Origin: Nemania diffusa
Taxonomy: Eukaryota > Ascomycota > Sordariomycetes > Xylariales > Xylariaceae
Reading direction: 5' to 3'
Length of the DNA stretch: 64,000 nucleotides
NCBI GenBank assembly: GCA_038501195.1
Contig: JBBPUQ010000011.1
Coordinates: 248,001 to 312,000 of the forward strand
Below, piece by piece: positions 1-64,000 of this stretch (its first letter is position 1; the number at the start of each line of letters is the position of its first letter). A program made the translations under genes and the position numbers. The notes under the pieces were generated by a model. The model was not told where the DNA came from. It was given only the letters and a program-made list of their open reading frames with translations, and did no database searches.

Positions 1-292
1 ACTAACCTTAATATATTCACGAGTTTAGACAGAATAAGAACTTTTCATTAAACTTTTTATATTATTGTTTCATTGAGCCCTCATCGGCTTGTATCTTGTA
101 TTGGCTGGGTCAGAGATGCTCACAAGGGGAGTGCCATTTGACTACCCTTTATCGAGTCGCTATCTATAGCTTGTATGATCGGCCCATGAGACATTTCTCC
201 TATTGATCACATAGTGGTTCCATTCCCAGCTATCCGTGGTTTCTTTTCTATTTCGATTTTATAGGTGACAATTCTTTGCTTGGTCCCCGCCC

Positions 293-800
293 TCAGCTGC
301 AAGAGAACCCAGTAATGAGGAAGTCACTGAATGTCGGCGTTGCCCCCCCAGAGAGATAGGTACCAACCCACCCATTGTTGAGTACAGCCTTAATCTGGGA
401 GCTGGTCTCATAGCCGGGGATAGTGTTGGCTTTGTACTTGAAAGAGTAAGGAGCTGTGAGGGATCCAGAATAGTCAATCCAATTCTATAACAATACGCAG
501 TCAGCTAAACAGGGCTATCAAAAAATTGAGGGATGAGGGGATGGATTACCGAATAGGCGCTGCCGCCCCCTGTTGCTTGGCTCCATCGCTTTATAGAACC
601 TATTACTAATCGTTAGCCTCATCGGATGCTAGGAAGAGAGACAACATCGACTACGACGTACCAAAAGCTATGATCTCACCAGGGCCCGCTGGCGGACTTC
701 GCGTGGGCTGAAGGGTTACGGTGCATCCGCTGTCTCGCGGTAAGATTGCGGCGCCTTGGGCGGTGGCGGCTAGGCCGAGGGTGAGGATAGAGAACCGCAT
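293..800 (-). CDS. small secreted protein, 126 aa, three exons
   Basis: Read on the minus strand as exons 800-662, 599-550 and 484-293, joined by introns of 62 and 65 nt with GTACGT and GTAATC donors and AG acceptors; the phases agree throughout. The N-terminus (MRFSILTLGLAATAQGAAIL) is a typical signal peptide and is followed by PRD, a possible Kex2-like processing point. The mature part is about 100 residues, rich in Gly, Ser, Thr and aromatics, with only two cysteines (one near the mature N-terminus, one in the terminal GFSCS), which could form a disulfide. I do not recognise the family. It could be an effector-like or wall-associated secreted protein; function is not inferable. Confidence rests on clean splicing and a good signal peptide. 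Confidence 0.65.
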
Positions 801-1068
801 GTTTAAAAAGTATTATTTTTTATTAGCGATGGATGCTCGAAAGTATGGCGAGTCACGTAAGAACCAAGTTATCCCGAGGCGCTGTCATTGGCATTATATA
901 TTCACTTATTGATCACATTTTTCCAAACATTTAGCTTACGTTACATCCACTTTGTTTCACACGTTTATATCTCGAATAGGAAAATGAACAATAGCCAAGG
1001 ATGTATGGATCTACCCGGGTCGAGTAAATTGACAAATCAGCAGACGATCGCCAAGTTTCCCTTTGCTT

Positions 1069-1455
1069 CTACATGGGTAACTCTTTAGCTTCTTGCCAAG
1101 ATTGAATCTCTGTACCTGTTTGGTCCTCAAATTTTGCTGTACTACTGTAGGCGAGTGGTAATGTCATGGTATAGAAAGAAACGTATCGTACCACGTATAA
1201 TCCTCGAGCTCTTACCGAAATTCCTATCCAAGAAGCTGCAACTTCTGTGCTAGCTGGCACCGCGTCCAAACTAGGATACCCTTGGTCTGGATCCATGCAA
1301 GAACCCCAATTAACAGGGCCAACAGGGCTTGACGTACCTACATAGATGGATGATTCCTTGAAATTCGTATAATTTCTACAGGCGCAAGAGGTTCCGAGTC
1401 CGGCAGTACCCGGAGAATCACATCGGAGTTCGGAGCCATTTACTCCAGTTGTCAA
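1069..1455 (-). other. possible fragment of a secreted protein gene
   Basis: An open frame of 128 codons contains a short Cys-bearing stretch (TSCACRNYTNFKE) and Gly/Ser/Pro-rich sequence that looks more protein-like than chance. No signal peptide is attached and I found no convincing upstream exon. It may be the remnant of a secreted protein gene or an internal exon; it may also be noise. Confidence 0.2.
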
Positions 1456-4400
1456 TGGGGCATCAGCAGGGGTTATTCACACAAAACCGACTACGGGGAA
1501 ATTTTTATTCTTCTGGCCTCGGGGAAATAGCGAATGTCGGCATCATTGCTCGGTATTAAGCAACACATTCTAGCGAATTAGAGGAGTACTCCGCCTCACT
1601 AAACCCGGCTCCATGTTATGGATGAGTGGATCAGGCATGGAGGATCTAACCAAGAGTGATCAAGCGTGCTGGATCAGATAAACTCCTTAGTACCTATAAT
1701 GGACTGATCTGATTGATAAGATTGATCTGCTTAAGTGCTATTGTCTGCGCGACCTATTACTAGAAGAGATCTTCGGAACCAGGCCCACCAGTGCCTAGAC
1801 CTTTATAGACTCTAGATACCGTAGACTTGATTTCACCCCATTATATATGTGGCATAGGTTACCTACTAGGTATTCTCGACAAGATAGACTTTGTACTAAG
1901 AGATGTGGGGAATGAATGTATGTATTGTCCCGGAGGACAAGGGTGCAATTCTTATTAGGCTTACAAGGATGAGTTCTTAGTACAACCCTACAATTCTACT
2001 CCGAATTACATGAGACTGCAACTGCGACGAGCTACTCAGCTTGTAGCTAGAGGATTCGAATATTAACTTGAAATCGGTGGCAACGAAGTTGAGGCGCTTT
2101 CGCACTAGAACTTGAACTAAATTATCAAAATATCGTCCTATCGCGCGCCCGGGGATCGCACTTTAGCATTAAAAGCTTGTCTATATAGTTTCAATGAAAC
2201 TATTGCAAATCGAGGTTAAATCTTATAGGGCTGACATAATCCCTGTTCGGTCCTTTGACTACAAGCGTTAGCTCTTTACTTAGTAGCTTTTCGTAATGGC
2301 TTTGTAATCGACCAATCCGGTGGTGCAAGGAACAACAACCTCTCGGAAATGGTCTAGACAGGTGCCGCTTCAAATTAGGAAGATGATAAGATTTACACTT
2401 GAGAGTGTTGAAGGCGTATCAGGTCAAAGAATCACTCCTGTAGCAAGATTTCTGCTAGAATTGGCATTCGAGAAATGTTCAGTATAAGTAATTCTTATAT
2501 TTTAATGATAAATTGAACTAATTCAAGTTCACCTTGCTTTGAAACAATTAAAAATATTTTCATTTAAATCAGAGCAAGCATACTTTTCAGGTAAGAGTGG
2601 AAACTTAGAGGCAAATAGGAGCTGTAGAATAGTGCTAAAAAGGGCATGTATTATCCACTATATGCCCGTTCGGAAGAATGAGGAAATGAGAATAACATCT
2701 TATTTTATTAACGAAGATCATACACGAGTGCAATATAGTACCGAATATAAGTCTTGAAATACTAGTCTACTAAGGAACTTAGTAGAGCTGGAATATAGCT
2801 TCCTCAGTATTGACCTACAAGATCTAAGAGACTTGCGTGCGGCCTAAGGGATCGATAATTAGAACCAAGTCCCGTTAATGATGACTTCAATTAAAAGTCG
2901 GAGACATATTATCGATGTAGGCTTACTAATACAGAGTGCTTCTTAATTTCAGTTCTCTTAATATTACTTAGGAATCCTTGAAGTCTGCGATCTAAAACGT
3001 GAATACTGTGAAGTGAGTTTGGGACTTTTTAATCCGCTGTTACATAACTGTCAAATACTCAGTCGGGATATTCTATATCCTTTAACTATATAAAGTACTG
3101 CACACCACACGTCCTTTAGGATAGAGTGCATCTCTGGACGCACACCTTGAACATACTCATTATGCCATCATAATCCGCTATATTTTATAATAACGATGAG
3201 TATTCCTTTCTACCACCCGGTAGAGTTGTATACATTTTCTATGCAAACCCCTTTGATATGCAAAACTAATTAATATTAAAAAGAGTCCGAAAAGCTCGAA
3301 ACTTAGCTAATATCACCAGGAGTTACGACAAAGTGACGTAAGACCCTTGGGTAAAGCCTGCAGCTCATCTTTAGAAGTTGGTCAAATATGTGAAAGTTCG
3401 CAAGGCAACTAGAAGCGAGAATACAGCCCTACTACGTCACGAGTCAGCTTATACATGAACTGTAGACCCCGTTTAGGTTACAATGACTCTGCAGGGCGCG
3501 TATGTTATGGAAGATTATTGCGAATAAGATTCTTATTAGCCCTTGAATATAACGTAAGCTGGGTGTACTACCGGCAATGTGGTTTAAGACCGCTTTCTTC
3601 TAACATTGGCCTCAACGGAACCTACGACTTACCTAGTTATGGCTTCACTGTAGGCCTTTCTATTATGATCGACGGTAGGCTGAGCCTCATCGCCAGTGTT
3701 TACTAGGATGCAGGCCGAAAGGGGAAGCATCCGTTGCCTTTTTAGGCCCGCATTCTACTCCGCAACAATACCTTCAGTTATTAGTTACTCGCAAGATCTG
3801 TTTAAAGTCATGTTTGGTCAAACATTTCCCTTTAGATAGATCTATCGGAGAACCGTGGAACAATGTTGAGTTGATATTCCTAAGTATTGTTACAATGACA
3901 TAGGGTTACCCAATATCGAAACAATCAATTGTGTATCTTGGCACTTCTCGCCGGGTAGGATGATGATCCTAGACTTAGAGCGGGTTGGGATCTGCAGGCA
4001 TTTCTCTAGTGGGTCAAGGGTTAGGGAGGTGATAGGCGAGTGAAGCTATCGAATGGAGATATCTTACTATTCTGAGTGCCGATAAATGTCTAAAATGGAT
4101 TTGAAACTGTTAAGCCGCAGTCCTACTGAGGTGGAACGTCTATCACCTTAGTAGTCAGCCAATTGGCTGCGATGGTCAATCCATCGCGAACTACGCTGCT
4201 CACTCTTACTCAGAGGAAAGACACATGACATGGTCACAAACGAAAATAGAGCGTCTCTAGGACTGCAAATGGAGCAAGGCAGATTCTTGCGGGATCTGTA
4301 GCTCAAGTACTGGAGTTGAGTATTATCAACTGGGTCTAGACATACCAACAACGTCAATAGTTGATCGTGTAGGAAGAGCCAGCAGTATATAAGTCGACGT

Positions 4401-4571
4401 ATCCTCCTCCGAACTATCGAGTTTGTTGTCTCAACTCCAAAGACATTGGATCCGAAGAATCAAATTACCTCTAGACTTTATTAAATCGTCCCGGCCACCA
4501 AATCCTCCTAAGAGACATCAATTCTGCAATTTACCCATTATATAAATTATCAAGCTTCCATCAACCTCACC
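1456..4571. other. gene-free stretch, 3.1 kb
   Basis: No frame here gives a credible protein and no splice-linked exons were found. The sequence is moderately AT-rich with many stops in all frames and looks like old decayed repeat DNA. The last 50 bases hold a TATATAAATT-type box and a CACC context just before the ATG of the following secreted-protein gene. Confidence 0.5.
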
Positions 4572-5321
4572 ATGAAGCCATCCACATTTCTCAACCTGGC
4601 TGTAGCCGCACAACTTGCGACTGCCGGCGTCCCTTCTGAGCGGGCGTATGCCACTCGCGATACTACCCTTGTGGCTAGAGATAGCTGTGGCGATGACCAG
4701 TTAATGGTCTACAATAACAATAAATCGTTTCTCTGCGTCGGGAAAACAGTTTTTTGGACGGGTGTGGCCCTTACCTCTATCTCGGTAGCCGTCGCCAACA
4801 ACGCTGCAAGCCAGTTTGCGACATGGGTCGTGAACAAGTTTACAGGGCAGCCGTCCGCAAACGAGAGCAAACGAGACGTGGCTGAAAAGCCGGCTGAGAA
4901 GTGGTTTGAGGATGAAGAGAGTGTGACTTACGGGTGGAAGCCGCCGACTCTTGCCGCACGGGATGGTGTTAGCCTGCATATTCACAACATGACGGCCACA
5001 TACAGCAAGAGTACCGGTCTCATGACCCAGGCCGATATGACCTTTGACGGAGAGCACGAAGCCATTGATAAAAGCAGTCTCGCTAAGCGTGACAGTACAC
5101 CAATTACTATCACGTACTATGCTGTCAGTGGCCATCAGGGAACCAAGCTCGCGTACAACGACGTATACAATCTCTACCACCAAATTTTCGTTTCTTCCCC
5201 GGGTGGCGTTGGCTCTGAATGTGGTTATGCTGCCAACAGCGGAACTTGGCATGGGGCTTTTAAGGTTACCGTTTCCGGTGCAACAGACGCAGGTTCATGC
5301 TATGCGGAGAGGCAATACTAA
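4572..5321 (+). CDS. secreted Kex2-processed protein, 249 aa
   Basis: Single exon; the ATG sits in CACCATG context. Residues 1-19 (MKPSTFLNLAVAAQLATAG) form a signal peptide. The chain then carries repeated basic-Asp sites: two RD sites before residue 40 (TRD, ARD), SKRD near 99-102, ARD near 130 and AKRD near 170, so it probably matures into several peptides in the Golgi. A hydrophobic stretch near residues 59-75 (VFWTGVALTSISVAVA) lies in the first product. The last segment contains two cysteines in a CGYAANSGTWHGAF context and ends CYAERQY. The architecture (pre-pro chain, Kex2 cuts, hydrophobic subunit) resembles fungal secreted effector and antagonistic proteins in general, but I do not recognise a family and assign no activity. 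Confidence 0.7.
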   Translation: MKPSTFLNLAVAAQLATAGVPSERAYATRDTTLVARDSCGDDQLMVYNNNKSFLCVGKTVFWTGVALTSISVAVANNAASQFATWVVNKFTGQPSANESKRDVAEKPAEKWFEDEESVTYGWKPPTLAARDGVSLHIHNMTATYSKSTGLMTQADMTFDGEHEAIDKSSLAKRDSTPITITYYAVSGHQGTKLAYNDVYNLYHQIFVSSPGGVGSECGYAANSGTWHGAFKVTVSGATDAGSCYAERQY

Positions 5322-5417
5322 GCCCGTCCTAGAACATCAACTGAACGTGTTCCTGGCTGCATTTTGCACTATGACGCGTTCCGTGGCCTTAAGTAAGAGG
5401 AAGATGTTAGGATTGTG

Positions 5418-5640
5418 TTGTGATAGTGCAAGTAAACTTGCACTTGAAAGGAAAGGGGTTTTATTGATTAGGCTTAGTTTTTCAAGTTCGTGTTGATTCT
5501 TTCTATTTATTCTAAGCAGTTCTCTTCGAGAACTACTGGGCTTAGCTAGTTAGGCAGGTTTCCTATACTAAATTCCACTCGTTGCTTTGATTCACCAAGA
5601 TTATTTTAACAACTAGTAAAATCTTTGGAAGTGCTATTTG
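5418..5640. repeat. dispersed repeat, copy 1
   Basis: Starts with TTGTGATAGTGC, contains GATTAGGCTTAGTT and ends around AAATCTTTGGAA. The same ordered landmarks recur at 39925-40135 and, shortened, at 49717-49826. No coding capacity. Probably a non-autonomous mobile element; ends are approximate. Confidence 0.45.
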
Positions 5641-6851
5641 TCAGTCTTCAGAGTGCGGCGTGCGATATACACACGTTCCGCTTGATTGTTCTGTTTTTAC
5701 GTTTCTCTGTTGTAAAGGGCGACGTCAAATAATTATTAGGCTTGCGGACTGTCACGGTCCTAACCGTGAGCCTATAAGTAGCTGCATACGGGCAAGGTTC
5801 CCAACCTTGACAACGTTCTTCTTTTGCATTCTGCATGAGTGGTGTTGTGGTATAGCGTTGCAGTTCTGTTCCGTGACACAGACCTACATATACCCATACC
5901 GCGCATAACCGGCCTGAGAGCAAATTTAAGAACCTCACAATAATCTTCATAATATACTATGTAAAAAAAGCTTGACTTTGGTTGAGCTACCTCGATGCTT
6001 AAGAGGGAGGGCTGTGGTTGGAAATGATGGGTGAGAGGGTGTTACAAATGCAAGAACTATTCTCATCTGATTTAAAACTGTGCAAGAACTCCCTGCCTAA
6101 CGTGTGACTGACGGTAGCCATACCTATTAGCGTCTAATAAGGTATGGATGAGAATGGTATTTTATTCTTTCTAAGTTCAGACATCGTCCTTTTGTATATC
6201 TATAAAATATAAAGGGTTTTTTTTTTTGAGAAATTGTTGGGGAGGCACGAAAGTCCTAAAACTAGGGCATCTAAAAGACCCCCTCACGGCGATTACAAGG
6301 CTCCTCACCTTGATGGGAAGAGTATGTACACATCTCCTAAATTTGTGATCAGTAGGGCTGTTGACAACCTCCCTTCCCGACAAAGATCCCGTCACTCCGA
6401 CGTGTCATAATTCAGACTTATTAGTAATACTCGATATACGCAGTAAGTATTGTTATTGAAGCCCCAGGTCCGTGCTTTAGTTTTAGCCTTTTTGACGTTT
6501 AGTTCCGTGACACAACATTATATAAACATTGCTGTATATACGTTGTTGTTGTTTTAGAAAAAGAAAAACCGTGATTTATCTTAATAACATCTACCATCCA
6601 CAACTCAAATCCCCATACCATGTATATGTAGCTCACGTTTATTTCATACCTATTTTCCACTTCCACAATAATTATACAATATCTGTGCCTGGCTTCACGT
6701 GGCGTCACCCCATTGCCTATGATAGCCCCACCTTACCCGCTGGGCTATGTTAGTTGATTTTCGCAAACACGCCAGATCTATAGCGCCATCCCAATCCAGC
6801 TTTCTTACATCCCAAAACAAAACCCTTAGCTAAGCATCTAATAGCAGCAAG
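5641..6851. other. gene-free stretch
   Basis: No supportable gene. It contains a short T-run near 6215 and AT-rich sequence around 6520-6700. The final 100 bases presumably carry the promoter of the following gene, but I see no clear TATA box. Confidence 0.45.
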
Positions 6852-8105
6852 ATGCAGCAATGCAAACTGCAGCTTTCCTGCGGCGAGACTTCTCCCTGCC
6901 CATCTTACACCCTCAGTACTAGTGCCCCTAACCATCCTTCCAACGTCGCTGCTAGTGATCCTGAGGAGACTACAAGGCTGTGGGAAACTGTCATGTTGTC
7001 CCGCAACCATGCAGAAAGCCCGAGAGGGGAAATGGGGGAAGTTTTGTCTGCCGCAGGAAGCGCTGTATCGACGTCCGCAAGTGTCACCAGCGGTGGAACT
7101 GGACAGGAGGCGGTTGCTCAAGTCACCGATGCCGACTTTATGGAATCAGTTCTAGAGCCATATGGAATTACAATCAAAGAACAAGGCATGCAGATAGACC
7201 TGCGGAATTGTTTCGATATCCTGGAACTGCCCAAGGAGCCTGGAAGCCGTCTCGATATTTACAAACAGTTGTTCGCACATGACGTGTGGCTGGAACTCAC
7301 TCCAGACCGCATAAGCCATATTAGGCGGGAATACAAAGCTATGCAAGTATATGGATCTAACGAGGCCGAATATTCTGCATCTGCTTTGCGGGATCTATTC
7401 CTGGATAGCCCCCGGTATCCATGGCTTCCAGAAGAGGAAGGGGAAATGTGCTGGCTGCCGGTACGCATGCTGCAATTTGTTTGTAAGGCGCCGCACGACG
7501 GATGGCATATCCCTCCACTTATAAGCGCGCGTAAGAAACAATATGAGTGGGACATTCGTCTAGACTGCGCATATTATGTCTCACTGCAGGCCTTCAAATC
7601 TGAACTTCGCTCTGCAATTCAACATCATGTATCCGTTACACAGCAGCGAGCATTTTCCCCCTATCTCACTATCGAGTTCAAAAAGGACGAGGGCAGTATT
7701 ACTACGGCCCGGCACCAGGTTGCTGTTGCTTCATCAATAGCACTATATAATCGCTTTCGCTTAAAAGCCGCAGCTCTTCAGGCAACTCAGAGTCAGTGGT
7801 CCGAGAGGGATAAGAAACAGATGCGCCACTACGGCCTTACATTCACTGCGTCGAGGTGGCAATTGTGGTGTACTGTACCGAAATCATTTCCGGACTGGAC
7901 AGGCTGTATTATGTCCTCCATGCATACTGGCAATTGTTGCATACTTGCGGGTGTCGAGAAATTAATAAGCGTTATCAACGACATTCATTATTGGGGATTA
8001 GAAATCCATGGCAAGTCGTGCAAGGCAGATATTTATGCTAAAGCGCACTCTTTCCCCGGCGCGGACTCGAGCAGCATTTGCCTGTTGAAAGATGGCCCTA
8101 AGTGA
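6852..8105 (+). CDS. fungal PD-(D/E)XK nuclease-like protein, 417 aa
   Basis: Single exon. Residues 1-90 are Ser/Thr-rich and probably disordered. From about 95 to the end the protein looks folded and matches the general layout of fungal uncharacterised proteins assigned to the PD-(D/E)XK nuclease superfamily: an Asp in EWDIRLDCAYYV near residue 232-237, then YLTIEFKKDEG near 270-280, giving the E-x-K part of the active site, followed by a helix beginning RHQVAVASSIALYNRFRL. Such proteins often occur in many copies in accessory fungal DNA; some may act on nucleic acid, others are inactive. The start could be one of several in-frame ATGs (for example 6993 or 7032). The family call comes from motif memory and is not proven; substrate is unknown. 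Confidence 0.6.
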   Translation: MQQCKLQLSCGETSPCPSYTLSTSAPNHPSNVAASDPEETTRLWETVMLSRNHAESPRGEMGEVLSAAGSAVSTSASVTSGGTGQEAVAQVTDADFMESVLEPYGITIKEQGMQIDLRNCFDILELPKEPGSRLDIYKQLFAHDVWLELTPDRISHIRREYKAMQVYGSNEAEYSASALRDLFLDSPRYPWLPEEEGEMCWLPVRMLQFVCKAPHDGWHIPPLISARKKQYEWDIRLDCAYYVSLQAFKSELRSAIQHHVSVTQQRAFSPYLTIEFKKDEGSITTARHQVAVASSIALYNRFRLKAAALQATQSQWSERDKKQMRHYGLTFTASRWQLWCTVPKSFPDWTGCIMSSMHTGNCCILAGVEKLISVINDIHYWGLEIHGKSCKADIYAKAHSFPGADSSSICLLKDGPK

Positions 8106-8302
8106 AGTACAGGCCCTGGACACGTGCGACTGGGATGGAACATCCCGGTATTTATCTACGTAGTATGCGGCAAAACCCGGCGCGCAACACTGCCAGCATC
8201 CTATATATGCGCTTAGAGCGGCTGTAGATACATCTACACATTCTCGACCTACTTCACGCATCTCTCCTGCCCGTGAAAAAGAATTACGCACTGTTACCTA
8301 CG

Positions 8303-9318
8303 ATGGACTATTCAGACCCTGACGCGTTCACCCTGCCCTACCAGCTAACCAAGCAAGTTCGCCGCGATGTTTATTCGCTACTAGAGCCAACCCAGCCAGA
8401 GCTGTCGGCGAAAGGAAAGACTGTGCTTATTACCGGTGCGTCGGGGGGCATAGGCCAGGTAAGCCCGATTTCCGGGGGGCTCTATTTTTCTTTCGCGTGA
8501 CCAATAAATGCAGGCCATCGCCGAATCATGGGCTGTCGCCGGAGCTTCCGGCATCGTGATTACCGGGCGCAAGGTGGATTTGCTCGAGGGCGTTGCCGCC
8601 CGGCTCCGGAGTCTCGCCCCACCTGGCACTAAAGTCCTCGCCCAGGGGGCCGACATTACTAACGAAGCCTCGGTCACAGCGCTTTTCGCAGCAGCCAAGA
8701 AGGTCGGTAGGGTCGATGTGTTGATTAACAACGCGGGAAGTTTGATCCTGGGCCCTGTTGGCGCCGGCGATCCCACGAAATTCTTCGCCGACTTCCAGGT
8801 CAACGTGATGGGATCGTATCTAATGACGCACCACTTTCTCGCCCAGTCGGGCGGCGTCGGCACCATTATTAGCATATCGTCGTGCGCTATCGGCAGCGCG
8901 TTTACGGGCTTAGCGGGCTACACGGCGTCTAAGTTGGCCTTTGCCTGCATTATGGAATACCTGCACGCCGAACAGCCGGGCATACGCGTTTTCATGCTTA
9001 TGCCGGGTATTGTCCAGACTGAGATGATGATTGATGCGTTGAAGCCGTATGCTAAAGATAGCGCCAGCCTCAGTGGTAGCTGGACTCTCTTTTTATCTAC
9101 TCCGCGTGCTGAATGGATGCGCGGCGGTATACTCAGCGTAAACTGTAAGTCCTTCCTTTTTCTATGCTTAAAGGTCGCTACTTTTCTAACATGGAACGGC
9201 GCGGTAAGGGGATATTGAGGAGATGGAAGCGCACAAGGATCAGATTATTCGCGACAAACTGCTCAGTCGGGCTTTTCTGAACGCTAAGCTCGGGAAGGAT
9301 GGGCACCCCTGGACGTGA
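8303..9318 (+). CDS. short-chain dehydrogenase/reductase, 298 aa
   Basis: Exons 8303-8458, 8514-9144 and 9209-9318, with introns of 55 and 64 nt (GTAAGC/CAG; GTAAGT/CTAAC branch/AAG), all in phase. The first exon ends with the NAD(P)-binding glycine motif TGASGGIG (residues 44-51). Exon 2 has NNAG, the catalytic-Ser region SISSCAIG, and YTASK with Tyr and Lys four apart. It is a classical SDR of normal length without signal peptide, so a cytosolic NAD(P)-dependent oxidoreductase; substrate unknown. The ending (VNW DIEEME, about 35 further residues) is typical of a fungal SDR group and supports the third exon. The preceding gene ends 200 bases upstream on the same strand. Confidence 0.85.
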
Positions 9319-10426
9319 GGCGGTGGCTAAGTGACAAGAAACTACGAAGTAGGTGCACCGGGGTCTAGATATCGGAGCGCAAGGTAGCCACCCGAGTAGC
9401 GAGGGTGCCGGATTATCGTTTCTACAGAGTGGAAATGTCGCTAGGTGTTTTGTCACTTGTGATAGCAAAGCTGCGCTAGAGGTGGTGGGATAGCCTCACA
9501 ATATATTTGCCGGTAGAGGACACGTAGTCCTATTTGTTGCACTAATAAATATCTATGACGTTGTTGTAAGTGTTATAGTACCCCTGAAGTCTTAGCATTT
9601 TTTGAATGCTCAATATGGCTCCCCTTATTGACAGCGCCTACCCTTGATCAAAATACCCTAGCGAGGTCAAAATTCTAGCGCTCAGCACGGCTTGTCTACA
9701 TTTCTCTTTCTTACCCTCTCGCTTCATAGAATGTGGTCCAACGCCACAGTTATTAGTATTCAAGTTACCATTTGAGATACATTGGCTGCTACTACATGGG
9801 GTTTATGAAAAACTCTGTACCCACTAGATAACCAACAGGCCCGATCAATTCATTAGCCCCTTCTCAATACGACTGCAGCTGAAATATGGCGAGTTATAGC
9901 ACCGAAGAGAACCCACTACAAAGCTATAAGGGCTAGCTTAACCTCCTTCAAACTTGCTGAACAAAAAAAAACAGGAAATAGAACAAACTAAGAATATCGG
10001 TTACGGTAGCTATACTGGAGTCCTACGTTAGTATACTGCCATAAAGTACGCAATGGCATCGCCGTAGACGAGATAAGTATGGCTTAGATAACCAAGGTTG
10101 AGCGCGTGTCAATTACATTCTAGCTAGAGACAACTACTCACACAGGCAGCACTGGAGCGCATAAGAGAGTTCAAATCATGTATTAGGAGCCAGCAATAGT
10201 ATTCAGTATTGTCTCGACAAAGGAGATCACTCACTAACGCGGCTCAAAAGCTGGTGAAACTCCTCTGCTCATCTTGCGCGATTCTGTAACCTACCATAGC
10301 AACCGTCTCTCCCTCCTCTTGAAGCACAGGCTAGGAAGAGAAAAGGAGAGATATTAGGAGAAGGGCCCTTAAATATGCTCAAGTAGCAAAATAGTTAAAG
10401 AGCAGCATGGGCGACTAGTCCTTGAA
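9319..10426. other. gene-free stretch between convergent genes
   Basis: Lies between the 3' ends of the SDR gene and the cupin gene. No frame or splice pattern supports a gene. An A-run sits near 9963. Nothing else seen. Confidence 0.5.
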
Positions 10427-11759
10427 TTAGATAGGTAATTCATCTTGGGGATGCACTGTTGTATTGAAACGGCCAGGCAGCGAGACCTCTAGTAGACTTA
10501 GATCCGCAGAGCAGTCGGTCAGACAAGTCTTGTGTCCGGGCGGCACGGTATAGGCGTCTCCCTCGCTCAGGATCTTGGAATCTTGGCCCTCGCCGTGTAG
10601 CGTGCATGAACCAGAGAGGACGACTATAAGGTTGAAGGTATGTCAGTTACGCGAATACTAATTCTGGGTGCAAGCAACCTAGTTCCGCCCCGAACTTACA
10701 GGTGAACAAGATGTCCGAGTCATGGCTTGTCACGGATACTGTTTGCTCCGCTCCCGCAATAGGACGGACTACCCGCACAGCAGCAACGCCCTTGGTTCCA
10801 GCCTCGACGCCAGTGTCGCGAGCTTCAAAGCCTGGCACGCGCCAAGGCCCCCAGACGGCGTCGTCATGCCGACTAAGAACGAATTTCTGGCCATCCCACT
10901 CCCGATCCGGACGGTGGTGTGGCGTTGGCAACTCCATCACATGGTCGAGAGTAGTGAGGTGCTCAGCTGGCACGCCGACCTCAACAACTCTGCAGCCAGA
11001 AACATCCCCTATCAGTAGGGAATTTACTAGTATAGCATGTTGTTTACTTACTACAACAAAGTTAACATGTTTTGCGAACACGGCAAAATGCTACCCCGCG
11101 TGAGGTATTTTTGTACATACCTCAAGACCTCCCGAGGACTCCAGCACTCGGTGTCGGATCTGCGGCGGCTGAATGACGGAGTCACCTGCCCGCAGTATAA
11201 ACGGCTCCCCTTGGTCCTCGTACACGAGGCGCACCCAGCCAGCATGGCAGTGGATGAGCTGGAAGCCGACGGTGTGATAGTGCACGTTGTCCGGCACGGG
11301 CCCTGCGTCGGGGACGCAGATGTGCGAGGCGATGATGGCGCCGCCGAGGCGCCCCGGAATCAGATCACGGTAGCGCATCCCCGCGCGGCCCACGACCCAC
11401 GGCGTGTTGTCTTTCAGCCGGCGGACGATGAAGGCGTGCTGAGTTGGGGGCTGCGACATGGGCGCCTCGGCAGAGACGAGCTCGACTCGCGTCCCTGATG
11501 GCGAGGTCAGCTCGCGCGCCTGGAATTCGGGGTCAGGCTCGCTGTATAGTAGGCGGACCGTGCCGGGACCTGTAGCGGTAGCTGCCTTGTCGAGGCGCAG
11601 CCGCAAACCATGCCCGCTCAACGTGGCGACTTGCGGGTCATCGGCCGGGTAGATCTGGTCCATGCGGAAGCCCAGGCCCACGGCGGCAGATGTCCAGAAC
11701 TCAACATCTTCAGCGATACCTTTGGATGGGAGCAGGATCTCGGCCGATTCGATCTTCAT
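10427..11759 (-). CDS. glyoxalase-like / double-cupin protein; first junction out of frame
   Basis: Minus strand. Exon 1 is 11759-11121, exon 2 about 10989-10700, exon 3 10623-10427. Exon 1 encodes a glyoxalase/VOC-like segment (residues 1-100) and then a cupin with the metal-type HYH (NVHYHTVGF) and HCHAGWVRLVYE. Exons 2 and 3 encode a second cupin (LSGSCTLHGEGQDSKILSEG). Intron 2 (10699-10624, GTAAGT, CTGAC, TAG) is clean. Intron 1 has a clean GTATGT donor after GLE in phase 0, but every nearby AG acceptor leaves exon 2 out of frame with VVEVGVPAEHL; the best acceptor leaves one extra base. Either an unusual splice site is used or a one-base indel has broken the gene. Cupin/glyoxalase fusions are often oxygenases or sugar/metabolite isomerases; no substrate can be given. 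Confidence 0.65.
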
Positions 11760-12540
11760 TTTGGGCTCTGGTCACATGCGCGCTGGTGCTGATAGGTATC
11801 GGCGACAAACCGCCGCTCATTCCGGATGATACCGAATAAGAGAGGAGATGGTCACCAAATCCGATCCAGAAAATTGGAATGCTACCTTCCGCATTTTGCA
11901 TAGGGGGGAGAACCACTGCTTATGTGTACTGGGACCAGCCAGAGATATATCAGCAATAAGCAAATTTTACCTTTTACGAAAAGCTTGAATTTTTTTCCTT
12001 GTCTAAATTAATAACGTTTATAAACTCAGGCATGTGGGGTGCTGCCCTTTTAGTACAGGTTTATTATAACGTTCACAGACCACACCTGGATTTGAACAGA
12101 TGAGTCTCAGAAGTGGTCAGTGCACTGTGGTCCTTCCTTTTCACACTTGCACCTACCCCTCTCCAGGGCTACATACCTATGCCCAATAAGATCTAGGCGA
12201 GCTGATCCACCTACCCCAGCTTTGCATATCAGGATCATAGCAGTGAACCAATGAGGGCGATGATCCATTGGATGGGGCAGGCTTCAAAGTCAAATGCTGC
12301 CGATTGGCTCTATTTAGTCTACAATTCAAGGGCCACAATTGTTTGATATCTAGCTATAAGTAAGACGGCTCTGCGACGGACCTGTTCTCTGGCAAGCTGC
12401 AAATCGTGAATATATAGTAGGATCACTATCTAGACCATTACTACTACTTTTTAAGTTCATCCACACCTTCACTTATGAATATCCTCAATAAACCATAAAC
12501 CCATAGACGCTTTGAATATTTATCACCTATCTTAGCTATC
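11760..12540. other. intergenic region between divergent genes
   Basis: Separates the divergently transcribed cupin and metzincin genes and must hold both promoters. A tRNA-like hairpin at 12078-12132 (7 bp GACCACA/TGTGGTC stem with a TTCAAAT loop on the minus strand) is too short for a tRNA. A TATATAGTAG box lies near 12410. Confidence 0.4.
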
Positions 12541-13530
12541 ATGCCCACCATGGACATATGTGATATCCCCAAACCCGCCAGCCAACCTATCTGGTGCGCG
12601 CATGAGCCACACTGGGTGGCCATCACGCCCGAGGTCGCAGCTAGTGTCGATACTCCTGCATTCAATGATGGCATGAGCAGCTCTAGCTTCAACGCCGACG
12701 AGTGTAGCGATAATTCCGAGTCAGAAGTGGAGAGCGACTGGATTGTCTTGTCTGATACTGCCAACACCACATCTGCACAGATTTCCTTCATCCCCTACCT
12801 GCTGAGATTTATTCTCGGCAACCCAAGGCGCCCTGATGCCTTGCCTCCTAAAACAGGCGTCTATCCCTGTGCTACCCAGCGGCGTACTGGCGGAACCACC
12901 TGCGCGCGGATAGGGGACAGTGGATACATCCCGCGCTGGCAAAAGGGTTCGAAGATTAAATACATCATCCGCGACGAAAGTTTCATGAACTCTAGCCTTG
13001 CCACCATCACTGCGGGTAAAGCAGTCGAGGCGACTTCCATGTGGGAGGACATCGGTGTGAAATTCGAACAGGTGCACCGCAATCGTGCGGCCACCTTCCA
13101 GATCATGTACCGTGGCTTACCGGATGACGGTGACCCCACTGTCTACGCAGAGTCCTTCTTCCCTCGAGCTAGGACTGGTACTTTGTTCATATATAAATTA
13201 GCTTTGGAAGAGACCAATATGGACTACCTAGCCAACATTCTAGCCCACGAGGTTGGGCATATTCTAGGCCTACGCCACGAGTTCGCCGGGGACATCATTT
13301 GCGAGAGAACTGGAGAGACCAGGGAGCAAGGATCAGTGCTCTGGGGAAGGCAGAACGAGAGGTCCGTTATGAGATACTACCCTCACGCGAGCCTGTTCCG
13401 TGTTGATGAGCAGGATCTTAAGGACCTAGAGTCATTTTATAATTTCACTGGGAAAACATATGCGGGGTTGAGGATCCACGATTTCAAACCGCGTGTGGTC
13501 AAGTTTCGAAGGGCGAGAAGCAGTCATTGA
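12541..13530 (+). CDS. zinc metalloprotease of the metzincin type, 329 aa
   Basis: Single exon. The active-site signature HEVGHILGLRH (His236, Glu237, His240, His246) is the full HExxHxxGxxH of metzincins such as matrixin- and astacin-like enzymes, and SVMRYY about 35 residues later supplies the Met-turn. The catalytic region occupies about 118-305 (GYIPRWQKGSKIKYII to the C-terminus). The N-terminal 100 residues are acidic and Ser-rich. There is no signal peptide, unusual for this class, which points to cytosolic or unconventional secretion, or to a missed upstream exon. A second ATG at 12550 has a better context (CACCATGG). It ends 120 bases before a RIP-degraded transposon. Predicted zinc endopeptidase; substrate unknown. 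Confidence 0.8.
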   Translation: MPTMDICDIPKPASQPIWCAHEPHWVAITPEVAASVDTPAFNDGMSSSSFNADECSDNSESEVESDWIVLSDTANTTSAQISFIPYLLRFILGNPRRPDALPPKTGVYPCATQRRTGGTTCARIGDSGYIPRWQKGSKIKYIIRDESFMNSSLATITAGKAVEATSMWEDIGVKFEQVHRNRAATFQIMYRGLPDDGDPTVYAESFFPRARTGTLFIYKLALEETNMDYLANILAHEVGHILGLRHEFAGDIICERTGETREQGSVLWGRQNERSVMRYYPHASLFRVDEQDLKDLESFYNFTGKTYAGLRIHDFKPRVVKFRRARSSH

Positions 13531-13653
13531 TTGTGATGATTTTGTAACGAACTAGCGATCGCGCATCCAACATTTTGATTCAAGGAGGAAGAGTCGAAGA
13601 TATATGCTTTTTTTGGTGGGATTGCAAGCAGATTGTCTCACCCTTAGTTACTA

Positions 13654-13850
13654 GAGGGTCCACCTGTGGAGCACCCTCTTCGCTTACGCTCAGAAGGTTC
13701 CAAAAATTGTAACCAACCCAATAATTATAGACACTCCTCTGTTAGCTAACCACCAAATTTACTAGTAAAATTGACTTTTTAGTATTAAAACGCGTTTTTT
13801 TGAAGCAGCAATATTTAACTACTTGTAATTTAGCTACTTTTGAAGCTATT
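13654..13850 (+). repeat. left terminal inverted repeat of the degraded transposon
   Basis: Pairs with 16195-16390 in inverted orientation; strongest over the outer 140 bases, then decaying through transition changes. Confidence 0.8.
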
Positions 13851-16194
13851 TACAATAGCTAATATTAATGTTTTAGCAGAACTTGAAGCATTAAAAACAG
13901 CTAAATAAGTTATAACTTATTGCTTTATAAACGTTTATAACAGTTAATTTTTATATTTTTTTAACTTTTAAGCTTAATTTTTATCGATTTAAAATATTAC
14001 TAATTATTTTAATTTATTTATTTTTTTAGTTGTAAAAAAAATAAAAGTTTTTTTAAAAAATAAATTTAACTTAAAATTAATTAAATAATATAATAAACTT
14101 TTTATTTTAACTAATTTTAAAAATAAAGCTTTAATTTTTTATATATATTTTATAGCTAAAAAAGCTTTTTTAATTACTAAACTGCTTATTTATATAGCAA
14201 TAAACGATTTATTAATATATTATATACTTTTTAATAAATTTATTAACAAAAATATAATTGTAAAACTTTAAAAAAATTAGTTTAAATTATATATTATAAA
14301 AACTAATACTATTAATATAAAAAAGTTTTTTTTAAAATAATAAATTGAACTAATTAATAACTATTATATTTTATAAATTAATATAGTTAACAAATTTAAT
14401 ATATAGCAAATAAATAACTAAAACATTAATAAAACTAGTATATATTTAAAATATTTAATAAATAATACAAAAATAATAATTATTTATATAAAAAAACAAC
14501 TATTTATATAAATAACTAATTTTAACAATTATAAAAGTAATATTTATATAAATAAAAAGTTAGTTATAAATAAAACTATTTTTTTATATATAATTTTTAA
14601 AGTTTAGTTTTATATTTTTTAAATTAGTTTTAATATTAATTTTAATATATAATTTATTTAATTAACAAATAGTTTTGTAACAAAAAAAATTTAACTAGAT
14701 TATTTAAAATATTTTAATTTTTATTTTTTTAAATAATTTTTTATTTTTTAAAAAAAAGCTATATATTTTCAAACAAATAAACAATAAACTTTATAAAAAT
14801 AATTTAAAGTTAATAAATATTATATAACTTTTATAAGCTTTAAAAACTTTTTAAAAATTTAAAAAAGCTATATAAAGTAATATAATAAATAGTTTATTTA
14901 ATATTTATTAACGCTTAATAATTTTATAAAATATATTAGTATTAAAACTAGTAAATATTGTTTATAATTTAATATAATATTATTATTTATATTTTTATAC
15001 TTAATATATTTTTTTTAGCTTTTAAATTTATTAATATTTAAAGTTTTAAAAGCTATATATTAAAAAGTTTTTCAAAAATATTTTTATAAAAATAAAACAT
15101 TATTTTTATAAATAAACTTTGTTATAGCTTTAAATTATATATATAACGCTAGTTTTAAAAAATATATATTAATAAATATTTTTAAAAAAACTAGTTATTA
15201 ATTTTATAACTTTTTTATTGTATTAAATTTTTTAAAAGCTAAATTAGTTAGTTTTAATTAAACTTATTATTTTTTGCTATTATTTTCAAAAAATATATTT
15301 ATTTAAATAAAAGCAAAAATTTAATATTTTTATAATCGCTATATAAATATATTAAATCTAGTTTTTTTATTATTTTTTTAACAAATTTTTTATACTATAT
15401 ATAAAATATTTAATTAAACAATTATATTAAAAAAAGCTAACAATTAAAACATACAAAAAATATAAAAGTAATAAAACATTTTTATAAATAAAATAAAAAA
15501 GCATTTTTATAAACTTAATAACTAATAATATAATAGTTTTAATAACATTAAACTATATATAATATAAAACGTTAAAATTACAAAAAAAGCTCAAAAACAA
15601 TATAATTAAAAAATTAAAGTTTTTAAAAAATAAAAAAAAAATAAAAAAAATAAACTAAAAAAAAAATAAAAATTTTATAAATATTAATATTTTTACTTTT
15701 ATAACTAACTAAAAAAAGTAAAAAATATTAATAACTTTATTTTTTATAATAAAAATTATTTTTTATAAACTAGTTTAAAAAACAAGTTTTTTATTTTTAT
15801 ATTTTATATTAATATAAAAAGCTATTATTTAAATTAAATAATTTTAAATAATTTTAAAAAGTTTTTTTTAAAACTATTAAATTTTTTAAAAACTAACAAT
15901 TTTAGTAATAAATTGATCGATATATTTATTTTATTATATAAAATAAATTCATTTTTTTAAAACAAAAAATACAATAATTATAACTTTTAAAACTTCGAAA
16001 ACTTAAATATAAATATTAAAAAAACTATTAAAATAATTAAAAACTTTAATAACAAAAAAAAAAATAAAAAAAAAAAACTGCTTTCTAGTTTTTTTAAAAC
16101 TTTTACAAAACTATATTTATAAAAAAAAGCTTAAAACAATAAATCTTTATTTGAGTTCAAAAACACATTTATTACAATCAATTCTTATAATATA

Positions 16195-16390
16195 ACAACT
16201 TGCAAACTAGCTAAATTACAAATAGTTAAATGTTACTATCGCAAAAAAACACATTTTGACACCAAAAAGTCAATTTTACTAGTAAATTTAGTGGTCGGCT
16301 AACAAAAGAGTGTCTATAATTATTGGGTTAGTTACAATTTTTGGGACCCTCTGAGCGTAAGCGAAAAGGGTGCTCCACAGGTGGACCCTC
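16195..16390 (-). repeat. right terminal inverted repeat of the degraded transposon
   Basis: Inverted partner of 13654-13850. Outer boundary is at GGACCCTC followed by TA. Confidence 0.8.
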
Positions 16391-16400
16391 TAATAGCCCT

Positions 16401-16545
16401 TTGAATGCCCCCTTCGCACCGCGACTTAAAAAGTGGAATAGTGGGGCCGCTCGCACAGATGCATACACCCAATAAGAGTATAAATGATGCTCGGATAACC
16501 TGTTATTCCACTTTTTAAGTCGCGGTGCGAAGGGGGCACTCAATG
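16401..16545. mobile_element. 145 bp foldback element (MITE-like)
   Basis: Two perfect 35 bp inverted repeats, 16406-16440 and 16504-16538, begin TGCCCCCTTCGCACCGCGAC and end AAAAAGTGGAATA. They surround a 63 base loop. The pairing extends imperfectly outward (TTGAA / TTGAG). It sits only 10 bases from the right end of the RIP-degraded transposon, yet its own arms show no C-to-T decay. Confidence 0.75.
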
Positions 16546-16859
16546 GGATACCGAGTATCACGTGCTATTGCTACGTGCATATAAATCTCCTTTATCTCCT
16601 TTATCTCCTTCTCACACTGGGATTAGAATTCTAGTAACGGGGCTTCTTGCACCCAATAAAATAATAATATTCGTCTCAGAGAATACTTTTATCGGTATAT
16701 AGAAACCCCGTTACTCTACTTACAAGTCACTGAGCCAAAACAGCACTTAATTACCAACATTGCACAAGATATACGTGTATTCTGTTTCGCGCGTGAACTT
16801 ACGTACGTGTATTGTAAGTATAAAGCCTATTCTACATAATTACTTATTTCTGTATTTAT

Positions 16860-17175
16860 ATCTCAACATGATTAGTAGAAATGCTCAATTTTCTTAGCCA
16901 CTTACCTGTCTAAGCCACTCACCTATACTTACCTAGGCACTTCCCTACCCAGGTACCTATGACCTAAACTGGGTATTATCTACAGCTCTGTACGCTTTAC
17001 CTATCCTAGGTACATACGTATATAATATATAATAACTTACGTCGTTACTCGTATTACCTAGTCAATTTACTTAATCAAATCAAGCAATAAAAATAGGAAA
17101 GTTAGCTCAACAAGCGGTTTTTACGATGAATGTAGGTAAAACAAGCCAGGAAGCTATTATTTGACTTGTTTTGTC
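16860..17175 (+). repeat. dispersed repeat related to the ends of the 29.7-31.9 kb unit
   Basis: Contains TTACCTAGGCACTTCC-like pieces, AATCAAATCAAGCAA and GTAGGTAAAACAAGCC, then ends TATTTGACTTGTTTTG. The same ordered blocks occur at 31690-31925 (same strand) and 29690-30010 (inverted). Here it appears as a solo copy. Confidence 0.6.
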
Positions 17176-19146
17176 CGGGGTAAGCGCCGAACTGTCTGAT
17201 TATTTAGCAAACAAAACATCAGCTCGAGCATCAGTCCAAGCCAATGTCGTGCCCGGCGGCAGCAATCTCTTTTCAAACCCAGCCTCTCAGTCACATCTAA
17301 TAGTATACGTCTCGTCAAGCTATATTGGGCCTATCGATCCACTCCGTCTGCGTGGCATTGAGACGGTGTGGGTAACCTGACCACATGGGGGTTAGGTTGA
17401 TTAGGTCATCAAGACTTAGTTTTTCTTTTCTTTTATTTGAGATAGTTAGCCCATGCCAGTCAGAGATAGTTGGCACGCCTCTCACGCGGCCCCCTTCGGG
17501 GGTCCGCTACACCCGAATATACATTTGCGTCACTTATTTACTATTCTTCTAAGCCTCAAATCTCTAGAAGTGATCTACATGACCGTGGTCAGTCCTCTAG
17601 AGTGCGTAGTGTGTGTTACATACTTCGTTTCAGCATCAGTCCTGGGTTTGGATAGCAGTCTCAGCCCTGAGCGCTGCGAATAGTGTCGCCGCCTAGCTAT
17701 ATTCTTTAGATATCATTAGTTTGTCACTCTATATTAATGTCTTGCTTAAATTTTTGAATTGTGGATTTATATCCCCACCAGCTTCCAGCTACAAGCACAA
17801 TAACCCTGCGTTGAAAGCCTCGAATCAAAATATCGCAATATTGGTGGATCTACTGTCAATATATGCACGTGACTGCCACAACTCCACGAGCGACAAAAGT
17901 CAATGTAATTGCTTTTCGTAGAGTATGATCCTATTGGAAACAGAGTGGGAGGCTAAGTGTCCTCTTGAGAACACACGTACAGACTTAGACATGTGACTTG
18001 ACGCTGGGCTGTTAAACTCGAACTCACTGTTGGACATTAATAACTCCACTTGCGCTCTGATTCAGCAGGAAAGATACATGGTAAGGTCCGATTAGAATGC
18101 TTTCTATTTTGACAGCTCAGCAGCCGACTATAACGAAACTCGGGCTTTTAGTCCGTCCATAGCTAGTGTTATAAATACGTATACTATGAGGTAAGTATGT
18201 GATAGTCTTCTTGCAAATATCAATCTAGGCTTCATTTCTGAAGGCCACCAGGCGCACCTAATAGATGCCGTGCCTAACGCTACTTGGTATCTAGGATTGA
18301 TCTTGTATCAGGGTTTCTTTTGCGTCACGTGAACTAACAGATGACTATCGTGAAGTACAGTGCAGTATGAAACACCTGGTCCATTGCTAGAGGCTTAAGT
18401 GACGTCCTGTCCGAGCTTACAGACAAGATGCCCCTGGATCCAATACAAGTCAGCATAGCCAGTGTGATAGTTCGCGTGCTTAGCTTCTTTAGTAGCCTCC
18501 CCTGGGTGACGAGCAGAAACATATGCCACCTGGAGGGTAACTACAGACGATTTCATCTACCATTTGTCTTGGTGAATAACGATAGATGACTATAATATAC
18601 CTTTTGTTAAGGGCAACGACTTCCTGGGCTATATTGTCAATGTGCAAGAAGTCAAGACAGACATTGCTCGAAGGGGGCTTTCTCGGTCGACTGGTTCATG
18701 GATGTTGTTAGATATCTGCTCAACCAAATCTAGTGTACCATAGTTAGACAGAGGCTCGAGAGAGGGAGGGAATAACAGTAATGCGAAGAGCACTTAGTCC
18801 CAGAGTGAGCAAGAGTCTTGGTTGCAGCTAGGAAGAGAGGGTGGAATGTACGGCTCAGTAGATAGATTAATTGAATGCTGTGGTGAAATTATGTAGATGA
18901 GCGTACTACTCAGCTTACTGACTACGACAGAGAAGTGGGAGGACCTGCTTATATACAAGACCGGGATGCTTGAGCTCCTTTATCCTATACAGTACATGGA
19001 GTGACTCATTGACCTAGCATGCTTTCAACATCCTGGCCCCCCAGCTCCCAACGGGACGGGAGATTCTTTATATAGAAATGAATCCACCAATATAACCGCT
19101 CCTGCAGGGCCTGGAGATACTGTCACCTGATATTTAGATATAAAAA
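17176..19146. other. gene-free stretch, about 2 kb
   Basis: No supportable gene. A stretch near 18790-18870 resembles one at 61300-61385 (shared CAGAGTGAG, GCTAGGAA and GGCTCA landmarks), probably another old repeat. A GC-rich palindrome GGCCCCCTTCGGGGGTCC lies near 17489. Confidence 0.4.
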
Positions 19147-19722
19147 TTAGGCCTCATCTAAAGGGCGAAGCTTGTCTCCTATAAGACCAGAGAGCATACT
19201 CGATACCATCTTCACTTCACCATAGCCCAGTTTCGCAGTGATGTCGGTAGCCTGCTTGGAAAGGGCAATCAGGGTACCCTCGATAAAGCGGTGCTAGAAC
19301 AATGTTAGTTCGTGTGATAATCTTCGCATGCGTCATGGCGACATACCTGGAAAATGGACCGCTCTTTGTCGTGATATACAAGGAAACGGTTTTTGCCTCC
19401 TTTCTGCTGGCCAAACAGGTAGTCATCATCGGCCGTGAGGGTGAAACCTGTGTCAGTCTTCGTGATCTTGGAGGACTTAAAGCTGTCGAGCAGCTCCTCG
19501 GAGACGAACAAAAAGTTGGTCTTCTCAGTCTCGCCGGCTGTTAATGTTAGACTATGCATATTGACTTTTCTTGCTTGGTTCGTACATACCACGAGTGTTC
19601 GTGAACTCAATGCGAAGGTAATTCTTGTTGTACTCCTTGAGACTCTGCTTCCAGGTCACGGGGATGCTCTTCCATGTCCCCTGATCGGGAATGGTGAGGA
19701 TGTCTGACTTCTGAACAGGCAT
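19147..19722 (-). CDS. small protein of an unrecognised family, 156 aa (paralogue A)
   Basis: Minus-strand exons 19722-19590, 19537-19347 and 19293-19147; introns of 52 and 53 nt have GTATGT donors and TTAACAG / CTAACATTGTTCTAG ends, all in phase. No signal peptide or membrane segment, so probably cytosolic. The protein starts MPVQKSDILTIPDQGTWKSI and is rich in Lys, Thr and aromatics. The middle part (VTWKQ, NFLFVSEELL, DDDYLFGQQ, RFLVYHDKE) aligns with the neighbour at 20354-21104 (VRWKQ, RLFVSTKCL, DDEFQYGQA, RFLVLHDKE). Both have an intron directly before HRF at the same place, which shows common descent. The family is unknown to me. It points away from the giant gene at 21812. Confidence 0.75.
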
Positions 19723-20353
19723 GTTGTATGTTGATGTTTCTGAAGGCGGAAAGGAAGCTTTCTGTGTATTCGGAGAATGGACTAGAGAAGTGTTGATGGA
19801 ATTGAGGAGGGATAATCTGGCATGTCCCTGTCCTTATAAGTACCCAGAGAAGCTTAAGGAATTAGCTATAGGTGAATTTCTATGTGAGTCCATAAGCCAT
19901 CTCAAGCTTTGATCACTATTCTAGACCACGCAGTCGCTTCAGCTCAGCTGATGATGATCTGGGCCCAGCCGGAAGTCAGGTTCTAGAAGTCTCGGATTAG
20001 GCAAGAGGGCCGAACGACACGACCTGAGTCGAGCTGAGCACCTACAGCTCTAATAATAAGTAGCTGCTCGAGTTATACACATATACTATGATGGACGGGT
20101 AAGCGAGTCTCGCCTTACCAACTGGGGGCCCATCCCGGCAAACGCCACACCGGTATTAACGCTCCGTGCTGGCGTATTTTAGCTCTAGTAGATAGTATGA
20201 ATGGCTAGAACGGACTGCCACGTGTTTGGAACAAATAATAGGTACAGATTAAATTCGCGCTACTCTATAAACGTATGGTGGCTTGCGTCTAAGCCTTAAA
20301 GGTCTATCTAGAAGATCTAGCACGCCAGCCGCATCCGCCGATCCCTTTACTTC
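19723..20353. other. intergenic region between the two paralogues
   Basis: About 630 bases holding the promoter of paralogue A and the 3' end of paralogue B. No further gene or repeat seen. Confidence 0.5.
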
Positions 20354-21104
20354 CTAACCGTTAAAGTCGTAAAGGTAGTCACCGAAGTAGTTGCGGCCTT
20401 GTTCGAACGCGAGGTCTAGGCCGTCGCGTGATCCGAACCCTGCCTTGTCTAGCAGCTCAAGGGACAGGTTGCCTGCCTTCACCCATCTCGAGTTCACGAA
20501 GCGGTGCTAGACCAGCAGTGTTAGATTTCGCATCCTGTTTATGAGTGGGGATAAGCTAACCTGGTATGGCTTCTGTTCCTTGTCGTGCAAGACCAGGAAG
20601 CGATGCGTGCCTTTGGAGTCTGCCTGCCCGTACTGAAACTCATCGTCCACGGTGAAGGCGCGCCACTCGTGGTCGCTGTTTAGGTTGTCAACCTTGAAGA
20701 TTTTAGCCTCGAAGGCTATGAGACACTTTGTAGATACAAAGAGGCGACCAAAGCAGGACGCCTTCAACGGGTCTGTATGTCAGTTGTTAGCTGGGATTCT
20801 AGGAGAAACTAATCATTCTTAGGAGCATGATCACCTTTTCCCGCATACTCAAAGAGGACCAGTAGATAATCATCAACCCGATCATCAGAGTCTTGTTTCC
20901 ATCTCACAGACTGTCGTCGTTTAGGTTCCAACGCGAACTGAGGAAAAATGCAGACAGTCCCCGCGCTTACAGGCTGCAATACGTGATTAGCAAGAGGAGC
21001 TCTAGGCGTGCCCATCCTATAACACTTACTTGGAAATTCTCTTCAATTTCCTTTGCCTGCTTGTGTTCGCTCAAGGTAGGGTCGTCGTTTCTTTGCATCG
21101 ACAT
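20354..21104 (-). CDS. small protein of an unrecognised family, 192 aa (paralogue B)
   Basis: Minus-strand exons 21104-21030, 20973-20835, 20772-20561 and 20506-20354. Introns of 56, 61 and 54 nt start GTAAGT, GTGATC and GTTAGC and end CAG, CAG and TAG; every junction keeps frame. It is longer than paralogue A at both ends: a 25-residue hydrophilic start (MSMQRNDDPTLSEHKQAKEI) and a C-terminus rich in Asp, Phe and Tyr ending YLYDFNG. The core aligns with paralogue A, including the intron placed right before HRF. No signal peptide or transmembrane helix. Two methionines (21104 and 21098) could each start. Function unknown. The pair probably arose by an old tandem duplication, since identity is low outside the core. 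Confidence 0.7.
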
Positions 21105-21811
21105 GGTGAATGCTCTGAGCGATGCTGGCTATGCGTATGTTAGGTGTCCTGAAAGCAGAAACAATATCAGGGTTGAAACTAGCAAGATGTTTCCTTACTC
21201 AAGCTGAATACATAGAAAACGAGGCGCAAGCCGGATTCTTTCCTCCGGCCTGGGCCCGGGGTCTGCTTTGAGAAATTGAGGCGTGGCCGAGCCCTTTTTC
21301 GGACCCCTGGCATCCGTATCGGTAAAGGCCGAGCTATAAGGCCTAGGCCTGACATATCGAGAGTCGAACTATTGAATGATTGACGCCTTGATGAGCTCAC
21401 TGCCAGTCGAACGACCCAATTCCCAATTGGGTACTCAGCTGTTGATAGTTACACTTGAACGCTTGGCTAGACTACTGCTGATACTATCTAAATTTTGCGG
21501 AGGTATTCGATAGTCCCAAATGTCCAATTTGTCGAATTATTTGTCGGGATTGATCCTCCTGGATTTAGCTTATCGTTTGGGTTGTTCATTTCGGAGCTGA
21601 GCGAGCATTATGACAGATGCCTCCTTAGTGTTAATACCATATTGCTGATTTCGGCCGTGTTATTAAGGGAACTCCCATCATCCAGTTCTGGGAAGTGAAA
21701 ATCACTCTCAAACTTCTCCTCAAATCTACTTGAGCTCCAGAATCTTCTCTCAAACTCCATCGTGAGGCGAGGTGGCTCCTTTAAAATCATCGACCTCCCA
21801 CCAACTAAGCC
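21105..21811. promoter_or_regulatory. divergent promoter region
   Basis: 700 bases between the start of paralogue B (minus) and the start of the giant gene (plus); it must carry both promoters. No clear TATA box. A palindromic CCAATTCCCAATTGGGT with a CCAAT core lies near 21416. Confidence 0.35.
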
Positions 21812-24800
21812 ATGGCGACGTTTACTGACACGTCTGCGAACGAGAGCCTTAGTAGCGAGTTATTCGGCACCAGAGCAGCCGACGAGATGCTTGGGAAAGA
21901 GATCACTGGCCCTGTCCAAGCAGTTAGCCCAACTCCAGCACAAACGTCGTGGTTCACCGGCCGACGAAGCGCAAGGCGGTTAACCAAGGAGCAAGAGAAG
22001 ACATCCTACTTGCTCAATCCCCTCTGGCGCGATGTCTTTGAAGCCAAACCTCGCCCCGACAGCATCCAGGAAATTGAAATCCTTGATAACACTCAACTAA
22101 TAGACTTCTTCCCCTATTTTGAGAACACTGCATTCAAAGACCTTGCGCTCGAGAATTGCGCACTGGTATATTACCCTCGGGAAATCGAGAAGAATGCTCC
22201 TGGTCTCTACTTCCGTACCGACTTGGTTCTAGGTGGCCTGCTGGACGGGCCACTAGAATTCTTTAGAATGTTTCTCTCCGACTCCGATATTGTGATTCGC
22301 CTTTCGGCGTTTTTGGGCTTTCCTCTGGAGAACAATAAGTCACTGCAGTTTGATAAGATTAAACTTGCTGGATGTCTGGGCGGCCTGCGCGTCTCGTACC
22401 CCCCTGGCTGCATCCTCCTAGAGATCATCTCCGCAGGCGTACGCATAACTCTGGACAACAAAAAAGACAAGAAGGATAGCAAAAAACGGTCATCGCCCGA
22501 GAACGGGGACTCATCTGACCTCAAGAAACGCAAGACAGAGACTGGCTCGGTCAGCACTCCTGCCACCAAGCCAGAAACCCAGCCGAAACCATCGGCTACT
22601 TCCAACACCCTTAATCTTTTGGACCTTGCCGACCCCAATAAGTTGGCCAGCATCGGGTCAGCAGCCTTGACGCGCCCATCTGGACCTGTGACGACAGCAA
22701 CCGATCCACAGCCGGATACTACTTTCAACAAAGGCAAGAGCAGCTTCACTGCTGAGATCTTTGGCAATATTCTTCTACACCTTCACATGGGAAGTGTAGT
22801 GCCGCTCCAGCTTGAGTATACTGCGCAGTACTCCCATGAGAATGTACACCTTGATATGGTTCTCTCCGAGGGTAAGACCTGGAACCACGCCTTTGGAATT
22901 GAGAACTTTGAGGTACGATACCACACGGAGAAGACTTGACTTGGAATATTGGAAGAAGCAGAGTTGCTGACGTACAGTAGCTCAAAGACATTGTCGTCAC
23001 GGCAGACATTCCAACCAAGACTGCCAACAAGGCTTTTGGCAACATGGCCGAGAAGGCCGCGTTAGATGATGGCTTTGCCTGCAAGATTGAGGGAAGCTGG
23101 GACATGGGCACCAAGCTCCTCTCCCTGAAAGGAGAGATCTACTCATCTACCAAGACACAGACCAGTATGAGACCTCAGAATATTAGTGATAAAGGAGATG
23201 GAGAGCTGATAGGGCGAACAGATAAATCATACATCGAGGCCATTCTCATGGGTCCAACCTTCAAGGATATACGCCAGGCAGCGAAGAAGCTCCATGGCTA
23301 TGAAGTTGCTGAGCCAAAGCAGATAATCCAACTGGACAGCTTGCGCCTCCGCATCGACTTCACGGGCAAGTTCGCCTTCTACGGCATGATCACTGTAGAC
23401 GGTGCGACGTTTGAGGCGGGCATCTTCATCTCTTCCGGCGGCATCTTCATCAGTGGCAAAACGCAGAAGTTTAAGATTCCAGATACAGACTTTTACATCA
23501 AAGATGCCAGCCTGGATCTCTTCATTGCGAGGCGTTCCAAGGACCTTCCTAAAGATGAGAACGGCGATCCTACGGCTGAAGCCAATGGCAATGATGAGGG
23601 CACCGAGGATAGCCATGAGACGAATGGAACAAGTGAGGAGACGACGAAGTCCAAAGATGAGGCAAATGCCAAAATCGTTCCTAAGTCAGCTGGAAAGACG
23701 TCGCTGGACGAGGCCAAGAGAAATGACGCGCTTTCAGCTGTACCAGGCAAGAAAGCCGCCTCTGATACCAAGTCTACTGACACGCCGGCCACGACTGCAG
23801 ATGCAGGGTCGGGATCGGACAAGAAGCCAAAGAAAGAAGTTAATTGGTTCTTTGGCTTCAAGGTGTATGGCGTTCTTATCCTACCATACGGCCCCAGGGA
23901 CTTGGATGGTGAGTACAAGTTCAAGTTTGCTGTGACCTTTTCAGTATCCTACTCGCCAACAAAGGGTGCAGAGGTTCTTCTAGCTGGCAAAGCTCGGTCC
24001 ACAGTCTCTTTGCGGGATATTTGCGGCGATGCAATCAAGAAGGACAGTCTCCTCGATGCACAATTATCTGATCTCACGTTCATGGGCACCAACTCAGATA
24101 ACCCTGACGTGCCACCTGAGATCTCGAGGTTTCCCATTAAGAAGGGTTTCTACCTGTGCGCTACACTTGATCGTGTGCCTCTTCTAGAAGATAAAGACCA
24201 GAAAGACGGAGGCAAGGTGCTTAAAAAGTCCGCAGCGACAGATCGGGCATACCTGCGGATCGGGTACCAGAAAGGAGACAAAATTCCCAAAATAACCATT
24301 TTCCTACCGCCCTCTTTTAAGGTAGAATTTGGATCTCGGTTTTATTCCGGCGCCATCTTTCTCGAACTCGATGCCCAGTCGGATCCCATCTGCAGGTTCT
24401 ATGGCGAGCTTTTTATGAAAATGGAAGAGCCGGGCAAGAAGCCTATCAAATTCATCCTCGAGATTGCCGCAGACCACCTTGGCGGCTCGATAGGGATGAA
24501 GATGGATGCGTTGGATGGCATCAAGGGGCCACTGGGATTCAGTGACAAGTTTGTCGTTTACTCTCTGCAGGGCTCTGTTGGTGCCAAATGGGCGGCCCTG
24601 CTATCTACGGGTGCCCTCGACAGCTTTGGGCTTGGTGGCCGCTTCACCATCGACAAGGACCGCTACACGTGCGAGATGCGCCTGGGGACGAACCCAACTC
24701 AGACCTTGGTAAACATCAAGGCCGATGCATTTGGTATTCCACAGCTCTGTAATTTCATCTCGGCTGTGGCTAACGAGGATGTACCCGTCCCTGATGTCGA

Positions 24801-26727
24801 CTTTGTCAACATGCGCGATGTGGATATTTACTTTAGCAGAGGTTGCACGTGGCTTGATACCTACTATCCCAGTGGTGTAAAGTTAAAAGGCACAATCAAC
24901 CTTTGGGATATAGAGGCTTCTTTAGATGCAGAGATAAGCAGTATTGGCTTCCACTGCTTGACTAAGATCAAGGGCTTCGAACTAGGCCATTTGAAGCTCA
25001 CGGGCGCCCTTAAAGGCGAAGACTACGCGTCCATGGAGATCACTCTCAACCCAATCAAGCAGGCTTTCTACTTGAGTGGCCGTATTGAGGTTTTTGACAT
25101 GTCGTGCGCTTGCTTTGTCGACTGCCAGTTCATGCCATCACCTAAGTTCGTGTTCGATTTTGAGCTGATGTGGAGTGATGGCCTGCTAGTCAAAGTGCAC
25201 GCCGAGATGCACAAGCGCAAGAAGGTGGCAGGTGGCAAAAAGGATATTGCGACAGGAAAGGAGGTCAAGGCCCACCCTGGAGGCTCGGACTGGGAGATAT
25301 ACGCTTTGATGGAGCAGTCCATCATCGCACAGGTCACGCAAGCCATTATTACAGCCATCGAGAACACGCACAAGGCCATGGAAAAGGGCATCAGGAGCGC
25401 TATAGATGATGTCGCGCGTGAGAAAGAGGTCTGGGAAAGGGGTTGCCGGGAGGCTCAGAAGAAGTTAGATGCCGAGTACAAGAAGCAACAAGACGAAATT
25501 GACCGTCTGGATCGCGAGATTGAGGCGGCGCAAGCTAACCTAGAGGGTGTCAAGCAACGCAATGAGAGATACACGTATGACGAGCGGGCCAAATCTAGCG
25601 CGGCGCGCGCGCAGGCTGAGAAAGATCGCGCGGCTCGCCTCGAGCCCAAAGCTGCTGCACGTCGCAGAGCAGACGAAGACAAGGAGACCCAGGAACGCAA
25701 CAAGGAATGGAAGATGCAGGAGGCGAGGAACAGGCGCGACAATGCACGCGACGCCTTTTTCTCCAAGTTTGGTGATGCAGCAGCCGCCATCGACAGCGCT
25801 TTACAAGATGTGCACATTGCTCAGCGCGAAGTCGACAGACTTAGCGGGGAGGTCGATCGACTCGTGGATCGCATGAAACATGACTGGAAGCTCATTTTCC
25901 TCGCGGACGAATTGCTGGAGAAGCGGGGTGCATTGTTGTTGGCGAAAGGTGGGCTACGTGTCTACGAGGAGACCCTGCGGCTCGCGCGTGAGATTGTCGA
26001 TAGTCCCCAGTACCGCGAGCTTAAGAAGGCTATGGAGGCTGCAGAGCGGTACCTCAGCACGGTAGGCGACCAGATCCGCTCAGACCTAGAGACGGCAGGC
26101 CGTATCGCATCGCAAGCGTTTGATGAGCTGCAGAAGGCGATCAGGGAAGAGGACCTCACCTTTAATAATCTCGCGAAACATGCCGACGACCTTGTCTCTA
26201 AGGTCGAGAAGGAGTGCCAGAAGTCCGAGGAAGAGGCACGCGAGCGTAGCGTGGTACTGGACAGGCAGAAGCAGAAGATGGTCAGTGAATTCAAGCAGGG
26301 GGTCAACGTGACGCTGCAAGAAGCTGCTGAGTTCGCGCGCAAGAACAATATTGCTCTTGACGCAGCCGAGAAGACTCTTTCCGCATTCACTTTGCTGGAG
26401 AAGGCAGCGTACAGTGCCATTCGTGACTTTGTCGCTGCGAAATTGGACACCATGATTAACATTCAACGCATCGAGCTCAAGGGCATTATCCGGGTTGATA
26501 AGTCAGAACAAGAGGCTTTCCACCTAAGCATCAAGGGAAAACTGGGCGACAAAGACTTTTCCGTTGAGGAGAGCTGGATGCCAAATAGAACACCCATCTT
26601 CCTAGCTAAGATTGGTCTGCATGCTGTGGCGAGCATCACGGGGTCGAGCATGAACAAGGAGATCAAGGCTCTTGATGGCGAGATGAAGACAACACGCGAT
26701 CGCCTGTTGTTTGACAAATTTGTGTAA
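21812..26727 (+). CDS. giant unrecognised protein, 1615 aa, beta-rich with C-terminal coiled coil
   Basis: Two exons, 21812-22912 and 22981-26727. The 68 nt intron has a GTACGA donor and TAG acceptor, phase 0, joining NFE to LKDIVV. Residues 1-210 form an N-terminal domain; about 213-240 is very basic (KKDKKDSKKR and LKKRK), a possible bipartite nuclear signal or linker. From about 340 to 1150 the chain is built of long stretches of short alternating hydrophobic strands (for example FYGMITVDGATFEAGIFISS, GGRFTIDKDRYTCEMRLG, VKLKGTINLWDIEASLDAE), suggesting repeated beta-sandwich or barrel-like units, broken by an acidic Ser/Thr/Lys linker near 540-640. About 1170-1500 is a long charged coiled coil, and a final beta-rich piece closes the protein. 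No signal peptide. I do not recognise the family and infer no function. Confidence 0.85.
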
Positions 26728-26924
26728 GAGTTGAGAGTTAGGTAGTCAAAGATCATGCATAATATCAGAATAAGTCAAGGGTAGGAAATCTCAAGAAGGC
26801 ATTGAACTCAACTAATAAAAACACTGAACTTTATTATCACTTCCTATATCAGCTGTGACACGTTTGTACTATTTGTAATATATTTCTCTGCTTTATCCAA
26901 CTTTGAGACTGGCAAGCCCACCAA

Positions 26925-28292
26925 TCACCAGCGAACCCGACCTCCCTGCCTAGCCCAAGCCTCGGCAACGGCAAAAGCTTCTTCGTCGAGGGAGGGGCCA
27001 TTTTCTATTAGGCCTCTAAAAATAACAACATGGTGGTGGTGATATTTTATTTCAGGACTGTAAGGCTGAGAAGTCAGATAATACAAGTCCTGAATTTCCT
27101 GCACAGACCGTTTCGCCATGTCGCTTAGCTCATCCCGAAGTTTCCTTACTTCGAACGCGCGCTGCTCGTCTCTTAGCATAACAGCAACCTTCTGAACATC
27201 CTTCAAATGGCCATCCACTTGTTCTGGGGACCGAAATGTAGATGTCCATGGATGGCTAATGGCATTTCGGAGGTGCACAAGGTCCAGTAGCGCGTCTTTA
27301 ATACGATAGGCGTTATATCCGTTGTAGCCAAACTCGGGATTTGGGTGCTCATGGATCCAACTTAGCAACTCGTCTCTGCCAAGTTTTACAACGTGTGGAC
27401 CATCCTCAAATCGGGACCAGCCAGGATGGCCACTATTGCCGACTTTGTATACGACTGCTTGGGCGATCTCGTAACCTTTGCGGAGGTAGTCGAACCCGCT
27501 TTTGCTATCGATCCCCAGCCACCTTCGCTCGAATTCGGATTCCCGATGAAGGCGTGATCTTATGGCTAGATCATCGAATGGGAAGGGCGGGCGGCCGCTA
27601 TAGATTTCCAAGATCCTCCTTTTTTCCTTTTTGTCCTCATTGTCGTTGTTGTCGTCGTTGTCGTTGTCCTCCCCTTCGTCTTCCTCCTCGTCCTCCTCTT
27701 CGTCTTCCTCCTCCTCATTCTCCTCCTCCTTCTCATTCTCCTCCCAGTTTGTCCACTCAGGATCACAGACCCCCCACGAAGATACCTCCTTTGGCTCTGA
27801 GATCGATGAGATTGACGGGTTTTTAGAGACCCTGCGCTCCTCGATCTCTATCTGTCTGTTCCGGCGTTCATTTCTCTCTCTGAGGATCACTCCCTCTCTG
27901 GCGTAGGAGGCGCGCGTCTTCTGGTACATAAAATGAGGGCGCTTCCAAAATTCCTTATAATCGGCATGGACAGGCACTCCATCTTTGTATATATATTCAT
28001 CTTCGCCAATGGTAACCGCCGTACGAAGAGTCTTTCCTTGGCTGCCACTAAGACTTTGTGATTTGCGTGACTCTTTGTTTCGTGACGCGACTGTTGATTG
28101 TGCAAAGTGGTTCGAATTTGTAATTTTAGTAGGGGTGCTCCGTGGTGAAGATGTCGGCTGTCTATTCTCATGCAGCCTTTTACTCCGCAAAGTGACAACT
28201 TCCTTTTGGAGTCTGCTGTTCTCGGCTTTCAACTCGTCGATCTTTTTGTAGGCCTGGGCGAGGCGGTCTGAATGCTGACTTGCGTACTTCAT
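26925..28292 (-). CDS. coiled-coil protein with HEPN-like RNxxxH motif, 455 aa (paralogue 1)
   Basis: Single exon on the minus strand. Residues 1-40 (MKYASQHSDRLAQAYKKIDE onward) form a heptad coiled coil. About 45-110 is Ser/Thr-rich, and about 180-220 is a run of Glu and Asp. From about 250 to the end lies a helical domain with WLGIDSKSGFDYLRKGYEIA, LGRDELLSWIHEHPNPEFG and LRNAISHP, where Arg342 and His347 make the Rx4H signature of HEPN domains; the known HEPN RNases use this Arg and His for RNA cleavage. It is clearly paralogous to the 432 aa protein at 48260-49558, strongest in the coiled coil and the C-terminal domain. The HEPN assignment is an inference from motif plus helical context. 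Probably cytosolic or nuclear; the partner bound by the coiled coil is unknown. Confidence 0.8.
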   Translation of the reverse strand: MKYASQHSDRLAQAYKKIDELKAENSRLQKEVVTLRSKRLHENRQPTSSPRSTPTKITNSNHFAQSTVASRNKESRKSQSLSGSQGKTLRTAVTIGEDEYIYKDGVPVHADYKEFWKRPHFMYQKTRASYAREGVILRERNERRNRQIEIEERRVSKNPSISSISEPKEVSSWGVCDPEWTNWEENEKEEENEEEEDEEEDEEEDEGEDNDNDDNNDNEDKKEKRRILEIYSGRPPFPFDDLAIRSRLHRESEFERRWLGIDSKSGFDYLRKGYEIAQAVVYKVGNSGHPGWSRFEDGPHVVKLGRDELLSWIHEHPNPEFGYNGYNAYRIKDALLDLVHLRNAISHPWTSTFRSPEQVDGHLKDVQKVAVMLRDEQRAFEVRKLRDELSDMAKRSVQEIQDLYYLTSQPYSPEIKYHHHHVVIFRGLIENGPSLDEEAFAVAEAWARQGGRVRW

Positions 28293-28436
28293 TATGACGG
28301 TTGGGGGTGTTACTGTTCGTAGCTGGTCTGGTCTTTTTTTCTTCTCGAGAATTAAAGGTAAAAGGAGAAGTGTAGAACAAATTTGTGAAGTTAAAGAATG
28401 GGTTCTGAAGATTGAAACAAAACCATCCTCTCGCCA

Positions 28437-28466
28437 TTATATAGAATTACTCTGTGCACAGACAGG
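28437..28466 (-). promoter_or_regulatory. shared promoter block of the HEPN-like paralogues, copy 1
   Basis: On the minus strand this reads CCTGTCTGTGCACAG, five bases, then TTCTATATAA, about 145 bases before the ATG. The same 15-mer, spacing and TATA-like box precede the paralogue at 48260. GTGCAC is palindromic and may be a regulator site. Confidence 0.6.
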
Positions 28467-29689
28467 TTTAGTGAACGATGAAAAATGTAAATGTTTCAAC
28501 TTCACGGTTGGTTGGTTAATGCACCAGGGCGTTTGCGGTGATCGAAGTTACTGCTACCATGCCATTGTAGGGCCCTATTGTGGACTGTAGTGAATATACG
28601 CCACTAAAACAAACACACAGCAAACTTAACTTAAGATCAGGAGGCTGGATGGTCCCATTATCTGTAGGCATAGAGTGAATGAGTTGAGTTGCTATTAGGT
28701 TAGACAATGACTTCCGCAGCCGCTATATCACAATAAGGAATAGCTTGCTAGACTCAAGCTACTTATGAGAACGGCCCAATAAATTGTGGCACTAAAGAGT
28801 GGCAATCAGACTGATCTGAACTCCAACATACATACATGTTGGTTGTTTGGCTTCTAAGTGAATACAATAAAAAATGGTCTTTCCAATAATAGGAATGTTC
28901 TAGTTCTTTGCAGTTTTTATGTTGAAAGATTTGGTCCTGTTGTGCAATCTATAGTCATTTTTCTGATTTTGATAATTAATTGATAGAAGGACGGAAAAGG
29001 ATGACGATGATGCATCCGCTACATTGTCATGTTGAATTCCAATAGAATAACCAAGGATGACTTGTTCTCCATAGTTACTGGTTTGTTATGAAAAGGTTGG
29101 TTCCTTATAATAAAGTTCCAGATAGAACCAGGCTCTGAATCTATTATAATCGCAACAAATATGATAACATTCTAGCAGAATTGAAGAAATAATAGAGTCA
29201 CAGTAAATTGACGAGCTAATAGGTCCAATTATCAGGATAGTTACAAATCAATAGAACAACTACTTCGTGAATTGCCAATTTTGTGACCGTCTTCCAAAGT
29301 ACCTATATATATCTACTCACGGAAAGTTATCATCACGCTCAAGCGTGGGTGGAATAATGTGGTGTGACAGAAACTTCAAGGCTTGCTTCTCAGTTTGCTT
29401 CTCAGCAAGCAATGGTACCTCAATGGAATTTACAAATAAATTGCAATCCACAAATAAATGGTAAAGTTTGAAGGTGTTATACCCCCTCACTGGTAACTGG
29501 TTATGATTTTATCTCCAGAATTAGCAGCAGGAAGGTAATATGAGTGTCAAGCAATATAATGGCGAGTCACTTGAATCAATTGATGACCGGCGAGAACTGG
29601 ATTAATAGTTAATCACTGAAGTTTGTTACACATTCTTTAAACATATTGAATCCAAAATAGAACGCCACATATGAGTAATCAGCTCTCTC
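28467..29689. other. gene-free stretch
   Basis: AT-rich sequence upstream of the HEPN-like gene; no credible reading frame. Similar in composition to the flanking repeat unit. Confidence 0.45.
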
Positions 29690-31925
29690 TACAAGCAAAA
29701 CAAGTCAAACAACGCCTTTGCCTTGTTTTACCTTGATTGATCGCAAGAAATCGCGTGTTTGACTCGTTTAGCTGAATCTATTGTTCAATTCGAGCTAAGT
29801 ACTTAACTTCAATAACTAAATAAACGAGGGACGTTAGTTAGGGCCAGAGCCTTTGCTCTTTTATATTGCTTTTTATAAAACGTTCAAGTTGCTTCGTAGG
29901 GAATGCCGTAAGGCCGGCGGATCGTTGGTTCGAAGAAAGTTGTAGGGTGGTAGGGTGGGTGGCTGGGTAAGTGGCTAGGTAGGGAAATGGGTATGTAAGA
30001 ATGAAAAAGTGCCTGTTGGTGGATTAGTGTGGGATTAAAAACAGGGTGCCGCCTAGGCTACATAGGAAAGGAAGCCCTCCGCCTGTCGTATAGCTTCGTT
30101 ATTATTAAAAGAAAAAGTTGGGAAAATAGGGGAATTTAATCAATAATCAGCAAACACCGGTAAAGCAATAAATGATTGTTTTACTCTTCTGTTAATTCAA
30201 ATCCGGTGTTTTGTTTTGACAATTGAAGTTATTTGTTAAATTGCTTAGCCTAGATCGACAAAATAATACCGATTTTTATATTCTATAAGCAACTGATTAT
30301 CACCTGCTATCTCGGGGGCCCTGGTACCAGGTAATCTGTATTGCATGAAACAGGTTGCAGAAGAACAACAAGTCTGCCAGTGCCCTAAGCGCCCTGACCA
30401 CGGGGTCTCTGTACGGTCGCGTCTTGACTTCAACAACGATACTTACGACCTTCCGCCCGGTGGTAACCGCGTATGCTGAGCTGGTATCTGGGCGTCGGCG
30501 CTGCGGTATTGCGACAGTAGTGGCGACTAGTACTAAATCAGGTGTACCTATTTCTAGAACACCTGGGCGTTCACCTCACCATCTATCAATGGCCCTTGGG
30601 CCCGGCCCGCGAAGTTTGCTGAGGAGGGCACGTGCTACAATGACTGCGGCTTGCTAATCTACGATCATGAGGACATATACCGCCTGTATGGTAACACGCA
30701 AGTGTCGGCCCCGAAGCCGACGGCAGACGGCCTGAGCCAGGGGTTGACGCAGCCGGTGCTCACGGTGGCGGACGTCGGCTTCGACGCGTTCGAGGGGAAC
30801 AGCTTTTACCAGATCAATAGAATCTACTACATCCTAGATGACGATCCGTCAGGGGCCACTTACATCTGGAAATACGCTGGCCCAGCGGCCTATTCCTACC
30901 GACACTGCTCATTCGGAGCACTAGCTCTCGGCGGCCAGGCAGCAGATCATCCTGCCTAGGCAATGGCAGCGACGGTAACGGGCGAGTTCTATGGCGTGCA
31001 CAATATGCCGATGCACCGGATGCACGGCAGGCGGCAGCGAGGCATCGTGCATGTCGACTTCGAAGGCGCTGCGGCGGGGGACCACAGCACGTACACCGGC
31101 AGCAGCGGCGGTGGTGGAGCCCCTCAGATCGTGGCGGCCTTCAATGAGACGACGGGCTAGTACGGCGGGCCGACGATCGACTTTGGGACCGTCATGGCCA
31201 CAACACAGGTACCGGACAGCGTCGAGGATCTCTGAATCAGCACCAACACGGCCGTGCGGCCGGCGTTGCCGGGGACGCGCTGACACATGCACGCACACAG
31301 CTCGGCGGCGCGTATAAATTGCTGCAATGTTTCTCGGGTATCGGTTTGCGATTTTTAATTTCGCTACAACGGCGCTCTAGGGCTTGATTTCATCTTGAAC
31401 GTTTGTGTCATCTGTCAAGCAGTTGACAACAGTTGATTCTGACGCATGGGCCTCAAGACTCTAGAGACCATTGATTAGCCCTGTTAAGGACTAGCCCCCT
31501 GTACCACCAGCACTGTTTGGCAATTAATTGAACCAATCTAAGCAGAACAATTTAAAAAAAAATTAAATGTAAAGCAGTTGTTTCTTATTTTGCTTCATTC
31601 CTTGCTAATTATTTCTATTTTTTCTTTCTTTTTTTTTGTAAAATAGCACGTTAGGTAGGCTGTAGCACCCTTTTATCAGCTCACCAATAAGAGCCCATCT
31701 TTACTTACCTAGCCACCTACGTCACTTCCTAAGTAGGTACTGCATACATACTTACCTTACCTATCTCATATGTACGCTTCATGTATATATTACTTAGATT
31801 GATTCGTCAATTAGCTCAATCAAATCAAGCAACAGCAATTGGCAAGTTATTTAAACAACCGCTCTTTGCGATCAATGCAGGTAAAACAAGTCAAAAGGCT
31901 ATTATTTGACTCGTTTGGCTTGTGT
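29690..31925. mobile_element. 2.2 kb unit bounded by inverted repeats, carrying a dead GH43 gene
   Basis: The left end (29690-30010, read on the minus strand) and the right end (31690-31925, plus strand) share the ordered blocks TTACCTAGCCAC, GCTCAAT/GTTCAAT, TTGCGATCAAT, GGTAAAACAAG and an outermost TTTGACT(C/T)GTTT(T/G)GCTTGT. Both face outward. A third, solo copy of this end lies at 16860-17175. Between the arms is a GC-richer core with a ruined glycosidase gene. No transposase is visible, so this would be a non-autonomous element or a segment trapped between two copies of a repeat. No target-site duplication was established. Confidence 0.55.
30417..30959 (+). pseudogene. GH43-type glycoside hydrolase relic
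   Basis: One frame reads through the whole stretch as a family 43 glycosidase (beta-xylosidase / galactan galactosidase-like): RLDFNNDTYDLP, AGIWASALRY, TSPSINGPWARPAKFAEE, CYNDCGLLIYD, RLYGNTQVS, DGLSQGLTQPV, then DVGFDAFEGNSFYQINRIYY, which holds the Glu-Gly region where these enzymes have their acid catalyst. Four internal stops break it (around 30475, 30529, 30535 and 30556). At least three fall where the family has Trp, so TGG became TAG or TAA, the change RIP makes. The N-terminus and the C-terminal sandwich are missing; sequence beyond 30959 to about 31320 still has coding-like composition but changes frame. GH43 enzymes act on plant xylan, arabinan or galactan. Confidence 0.75.
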
Positions 31926-33442
31926 GCACCTCTGCAGGCTGAGGCTGGCACTACTCTTTTTCAGCTCCCTTTCAGCAGGCACAAACTTGTGGACTAGATA
32001 GGTAGCGAGCGACTAGATCTGGTTACTGGCTCACTTCCATAGCCTCTGTAGCTTTTTACTTACATCGTTTCATTCCTTCTATATTAGTCGGCAGCTGGGA
32101 CTAAAGGGGAAAAGAAGAGGAAAAGGTATTCATTTAAACTGTACAGTTGGTTTCTAAATCTCGCTAGTCAGTAATACCCACCAGTAGTGCTATCACCACT
32201 AGCTTAGCACAGTGCATTAGAAGCCAGAATCTAGATACGCACACTTGAGAACAAATTATATGTTTTGATAGGTTCTTGTCTATGCTTCCTTTCAATACTT
32301 ATTCGAGCATGCACGCTTGCTTTTTTCAACTGTCATACCTTTGAGTGGCTTCTATACGTCGCTTAAGTAGTAGAGTGAGCAAATTGCAGGCTTTTTCTCG
32401 TTCCATGACTCTGCATGGTTGGCCCGTTTTGGTTTAAGTTCCCTGCAAGCTTTGGCAATTTCCACTCTTTGTTGAAAAAGCAGGATCTCCAACGGTACTA
32501 TTCCGCTTTACACTCCGCATTATATCTTCAGCGAAGTCATGTGAGGAATGTTTTAAGTATCCCGACTTCTGTCTAGAGCAAAAGATTCAATACTAGAATT
32601 AGCCATTGGGCTCAAAGAAAAAGAATATCACTCCGCATTTGCTCTTATATATATCTGTAATATGTAATAGTAGGTTAGGCAGCAACCATTCTGTAGTCTT
32701 CGAAAAACAAGAATTCGAACTACCATGTTATAAGACGTGGCTAAGATATAATAAATTCCACTCGAGGTAGCCGTAAAGTTTGCCTGACTATTGAAAAAAA
32801 AAGCAGCCTTCGAAATATTCGAGCCGATTGGAGGAGGCCCATTCCTCTCTTAGCAACGACCCTAAGGATTAAATTTCAAAGGTCCATATTGTAACCAGGT
32901 ATTGTATCTCTACAAATAGATGCTATGCTAGAACTGGTGACATGGTCACTAGCCTACATCTGCACCGTTCAGCGGCTGCATTGGCCTTTTGAATATGCAT
33001 CTTCCGCCAGACGACATGGGTATGTAGACCGCTTAACGACGTCTCACGCCACTTCGAAGATGAGGAAAAATAAATCGATGTGATTTGTTGCCTCGTCATT
33101 GTGCAATCTAGTCATGAGCCGTTGTGAGAGTAACCATCACTCTGATTTCAAACCAACATTCAAGAGCCTCTGGACATGAAAACGGCAGGAGCCTGTCTGA
33201 GATATGTAGGCTACGTTACATTTCAGCGCTCGTTGTTTACCTGCATGCTGTTACAGTGCCTCTTTAGGATGTACTAATCAGGCGGCGCCATCTATAGTTT
33301 TTACTAGATAGATCAAGTATAAGTAGCTGCTCGGCACGCTCTCCCTTCTCTTGCTTTGTCTCGGCACCACATCATAGAAAACCCATCACACTTCAACTTA
33401 AACCCATTGGAGAAGCTACCGTCAATCAGTATTACCGCCAAA
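31926..33442. other. gene-free stretch, 1.5 kb
   Basis: No supportable gene. Ordinary AT-rich intergenic sequence. The 3' end presumably holds the promoter of the following secreted-protein gene, but the only box seen is a weak ATAAGTA near 33318. Confidence 0.45.
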
Positions 33443-34289
33443 ATGCGTCTGTCACTTTTGGCTACTGGCGGCACAGGTTTCCTGGTCACCCTTACCCTCG
33501 CAGCCAGCGTACCGGCACCTACTAAGTTGAACTCTTGTGTGTCCTTCACCGCTACTGTTCAGAAAGCAAATTAATTTACTCATCGTGATCAGTGTGTATT
33601 CCAGGAACCGAAGTCGTCGTCAACACTGTCGAGGTTGATGGCCAAACCGTCACGACTTCGCAGTGCGACTTGGTTCTTTCCCAACGCCAGTCTCGGAATG
33701 CAAGACATGCAAGACCCGTACTATCTTCGCGTAACAGGGATCTCTGCGGTGCTCCTTGTACGACGTACTGTAACGGCGGCACCGGCGGTCCTAACCCATT
33801 TGGTATGTCGACTCACTTGCGTAGTGTGCAAGATATTATGCCCTATCACAGACTATATGCTCATCTACTCTATCATCTACTCCTTAGATTGCTCTGCACT
33901 TGCAGCGGCCATTCAAAACAATGGTGGTTTCAATATCGCTCCTCATACGACACAATTCTTGACTTTGGCGAGCTGCCAAGCTTGGATTGTGAACAATGAG
34001 GACGAAGACCAATACTACTGTGATGACCAGAACAATTGTGAGTAGTTGAGCAAGCTTATGTCTTCAACAACAGCGACTTGACTGACATCGATCCAGATGC
34101 CGGCGTTATCAATTACCTGGCGTTCAATTGCCAAGCTTCTACTCCCGGAGGGTCATATAATGGAGGAAGCTGTCATTTCTATGACAACCCCTACATTGGT
34201 AAGTCACTTTTAGAGCTCAAAGCTCACCAGTCCAAGCTTTGATAAATGCTAACAAACTAGTAGGTTATGTTCAAGTGGGGACCTCATAA
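33443..34289 (+). CDS. small cysteine-rich secreted protein, 194 aa, five exons
   Basis: Exons 33443-33536, 33593-33802, 33888-34037, 34097-34198 and 34261-34289. All four introns (56, 85, 59 and 62 nt; donors GTGTGT, GTATGT, GTGAGT, GTAAGT) fall in phase 1, so every internal exon is symmetric. The start MRLSLLATGGTGFLVTLTLA is a signal peptide. The mature chain has about ten cysteines (LCIPG, SQCDLV, DLCGAPCTTYCNGG, DCSAL, ASCQAW, YYCDD, NCQAS, SCHFYD), an even number consistent with disulfides. The last acceptor is a tandem TAG|TAG, allowing a one-codon variation. I do not recognise the family; size, secretion and cysteines make it an effector candidate. The first junction is the least certain. 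Confidence 0.7.
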
Positions 34290-35124
34290 TGCTGTAAGTC
34301 ATTTGTCAGGAGGTTCTGAACAATCATGATGCACTTCTACCACGTCGAAACAACGAGTCGGTTCAATGAGTCTACCAGGAGCATTCCTCTTCTACTGTGT
34401 CAATACTCTTGAATTTAGGGAAATCGGGCCTTGAAGCAGTAGCCCATCTTTTAGACCCCCTGTCCGATGCACAAAATTCTTAGTAGCAAACGGAATAAGA
34501 ATTCTTATTATTGATACCACAATTTTGTTGCCACTTTGGTTCTTGGCTATTAAAACCACGACTGTATCTACTTTCTTGTGTAGATGTCTAAACCCCAACG
34601 ATTGGGAAGATCCAAAGTGGCCATTTCCGTGTCTGATTGGGAGCTACTTACGAAGTTGCATTCATGTATCTACCAGTTCTCCATTGCAATTGTAGGAGTC
34701 TTCTCAGATCTAGTGGCAATGAGAAAGGGATTTGGTTTGTAGAGAATAGTTTCTTGATTGACAATCTAGATGATCAAGTAACTATCTAACGTTGAGGTTC
34801 AAGGAGAGTATATGGTTTTGGTGTTGACAAGTCTAAGCCCTTTTCTGTTAGGTAAAAACAAAGGCTCGTATGCAAAACACTTACATTCTCTCCATTCTTG
34901 GAAAGGACTACGTATTGAGATAAGACTAATTGTGCTAAGTATTAGTTAAATTTGAAATCAGGCGCAATCGAGGAATGCATCAAGCATAGGATGCGGCAAA
35001 CCTACACTACCTAATAACTCTAGAGTAATTAATCACATGCACTTACGCTAATCCTATCGAAAAACACAACCGCTTCTAACCCCTTTGGATCAGCTGAGCA
35101 GACAGATAGGCAAGGTTAGGGAGG
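34290..35124. other. gene-free stretch
   Basis: No gene supported. Sequence between the cysteine-rich protein gene and the TIR element. Confidence 0.45.
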
Positions 35125-36097
35125 GCCATACGTACAGACCACCGACAAAACTATTCCTACCCCAATTTCCGTTTTTAGTTTTTAGTTTTTAAAAAATAAA
35201 TGTCGCAAGTACTATATACAGCAATAAATTAATTCAATTTATTATACAAAACAATATATATTGAGCTTAATTAACTTATAAGCTTAATTAAATTTATTTA
35301 ATATGACTGACTTGACTGACCTAGTTAACCTGGTTGACTTGGTTGGTTTGATTGATTTGACTAACCTGATTGATTTGACTGACCTAACTGACCTAGTTGA
35401 CCTAACTAGACCTGACCAGACCTGACTAGACCTGACTGACCTAGTTGACCTGACTGACCTAGTTGACCTAACTGGACCCGACTGAACTGGTTGATCTAGT
35501 TAACCTAACTAGGTCAGTCAATTCAATTAAGTCAATCAGGTCAATCAAGTCAATTAGGTCAATTATGTTATAAGCTATATATGTGATCTAGCCTATTGGG
35601 CGTACAGCTTAGTCAGTGTTACGTCAGGTGCATTTGCAGCGGCGTATAAAGTATTCTAGGTACACATATTAATATTAAGGTGAGGAAGAAAAGAATTGAC
35701 TGCAGGTGGAATTCCTACAACCAAGCCTTTTGTATGCGAGCCTCCTTATCTAATCTACAGACTTAACCTAGCTAAGCCACCACACTAGCCACTGCACTAG
35801 CCACACCAGGATCTAACCCGTAGAGCAAGAAGCCGTAACTGTCAGCCGTTGTTTTCTAGCACTTCAGTCGCAACTCTGTATCAGACTACAGCACATTTAA
35901 TTTACTTAAAAACTAAGTCAAATTATATTAATTAAGCTAATATTTAAATAGTTTAAATTTTAACTCTATTTTATAAGTAATATTAATAATATTAAATGCT
36001 AATTATTTTATGATGTTAGCTTATTTTTTTAAAAACTAAAAACTAAAACCAAAAATTGGGGAAAAATAGTTTTGTCGGTGGTCTGTACCTATGGCCC
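35125..36097. mobile_element. 973 bp TIR element without coding capacity
   Basis: Ends are inverted repeats of about 75 bp: GGGCCATA(C/G)GTACAGACC, then ACCGACAAAACTATT, CCCCAATTT and TTTTAGTTTTTAGTTTTTAA. The interior has no protein. It contains a minisatellite (35302-35567) and a segment, 35640-35860, that is repeated just outside the element at 36590-36735. A non-autonomous DNA transposon is the likeliest reading. The target-site duplication is not clear. Confidence 0.7.
35302..35567. repeat. internal minisatellite of the TIR element
   Basis: Short variants of TTGACTGACC and TAGTTGACCT repeat about 25 times. The last 60 bases carry the same unit inverted (GGTCAATCA), so the array can fold back on itself. 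Confidence 0.7.
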
Positions 36098-36589
36098 ACC
36101 GTCCAAGGTTGTACCGAGAGGCTGCACTTACCCCACAGATTTGTTGCATTAGCTCCTTCCTCGATATGCACGGAGATGCAACGGGCCGTCCCAAAGTACA
36201 TAGCGTAAAGGCATATTCCCAGGGTTACAACGTCGCTTTGCAATATTTCCTTCGTAAACATCAGTTAGCCAGTGCCCGTAAACCCCGCCTATTCGATCTG
36301 CCACCAAAGCAAAATGATGCACTGTAGTTGTTAAGTTGAGGCTGCATCAAAGGGTGGTACGGACAGCCTGTCAGCCGGCGCTGCAACCTGGCGGCATGAA
36401 CTCTCGGCATTTCGCGGAACAATTCCATGCTTACCTGGTTCCTACATGTAACATTCTATTGACATGGCTCAGATAACTTAATCTGGCAGGTGAACGGGGT
36501 TATTCATTTATTTTTGGCCTAAGAAACTTTCAATGCCTCACTCCAGAATGTACTTAGCAGCTTGTACTTGATTGACAAGTGCTACGAGG

Positions 36590-36735
36590 CGTAGAGGGTA
36601 TTCTGGGTATGTATGTTAATATTAAGGTGAGGAGGAATGTGCGAGCCTCCTTATCTAATCTACAGACCTAGCGCGGCCAAGCCACCACACTAGCCACACC
36701 TAACCTAGCCACGGCAGCCGTAACTACAAGCATAT
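36590..36735 (+). repeat. direct repeat of the inner part of the TIR element
   Basis: Shares TTAATATTAAGGTGAGGA, GCGAGCCTCCTTATCTAATC, AAGCCACCACACTAGCCA and AGCCGTAACT in the same order and orientation with 35640-35860, but lies outside the inverted-repeat boundary. Confidence 0.65.
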
Positions 36736-37438
36736 CAAAACTACCTGGGTAAAGAGAAGAAAAGAAAAGAAAACTAGATAGAGCGAAACTATAAATTTTC
36801 ATATATTTATACATGACTGTATAGTACTTGCCTTAACTTAGTTTGTACAGTTACAAAGTATAGCATTTTGAATTATTCAACTAAGTGCTACCGCTTTACA
36901 TATCATAAAGTGCCGCGAAATTTCTATGGTCGATAGCATTAAGTAATAAATTTATAAACAATTTGACCTTTTTCTACTAATGAAAAGCTATGCCAAATAA
37001 TCTATTTATTATCTGACCGGTAATATTACTTGTCGTGTGATAAAAAATAAGTACAACGATATTTACGACATGTCAATAGCCATGTCCTCGTCTGGTAAAT
37101 GTGACAGTTGCCACTACATTATTGCTGATCGAGTTCGGGATACCTGTAGTATCAATTTATCGGGGACAATAGACACCTCATGTCTCATGGGATTGACTAT
37201 AATTGCATGGACACACACTTTGTACACACACTGTCTTTCTATGTCCTCTATGTTTCTTGACGCATGAGTCCCCCTCCCTACCTACACGCGGGCGGCCTTG
37301 TTTTCTTACTTTTATCCGAGCCCAATAACTCAGTCTAGTTTTCAGACTTTTAGGCTCCTTCTGATTACTCTACTATAATCATAATTCGTGTTCAAGAGAG
37401 TTAAGATACTGACCTTGGTCCTGTTATTGTTCGCCAGC
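36736..37438. other. gene-free stretch upstream of the methyltransferase
   Basis: AT-rich; no supportable gene. Probably holds the promoter of the methyltransferase gene. Confidence 0.4.
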
Positions 37439-38359
37439 ATGCAATCCTCAACGAGTCGCTCGGGCGATGAAGATACCGAGCTGCTCATCAATGCAAATCC
37501 CCAACTGCAGACCTACTACTCCTCCCTCGAATCTCGAATAGGGTACAGGTTCTTGCTCGGGGGTACTAGGCATTTCGGGTACTATGAGGAGGACACTTAT
37601 TGGCCGTTTCCGTTTTCTAGGAGCCTTCGCAGGATGGAGGACAAGCTCGCTGAAGTGCTTTCTCTACCGCCCGGAGCTCAGGTCTTGGACGCCGGCTGCG
37701 GTGTCGGGCATGTAGCCTTGCACATGGCCCAAACCTACAAATTACGCGTCCAAGCTATCGATGTCGTGGACCACCATATCTATAAAGCCTCTCGCAATTT
37801 CAAGCAGGCTGGCCTACCCCCAGGCCAGCTCACACTTCGGAAGATGGACTACCATAATCTTGAGCCCCTGGCTTCCCAGTCCTTCGATGGTATATATACT
37901 CTCGAAACATTTGTTCATGCTACCGATCCCGAGGCAGTCTTGAAGGGGTTCTATCGCCTCTTAAAACCTGGTGGTCGCTTAGCCCTATTTGAGTATGACC
38001 ACACTGTCAACGCAACTTCGCCACAGGAGTTAGCTCGTACGATGGGCCAAGTGAATGAGTACGCCGCTATGCCTACGAATTCTATATCACACCCTGGAGT
38101 GTTCAAAAAGATGCTACAAGAGACAGGTTTCGAAGATGTCGTCGTTCGGGACTACTCGGCCAATATTGTCCCGATGACTCGCGTCTTTTTCCTGCTCGCA
38201 TTCATCCCATATCTATTTGTCCGCCTTTTAGGGCTCGAGCGGTGGTTTATTAATACTGTTGCCGGCGTCGGGTCCTACCTTGGCTATGGGCACTGGCATT
38301 ATTTGGCCATATCCGCTACAAAGCCAGGTAATTCAAGTGATGCGAAGAATTCAAAATAG
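37439..38359 (+). CDS. SAM-dependent methyltransferase, 306 aa
   Basis: Single exon from the first ATG. Motif I is VLDAGCGVGHVALHMA (about residues 82-97); AIDVVDHH follows as the acidic post-I strand, then SFDGIYTLETFVHA and LLKPGGRLALFEYD. Layout and ending (HYLAISATKPG) resemble the sterol-24-C-methyltransferase-like class I enzymes often found in fungal metabolite clusters. A hydrophobic segment near residues 245-275 (VFFLLAFIPYLFVRLLG) suggests membrane association. The frame stays open upstream for 17 codons with a hydrophobic sequence but without ATG, so an upstream exon cannot be excluded. The precursor-peptide gene begins 346 bases downstream on the same strand. Predicted to methylate C, N or O of a small molecule; the substrate is not inferable. 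Confidence 0.85.
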   Translation: MQSSTSRSGDEDTELLINANPQLQTYYSSLESRIGYRFLLGGTRHFGYYEEDTYWPFPFSRSLRRMEDKLAEVLSLPPGAQVLDAGCGVGHVALHMAQTYKLRVQAIDVVDHHIYKASRNFKQAGLPPGQLTLRKMDYHNLEPLASQSFDGIYTLETFVHATDPEAVLKGFYRLLKPGGRLALFEYDHTVNATSPQELARTMGQVNEYAAMPTNSISHPGVFKKMLQETGFEDVVVRDYSANIVPMTRVFFLLAFIPYLFVRLLGLERWFINTVAGVGSYLGYGHWHYLAISATKPGNSSDAKNSK

Positions 38360-38705
38360 ATGCGTAAATAGCGAGAGAGGGGACACTGCAGGTATTATAT
38401 TGTCATTTAACTTTTATCATTATTTTAAATCTAATAACAATGACAACTGGACTTCTATAAGGAGTCCTTGAATAATTATGTACTATTTAACTATATAAAC
38501 ATCAGAGTACTTAATTTTTTATTTTTTTTTGAAATGAAACAACTATAACACGACCGGTAGCTTAGTTTATTCATTTCATCATGCTAGTCTATATCAGGTT
38601 GTTATATCCGTGATATTGAGGTATATATAGTGCTGCTTCTTGCCGGTTACCATAACTGCCTTAATCACACAACCTTACTACTCTTAGCAAATTACTGAAA
38701 GCAAC

Positions 38706-38988
38706 ATGAAGTTCAACCAGCACATCCTCGCGGCCTTTGTGGCTCTCTTCGTTCTTGGTATCGCGGTTCCGCTTCCAAGTGAGGTAAATCAACCCCATTC
38801 CCTAGAAACTGTGAGGAGCTAATTATAGATAGGCCATTCTCGATGCACCTGCTCAGGCAATAGTGTATAAGACCGAGGTTAATCAACAAGCTGCGGCCAA
38901 GCGCACTGCTATTATTATCGACGCACCGGATAACCAAAAGCCCTACAAGACCGAGATTGACCAGCAGGCCGCTGAAAAGCGTGCATAG
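38706..38988 (+). CDS. Kex2-processed repeat peptide precursor, 77 aa (RiPP precursor candidate)
   Basis: Exons 38706-38783 and 38833-38988; the 49 nt intron runs GTAAAT to TAG in phase 0. The first 25 residues (MKFNQHILAAFVALFVLGIA onward) are a signal peptide. The rest is two units of about 25 residues, each ending in the Kex2 site KR: unit 1 ILDAPAQAIVYKTEVNQQ + AAAKR, unit 2 IIIDAPDNQKPYKTEIDQ + QAAEKR. Conserved positions are DAP, YKTE and QQAA. One tyrosine is invariant in each unit. Fungal dikaritin precursors (UstA, PhomA) and the epichloecyclin precursor GigA have the same build: signal peptide, repeats, KR cuts, an aromatic core residue. A methyltransferase lies directly upstream, an MFS transporter and a UstYa-like gene downstream. 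It could instead be a pheromone-like or wall peptide; no product is known. Confidence 0.75.
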
Positions 38989-40855
38989 ATCATTGGGGGA
39001 GACCCTAGCAAAAGAACGAGGGTTTGTGCGGTTGCGCCGTGGCGAGAAGCTGGTTGCGGCGACGAAGTAGAAGCGGATGTGGCTTTGGCGAAGGAATGGT
39101 GGCGAGGAGGCACTAAATCTATCGGTTAGCTTTATGGCATGTCTTAGGTAATTACAAGACACAGATCAACCAGTGAAAATCCTATCTATGATCTTTGCCC
39201 ATTGTAGACTGCGAGTCAAGTTCGTTATTCGCAGTAGGGGTCGTTCATGGACTAATTCAACCAATACACTGTAATATAGCTCCATAGTAGGGAGCTGGGG
39301 TATATAAGCATGACCTTATTCGCTTCTTGGTTCCTGGTGGAGATAAAGCCAGTGTAGCGTAGATAGGGGTTATTACCTTGCTTGGAGCCCCAGAAACCTA
39401 TTAACGAATATAGACTCAACTATGCTTTGAGAAAGCATAGATATACCACTAATAGGGGTAGTGAGCCTGATTATAGCACTAGGAGGAGAATATAAGACCC
39501 TTTGCAGATTTTTGAGAGCAGTGACTTCTTTCTGAATAAAACAGCAAGTACTATATACACATTTTTTCTTGGGTGCATCAGGCCACAGGACCACACCTTT
39601 TGAACCCAGAACGGTTTCTTTGTGTTGTCCAGTGGACCATAATTTTAAGGCAATCAGTCACAGGTAGTAGCCCTTTTACCCGCTACTCAATAAACCAAAC
39701 TACACAACAATTTCTCTAAACTGAAGATATCCAGGGGTTCCGTACACACGTATATACGTTCTAAAACATCTCTAGGGGTATGAATGCCATTATAAATTTT
39801 CGGACCTAAGTATTACCGGCAATTACCATTAGACCACCGGTAACTATTAGTGTGCACGGGTAGTACAAGAATATGTTTTTTTTAGTAGATTGTGCTATGG
39901 TTAAGTAGACCAATGAACGCAATTGTGTGATAGTGCGGGTAAACGAGTACTGAAGGGTAAAGAAAACCGCTAATTAGGCTTAGTTAAGCTCATCTGCGAT
40001 AGGTTGGTCTATTTATTTCTAACAGCCATTTTTAAGGGCTGTCCTAGTTAGCTACTCAGGCCGGCCCTCAAGATATAAACTCCGCCTGATGATTTGCTTT
40101 TCAAAGATTAAAAGCTGGAAATCTTTAGAAAATGATCCAGGCGTTAGTAGAGCACTTCATCGCATGACAACACATCGCAGCGAGAGTTCAAAACATATAA
40201 AAAGCTTGCATAGCCAAACCAAAGGCAAATCATGTAATAGCAATTAGGAATAAAGTCCGGAAATATTTTCAAAGCCCAATATCTGAGTTAAAACTGTAGG
40301 AATCAGAAATAACTACCATGCTAACATAGTTTAGGACACTCCCTCGTTTTATGACATCTAGGGTTATCATTGTCATACTCTTGCCATATTCCGTAGTTAC
40401 GGTAATCGTTTTCCTGGAAGCAGTAGTTTCTTGGAAGATTTCTGAAGGCAACGCTTTAAAACGATAAATACCGGATGTAGCTTAGTTTCAAATAATAATA
40501 TTAGAATGTCCTTTCCAGTAACTGATATGATGGAGATCAAAAGAATTCGAATCTGTAGACCTGTTTCAATGAAAACTTACCTTTTTATAGTGCCTACGAC
40601 TAATTACTATTTGGGGAATATCAGCAAGCGTGTGATTTAGCCTCGGTATCTACACCCCGATCGGTAAATGGATTGTGCGAAAGTAAGCCGCGGAAGTGGA
40701 CCGGGCTCCACGGTGTCGGCATTTGAGCTCCGGGTTATTCCCGGATTCTCCCGGGACCCTAGGCTCTGATTACCCACCGATTGTGTTTGTCATATCCTAT
40801 TCTGTTCTTGTATTCCCTCCGATATCACTTATCTCTAACGTTGGTAGAGGCAACA
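38989..40855. other. gene-free stretch with one dispersed repeat
   Basis: No gene supported. A copy of the dispersed repeat family lies at 39925-40135. Immediately before the MFS gene a short GC-rich block (40685-40760) may be promoter. Confidence 0.45.
39925..40135. repeat. dispersed repeat, copy 2
   Basis: Begins GTGTGATAGTGC, contains AATTAGGCTTAGTT and ends around AAATCTTTAGAA; same order of landmarks as 5418-5640. Confidence 0.45.
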
Positions 40856-42505
40856 ATGACCATGCAAACTCGAGCAATCCCCCTAATGTCCCCGCCGGCC
40901 GGCTTAGGAGTCGGGGCGGAATCGGAACTAGCCTCAGCTCCGACTCCCGTTTCGGCTTTGCTCCCGGTATCCCGCAAGAAGCAGACGATGGTCCTTCTCC
41001 CAGCCTTCGTGGCTATCGCCCTGACGATCGGCTACAACCAGACGTTCGGTGTCTTTCAGGAGTATTACCTCTCACCTAGCCAAGATATCCTAGTGCCCTC
41101 CCCGGCCTCACAAGCCTCGCCTCCGACAGCCCTGCTCGCCTTCGTGGGCACGCTGTGCTATGGGTTGACGTGGGCGGGCGGCATCCTTGTGAATCCCATT
41201 ATATCACGCATTGAGCATGGGACATGGGATCCGACCTCGCCCTCGAATCTGCGGTGGCGACGTAGAATACTGCGTCTCCTGACGCCGAAGACCATTACGG
41301 TTCTTGGCGTGCTCATGATGTCGGCAGGATTCGCGCTAGCTTCCTTTGCGCGTTCGATATGGCATCTCCTGCTTACGCAGGGGTTCCTAGTCGGTCTTGG
41401 GATGTCGCTTCTGTATTTCCCGCTCCTTGCTCCTGCACCTGAGTACTTCAATAACCATCGAGCAACGGCGATGGGTTTTGTGAGTGTCTTTGTCTTGAAG
41501 TTACAAAGTAAAACAGCACTAATTCATTACCTAGATTCTTGCGGGCGGCGGTGCTGGCGGTCTAATATTGTCACCCGTTATTAGAGCTCTTCTAAGCTCG
41601 GTCGGCGGTCGCTGGACACTCAGAATTTATGCTCTAATCAATCTCGTCGCCGGGTTACCGATTGCCTGGGTAGTGCCAAAGAGCCGGTTTGCAGACGTCT
41701 CGATCGCTGATACCTCGGAAAGGCGCCGAACTCACGTGTCTCGTGCTTTGGCCTTGAAGCCGACATTTCTTTTCTCAGCAGTAGCGGCATTTTTGCAGGT
41801 GAGTGCTTTCCGGTTGTTGCTTCCTTCCTAATACTATGCCAATTAAGCCTGGATCTTATGTAAAACCGGACGCATTGCAATTGAGCCTATATTCGCTTAG
41901 TTCATGTTAGAGTCCTTGGAACTGATAACCTACTCCAGGCTGCCGGCGCCCAACTCCCCCTTTCCTTCATTCCTTCTTATACTGTGGTTCTCGGGCAAAC
42001 CGCATCAAAAGGCGCCAACTTGCTCGCCATAAGCAACGCTGTGAACGCAGTGTCGCGCGTTCTAATTGGGTACGCCGGTGACTGCCTGGGGCGCCAGAAC
42101 ACCCTTGTCCTGACACTCCTCCTCGCCGCTACCAGTGTCTTCGCCCTATGGCTAACCAGCGTCCTGGCGGCCACCACAACATCGCTATCCCTCTGGATGG
42201 CTTTCATCGTGGTCTATAGTATCTCTGCCGGAGGGTACTATGCACTGTTTCCTGCCCTCATTGCCGAGGTTTTCGGTATCCGCCAGTACGCCGCTGTAAA
42301 TGCCTTTATTCTTTTCGTCAGGGGATTGGGGACGATGTTCGGAAGTCCTGTTGGTGGCCAGTTGCTTGGGAGCCCTGATGAGGGGGCTAAAGCGTATACT
42401 AATATCGCGTATTGGGATGGTGCGCTATTGATGGGTGCTACAGTCTGTTGTGTGGGAGTGCGGTGGGTGGACGGAAAGGACAGAGGGCAAAGGTGGATCG
42501 CGTAA
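40856..42505 (+). CDS. MFS transporter, monocarboxylate-transporter-like, 484 aa
   Basis: Exons 40856-41479, 41535-41798 and 41939-42505 with introns of 55 and 140 nt, both phase 0 (GTGAGT donors, TAG and CAG ends). After a 40-residue cytosolic tail about twelve hydrophobic segments follow, beginning TMVLLPAFVAIALTIGYNQ and GVFQEYYL, the opening expected of the fungal monocarboxylate-porter group. NAVSRVLIGYAGDCLGRQ marks the loop after helix 8, and the second half ends with FGSPVGGQLLG. Full length for the family, plasma-membrane location expected. Such transporters are common in metabolite clusters, where they export the product; here it lies between the precursor-peptide gene and the second methyltransferase. 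The second intron is unusually long. Confidence 0.85.
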
Positions 42506-42811
42506 CGCTGATTTCATCTGAGGATGTGAGATGCTGTCAAAACGGAAATTGTGTTAGGCAGCCCCTATTTCCCTCAGATACGGATGTCGCAATTCTTGGG
42601 GACATGGCACGCATAACAAATAAATCGGCGGCGGACGGTACTAGATTTTTACTATAGAGTCTTGTGCATCTGTCGTTCTGATCAAAGGCATATCAACACT
42701 TGGCACTGGCCACATATATGGCGTTGGGCTAAACTAACCTGGTATAGGGGGTAGAATGACATTCGTTGTGGCACGAGGCCTGCGATTATGACTAAGCCAG
42801 GGGTATATATA

Positions 42812-43640
42812 TCACTTTTCTTTCGTTCGTATATTGATCATAACAAGGTGCGGCAATGCTGTCCGCATACAGCTTCTCGCAATAACCAGGGACGTGTTGG
42901 AATGCAGACTGGTGACGACGCCGCTTAGGATGCGGGTATCAAGCATGGGGTCAAGTGTGCGCGGGCACGCGGCAACGATGGCTACGCCGACTTCGACGTA
43001 CGACCACACGAGAACATTCGTCTCGGTACCTATTAAATGTCAGTAGCCTTTGGGCGTATGGTTCAGAGCCAATACCATACCTGGAACATCACGAGCCGCT
43101 GGCTTGGTCTCCACAATGTCCTCCACAACGATGATGAGACGAGCAGTGCCCAACGCAAGGGAGCTATCGCATCCGACAATCAGAAAATAGACTTCAAGGA
43201 GCGTATGGAGCGAATGACATACACGAAACCGACGCTGGACTTGAGGGCCCCGAGTGCGAGCGCTGTCAAGATGGCAGGGATGGAGCTGAACTAATTATTA
43301 CTGGGGTACAGCACCACCCAAAGGAAACAAACCGCAGTGTGACGACAAATTTAATGACAACCACGGCTCGAGAAATGGTGTAGACGAGATGCTTGCATAC
43401 CACCGAGATCTGACTGCCGCATGACGAGTCGATGATGGTCCCAGTTGTCTGGGACAACACCGGTATGGTTACCAATGGTGCCCTACGACGCTCCTAAGTA
43501 ACGAATCAGTTGCCACGTAATGAGCTGTAGCGAGAACAAACACCATCAAGATCACGTACCATAAATGAGGAACTTAGGGAGTTGTTGTCGGCACCGGCGA
43601 CGGGGCTTGGCGCGGGCCGCTGATGACGGCGCGCGTCTAA
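42812..43640 (-). pseudogene. probable relic of a rhodopsin-domain membrane protein gene
   Basis: On the minus strand, fragments in shifting frames look like the second half of a fungal rhodopsin-domain (Pth11-related) protein: a stretch WLSDAIAPLRWALL, GVPAILTALALGALKSSVGF and near the end VWSYVEVGVAIVAACPRTLD followed by PML. These match the usual WxxVE, GxxxAC and PTLxP-like features of the last helices. No continuous or splice-connected gene could be built and several stops intervene. An intact relative is at 55014-56507. Confidence 0.4.
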
Positions 43641-44148
43641 ATATAGCTTGGCCGCGAGGGGGATACCTACCTAGTATTAGTGGAGGATTCCGATGCCCCG
43701 CCTTCCGTCATTCGGTCCGTTCCAAACCAGACAAGCGGGCCTATCAGGAGGCTTGTTGCCATGCATGGGGCAATCGGTACTCTGTACGCAGTATACAAGT
43801 AAGTACCTTAGATATGTACTCTGGTAGTATGTACTCCGTACCTCGGTAGCTAAGTCGACGGTTTGGCCGTGATCATTCTGCTTATTTAGATATCCTGTTA
43901 GAATCCTAGTGACGCCCTCCTGAGAACATGACCCCTTTCGACCCGAGATTACCAAATCATAGGGCTTAGCTAGATTGTTAGATTTTTAAATTATTCTCTT
44001 CCCCGGCATTTCAATCGCTGATTTACGTATTTTCCTATTTTCGCACACTCCATAATACAGACCCCTGAGATCTTCCCTCGTTAAATTCATCACATTTTAT
44101 CTTTTCCAACACACCCTATCATCTCCCCTCGCCATTCCTCTTTTAGTC
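43641..44148. other. intergenic region upstream of the second methyltransferase
   Basis: Promoter region; CT-rich just before the ATG, as usual in fungal genes. No further feature. Confidence 0.4.
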
Positions 44149-45176
44149 ATGGCGTCCGCACAACCCAGTATCAGTTATTCCGAGCCCAAATACGCCAAGC
44201 CGCAGGACCGCCTCAAGGTGCCCTTCTATACTGCTGATCTCGCGAGTCGCCTAGTTCCCGAGGTACGGAACAGAGCACCCACCCCTATTGCTCAACCGTG
44301 TCAAGGTCCTGACAGAGTCATGCCCTTAAACTGATCTGCCACAGACGCAAGATCTGCTCGAGAACTACAGCAAAATCCCGCGGGATCAGCAGCTAGAACA
44401 TATCCACCTCATCGTAAGTCGCCTCATCGCCGCATCTCGGCAGGGCCGGATGAGGTCAGACCAGAGACCAGAGCTGACGGTCCAGCCAGCGCGACAAAGC
44501 CTGGGACATTCGCGCCTACCCGTGCATCGGCCTCGGCGTGTGGCTGACGCCCCAGCTGCGCCGGCTGCCCGCGTACCCGGACATCCTGTCCCGCCTCAAG
44601 GGCGGCGCATCGCTCATGGACGTGGGCACCTTCATCGGGCACGACCTGCGCCGCCTAGTGTACGACGGCGCGCCCTCGGGGAACCTCTACGGCGTCGACA
44701 TCGTCAACCACTTCGACCTGGGCTATGAGTTCTTCCGCGATCGCAACAGCTTCCGGGCCGCCTTCATCGAGGCCGACTTCCTGTCCTCGTCCCAGGAGCT
44801 CGTCACGCTGCGGGGTATGATCGACATCGTTCTCGTGTCTCAGCTGCTGCATCAGTGGGACTGGGATGACCAGGTGCGGGCTCTGGAGACGCTTATCGGA
44901 TTCACGAGGGCGGGGTCCATGATTGTGGGGAATCAGATCGGGAATCACACCGCGCAGAGCATACTGGTTCCGGGGGACCTGTCGATCCACATTTGGCGGC
45001 ATAATACTGAGAGTCTTGGTGAGATGTTTCAGCAGGCTGGTAAGGCGACGGGGACGAAGTGGGAGGTGCAGGCTTGGCTGCGTTCTGCTGAGGACATGGG
45101 TTGGGATGACATGGCTCTTGGGTTTATGGAGCCGAATGTGTGTGTTATTGAATTCGTGGCTAATCGCGTATCGTAA
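44149..45176 (+). CDS. methyltransferase of the AusD-like type, 289 aa
   Basis: Exons 44149-44262, 44345-44413 and 44490-45176; introns of 82 and 76 nt (GTACGG/CAG, GTAAGT/CTGAC/CAG), all phase 0. The N-terminal part (YAKPQDRLKVPFYTADL, then QQLEHIHLIRDKAWDIRAYP) and the core (LMDVGTFIGHDLRRLVYDGA, NLYGVDIVNHFDLGYEFF, ASQLLHQWDWD-like) match the methyltransferases of fungal meroterpenoid and related clusters (AusD, TrtF, AdrK type). The usual motif I glycine-rich loop is present as DVGTFIGHD, not the common DLGCxxG, so one cysteine is replaced. Cytosolic O- or carboxyl-methylation of a metabolite is likely. It ends 150 bases from the UstYa-like gene, which is convergent. Confidence 0.85.
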
Positions 45177-45327
45177 AGGAGGAAGTGAGGACGCACAAGA
45201 GGTTAACCTTTAAATACTCATATAGATATCTTCAATAGAGACTGAAGTGATAAACCCTCCCACGTCAGCGCTAGAAAATGGGCACGATTTATTAATATAT
45301 AACTACTTTGAAGCACTTAACTCCGCT

Positions 45328-46499
45328 CTACAATATATCTACCACGGAAAAACTTCTCACACCTCTTTTCAACCCTAAGCATCCCCCACCCTCAGCCCCT
45401 GCACTAGGTAGATCCCGATCCGGCGAGCCCGGCGGGCAATTCACGTACTCATCCAGCGTCTCGTGCAGCGAATCGTCGTCATCGGGTCGCGCAAAACACG
45501 CCGAGTGCTTGACCCCCCAGCTCTCAAGAGGCTCCCAGCTGCGACACATACGCTCGGGCGCGGCGGTCGCGAGCTCCTGCTTTCCGCGGAACGGGAGCAC
45601 GGTGTCGCCGGCGTCGTACAGCACGCCCGAGCGGATATCTGCTAGGCAGTGGAAGATGTGGCCGGCCGTAGGACCTCCTGTCTCGCCGCGCTGGCGGATG
45701 CGTACGTAGGCGTATATGTTCTTCTGGGTTGTGTTAGCCGTGAAGAGGCGACTAGCTAGAAAGAATTTGGGTTGCATACTAGACAGTGTAGAATATGGTA
45801 GCTCTCCAGCCTGTACAGTCCTTTAGACGCGTCCCAGGGGAATGTCTGGGTGTCTCCCAGGCCGGCGTCTTTGGGTAGCTAGATGATGCCAGCGTCGATG
45901 TTCATCTCGTCCCACAGATTGTCTAGCGCTGTCATGTTGGACGTGTCAGTTCATGAGGTCTCTTCGGTGAAGATGTGGTGCTGATTCGTTCTCAAGCCCC
46001 CTGTTGATTGATATAGTAGAAGTAAGCAGGCAGATATGTACTACCATGTACCTCTAGACATGGATGTAGGTAGAGTAGGGATGTAGGTAGAGTAGGGATG
46101 TAGGTAGAGTAGGGATGTAGGTAGAGTAGGGATGTAGGTAGAGTAGGGATGTAGGTAGAGTAGGGATGTAGGTAGAGTAGGGATGTAGGCAGAGTAGGGA
46201 TGTAGGTAGAGTAGGGATGTAGGTAGAGTAGGGATGTAACGTGAGTGGAGAAGACATACCTATTAGTGGTGGGCCGCAGGCGGTCCTCCGAAGGGAGTAC
46301 CCGGCTTGTATGCCGTTGCATATCAAAGAGGTGATGAGGAGGCCGACGAGTGCAAGCCAGAGATAGTTCCTCGCGTTCTCCGGATGCGCCGGCGCTGGTT
46401 CTAACTCTGACTCTGCCTGCTTTAGAAAGCGAAGCCCGTCGGCTCTGAGGAGAGAGCATGGCCGTCACACCGGTACGACGAGCCGGTGGGCGCATTCAT
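45328..46499 (-). pseudogene. UstYa-like (DUF3328) gene with two stops and a frameshift
   Basis: Minus strand. Exon 1 (46499-46260) encodes a short tail and a single transmembrane helix (YLWLALVGLLITSLICNG). Exon 2 (46000-45780) contains ALDNLWDEMNIDAGII, LPKDAG, FPWDASKGLYRLESYHILHC. Exon 3 (45723-45328) contains GHIFHCLADIRSGVLYDAGD and PERMCRSWEPLESWGVKHSA. YHILHC and GHIFHC are the two HxxHC motifs of the UstYa family, whose copper-dependent members oxidatively cyclise dikaritin peptides. Introns are 259 and 56 nt and keep phase. Defects: exon 1 needs one extra base near 46436 to connect ATG to the helix, and exon 2 has TGA (about 45942) and TAG (about 45882) in frame. All catalytic motifs survive, so inactivation looks recent, or these are sequencing errors. 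Confidence 0.75.
46064..46233. repeat. 17 bp minisatellite, ten copies, inside an intron
   Basis: Ten units of ATGTAGGTAGAGTAGGG, perfect except one T-to-C change in the eighth. The array fills 170 of the 259 bases of intron 1 of the UstYa-like gene, where the transcribed strand is pyrimidine-rich. Confidence 0.95.
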
Positions 46500-48060
46500 A
46501 TCGAGTGTTTAATTCTGGGTCTTGCAAATTGCACAGAGGCAACAAGCTAAGCGCCTTGGGCCCGGTCCCTATACCGCCGCCTGTCTTTACTGCTCGCTCC
46601 ATAGATATGATCAAATACCAGCAGCTTACAGCGCGCTGTAGTGTTGCTTACAACATCGCTGTCTCATGAGTAGTGTATTATGGCGGGTGAACAAGCACTA
46701 AGAGTCAAGGGGAAATTATTCATTAACCTTAGCCTATCCAATCTATGATGAACTTTTCTATCTATTCCTGACAGCCCACTCTGAATAATACCTCGGCTAG
46801 TGAAACAGAACGAGCAAGGTACCTATACCGCACTCTAGAGGACTCGCCGCTGTTATCTCGAAATTTAAAGAGAAAAGTGGGCAACTCAGCGGCAACAATG
46901 GTGTCGATCACCTATATGGGGCTTCCGCAAACATTTGGATGTCAGTGATCTGGGTCATCTAATTCAATGAATTAGTCATATTGCTCACATGCTAGCTTCT
47001 ATTGTGGAATTAATACGTTCAGGGGATGTTGGACAAGCTTTGTAACTAACGATTAATTTAGTTTTTGTCTGTCAACAATTGATTCCAAGTGGCTTATAAT
47101 GTTGCTTGATGCTCATAATTATTAGCTTTCGGCCGCTACATTTGAAAACAGCACAATAAGCAGTTGTGAATGAAGGCGTATCAGGTTAACGAATTTTAGT
47201 GTTTATTTGTAGATTGCCATTTACTAGTAGATTAGATTCCATTGGGGTGACATTATTTGCTAAGTGGCAAGCTAAAAAGCAATCGCTGTCGTTGTTGTCG
47301 GATCACACTATCCAAACTACTGTTAGGCGCGATAACAATCTGTTCCGGGAGCTAGGGAGGTATATGAAGGTGCCTTCAAAACCCCCAAAGACCCTTGAGA
47401 AACTCAGGGCTTAGTTCTCCATTATGTTGGTTTATAATTAGGTATATGTACACCTGGTCTTCTTTGCGAATCCATTCACCATGAATCCATTCACCACGAA
47501 TCCATTCACCATGGCTTTATTGTTTGTGGACAGTTTGGGCTAATAAATGAAAGTACTTTGGTAAATTATTATGATCAATTCAAAAATGGACAGGCTTGAA
47601 TGTAAGGGTTAACGTCAGGCACCTAATCCCTTAATATACTTGTGTCTCCTTAATATACCCTTTTCTATGTTTCTCTTCGTACATCTTTCAAGGAAGATCA
47701 CGTTGTATTACATAATAAGACCAAAGGTTTCAGAATGGGCAGCTCTCACGAGTAACGTGGAATATAGCAAACCCTCGCATATCATTATATAGTGGCGGTA
47801 GAAGTAACTCTCGTGCCTAAATGCAAGTGAACTCATTCACTTCGGGTTCAGTCCTACGATGTTTGTGCTGATTCCTGCTCTCGACTTAGAGTTACTGTAT
47901 ATTTGTTTTGGCAGTACACATTCACTAGAGTTCATGATATGTGCTAACCATTGTGGTTAAAACAAACTTGTAAGTAACTTCGACCACCACCAACAATGCC
48001 TGCCGCATTCACCTGCGAGGCATGCTGTTAAAATATTTCCCACTTTGGCATTCACTGAAT
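46500..48060. other. gene-free stretch with possible coding fragment
   Basis: 47199-47414 has a 71-codon frame of protein-like composition (WQAKKQSLSLLSDHTIQT, NLFRELGRYMKVPSKPP) without signal or start context, perhaps a transposon or gene fragment. A 15 bp unit GAATCCATTCACCAT repeats three times at 47468-47512. No complete gene. Confidence 0.4.
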
Positions 48061-48090
48061 CCTGTCTGTGCACAGGCTGGTTCTATATAA
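48061..48090 (+). promoter_or_regulatory. shared promoter block of the HEPN-like paralogues, copy 2
   Basis: CCTGTCTGTGCACAG, five bases, then TTCTATATAA, about 170 bases before the ATG at 48260; identical 15-mer and spacing to 28437-28466 (minus). The upstream TTCACTGAA-like bases are also similar. Confidence 0.6.
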
Positions 48091-48259
48091 AGGGGAAAAG
48101 ATTCCTTCGTTTTAATCTTCACAACTACTTCCTTACTATCACACATATCCTCCCCATCTAGCATTTCACTTCTCTTCTTCGAGCAAAACGTTTCAGATCA
48201 ATTATAAATACCGCCAACATCATACCGTCAACATCACACTATCAACATCATATCACACA

Positions 48260-49558
48260 ATGAAGTACACAAGCCAACACTCAGATCGCCTCGCCTCGGC
48301 TTTAAAGGAGGTAGAAGCATTGAAACAAGAGAACGCAAGGCTTAACAAGACAATTGCTGCGTTACAAAGTAAGACGCTACACAAAAACATATCATCAACA
48401 CCCTCCTCAAAAAAGGCACCTACAAGCAACAATGCCTCATTGCACTTTACACGATCCACAGCATCTTCGCGGAGCAAAGAGACGCATAAGTTTCAAAGCT
48501 CTAGGGGTAGTGGAGAAAAAGCTCACTCTGCTAGAGCTACATATGAAAGTGCATATAACGGACGGAAATATACATACAAGGATGGAGTGCCCATCCCAGA
48601 TACCATTCATTCTTGGGAGCGCCCTGGTTACATGGTCGAGACGGAGGCTGTCAGCCAGCGGAAGCATGAAAAACTGTTGGACAGGCTTGAGCGCTGGAAA
48701 AGGCAGGAGGCCATGAAGCGTAGGGTATCTAAAACCCTGCCCAGCCCACCATCCTCGGAAAAGACCTGTGTAGAGGATCAGCCCTGGGACGAGGGGTGGG
48801 ATGGGGACCCATATGCGGATGCGAGAGAAAAGGCAGAGGCATACATAGAAGACCTGGCTATAGTCCCACACGAGGAGCTGGCTGAGAGATCAGGCCTTGA
48901 TCGTGACGCCCAATTCCAGCGGGAATATGTGGGAATTAGTAGTAAGAACGGTCTTGGCTATCTCCAAAAGGCCTTTGAAATCGTCCAAGAGGCGGTATAT
49001 GAGGTAGGCAAGACTGGTGCCCCTGGCTGGGGTCTATTCGTCGACGGCCCGCACCTTGTGCGGCTCGGTAGAAACGAGCTACTGAGCTGGATGGGCGAAC
49101 ACCCAAATCCCAGTATGGGTCGTAACGGGTCGACTGCGTGCCAGATACGACGTGCGCTGCTGGACGTTGTGCCACTTCGAAACGCAATCAGCCACCCTAG
49201 CAGCAGTTACTTTCGGTCTCCGCGACGTCTGGAATCTTTGCTAAAGTCAGCCCAAGAAGTTGCTGTGATCCTGGTGGACGAAAAGCGTGCTTTCGAACTC
49301 AGAGAACTTCGTGATAAGTTGTGCGATGAGGCGAACAGGTCGGTACAAGATATTGTGGACCTATACCATCTAACGCTTCAGCCGGATGGTCCCAAGATAC
49401 AATGTCAATACCACCACGAGGCGATGTTCATCGACATTTTACATTCAAACTACAATATTTTTGACGATGATCAAGTTCAAGCCATCGCCAACGTTTGGGC
49501 TAGCCAGAGAGATCGGGATGACGCATGGGAGAGAAGTGTGTTCAGGGACGGGCCATAA
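48260..49558 (+). CDS. coiled-coil protein with HEPN-like RNxxxH motif, 432 aa (paralogue 2)
   Basis: Single exon preceded by a long CT-rich leader. Residues 1-40 (MKYTSQHSDRLASALKEVEA onward) are a coiled coil closely matching paralogue 1 at 26925-28292. The middle third differs, being shorter and lacking the Glu/Asp run. The C-terminal domain from about 220 (YVGISSKNGLGYLQKAFEIV, LGRNELLSWMGEHPNPSMG, LRNAISHP) again has the Rx4H pair, Arg307 and His312. Selection has kept this motif and its surroundings while the linker diverged, which argues that the C-terminal domain is functional. HEPN proteins are mostly RNA-binding or RNA-cleaving and many act in stress or defence; that role here is inference. 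No membrane segment or signal peptide. Confidence 0.8.
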   Translation: MKYTSQHSDRLASALKEVEALKQENARLNKTIAALQSKTLHKNISSTPSSKKAPTSNNASLHFTRSTASSRSKETHKFQSSRGSGEKAHSARATYESAYNGRKYTYKDGVPIPDTIHSWERPGYMVETEAVSQRKHEKLLDRLERWKRQEAMKRRVSKTLPSPPSSEKTCVEDQPWDEGWDGDPYADAREKAEAYIEDLAIVPHEELAERSGLDRDAQFQREYVGISSKNGLGYLQKAFEIVQEAVYEVGKTGAPGWGLFVDGPHLVRLGRNELLSWMGEHPNPSMGRNGSTACQIRRALLDVVPLRNAISHPSSSYFRSPRRLESLLKSAQEVAVILVDEKRAFELRELRDKLCDEANRSVQDIVDLYHLTLQPDGPKIQCQYHHEAMFIDILHSNYNIFDDDQVQAIANVWASQRDRDDAWERSVFRDGP

Positions 49559-49716
49559 AGGAGGAATATGAGTTATATTACAAAACAGAATTATATTACA
49601 AACTAATACTACCCAAACCATATGACACAAAGTTCCAGTATGCGGGTTTACACCTGAAATTAAACGTGCTAGTAGACCTGATGTAGAAATTGTCGATAAT
49701 CCTAAGTGTACTCGTA

Positions 49717-49826
49717 TTGTGATAGTGCTTGTGGCTGTGCCACAAGTCTTCTGCTGGTCCTCCTCAACAGATCCTATTGTTTCTCATGAATAAAAGCCAG
49801 AAATCTCTAGAATTGCTATTATCTTC
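49717..49826. repeat. dispersed repeat, copy 3 (short)
   Basis: Begins TTGTGATAGTGC and ends around AAATCTCTAGAATTGC; lacks the middle of the other two copies. Confidence 0.35.
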
Positions 49827-50647
49827 GGCATGTGAATGAAGCATTCGTCATTGGTTCGTGACGCGGTGCTATCAGACATTATAACCGATATGTAACACGT
49901 TGTAGCAATTATCTCGCTTCGGGATCGCAATCCTACGTTGAATTTGCGGTTGTGTCACATTTAATTCATTGATTTTTAACCTCTAAGTGCTGAAGTAAGT
50001 GCATATACCATTGAAATAGAAGAAGGTAGAGCAGTCGAGTCGGTTGCTGATATAGTCTAGCAGGTTAGTCATCGCGTGTGTTAATACAGGTGGCAGTACC
50101 GATGGAACCTACAGATTTTGGTTGAAGAGATGATTCTCTATGTAGAAAATTAATGAATAACTTATTATACTTTATATTATAGCGTTGAAACCGTGCAGAC
50201 ACATATTCATATATATATGCACGCATATATATGTTGAAGCTATTGCATATTAGCTCCCCTCGAATGCCCAATCGCGGGGTGTTAAAATACTACCTCACAC
50301 CACTTCCAAGACACTAACTAGCATTTTCCCGAGCCGAAGCAGGAATACTACGTCAATAACCGTCAAAATGTCGGCGAAAAGTATATGCACCAGCCATTTC
50401 GATTACCCGGTGGGAATTCGGAGTCTCCAACCCCCATTGGTGGCCCCCACGACCGAGACCAGGTATCACGGGTTGGAGAGAGGCCGCTTCGCATCATATT
50501 TATTGTGAGCCGCGAGACCTACATGCTAGATATCGCGGAGCTATGTTTCAAAAGTAGGTAAATGTGTATCTAATCTACTCCTGCATTATCTGATAATGGC
50601 AAGTGGTATAACTCTCCGTCCGGATCCGATCGGAGTCGCTGACTACC
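49827..50647. other. gene-free stretch upstream of the FAD monooxygenase
   Basis: No gene. An alternating TATATATG/CATATATA run lies near 50205-50235. The last part is the likely promoter. Confidence 0.4.
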
Positions 50648-52175
50648 ATGTAGGCTCATACAAAGTCACCCGTGACCCTCGAGATCGCCATCGTCGGTGC
50701 TGGCCTCAGTGGCATGGCGGCAGCCATCTCGAGTGCATTAGCTGGTCATAACGTGACTGTATTCGAATCCGCGCAGAAACTACAAGAGGCATGTTGGCTT
50801 ATTAGTATTCCGTAGGGCATCTACTAACATGACAGCTTTAATGCAGCTCGGCGCAGGATTACAAATAACTCCGAATTGCTCACGTTTACTGCAGAGATGG
50901 GGGTTGCCAGATAGTTTTTGGGAGACCATTGCCGAGCCAAGATATCTTGCCGTTCATCGGTATTCCGATGGGAAGCTGCTAGCGCTAGACGAGGGGTTTA
51001 ACGACAAAATGCGCTCGAGATATGGGGCGCCTTTTGCCGGGGTCCATCGGGTGGACTTGCATTTAGCTCTCGCCAAGCGGGCCGAGCAACTAGGCGTCAA
51101 GCTAAGACTAGGGCAAAGAGTAGTTAATATCGACTTCTCAATCCCTTCAATCCAGACAGCAGATGGAATCGAAGTAACGGCTGACCTGATCGTTGCCGCG
51201 GATGGAATCTGGTCGACATGTCGGAATCTTGTACTTGATATTAAAGACTTTCCCTGGCCTACGGGCGACCTTGCTTATCGGATTGCCCTAACTATCGACG
51301 AGATCGACGACCCCGAGTTGCGGGAAATGGTGCAGAAGCCAGCAACAAATTTTTGGATTGGCCCTAGATCCCATGTCGTGGCATACTCGATGCGCGGCGG
51401 TACTATGTATAACATTGTCCTACTCGTTCCTGATGATCTCCCCGAGGGCGTCAGACGACAGGCCGGCTCTGTCGAACAGATGAGAACCTTATTTGAGGGA
51501 TGGGATCCAATACTGAGCCGATTCCTGAAGCTCGTAAAGTCAGTTAAGAAGTGGAAGCTAATGCACCGTGAGTCCGAGACATCTGGACTGTGAACTTAGC
51601 TTTCCTATAACTTACCAGGTCCTCAGGTCGAGAACTTCCTTCGTGGGTCAACGATAAGTCAAACTGTGTCTTCGTGTAAGTCGTTTGTCATCACCTCGTC
51701 TCCCATGAAGATGATACTCATCGGATGGTAGAGGAGACTCGTGTCACCCAATGCTACCTTATCTAGCCCAAGGGGCGAACTCTGCGATAGAGGACGGTGC
51801 GGTTCTAGGCCTCCTTCTTGGGTCGATTAAATCACGTGAACAATTACCAAAAGCCCTCCAGCTGTACCAACAACTCCGCAAAGCTCGTGGCGATGCGATT
51901 GTGAAAGAAACATTCAAGCAGGTATGTAGACTGGTTCAAGCAACTCTGGTAATTCTCGGTAGTCTGACGCAGTGTTATCCTAGCGGGACTCGTTCCATAT
52001 GCGCAATGGCCCCGAACAGGAAGCCCGAGATGAATTGTTCCTTTCCCAGCTTGGGAAAGAGGTAAAGGGGCCATTCCCTAGTCGCTGGACTTGCCCCCAG
52101 GTCCAACCGTGGTTATACAGATATGATGCATATGAGGAAGTGGAAGACGCTATTTCGAAGAACCCATTTGAGTAG
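50648..52175 (+). CDS. FAD-dependent monooxygenase, 430 codons, stop at codon 2
   Basis: Exons 50648-50788, 50847-51567, 51627-51675, 51732-51921 and 51984-52175. Introns of 58, 59, 56, 56 and 62 nt-class keep phase; the first begins GC (GCATGT), a GC-AG intron. The protein has the FAD-binding IVGAGLSGMAAAISSALAG, the LIVAADGIWS (DG) motif near residue 180, and GDSCHPMLPYLAQGANSAIE, the GD motif that closes over FAD. It belongs to the salicylate-hydroxylase-like group A monooxygenases, which hydroxylate or epoxidise aromatic or polyketide substrates using NAD(P)H. The only suitable start is ATG at 50648, followed at once by TAG; no other in-frame ATG precedes the FAD motif. Unless an upstream exon exists, this copy is not translated in full. 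Convergent with the P450. Confidence 0.75.
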
Positions 52176-52514
52176 AATGCTACGTGCCGTAAGTAAAGAG
52201 TTCTAACATTGATAAAGTAGGCCATACGTAAAGCTCATGGTTGAAGGCGCTGACTCCCCAATTATATCTTATGATGCCTAGTGTCCCACCGTGGCAACAT
52301 TGAGCTTTTGCATATTGCACCATAACACAATACATCACCGAATATTGTCACCCTTAAATATATCCAGCGACTTGTGAACCTTTGATGTAGCAAACTACAT
52401 TTGCCGAATACAGGTCTTCGCGGCAAATTCTACGTGGCTTAATTACGTAGATGTTTTCAAGCTTGATCGGGGAACGGAAATAGGTTGATGAAACACACGT
52501 TGGCTTCTAGATTC
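52176..52514. other. convergent intergenic region
   Basis: Shared 3' region of the monooxygenase and P450 genes. No other feature. Confidence 0.5.
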
Positions 52515-54280
52515 TTATGCTACAGTATCTAATTCATCACAGAAGTTTCCGCGGGGGTGGAACAACAGATTTGGCCCTTGGTGATGTGCCGAAAATCTAT
52601 CGTAAAGCTGAAATTCATCCCCGTGGCTTTTGTCGCCCGCGGGCACTTCAAAATCAAAATACCATAGCATCTTGGCTAGTGTAAGACTCACTTCAAGATA
52701 GGCCATGGGCTTCCCTGCACAACTGCGCGAGCCAATCAAAAAAGGGGCAAAGGCGTCATTCATCACCTTCCTCGTCCCCTCTTTGGAGTCTTCTAGCCAC
52801 CGCTCAGGCCTAAACGTAAATGGATCGGAGAAATATTGCTGATTATGGTGAAGACTGTAGATGCTTACGGCAACCTGTGTACCTTTGGGGATAACATGCC
52901 CATCGATGATGAGCGGTTCTTCATCTGCTTCCTTTTCGGCGGGCGCTAGCTCTCGCCACAGCAGGCCCGTGACTGGAGGACTGATCCGCAGAGCTTCGTC
53001 TATGCATGCACGGAGGTACTTGCACTCGGCAAGACGAGGCCCACCACAAATACCGACACCAGACTGGAATGTCGAGCGGATCTCTGTAGCTAGCCTCTTG
53101 TACTGTTGAGGGCTGCGGGATAAGTAGAACAGCAAAGCACATAACGCTGCTGCTGTCGTTTCTCCACCTATTCAGATTGAAAGGTTAGTTAAAGTACCTT
53201 AGCAAAGAATGGGGCTCGGATTCTACAAACCAGCTGGAAAAAAGAAGACAGCTTCTGTCACGAGGTCCAGTCGATCAGGTTTTTGATCCTCTTTCCCCAT
53301 AGATTTGGCCATGAATGAACATAAATCATGTTTTGCGTGGAAAGGTTCACTTAACCTCGCGCTGACCATGCTGTTTAATGCCGCGAAAAACCTGTCGCGT
53401 AAGCTATTGGGGATATTATCAGCAATTCGCTGGTGAAGCCGCCACTTCATGAGCAATGGAAAGTTCATGCAGACATTAATGCGTAGATCACCGATCGAGA
53501 TGGCTTTTGGTAAGAAGCGGTTCGTCGGATCAGTCTGCAAGTTGAGACTACGGCCAAAACCGAGTTGGGCAGCCGTGTCATAGCTCAGATGACGGCAGAT
53601 TGGTGTCATGTCTACTAAAGCACCGGTCTTAGACATGTTGAACAGATGCTTGATAAAGGTGTCGATTTCCTGCACCATGGTGGGTTCGAATGTGCGCATA
53701 GACTGCTCCGATATGACTTGTCCAACCACTTTTCTTTTATAGCGGTGCAGTTCCCTGTCAACCACCGTAAATATGTTGAATATGCCTGGTCTGTGTTGCG
53801 CTGCCCTATAGGCATGAGATTTGACAACTCTGTCATTTTGGTATATGTCTGTTCTTGTAAGCTGTGGCGCCTTTGCCATGTTCTTATGCGCGACGTACCT
53901 CGGAGGGCTGTCGCCGTGTTGAATACTAGCCTGTCAGGCGCGATCCTCACAACAGGCCCTTCACATTGACATCAACATTGTGGCAGCTATGGGGGGACAT
54001 ATGCGGATGCTCTCACTTACCATATCGAATATGATTTTGGTACACTTTTAAGTGCGTGTTCTGTGCAAGCGCGCAGGCTCCGCCGTACACGTGTGATAGC
54101 TTCGCAACAAATGGGCCTGGAAATCTTCGAAGTGGATGCAACAGAAGACGATAGCTTAAGATAAGAAGAGCCTGGGTGAGTAGGATAGATTAGCAGTTGG
54201 TTATAAACTATGATGCGAATTCTCCCTACATATAACGCGAACGCGGAGGCGAGAGCTGACAGGATAGATAATGATGCCAT
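52515..54280 (-). CDS. cytochrome P450 monooxygenase, 510 aa
   Basis: Minus-strand exons 54280-54230, 54171-54021, 53958-53899, 53848-53231 and 53167-52515; introns of 58, 62, 50 and 63 nt are all in phase. Exon 1 (MASLSILSALASAFALY) and the start of exon 2 (ALLILSYRLLLHPLRRFPGP) give the membrane anchor and proline hinge. The I-helix oxygen motif is AGGETTAAAL, spliced across intron 4. ExxR appears as EALR, the meander as FRPERW, and the haem loop is FLIGSRSCAG with the ligand Cys. All key residues are intact and the length is normal, so it is an ER-bound haem monooxygenase. Fungal P450s of this kind oxidise metabolites; with the FAD monooxygenase 340 bases away it likely belongs to one pathway. 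It is intact, unlike that neighbour. Confidence 0.9.
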
Positions 54281-55013
54281 CGTCGGGTTCAGTTATCAGA
54301 ATGCGAGAAGAGCAGGTTCCTATGTTTTGGGTAGAATGAAAATTGAAGACTTAGGGAACTTAAACTCCTTGCTAAATACACTGACTAAATCAACCAGCGC
54401 AGTTTTTGCACAAAATTGACTTCTTTGCTGTAGTCAGCTAACAGAGAAATGAACCGTGTTAAGCCAGTCAATGACATAGAGCTTTTACATAGATAGGGTC
54501 ATTGCAACAAAAATTTGCACCTATAATAAAATAGCATAGCCGAGACAACATCTGCCGTCTGATTCTAAATTTGAATACGCAGTATCATAGTTACAATGAT
54601 TGTACAGGTTACATATCGGCCCCCACCCCCTTTACCCCTTCCACCCCTCCTTTTATCGGATATGTCCGGTATCAACTCTTGGCCTTCGATGTGAATACAA
54701 CTGCTACGTAACCGATTAGCTTACATAGTATTGAGAGATGGCCTACGCCAGCTTGTTCACCATATTCGACCGACCACTCCAAACTAAGACTCAGCCAACC
54801 CAACTACTGCACAGATACTCAACAGTCAAACGCCCAGGTAGTAATAAGGTCTCTCTCATAGAAAGCTAGTGTACTACCTCTATTGAATTATAATAGTTTT
54901 GGATATAAATATAGACCGTACCCCCATCTCCAATACCTCTTCAGCTATTTTGACGTTTCCTTTTTCATAGAGTTCTATCAATTGCCTCGATATTATCCAA
55001 TCCGTATACAGAT
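54281..55013. other. divergent promoter region
   Basis: Between the start of the P450 gene and the start of the rhodopsin-domain gene. A C-rich run lies near 54620-54650. No gene. Confidence 0.4.
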
Positions 55014-56507
55014 ATGTTGGACGTTGCTGATCTCCTCGCTTCATTACCACCCGAAGCTAGAGAGGTCGTTCTCAATGGGCCTGCTCACGTCCCTCCTCCG
55101 GGAGTCATCCCAAACTTTGACAACCCACCAAGCCAGAACAGCCTAGTTATCGGCGTTCTCACCACTGGGTACTTTATAGTTGTTATTCTATTCTTTGCTC
55201 GTGTTTACTCTCGATTGGTTTGCCTTAAAAGAGTCCACATTGAGGACGGTATGATAACATCGATAAATCTATTTGAAGAACTATCCTAACGTGTACCAGG
55301 TTTAATAGTAGCTGGATTTGTGCGTTTTCTAGGCCTTTACTTACTTCTACAGTTGTCAGACGTACGCCTTTCTAATATCACTTGTGATGCTAGGGGACCC
55401 TCACTGCATATGCTTGGTGCTGCTACTATGCACTTAACAAGCCTGGATTATTTGTTCACCAGTGGGACATAAGGCTCAAGGACTTATCCCAATTCCTCTG
55501 GGTAAGAGACACTGATCTTTTTAACATTCATTAATATGTCTAAGTCATGACAGATCCTCTACCTTGGAATCAATTTCTACGGTGCTACTCTCCTATCACT
55601 CAAACCAGCAGTGTTACTTGATTGGTCCCGAACCTTTGTTCCCCGCGGCACTCGTAATACTTTCTGGTGGACATGCCACATACTTTTAGCGGTAAACATA
55701 CTATTTTATGGATCGATAAAGATCGCATCGAACCTATCTTGTCAACCCCATAACAAGATATGGGATAAGACGGTTCAGGGCACATGCCTCAATGAAGGCA
55801 TCATATGGACGGCTTACTCTTGCCTGAACTTTGTATCGGACGTTATCATCTTGATCCTCCCTCAGAGGGTCATCTGGGGGCTTAAGCTATCAAGGACAAA
55901 GAAGGTTGGAGTCTCGATCGTATTTGCCTTTGGTCTGCTGTAAGCACACTCCTTTCCTTAGGGCTAATTTCTAATCCTTTCTGGTCGGTTATAAGGCCCA
56001 CGTCTAACGGTCTTTTCTAGTGCTTGTATAGCTGCTATTCTCCGAATTGTTACCAGCATCCGGTACTTAGAGTCTACGGATAAAACTTTCACCGTTTCAG
56101 CTGTGGCTATGTGCTGCTGGGCAGAGATGGTATTCCTCTTCGTGGTAGCGTGCGTACCCTCGGTTCCCGCAGCCACGAAAGGATTACGAGCAAGTAAGGC
56201 CGTTGAGTCATTTAAGCTGTGGGCTTCGCACCATGGCGGGAAATCTCAGTCGAGCGGGACATATACTCAACCAAGCGCCCCAGAACAAGCTGCATATGAA
56301 CAAGTTGACGAATATACTCTCAAGGCTTCTAGGGATGGCCAAAGCGACACCAATCTTCATCATTCGAATAAGCTCCCCATAAACACTTCAGCTATCACTC
56401 TAACGACTCACGTGGTCACTGTTACAGAAGACCATGATCCAAATACAGCGACTCTTGGGAATCAACACCAGCACCCATGGATTACGTATAATGACCCCCC
56501 AGTGTAG
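55014..56507 (+). CDS. rhodopsin-domain integral membrane protein, 411 aa
   Basis: Exons 55014-55248, 55300-55319, 55394-55501, 55554-55939 and 56021-56507; four introns of 51-81 nt keep phase, including a 20-base micro-exon (GLIVAGF). Seven hydrophobic helices are seen: VIGVLTTGYFIVVILFFARV, then LIVAGF/TLTAYAWCC, FLWILYLGINFYGATLLSL, FWWTCHILLAVNILFYGSI, a Cys-containing outer loop (LSCQPHNKIWD), SCLNFVSDVIILILPQRVIW, VGVSIVFAFGLLACIAAI, and VAMCCWAEMVFLFVVACVPS. This is the fungal rhodopsin-domain family related to Pth11-like receptors but without a CFEM domain. The C-terminal 110 residues are a hydrophilic Thr/Gln/His-rich tail, probably cytosolic. Plasma-membrane receptor-like role is inferred from the family. 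A dead relative lies at 42812-43640. Confidence 0.85.
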
Positions 56508-59500
56508 AAGAATGAGTATAGCAGGGCGAGACATAATTCGATTTCCGTTTTAGTGTAATATTACGTGCTGGCACTTTATCGAAATATAGGATTGTCTTGG
56601 CAGTTGGAACGGATGCAGAGTGCTGATCTATTCATACATACCTATATAGATCAAGAGGTTGTAATAAGTGACCACCATGTCTATATAAAAGCAGATGTAT
56701 AAAGAAGATTTATCATCAGCGAATGAGAAATGAGAATGCGATTATCACAATAGAGATAGACTTGATAGGAGGTAGCATACAAGCCCAAAACTCGAAAAGG
56801 GGAAGAAATGGGTGTGAAGAGTATTCGAGTGCACCACATGTATGCGAGCTAACCTGGCTGGCACTACTTTAAAGTATCGCGAAACTTATATGGGGCATGC
56901 ATTAGTCTAATCCTGCTAACTAATTGGTGTATTAGATGATGGATGACTAAATCTAGGGTGTGAGCTGTTACCTAGCATTGGGGCTGGACCGTGAAGCTAT
57001 GCAGTAGGGGCTTAGTAAAAGGAACCCCTCAAGTACTATTTTCCACGAAGTTGCTGAGCTTTGGCCAACCGCCTATGCGTAAAAGGTATCTCTTCGTTGG
57101 CCTAGCGCGTCTACTTCAACCTTTCAGAGGGGGGTAGGATTGTCCTATATTCTCTGCAGTAGCGTAGATTACCTACAATACTTACAGTACGTGACTGGGC
57201 AACCCATTGCGCGCGAGTCGTAGAGATGCATGTTTGTGGCGCGTAATTCCTCCCCTGGAATAGGTAGACAGCCCACGAAAGTGTCTAGAACCCCCCGCGT
57301 GAAGAACTTGGCACTCTTGGCGGCAAATCCCCGTATACCTACTCTATTAATAATTAGCGTATCAGATCGATGTAGTTGTGGGGAAGCGGGATGATCCGTC
57401 GATATCCAATGATAACATTAGCTGAATCCCATGTGAGATGCCGGATGTTACTAGACTTATTATCAGACAGTCACTCCCGGCAAAACCTTTCAATATGTAT
57501 CGCAGCACACCCCTATATATAAAGCTAAAGCGGTTGCAGTGAGAATCTCGGCGTTGCCTCCTTGACGTATTAATACTATACTAAGCTCCTACCATGGTAC
57601 GATATGATATTGAGCTTGGTAGAACTGGGCGACAGAACTATTTATGGTACTTTGTAGCCAAGATTAAGTCACGTCCACGATGTTGAGGCACAGCAAATCC
57701 TACCAACATACATATAAACTTAGGCCAACTATTGGCTAGACCCCTCCGCACTGCATTACATAATTACGGACCGACTGCCGAGTCTAACCCTGAAGTCCCA
57801 TTGGGGGCTGGCATGAAGACTAGCAAGGGTTCGGGTAGCAAAATTGAGACGACGTCGAGAGGGCTCTGTGACCCCGCGAGCTACACCTCCTGCTCCTTTA
57901 TGGAAGTGCCACGAGATTGATTACCTTATCTTGATTAGAATGTAGTGGCGCCTACGTTCACCTATTCAATACTAGGGCTTGGATACCGTTGCGATGTTAA
58001 GTCCGTGAATCATGCACGGGTCACATAGATAAACAGGGCTAAATCTACAGTAGGTCCTACTCTGATCTAGCTCTGTATGGAGCAGCTGTCCACAGCTGTG
58101 GTCAGCCGACTGGCGTAGTAAGCGCACAGTACAATATCTGCGTTGACCGAAGCTGGATGAGATGCAGATTAAGCCTTGCTCTTATAAATAATATAGAAAG
58201 GTAATTATTAATGTTTTGCTTCAAAACTAAAAGCAGCGAGAAATTATGTCTGATAAAATACTACGTTACTATTTAATCGCAGTTTTTAATACACATTGAG
58301 GTGGAAGCTACGCCTACATGGCAGGACAGCTGGAGCCCCCTGTCTGGGATAACTAGCCAGGCCGATGGTTAAAAAGCTCTAGCCGGCCGAATAACCTTTT
58401 TCTGCCGGGTTTCAAAGCTTGATGGTCACTGGGTACAAGATACATAGCACATCCTGTCCGCAATTATAGGTACGTACTGTCGCGTTAAGCGTGCTTAGTA
58501 TCTGGTACATTGACCGTTACCCCTTGAGGTAGCCCGCGGCCCGAATCAGGAGTCTCTAGAGTGTTGCCGTAGAGAATTAACCTCCCCATGAGTGCAAGGA
58601 GGTATGTCGGTAGTTTCGACACTTAAGCTTCATAAAGTAATTACTACCTAGAATAATGGAAGACAGGCTGAAAAGGTTTGTTTGCTTGCAGTTCAAGGCG
58701 CGTCATCGCTAGGCGACGGAAGCATCGGTGACTGGAATATGGAGGAAACAATGGCTGCCTTATTCACATCTAGAGTACCTAGCAAAGAATAATATAATAC
58801 CATATTTTATTCAGCAGTTACGTCATCCTCACTCGGTACAATTATACCCGAGATTGATTATCTAGTTACACGCGATGATAGATAGAAGGCGGTGAAAGTG
58901 TAAAGACCGCGTCATGCAGATCGCGACGTGGTCGATGCGCAACGCGGCTACGTGGGACTCAAGTAGCGCGTATCGCAGATGCGGTTTCGTAGTTGCCCAT
59001 CCCTAACGGCAAGAGTAGCAATGACAGCATCCACGCCACTAGAGGGTAGGGAGGGTGTGTATCTGGCTGGTTGCTCTGCGCAGCGGTGCTGCGGCGTCGT
59101 CTAAGGTGAGCTTGCCGTGGCCCAGGATGCATGACCACTCATTGGCAATTGCCACCTCTGGCAGGTATATCATACGGTATGTTTTGAAAGTGACGCCGGT
59201 TTCGATAGAGTCGATCCTGAAATCGTCAATATTAGGTAGTTCTGTAGTGTTACGATCGGTGACTTGACTATTAGCACCGAGACGTACAAAATAAAGAATA
59301 CGCGTGCCCGTACAAGGACTTCAATCTCAGCTTCAGGTACCCGAAGTTGGAGCTCTTGAGGCTATCATCTCCTCAATATTTGTACGTGAGAGAATGAACC
59401 TAGCTTGAGTATTAACTCGGTATGTTGAATAACGGCCGTGCCTAAAGTCTGGAGGATTGCGAGCCCTGGTGTAAATACTACATTCTACGATGATAAGATC

Positions 59501-59774
59501 ACTTGGAGAAGGTTACTCAGAAAGATTTTTTATTGATCGAGCATCTGGTGATGGACATAAGCCGAATTCAGGTCCTCCTCAAGACTCCAAGCCTAACAAC
59601 TGAGGATACCTTTTACTACAGGCTTTTTGTGAAGAAAGACAACTCAAATGAGTGCCACAGCAGAAAGAACTCCGAATCCGTATTCCCTTTTGCATACCCT
59701 GCTATCGTAGTATTGCTCAGTGTCCAGTGCCGATCTCCGTTTGTCCCACCTGCTCTCGTTGCTCGTCACGCGTC
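56508..59774. other. gene-free stretch, 3.3 kb
   Basis: No gene could be supported. A minus-strand frame at about 59040-59240 (ETGVTFKTYRMIYLPEVAIA) looks protein-like but has no start, and stops lie directly upstream; it may be a gene fragment. The rest is ordinary AT-rich sequence. Confidence 0.4.
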
Positions 59775-60551
59775 TTAGTTACGCTCCTCGAGGTCAACAT
59801 CCTCGATGGCACGCCAGATCTTATACTGGTGCTCACGAGCGTGGCGCTCGGCGCCGCTGGCAGACCGGAAGGTCTGCTTGCACCTCCCGCCGGCAAGGAT
59901 GGGGTCTCCGTTAGGAATAGGGATGCCGGGGTTTCCGGGCCAGGGGCAGCGGTAGGACTCGGGGCCGAGGCGGTCGGTCGATGGCTTCAGGTGATCCTTG
60001 CTGAAGTGCGCGTAGAGCTGCTCGTGCGTCTCCGTCTCATGGCCGCAAAAAGTGTCGTTCGGAAACTTCCAGTAACAGATGGTGCCGAGGTGCTTGTTCT
60101 TGTGGTGCTCGAGAATGCCCTTGGCGGTCTTGGTCTCGAAGGTGCAGGCGCCGAAACCACAGGCAAGCATGACCGAGGAAGAAGCGCGAGCAGCATTGAT
60201 AGGGGTAAAGCCGCTGGTAGTGTTGCCGTTACCATTGGTGTTAGCAATACCAATGGCGGTGACAGTACCGTTGGCGTTGTCATCACCGTTGCCATTACCG
60301 TTGCCCTTTACGTCTTCTTTTCCGTCGTCTTTGGCATTGTCATTGTCTTTGCCATTGGCGACAGCCGTGGCACGAGCTGCCGGAGATGGGTTAGTATCGT
60401 TGTTTTGTAATATAAATCAACGGTGAGGTAAAACGTGTTCCATGCAGCAGGAAGAGTAGGGATAAGATGTGGAAGAGACAGAGATAATCTTACTTGCGGA
60501 TCTAGTCACCATATGACCCGTCTTGGGGCTTGCAGAGGTGGGAGTACTCAT
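59775..60551 (-). CDS. C2H2-type zinc-finger protein, 219 aa
   Basis: Minus-strand exons 60551-60494 and 60376-59775, with a 117 nt intron (GTAAGA to CAG, phase 1). The first 85 residues are a low-complexity Asn/Gly/Asp/Lys tract (ANGKDNDNAKDDGKEDV and so on). Three Cys/His units follow: CGFGAC..HHKNKH, CYWKFPNDTFC..HEQLYAHFSKDH and CPWPGN..CKQTF..ERHAREH. The spacing is longer than in classic C2H2 fingers, as in many fungal single proteins of this kind. Probably a nuclear DNA- or RNA-binding protein. No neighbour within 2.6 kb on the right. The first exon start (MSTPTSASPKTGHMVTRSAK) is supported by an exact splice and lack of other ATGs. Confidence 0.75.
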
Positions 60552-63179
60552 GTTGACGAGGATGACGTTCTTAGTTCAGAATGCTTTCCTACGAGAAGTG
60601 TCTGAGATGGGGAGGAAAGATGGAAATGGTGGAGATTGTGGAAGGCCTGGGAAGGGTGGAAAGGATGGAAAGAAATTTTCAGATGAGGATTGGGAAAGCA
60701 GGTGCTACTTATATGCAACCACAGAGAGGATGGAAATCACTAGCTGTGTCCTTGGTAGCAAACAGAATCTTTTACAAACACATGGTAGCCACAATCCTGA
60801 TGACATCGTGAGCCTCGCTGGCGCTTGATTGGTCCTTTTTTGCTCTTTCCTGATTTACCAAGCTATCACATCGGCGGAGTGTGACTCATGGTGGAAGAGC
60901 CATCGGCGTGGCCACTGAGGCTGTATCGTCGTTGTCAAGTTGAAGTTGGCTTCATCGGCGGCTCAAGGCTTTCTCCTGTGGATAATGAGTTTAGCCCTGT
61001 ATGGCCGAGATCTTAGCTCTTTTAGATGGACGAGCCAAACCAGAAGTTGGTGATTTGTGGTTATGGATGAGGACATAAAAGGGGGTTAGATGAATATATC
61101 TGAAAGGGAAGATGGATAGTTAATGTCTTGTTTTCACTAAAAGGGCTGACGGATTTCACATACAAGTGAGGGTTGTGTCTTTTCCCACGTTATAAGGTTA
61201 CTAGGTTCTAGTCCTACCTAGGCTATAGTGGCAGGTTGATAGAATGAATATTTCAAAGCAGAAGCCAAAGTAGTGCCGGATAGTTCATGCTAGAAGATTT
61301 AGTCGCAGAGTGAGTAGGAGGCTTGCTGGAGCTAGGAATAAAGGGGTAAAAGGGTGCAGTATAGGGCTCAATAGAAAGATCAGGTAAATACTAACCCTCT
61401 AGACCCTTTAATGGGAATAGAGGTACTATATGTAAAATTAAAACTACATATATAAACACTTCCAAGGGCGTGGGCACTTGATTACCTAACAGATAATCCA
61501 TGCTGTACGCAGTTTGTATGCGGTGTAGACTCAAACAGCAAATTACTAGACGTTGTCAGCAATGTCCTAGTTCTAGAAAGATATGGAAGAGGCGCCGAGA
61601 TAGAGGTTTTAATATCTATAACACATAAAGAGCTATCACATGAACCTAAACGCTGTAAAAATATTCTGCCTTAAATACAAGCTATGGCACCAAGATTTGA
61701 GTTTGTGACAATAAAGCACCATCCTGTCTTAGACACATTGTTCTAGGCTTTACAAACATGTAGCTGTGAGGAGACTAGACCCCTCAGCAATTATATCTCA
61801 GGCTTCTATAGTCTATCCCAAGAATTCGGGTCGCCCATAGTAGCACACTGAACTAGAAAGCCGAGAAGGCGGCCAAGAAGCATGGCGTCGCGTCTCACGA
61901 GTGCCAAGCAAAGATCAAATCAAATGTTCAAAGAACGCTGATAATAAATGACTCTATCTCCAAGAAACATGGGGTTGTTTCATGGGCTGTGGGGGGTATA
62001 AGCTCTGTTCTGGTAGATAGAATATATTACAGAGTTATAATGTGTCACGAAAATGCATTGTACTACATGAAAGAGGGATTTGCGATTTCCTATCAGAATC
62101 TCGGATGGAGCGGGTTAAACAATACCACATATAGTTCGGTCAAGTGGTGAAGTGAGGTTAGACATATAAAAGGATCACTATTGAAACATATAAGGTAAAG
62201 CCAACATTCTTAGTGTAACAGCTGCTACACTACAAGTAGTCTTGGTTTCGCTACACCGGATGAAACAGAGAATATAAGGGTGCTGACAAAGAAAATAGTA
62301 CGTAATAAAGCACCTCTAGATTGCCATGAACATCTATATTCTATCTCAATTTGTCGGAACTATCCGTACCAGGGCGGATATGTATTCCGTGGACGAAGTG
62401 TTGAATGTTGAATGCAACGATGAGAGTTGGGATCTAGTTGTCCTTGTTCCTGTAATACATACTTTCCTACTCGCGAATTGAAGTGCGGAATATACAGCCT
62501 CTAGGTGTAAGCCAAAAGCGGTTTCACCATGTCGCCTAAATAATATTCTCGTAGTTAGAGACTGGGCAGCCTGGTAAACTTGCCGTCTAGCTCTTGTTTC
62601 GCGGGCAGAGCTCGAACGCATCAAGAGTGGCTGAGTATCTCCAACTATATCTACCTATCTACTATTAAGACCAGACCCAGAAAAAAACATCTTCATGTCA
62701 TCTTCGCGGCAGAAATCGTAGCGAGATATCACACTTCGATCTATGCCTCTGATTTCCAGCCCATGGAGATAGCAAAGATAAAACTTGATTGAGCACGAAG
62801 CATGGCCTGTATCACGACACCCTGTCCAACGTGGAACTCGCTGCCACTCGCTGCCCAGTCTCGCTCGTTCTTTCCGTCAGCACGTTGCATGTAGTGTCAT
62901 CGTGATACGGGCGAGTCATCATGCGTCGATAACGAGGAACGCCGAGTCTCCCACCCGTTCGTTCACACCACTACGACGATGCTGGGAGCCAGCTTCCTTG
63001 CTAGGAACGTGCTTCCTTACTGGACGCTAATACGGCGGCCGTATTCTATATCCCATCGAGTCCGAATATCCCGCGGTGAGTCCTAGATGAGGATGAGCCT
63101 TTAAGTAAAGCTCAATATCGACCAAAATGTCGTTCCGAAAGCCAGCAGTCTTGCCTTTCCCTCTCAATTCCAACCGAGA
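60552..63179. other. gene-free stretch, 2.6 kb
   Basis: No gene supported. 61300-61385 resembles 18790-18870. The last 350 bases rise in C content and hold the Nudix promoter. Confidence 0.4.
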
Positions 63180-64000
63180 ATGACGACGTCTAACCGCTTC
63201 AAATCCTTGCTCGAGGTGATCAACCACTGCGATGAGTGCGTTCCCCTATCCCTACTCCTGCCATAGTCAGCAAAACCATCTAACAAAACAAGCTTCCCCC
63301 TCCCCAAGGACATAGAAGCCTACAACTCCCGCCTCAACACCCTCTACCACTTCAAAGTCACCCCGTACACCACTCCCCTCGGCTACATGCTCCCCCACGT
63401 AGCCCGCGCCTTCGGTGCTCTCCCGGGCTGGGTGCTCGACGAAACCCGCAGCCCCAAAACCCTCACGCTCTCCAGCGGCGCCGACTCTGCCTCCCGCTCG
63501 GCGGCAATCGCGTGCACCCTATCGCATCTCAAAGCCGAGAGCAAATTCGAAATCCTCACGCGCTGGCGCGCCGAGCAAAAGCCCTGCTACGGCCCAAGCG
63601 GCGAGCTGCTCTTCACGATCGAGCGGTCTGCCTTCCCGCTCCTCGGCATCGCGGCCTACGGCGTCATGTTGCTCGGCTACACCCGCTCCCCCTTCCCCTC
63701 CTCTTCTTCCCCCTCCTACCCTTCTCCCCCTTCCTCCTCTTCCTCGTCGTCGTCGTCCCCTTCCACTCCTGGGCACATAGCAGGTCTCTGGGTCCAGCGG
63801 CGGTCTGCCAAGGTAAACTCCCACGTGGGTCTTTACGACAGCACCGTAGCGGGCGGGATCCCCGCCAGCACGACGCCGCTGGCGGCGCTGCTGGCCGAGG
63901 CGAGCGAGGAGGCGTCGCTTTCGGGGGAACTTGTGGGCGCGGCGGCGAGGGCTTGTGGTACTATATCCTACTTCCACACCCGGAAGGCGGAGATGGGGGG
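63180..64000 (+). CDS. Nudix hydrolase with DUF4743 N-terminal domain (5' part)
   Basis: Exon 1 is 63180-63235, a 57 nt intron (GTGCGT, CTAAC, AAG) follows, and exon 2 runs from 63293 past the window end. The start MTTSNRFKSLLEVINHCDDF and the stretch YHFKVTPYTTPLGYMLPHVA are typical of the DUF4743 domain. LWVQRRSAKVNSHVGLYDST, VAGGI and LLAEASEEASL then give the Nudix fold with most of the Nudix box (EASEE for the metal-binding REUXEE part). Homologues include yeast YJR142W, thought to hydrolyse damaged thiamine diphosphate forms. A Ser/Pro-rich insert (about residues 185-208) is unusual. Truncated by the window, not by mutation. Codons are GC-rich, unlike the accessory genes, so this is probably the edge of the conserved genome. 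Confidence 0.85.

What the first reader, a model, noticed from the sequence alone, without database searches (positions are those of the whole stretch)
37439..54280. Candidate dikaritin-like RiPP gene cluster
Seen: within 17 kb lie a secreted two-repeat Kex2 precursor, a UstYa-like gene with both HxxHC motifs, two methyltransferases, an MFS transporter, an FAD monooxygenase and a P450. Known: ustiloxin and phomopsin clusters combine a UstA-type precursor, UstYa-family oxidases, methyltransferase, MFS, flavin monooxygenase and P450. Inference: this is a cluster of that type with an unfamiliar core sequence. Spacing is loose and a HEPN-like gene intervenes, so membership of the last two genes is least certain.
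Basis: partly seen in the sequence, partly recalled or inferred. Interest (0 to 1): 0.9.

Follow-up and report, generated by a model that had tools for sequence, protein, structure and literature searches.

The report
Fungal peptide cluster, broken cyclase gene
A fungal gene for a small secreted peptide made of two repeats sits beside methyltransferases, a transporter and what look like the broken remains of the enzyme gene that normally closes such peptides into rings, so this is most likely a decayed copy of a known kind of peptide cluster rather than a working new one.

Summary
The precursor gene (38706-38988, one 49-nt intron, 77 aa) looks real: its two KR-ended repeats differ at most synonymous sites yet keep their residues outside five variable codons (pS 0.81, pN 0.11; whole repeat 0.74, 0.24).

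The UstYa-like gene (about 45328-46464, minus strand) has both HxxHC motifs but looks dead. Its conserved exon carries two in-frame stops (TGA 45953-45951, TAG 45881-45879). By inspection I found no intron that removes the second and keeps the frame, and its membrane exon has no in-frame ATG. An intact paralogue exists elsewhere in the genome.

Both methyltransferases, the MFS transporter and the P450 have complete models. The flavin enzyme resembles benzoate 1-hydroxylases, not class B UstF1/F2. No tyrosinase match lies in the window.

Best reading (0.55): the remnant of a dikaritin-type locus (Kex2-repeat precursor plus UstYa) that has lost its own cyclase. Any product today would be linear, or cyclised in trans. 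Expression, metabolites and related species could not be tested.

The parts
37439..38359 (+). MT1, class I SAM methyltransferase, 306 aa, single exon
   Evidence: Methyltransf_11 2.3e-19; model complete
38706..38988 (+). Precursor, 77 aa: hydrophobic N-terminus and two KR-ended repeats; exons 38706-38783 and 38833-38988
   Evidence: pS/pN of the repeats
40856..42505 (+). MFS transporter, 484 aa, three exons
   Evidence: Spliced model; MFS_1 5.5e-33
44149..45176 (+). MT2, methyltransferase-like, 289 aa, three exons
   Evidence: Spliced model; Methyltransf_25 only 0.024, below cut-off; no PDB match at 0.01
45328..46464 (-). UstYa-like pseudogene: membrane exon to 46260, exon 2 about 46001-45780, intron 45779-45724, exon 3 from 45723
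   Evidence: Two HxxHC motifs and two in-frame stops; PF11807 pieces at 17.1 and 17.0 bits; paralogues at 34 and 37%
45951..45953 (-). In-frame TGA in exon 2 of the UstYa-like gene
45879..45881 (-). In-frame TAG in exon 2 of the UstYa-like gene, inside the block that aligns with a paralogue
46062..46238 (.). 17-bp minisatellite, 10.4 copies, in intron 1 of the UstYa-like gene
50660..52175 (+). Flavin monooxygenase, FAD_binding_3 family, 426 aa from the Rossmann motif on; start codon unresolved; one GC-AG intron in the model; membership of the cluster doubtful
52515..54280 (-). Cytochrome P450, 510 aa, five exons; membership of the cluster doubtful
   Evidence: Spliced model; p450 1.2e-59

Best explanation
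This is the remnant of a dikaritin-type RiPP locus. A secreted precursor with two Kex2 repeats was, I infer, once cut at KR in the Golgi and modified by a membrane-bound UstYa-family oxidase encoded three genes away, with methylation by one or both neighbouring methyltransferases and export by the MFS protein. In the sequenced genome the oxidase gene is disabled (shown at the level of sequence). If the precursor is still expressed, Kex2 would now release linear peptides of about 24 residues bearing the YKTE motif, possibly methylated, or cyclised only by another UstYa protein acting in trans (inferred). The flavin enzyme and P450 beyond 50 kb most likely serve another function, of aromatic-acid type by family of the former (inferred).
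For: Precursor: canonical intron, KR-ended repeats, pS 0.81 against pN 0.11 outside five codons. UstYa-like gene as third neighbour (MFS, MT2, UstYa), as in the published survey (3.09 genes on average). Rough arithmetic: its 52 matches merge into 29 loci in 55.6 Mb, so a chance UstYa neighbour within 6.3 kb is about 0.7% likely, ignoring that metabolite genes cluster. In the same genome a precursor lies beside 2 of 12 UstYa loci fetched. Disablement: two in-frame stops, no ATG in the open membrane-exon frame, and loss of a Cys after the second motif that both aligned paralogues have. An intact paralogue aligns across the same block. MT1, MFS, MT2 and P450 models are complete.
Against: Only two repeats; both published surveys required three or more. 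The five variable codons were left out after seeing the data, and the control segments of L038 were chosen by their conserved motif, so the two low pN values are not independent tests. An intact 77-codon precursor is no evidence of present function. The TGA could be skipped by another 3' splice site (my reading). Sequencing or assembly error cannot be excluded. MT1's only paralogue at 1e-5 lies at a place with no KR-repeat precursor in the 30 kb scanned. A precursor was missing at 10 of the 12 other UstYa loci, so UstYa genes here mostly stand without one that my scan can see. No expression, metabolite or related-species data.
Confidence: 0.55

Rival explanations
1. The precursor is a linear Kex2-processed peptide (hormone-, pheromone- or effector-like) that never had a cyclase; the UstYa remnant, methyltransferases and transporter are chance neighbours.
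For: In the published survey 78% of KEP genes have no DUF3328 neighbour (22% do). MT1 and MT2 have paralogues at places unrelated to this cluster. The UstYa gene is dead while the precursor reads open.
Against: A chance UstYa neighbour at 6.3 kb is about 0.7% likely by rough arithmetic. The repeats contain Tyr, which is commoner in KEPs with DUF3328 neighbours (65.6 against 38.2%).
Confidence: 0.2
2. The cluster works: the stops are an assembly error, are recoded in the mRNA at some stage, or another UstYa protein of the genome acts in trans on the Kex2 peptides.
For: The other gene models are complete. About 29 other UstYa loci exist in the genome. Both HxxHC motifs and the third exon are kept.
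Against: Two separate stops, no ATG in the membrane-exon frame and loss of a shared Cys make a single error unlikely. The nearest other UstYa match, C11:244626-244868, is about 42 kb from the precursor and its frame holds two TAA.
Confidence: 0.15
3. The UstYa remnant belonged, with MT2 and perhaps the flavin enzyme and P450, to a pathway that is not of RiPP type; the precursor is unrelated.
For: UstYa-family proteins also occur in polyketide and nonribosomal peptide clusters (PMC12048977 section 22). The flavin enzyme is like benzoate 1-hydroxylases.
Against: No long ORF of the size of a polyketide or peptide synthase is in the listed ORFs of the window (largest 1248 aa, without such a Pfam domain). 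The precursor is the nearer partner in gene order.
Confidence: 0.1

Closest known systems
Dikaritin clusters (ustiloxin, phomopsin, asperipin-2a)
   Same: Signal-like N-terminus, KR-ended repeats with Tyr, a UstYa-family gene a few genes away, methyltransferase and MFS genes
   Different: UstYa gene disabled; two repeats against 16 in UstA and eight in PhomA (passages of PMC6514808); no YXIX core; no tyrosinase match in the window; flavin enzyme of FAD_binding_3 type, whereas UstF1/F2 are class B
Kex2-processed repeat proteins (KEPs) without cyclase
   Same: Secreted precursor with repeated units between KR sites
   Different: A UstYa remnant three genes away; two repeats, so outside the criteria of both surveys
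The precursor-UstYa pair at C3, about 5.69 Mb, of the same genome (L038)
   Same: Kex2 repeats, pS much above pN, UstYa match nearby
   Different: Eight KR sites, another conserved core, UstYa match about 2 kb away
4-hydroxybenzoate decarboxylase 8gsm and decarboxylative vanillate 1-hydroxylase 8x38 (for the flavin enzyme)
   Same: Best solved relatives, E 7.5e-63 and 7.6e-48 over 245-246 residues of the query
   Different: Substrate and role here unknown

Membership tests
Dikaritin RiPP cluster | Precursor with signal peptide and Kex2-cut repeats | tested here: met
   signal peptide by eye only, no predictor run
Dikaritin RiPP cluster | UstYa-family (DUF3328) cyclase gene that can work | tested here: not met
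   Gene present with both HxxHC motifs but with two in-frame stops and no ATG in the membrane-exon frame; Pfam pieces below cut-off
Dikaritin RiPP cluster | Tyr in the repeated core | tested here: met
   YKTE in both repeats; not YXIX as in ustiloxin and phomopsin
Dikaritin RiPP cluster | Tyrosinase, in the ustiloxin and phomopsin subtype | tested here: not met
   26 exon-level PF00264 matches in the genome, none in C11:248001-312000
Dikaritin RiPP cluster | Cyclic peptide product | not testable with these tools
   No metabolite data
Kex2-processed repeat protein (KEP) | Three or more repeats between dibasic sites (survey criterion) | tested here: not met
   Two repeats; criteria in PMC7329392 section 13 and passages of PMC6339444
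Kex2-processed repeat protein (KEP) | Repeated units of a secreted protein separated by KR | tested here: met

The most novel reading that the evidence does not exclude
The locus was kept after its cyclase died: an RiPP precursor with a YKTE repeat that my library search did not find in print now yields linear, possibly methylated secreted peptides, a reversal of the linear-to-cyclic path proposed for KEP evolution.
Probability: 0.12. Interest if true: 0.6.

Novelty: new member of a known kind. Interest (0 to 1): 0.33.

Why it matters
It adds a precursor with a repeat for which a full-text search of the held PMC library with three YKTE-bearing strings gave no paper (supplementary tables of the KEP surveys could not be searched). 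If confirmed it is a case where a KEP outlives its cyclase, which bears on whether cyclic KEPs can revert to linear ones. It also shows genome miners that two HxxHC motifs do not make a working UstYa gene.

Tried and rejected
A homology search of the precursor in the large protein set could not be made (switched off), so nothing is known from related species. I first suspected a frameshift in the P450; a 50-nt GT-AG intron explains it. I suspected a broken start of the flavin enzyme, since the nearest in-frame ATG is followed by a stop; an upstream exon cannot be excluded, so this stays open. RIP: with the thresholds I recall (TpA/ApT above 0.89 and the second index below 1.03) no 2-kb step between 36 and 54 kb meets both, 38001-40000 being at the border (1.12, 1.03); the control locus L037 (0.98, 1.02) does meet both, so RIP is not shown. 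A second copy of the cluster was not seen: paralogues of UstYa, MT1, flavin enzyme, P450 and MT2 lie elsewhere; I searched no paralogues of the MFS protein. The precursor's second exon has no other match in the genome at E<=1.

Full report
Setting. The window is C11:248001-312000 of a 55.6-Mb, 16-contig genome, by gene content a filamentous fungus (inference). The protein homology database was switched off and no related fungal genomes are at hand, so comparisons are with the same genome, Pfam, the PDB and papers.

Precursor. Exons 38706-38783 and 38833-38988 with a 49-nt intron encode 77 residues: a hydrophobic N-terminus (signal peptide by eye) and two units ending in KR that share DAP and YKTE-QQAA-KR and differ in five residues between them. 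Over the whole repeat pS is 0.74 and pN 0.24 (Fisher test on rounded counts 0.0013); without the five variable codons, left out after seeing them, 0.81 and 0.11. As a yardstick, six 9-codon core segments of the canonical precursor in L038, chosen by their motif, give 0.77 and 0.12. So the residues of the repeats were once held by selection; this does not show that they are held today. The second exon has no paralogue in the genome at E<=1 and the protein has no Pfam match.

Chance. A six-frame scan for KR-flanked repeats found this ORF alone in the window. In 267,417 letters of L001-L046, partly overlapping, looser thresholds gave re-fetched copies of it, the L038 precursor and one antisense frame of that; L047 gave one more precursor exon. 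Of 12 other UstYa loci fetched with 9 kb or more each, 2 have a precursor nearby (L038, L047) and 10 have none that the scan sees. These are 12 of 29 loci, my merging of the 52 matches within 10 kb.

UstYa-like gene. On the minus strand a membrane exon ends at a GT donor (46260/46259). Intron 1 holds a 17-bp minisatellite. Exon 2 carries HILHC (45797-45783), a 56-nt intron follows (45779-45724), and exon 3 carries HIFHC (45660-45646). Exons 3 and 2 match only PF11807, at 17.1 and 17.0 bits, under the cut-off of 25; the membrane exon matches nothing. The whole-genome family search did not list the gene. Exon 3 matches other places of the genome at 34% (C7, frame open) and 37% (C10, one TAA in the frame), and weakly a third at 25%; the C7 paralogue, L021:3325-4185, passes PF11807 at 65.9 bits. 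Exon 2 has two in-frame stops, TGA 45953-45951 and TAG 45881-45879, the second inside the block that aligns with that paralogue. By inspection another 3' splice site could skip the TGA; I found no GT-AG intron that skips the TAG and keeps the frame. The open frame of the membrane exon has no ATG before the donor (frame 0). A Cys after the second motif, present in both aligned paralogues, is missing. I conclude pseudogene, with sequencing error as the main caveat.

Other genes. MT1 (306 aa), MFS (484 aa), MT2 (289 aa) and P450 (510 aa) have complete models. MT2 is weak in Pfam (0.024, below cut-off) and has no PDB match at 0.01. MT1's only paralogue at 1e-5 is on C7 among genes that do not look like RiPP genes to me (by eye), with no KR-repeat precursor in L017-L019. 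The flavin enzyme is FAD_binding_3 (4e-22), with 4-hydroxybenzoate decarboxylase and vanillate 1-hydroxylase as nearest solved relatives; UstF1/F2 are described as class B, and that FAD_binding_3 enzymes are class A is recalled. Its start is unresolved.

Papers. PMC7329392: abstract, sections 6 (part 1), 7, 9, 13. PMC12048977: abstract and section 22. Passages of PMC6339444, PMC10512285 and PMC6514808. Other papers were seen as listings only. PMC4822579, on the phomopsin cluster, is not held. From these: KEPs cyclised by UstYa homologues are called dikaritins; 22% of KEP genes have a DUF3328 neighbour, at 3.09 genes on average; UstYa proteins also serve pathways that are not RiPPs.

Judgement. 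Precursor, UstYa remnant and gene order together favour a decayed dikaritin-type locus (0.55). Rough sums: about 30 loci times 13.8 kb over 55.6 Mb gives 0.7% for a chance UstYa neighbour at this distance, ignoring that such genes cluster. Two stops in about 270 UstYa codons and none in about 1,156 codons of precursor, MT1, MFS and MT2 has a chance of about 0.04 if all decay alike; so either the other genes are kept for some use or the loss is recent. The finding is a new member of a known kind of modest interest; a precursor kept as a linear peptide after losing its cyclase remains open (0.12).

Noticed in passing
14001-16000: A 2-kb block at 8-9% GC, full of short AT repeats, in a window otherwise mostly at 34-61% GC.
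   Followed up: no
26925-28436 (-) and 48263-49558 (+): Two paralogues (45-49% identical by piece); a genome search at 1e-5 found only these two. R-x4-H string and coiled-coil look are my own reading.
   Followed up: partly
46062-46238: 17-bp minisatellite, 10.4 copies, 98% matches, inside intron 1 of the UstYa-like pseudogene.
   Followed up: partly
L038:6536-7159 (C3, about 5.69 Mb): Canonical Kex2-repeat precursor with eight KR sites about 2 kb from a UstYa match; core around ISFKYPF.
   Followed up: partly
L047:6930-7217 (C8, about 0.138 Mb): Second Kex2-repeat precursor exon, three KR sites, close to UstYa matches.
   Followed up: no
L024:6626-6868 (C11:244626-244868): UstYa match 3.1 kb left of the window whose frame contains two TAA; introns or decay not resolved.
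   Followed up: partly
30349-31376: Interrupted frames that read to me like a glycosidase; not tested against a library.
   Followed up: no
55551-55943 and neighbouring exons: Fungal rhodopsin-domain gene; a similar-looking protein lies at L024:3720-4709 (by eye).
   Followed up: no
35349-35565: Degenerate 9-bp tandem repeats over about 200 bp.
   Followed up: no
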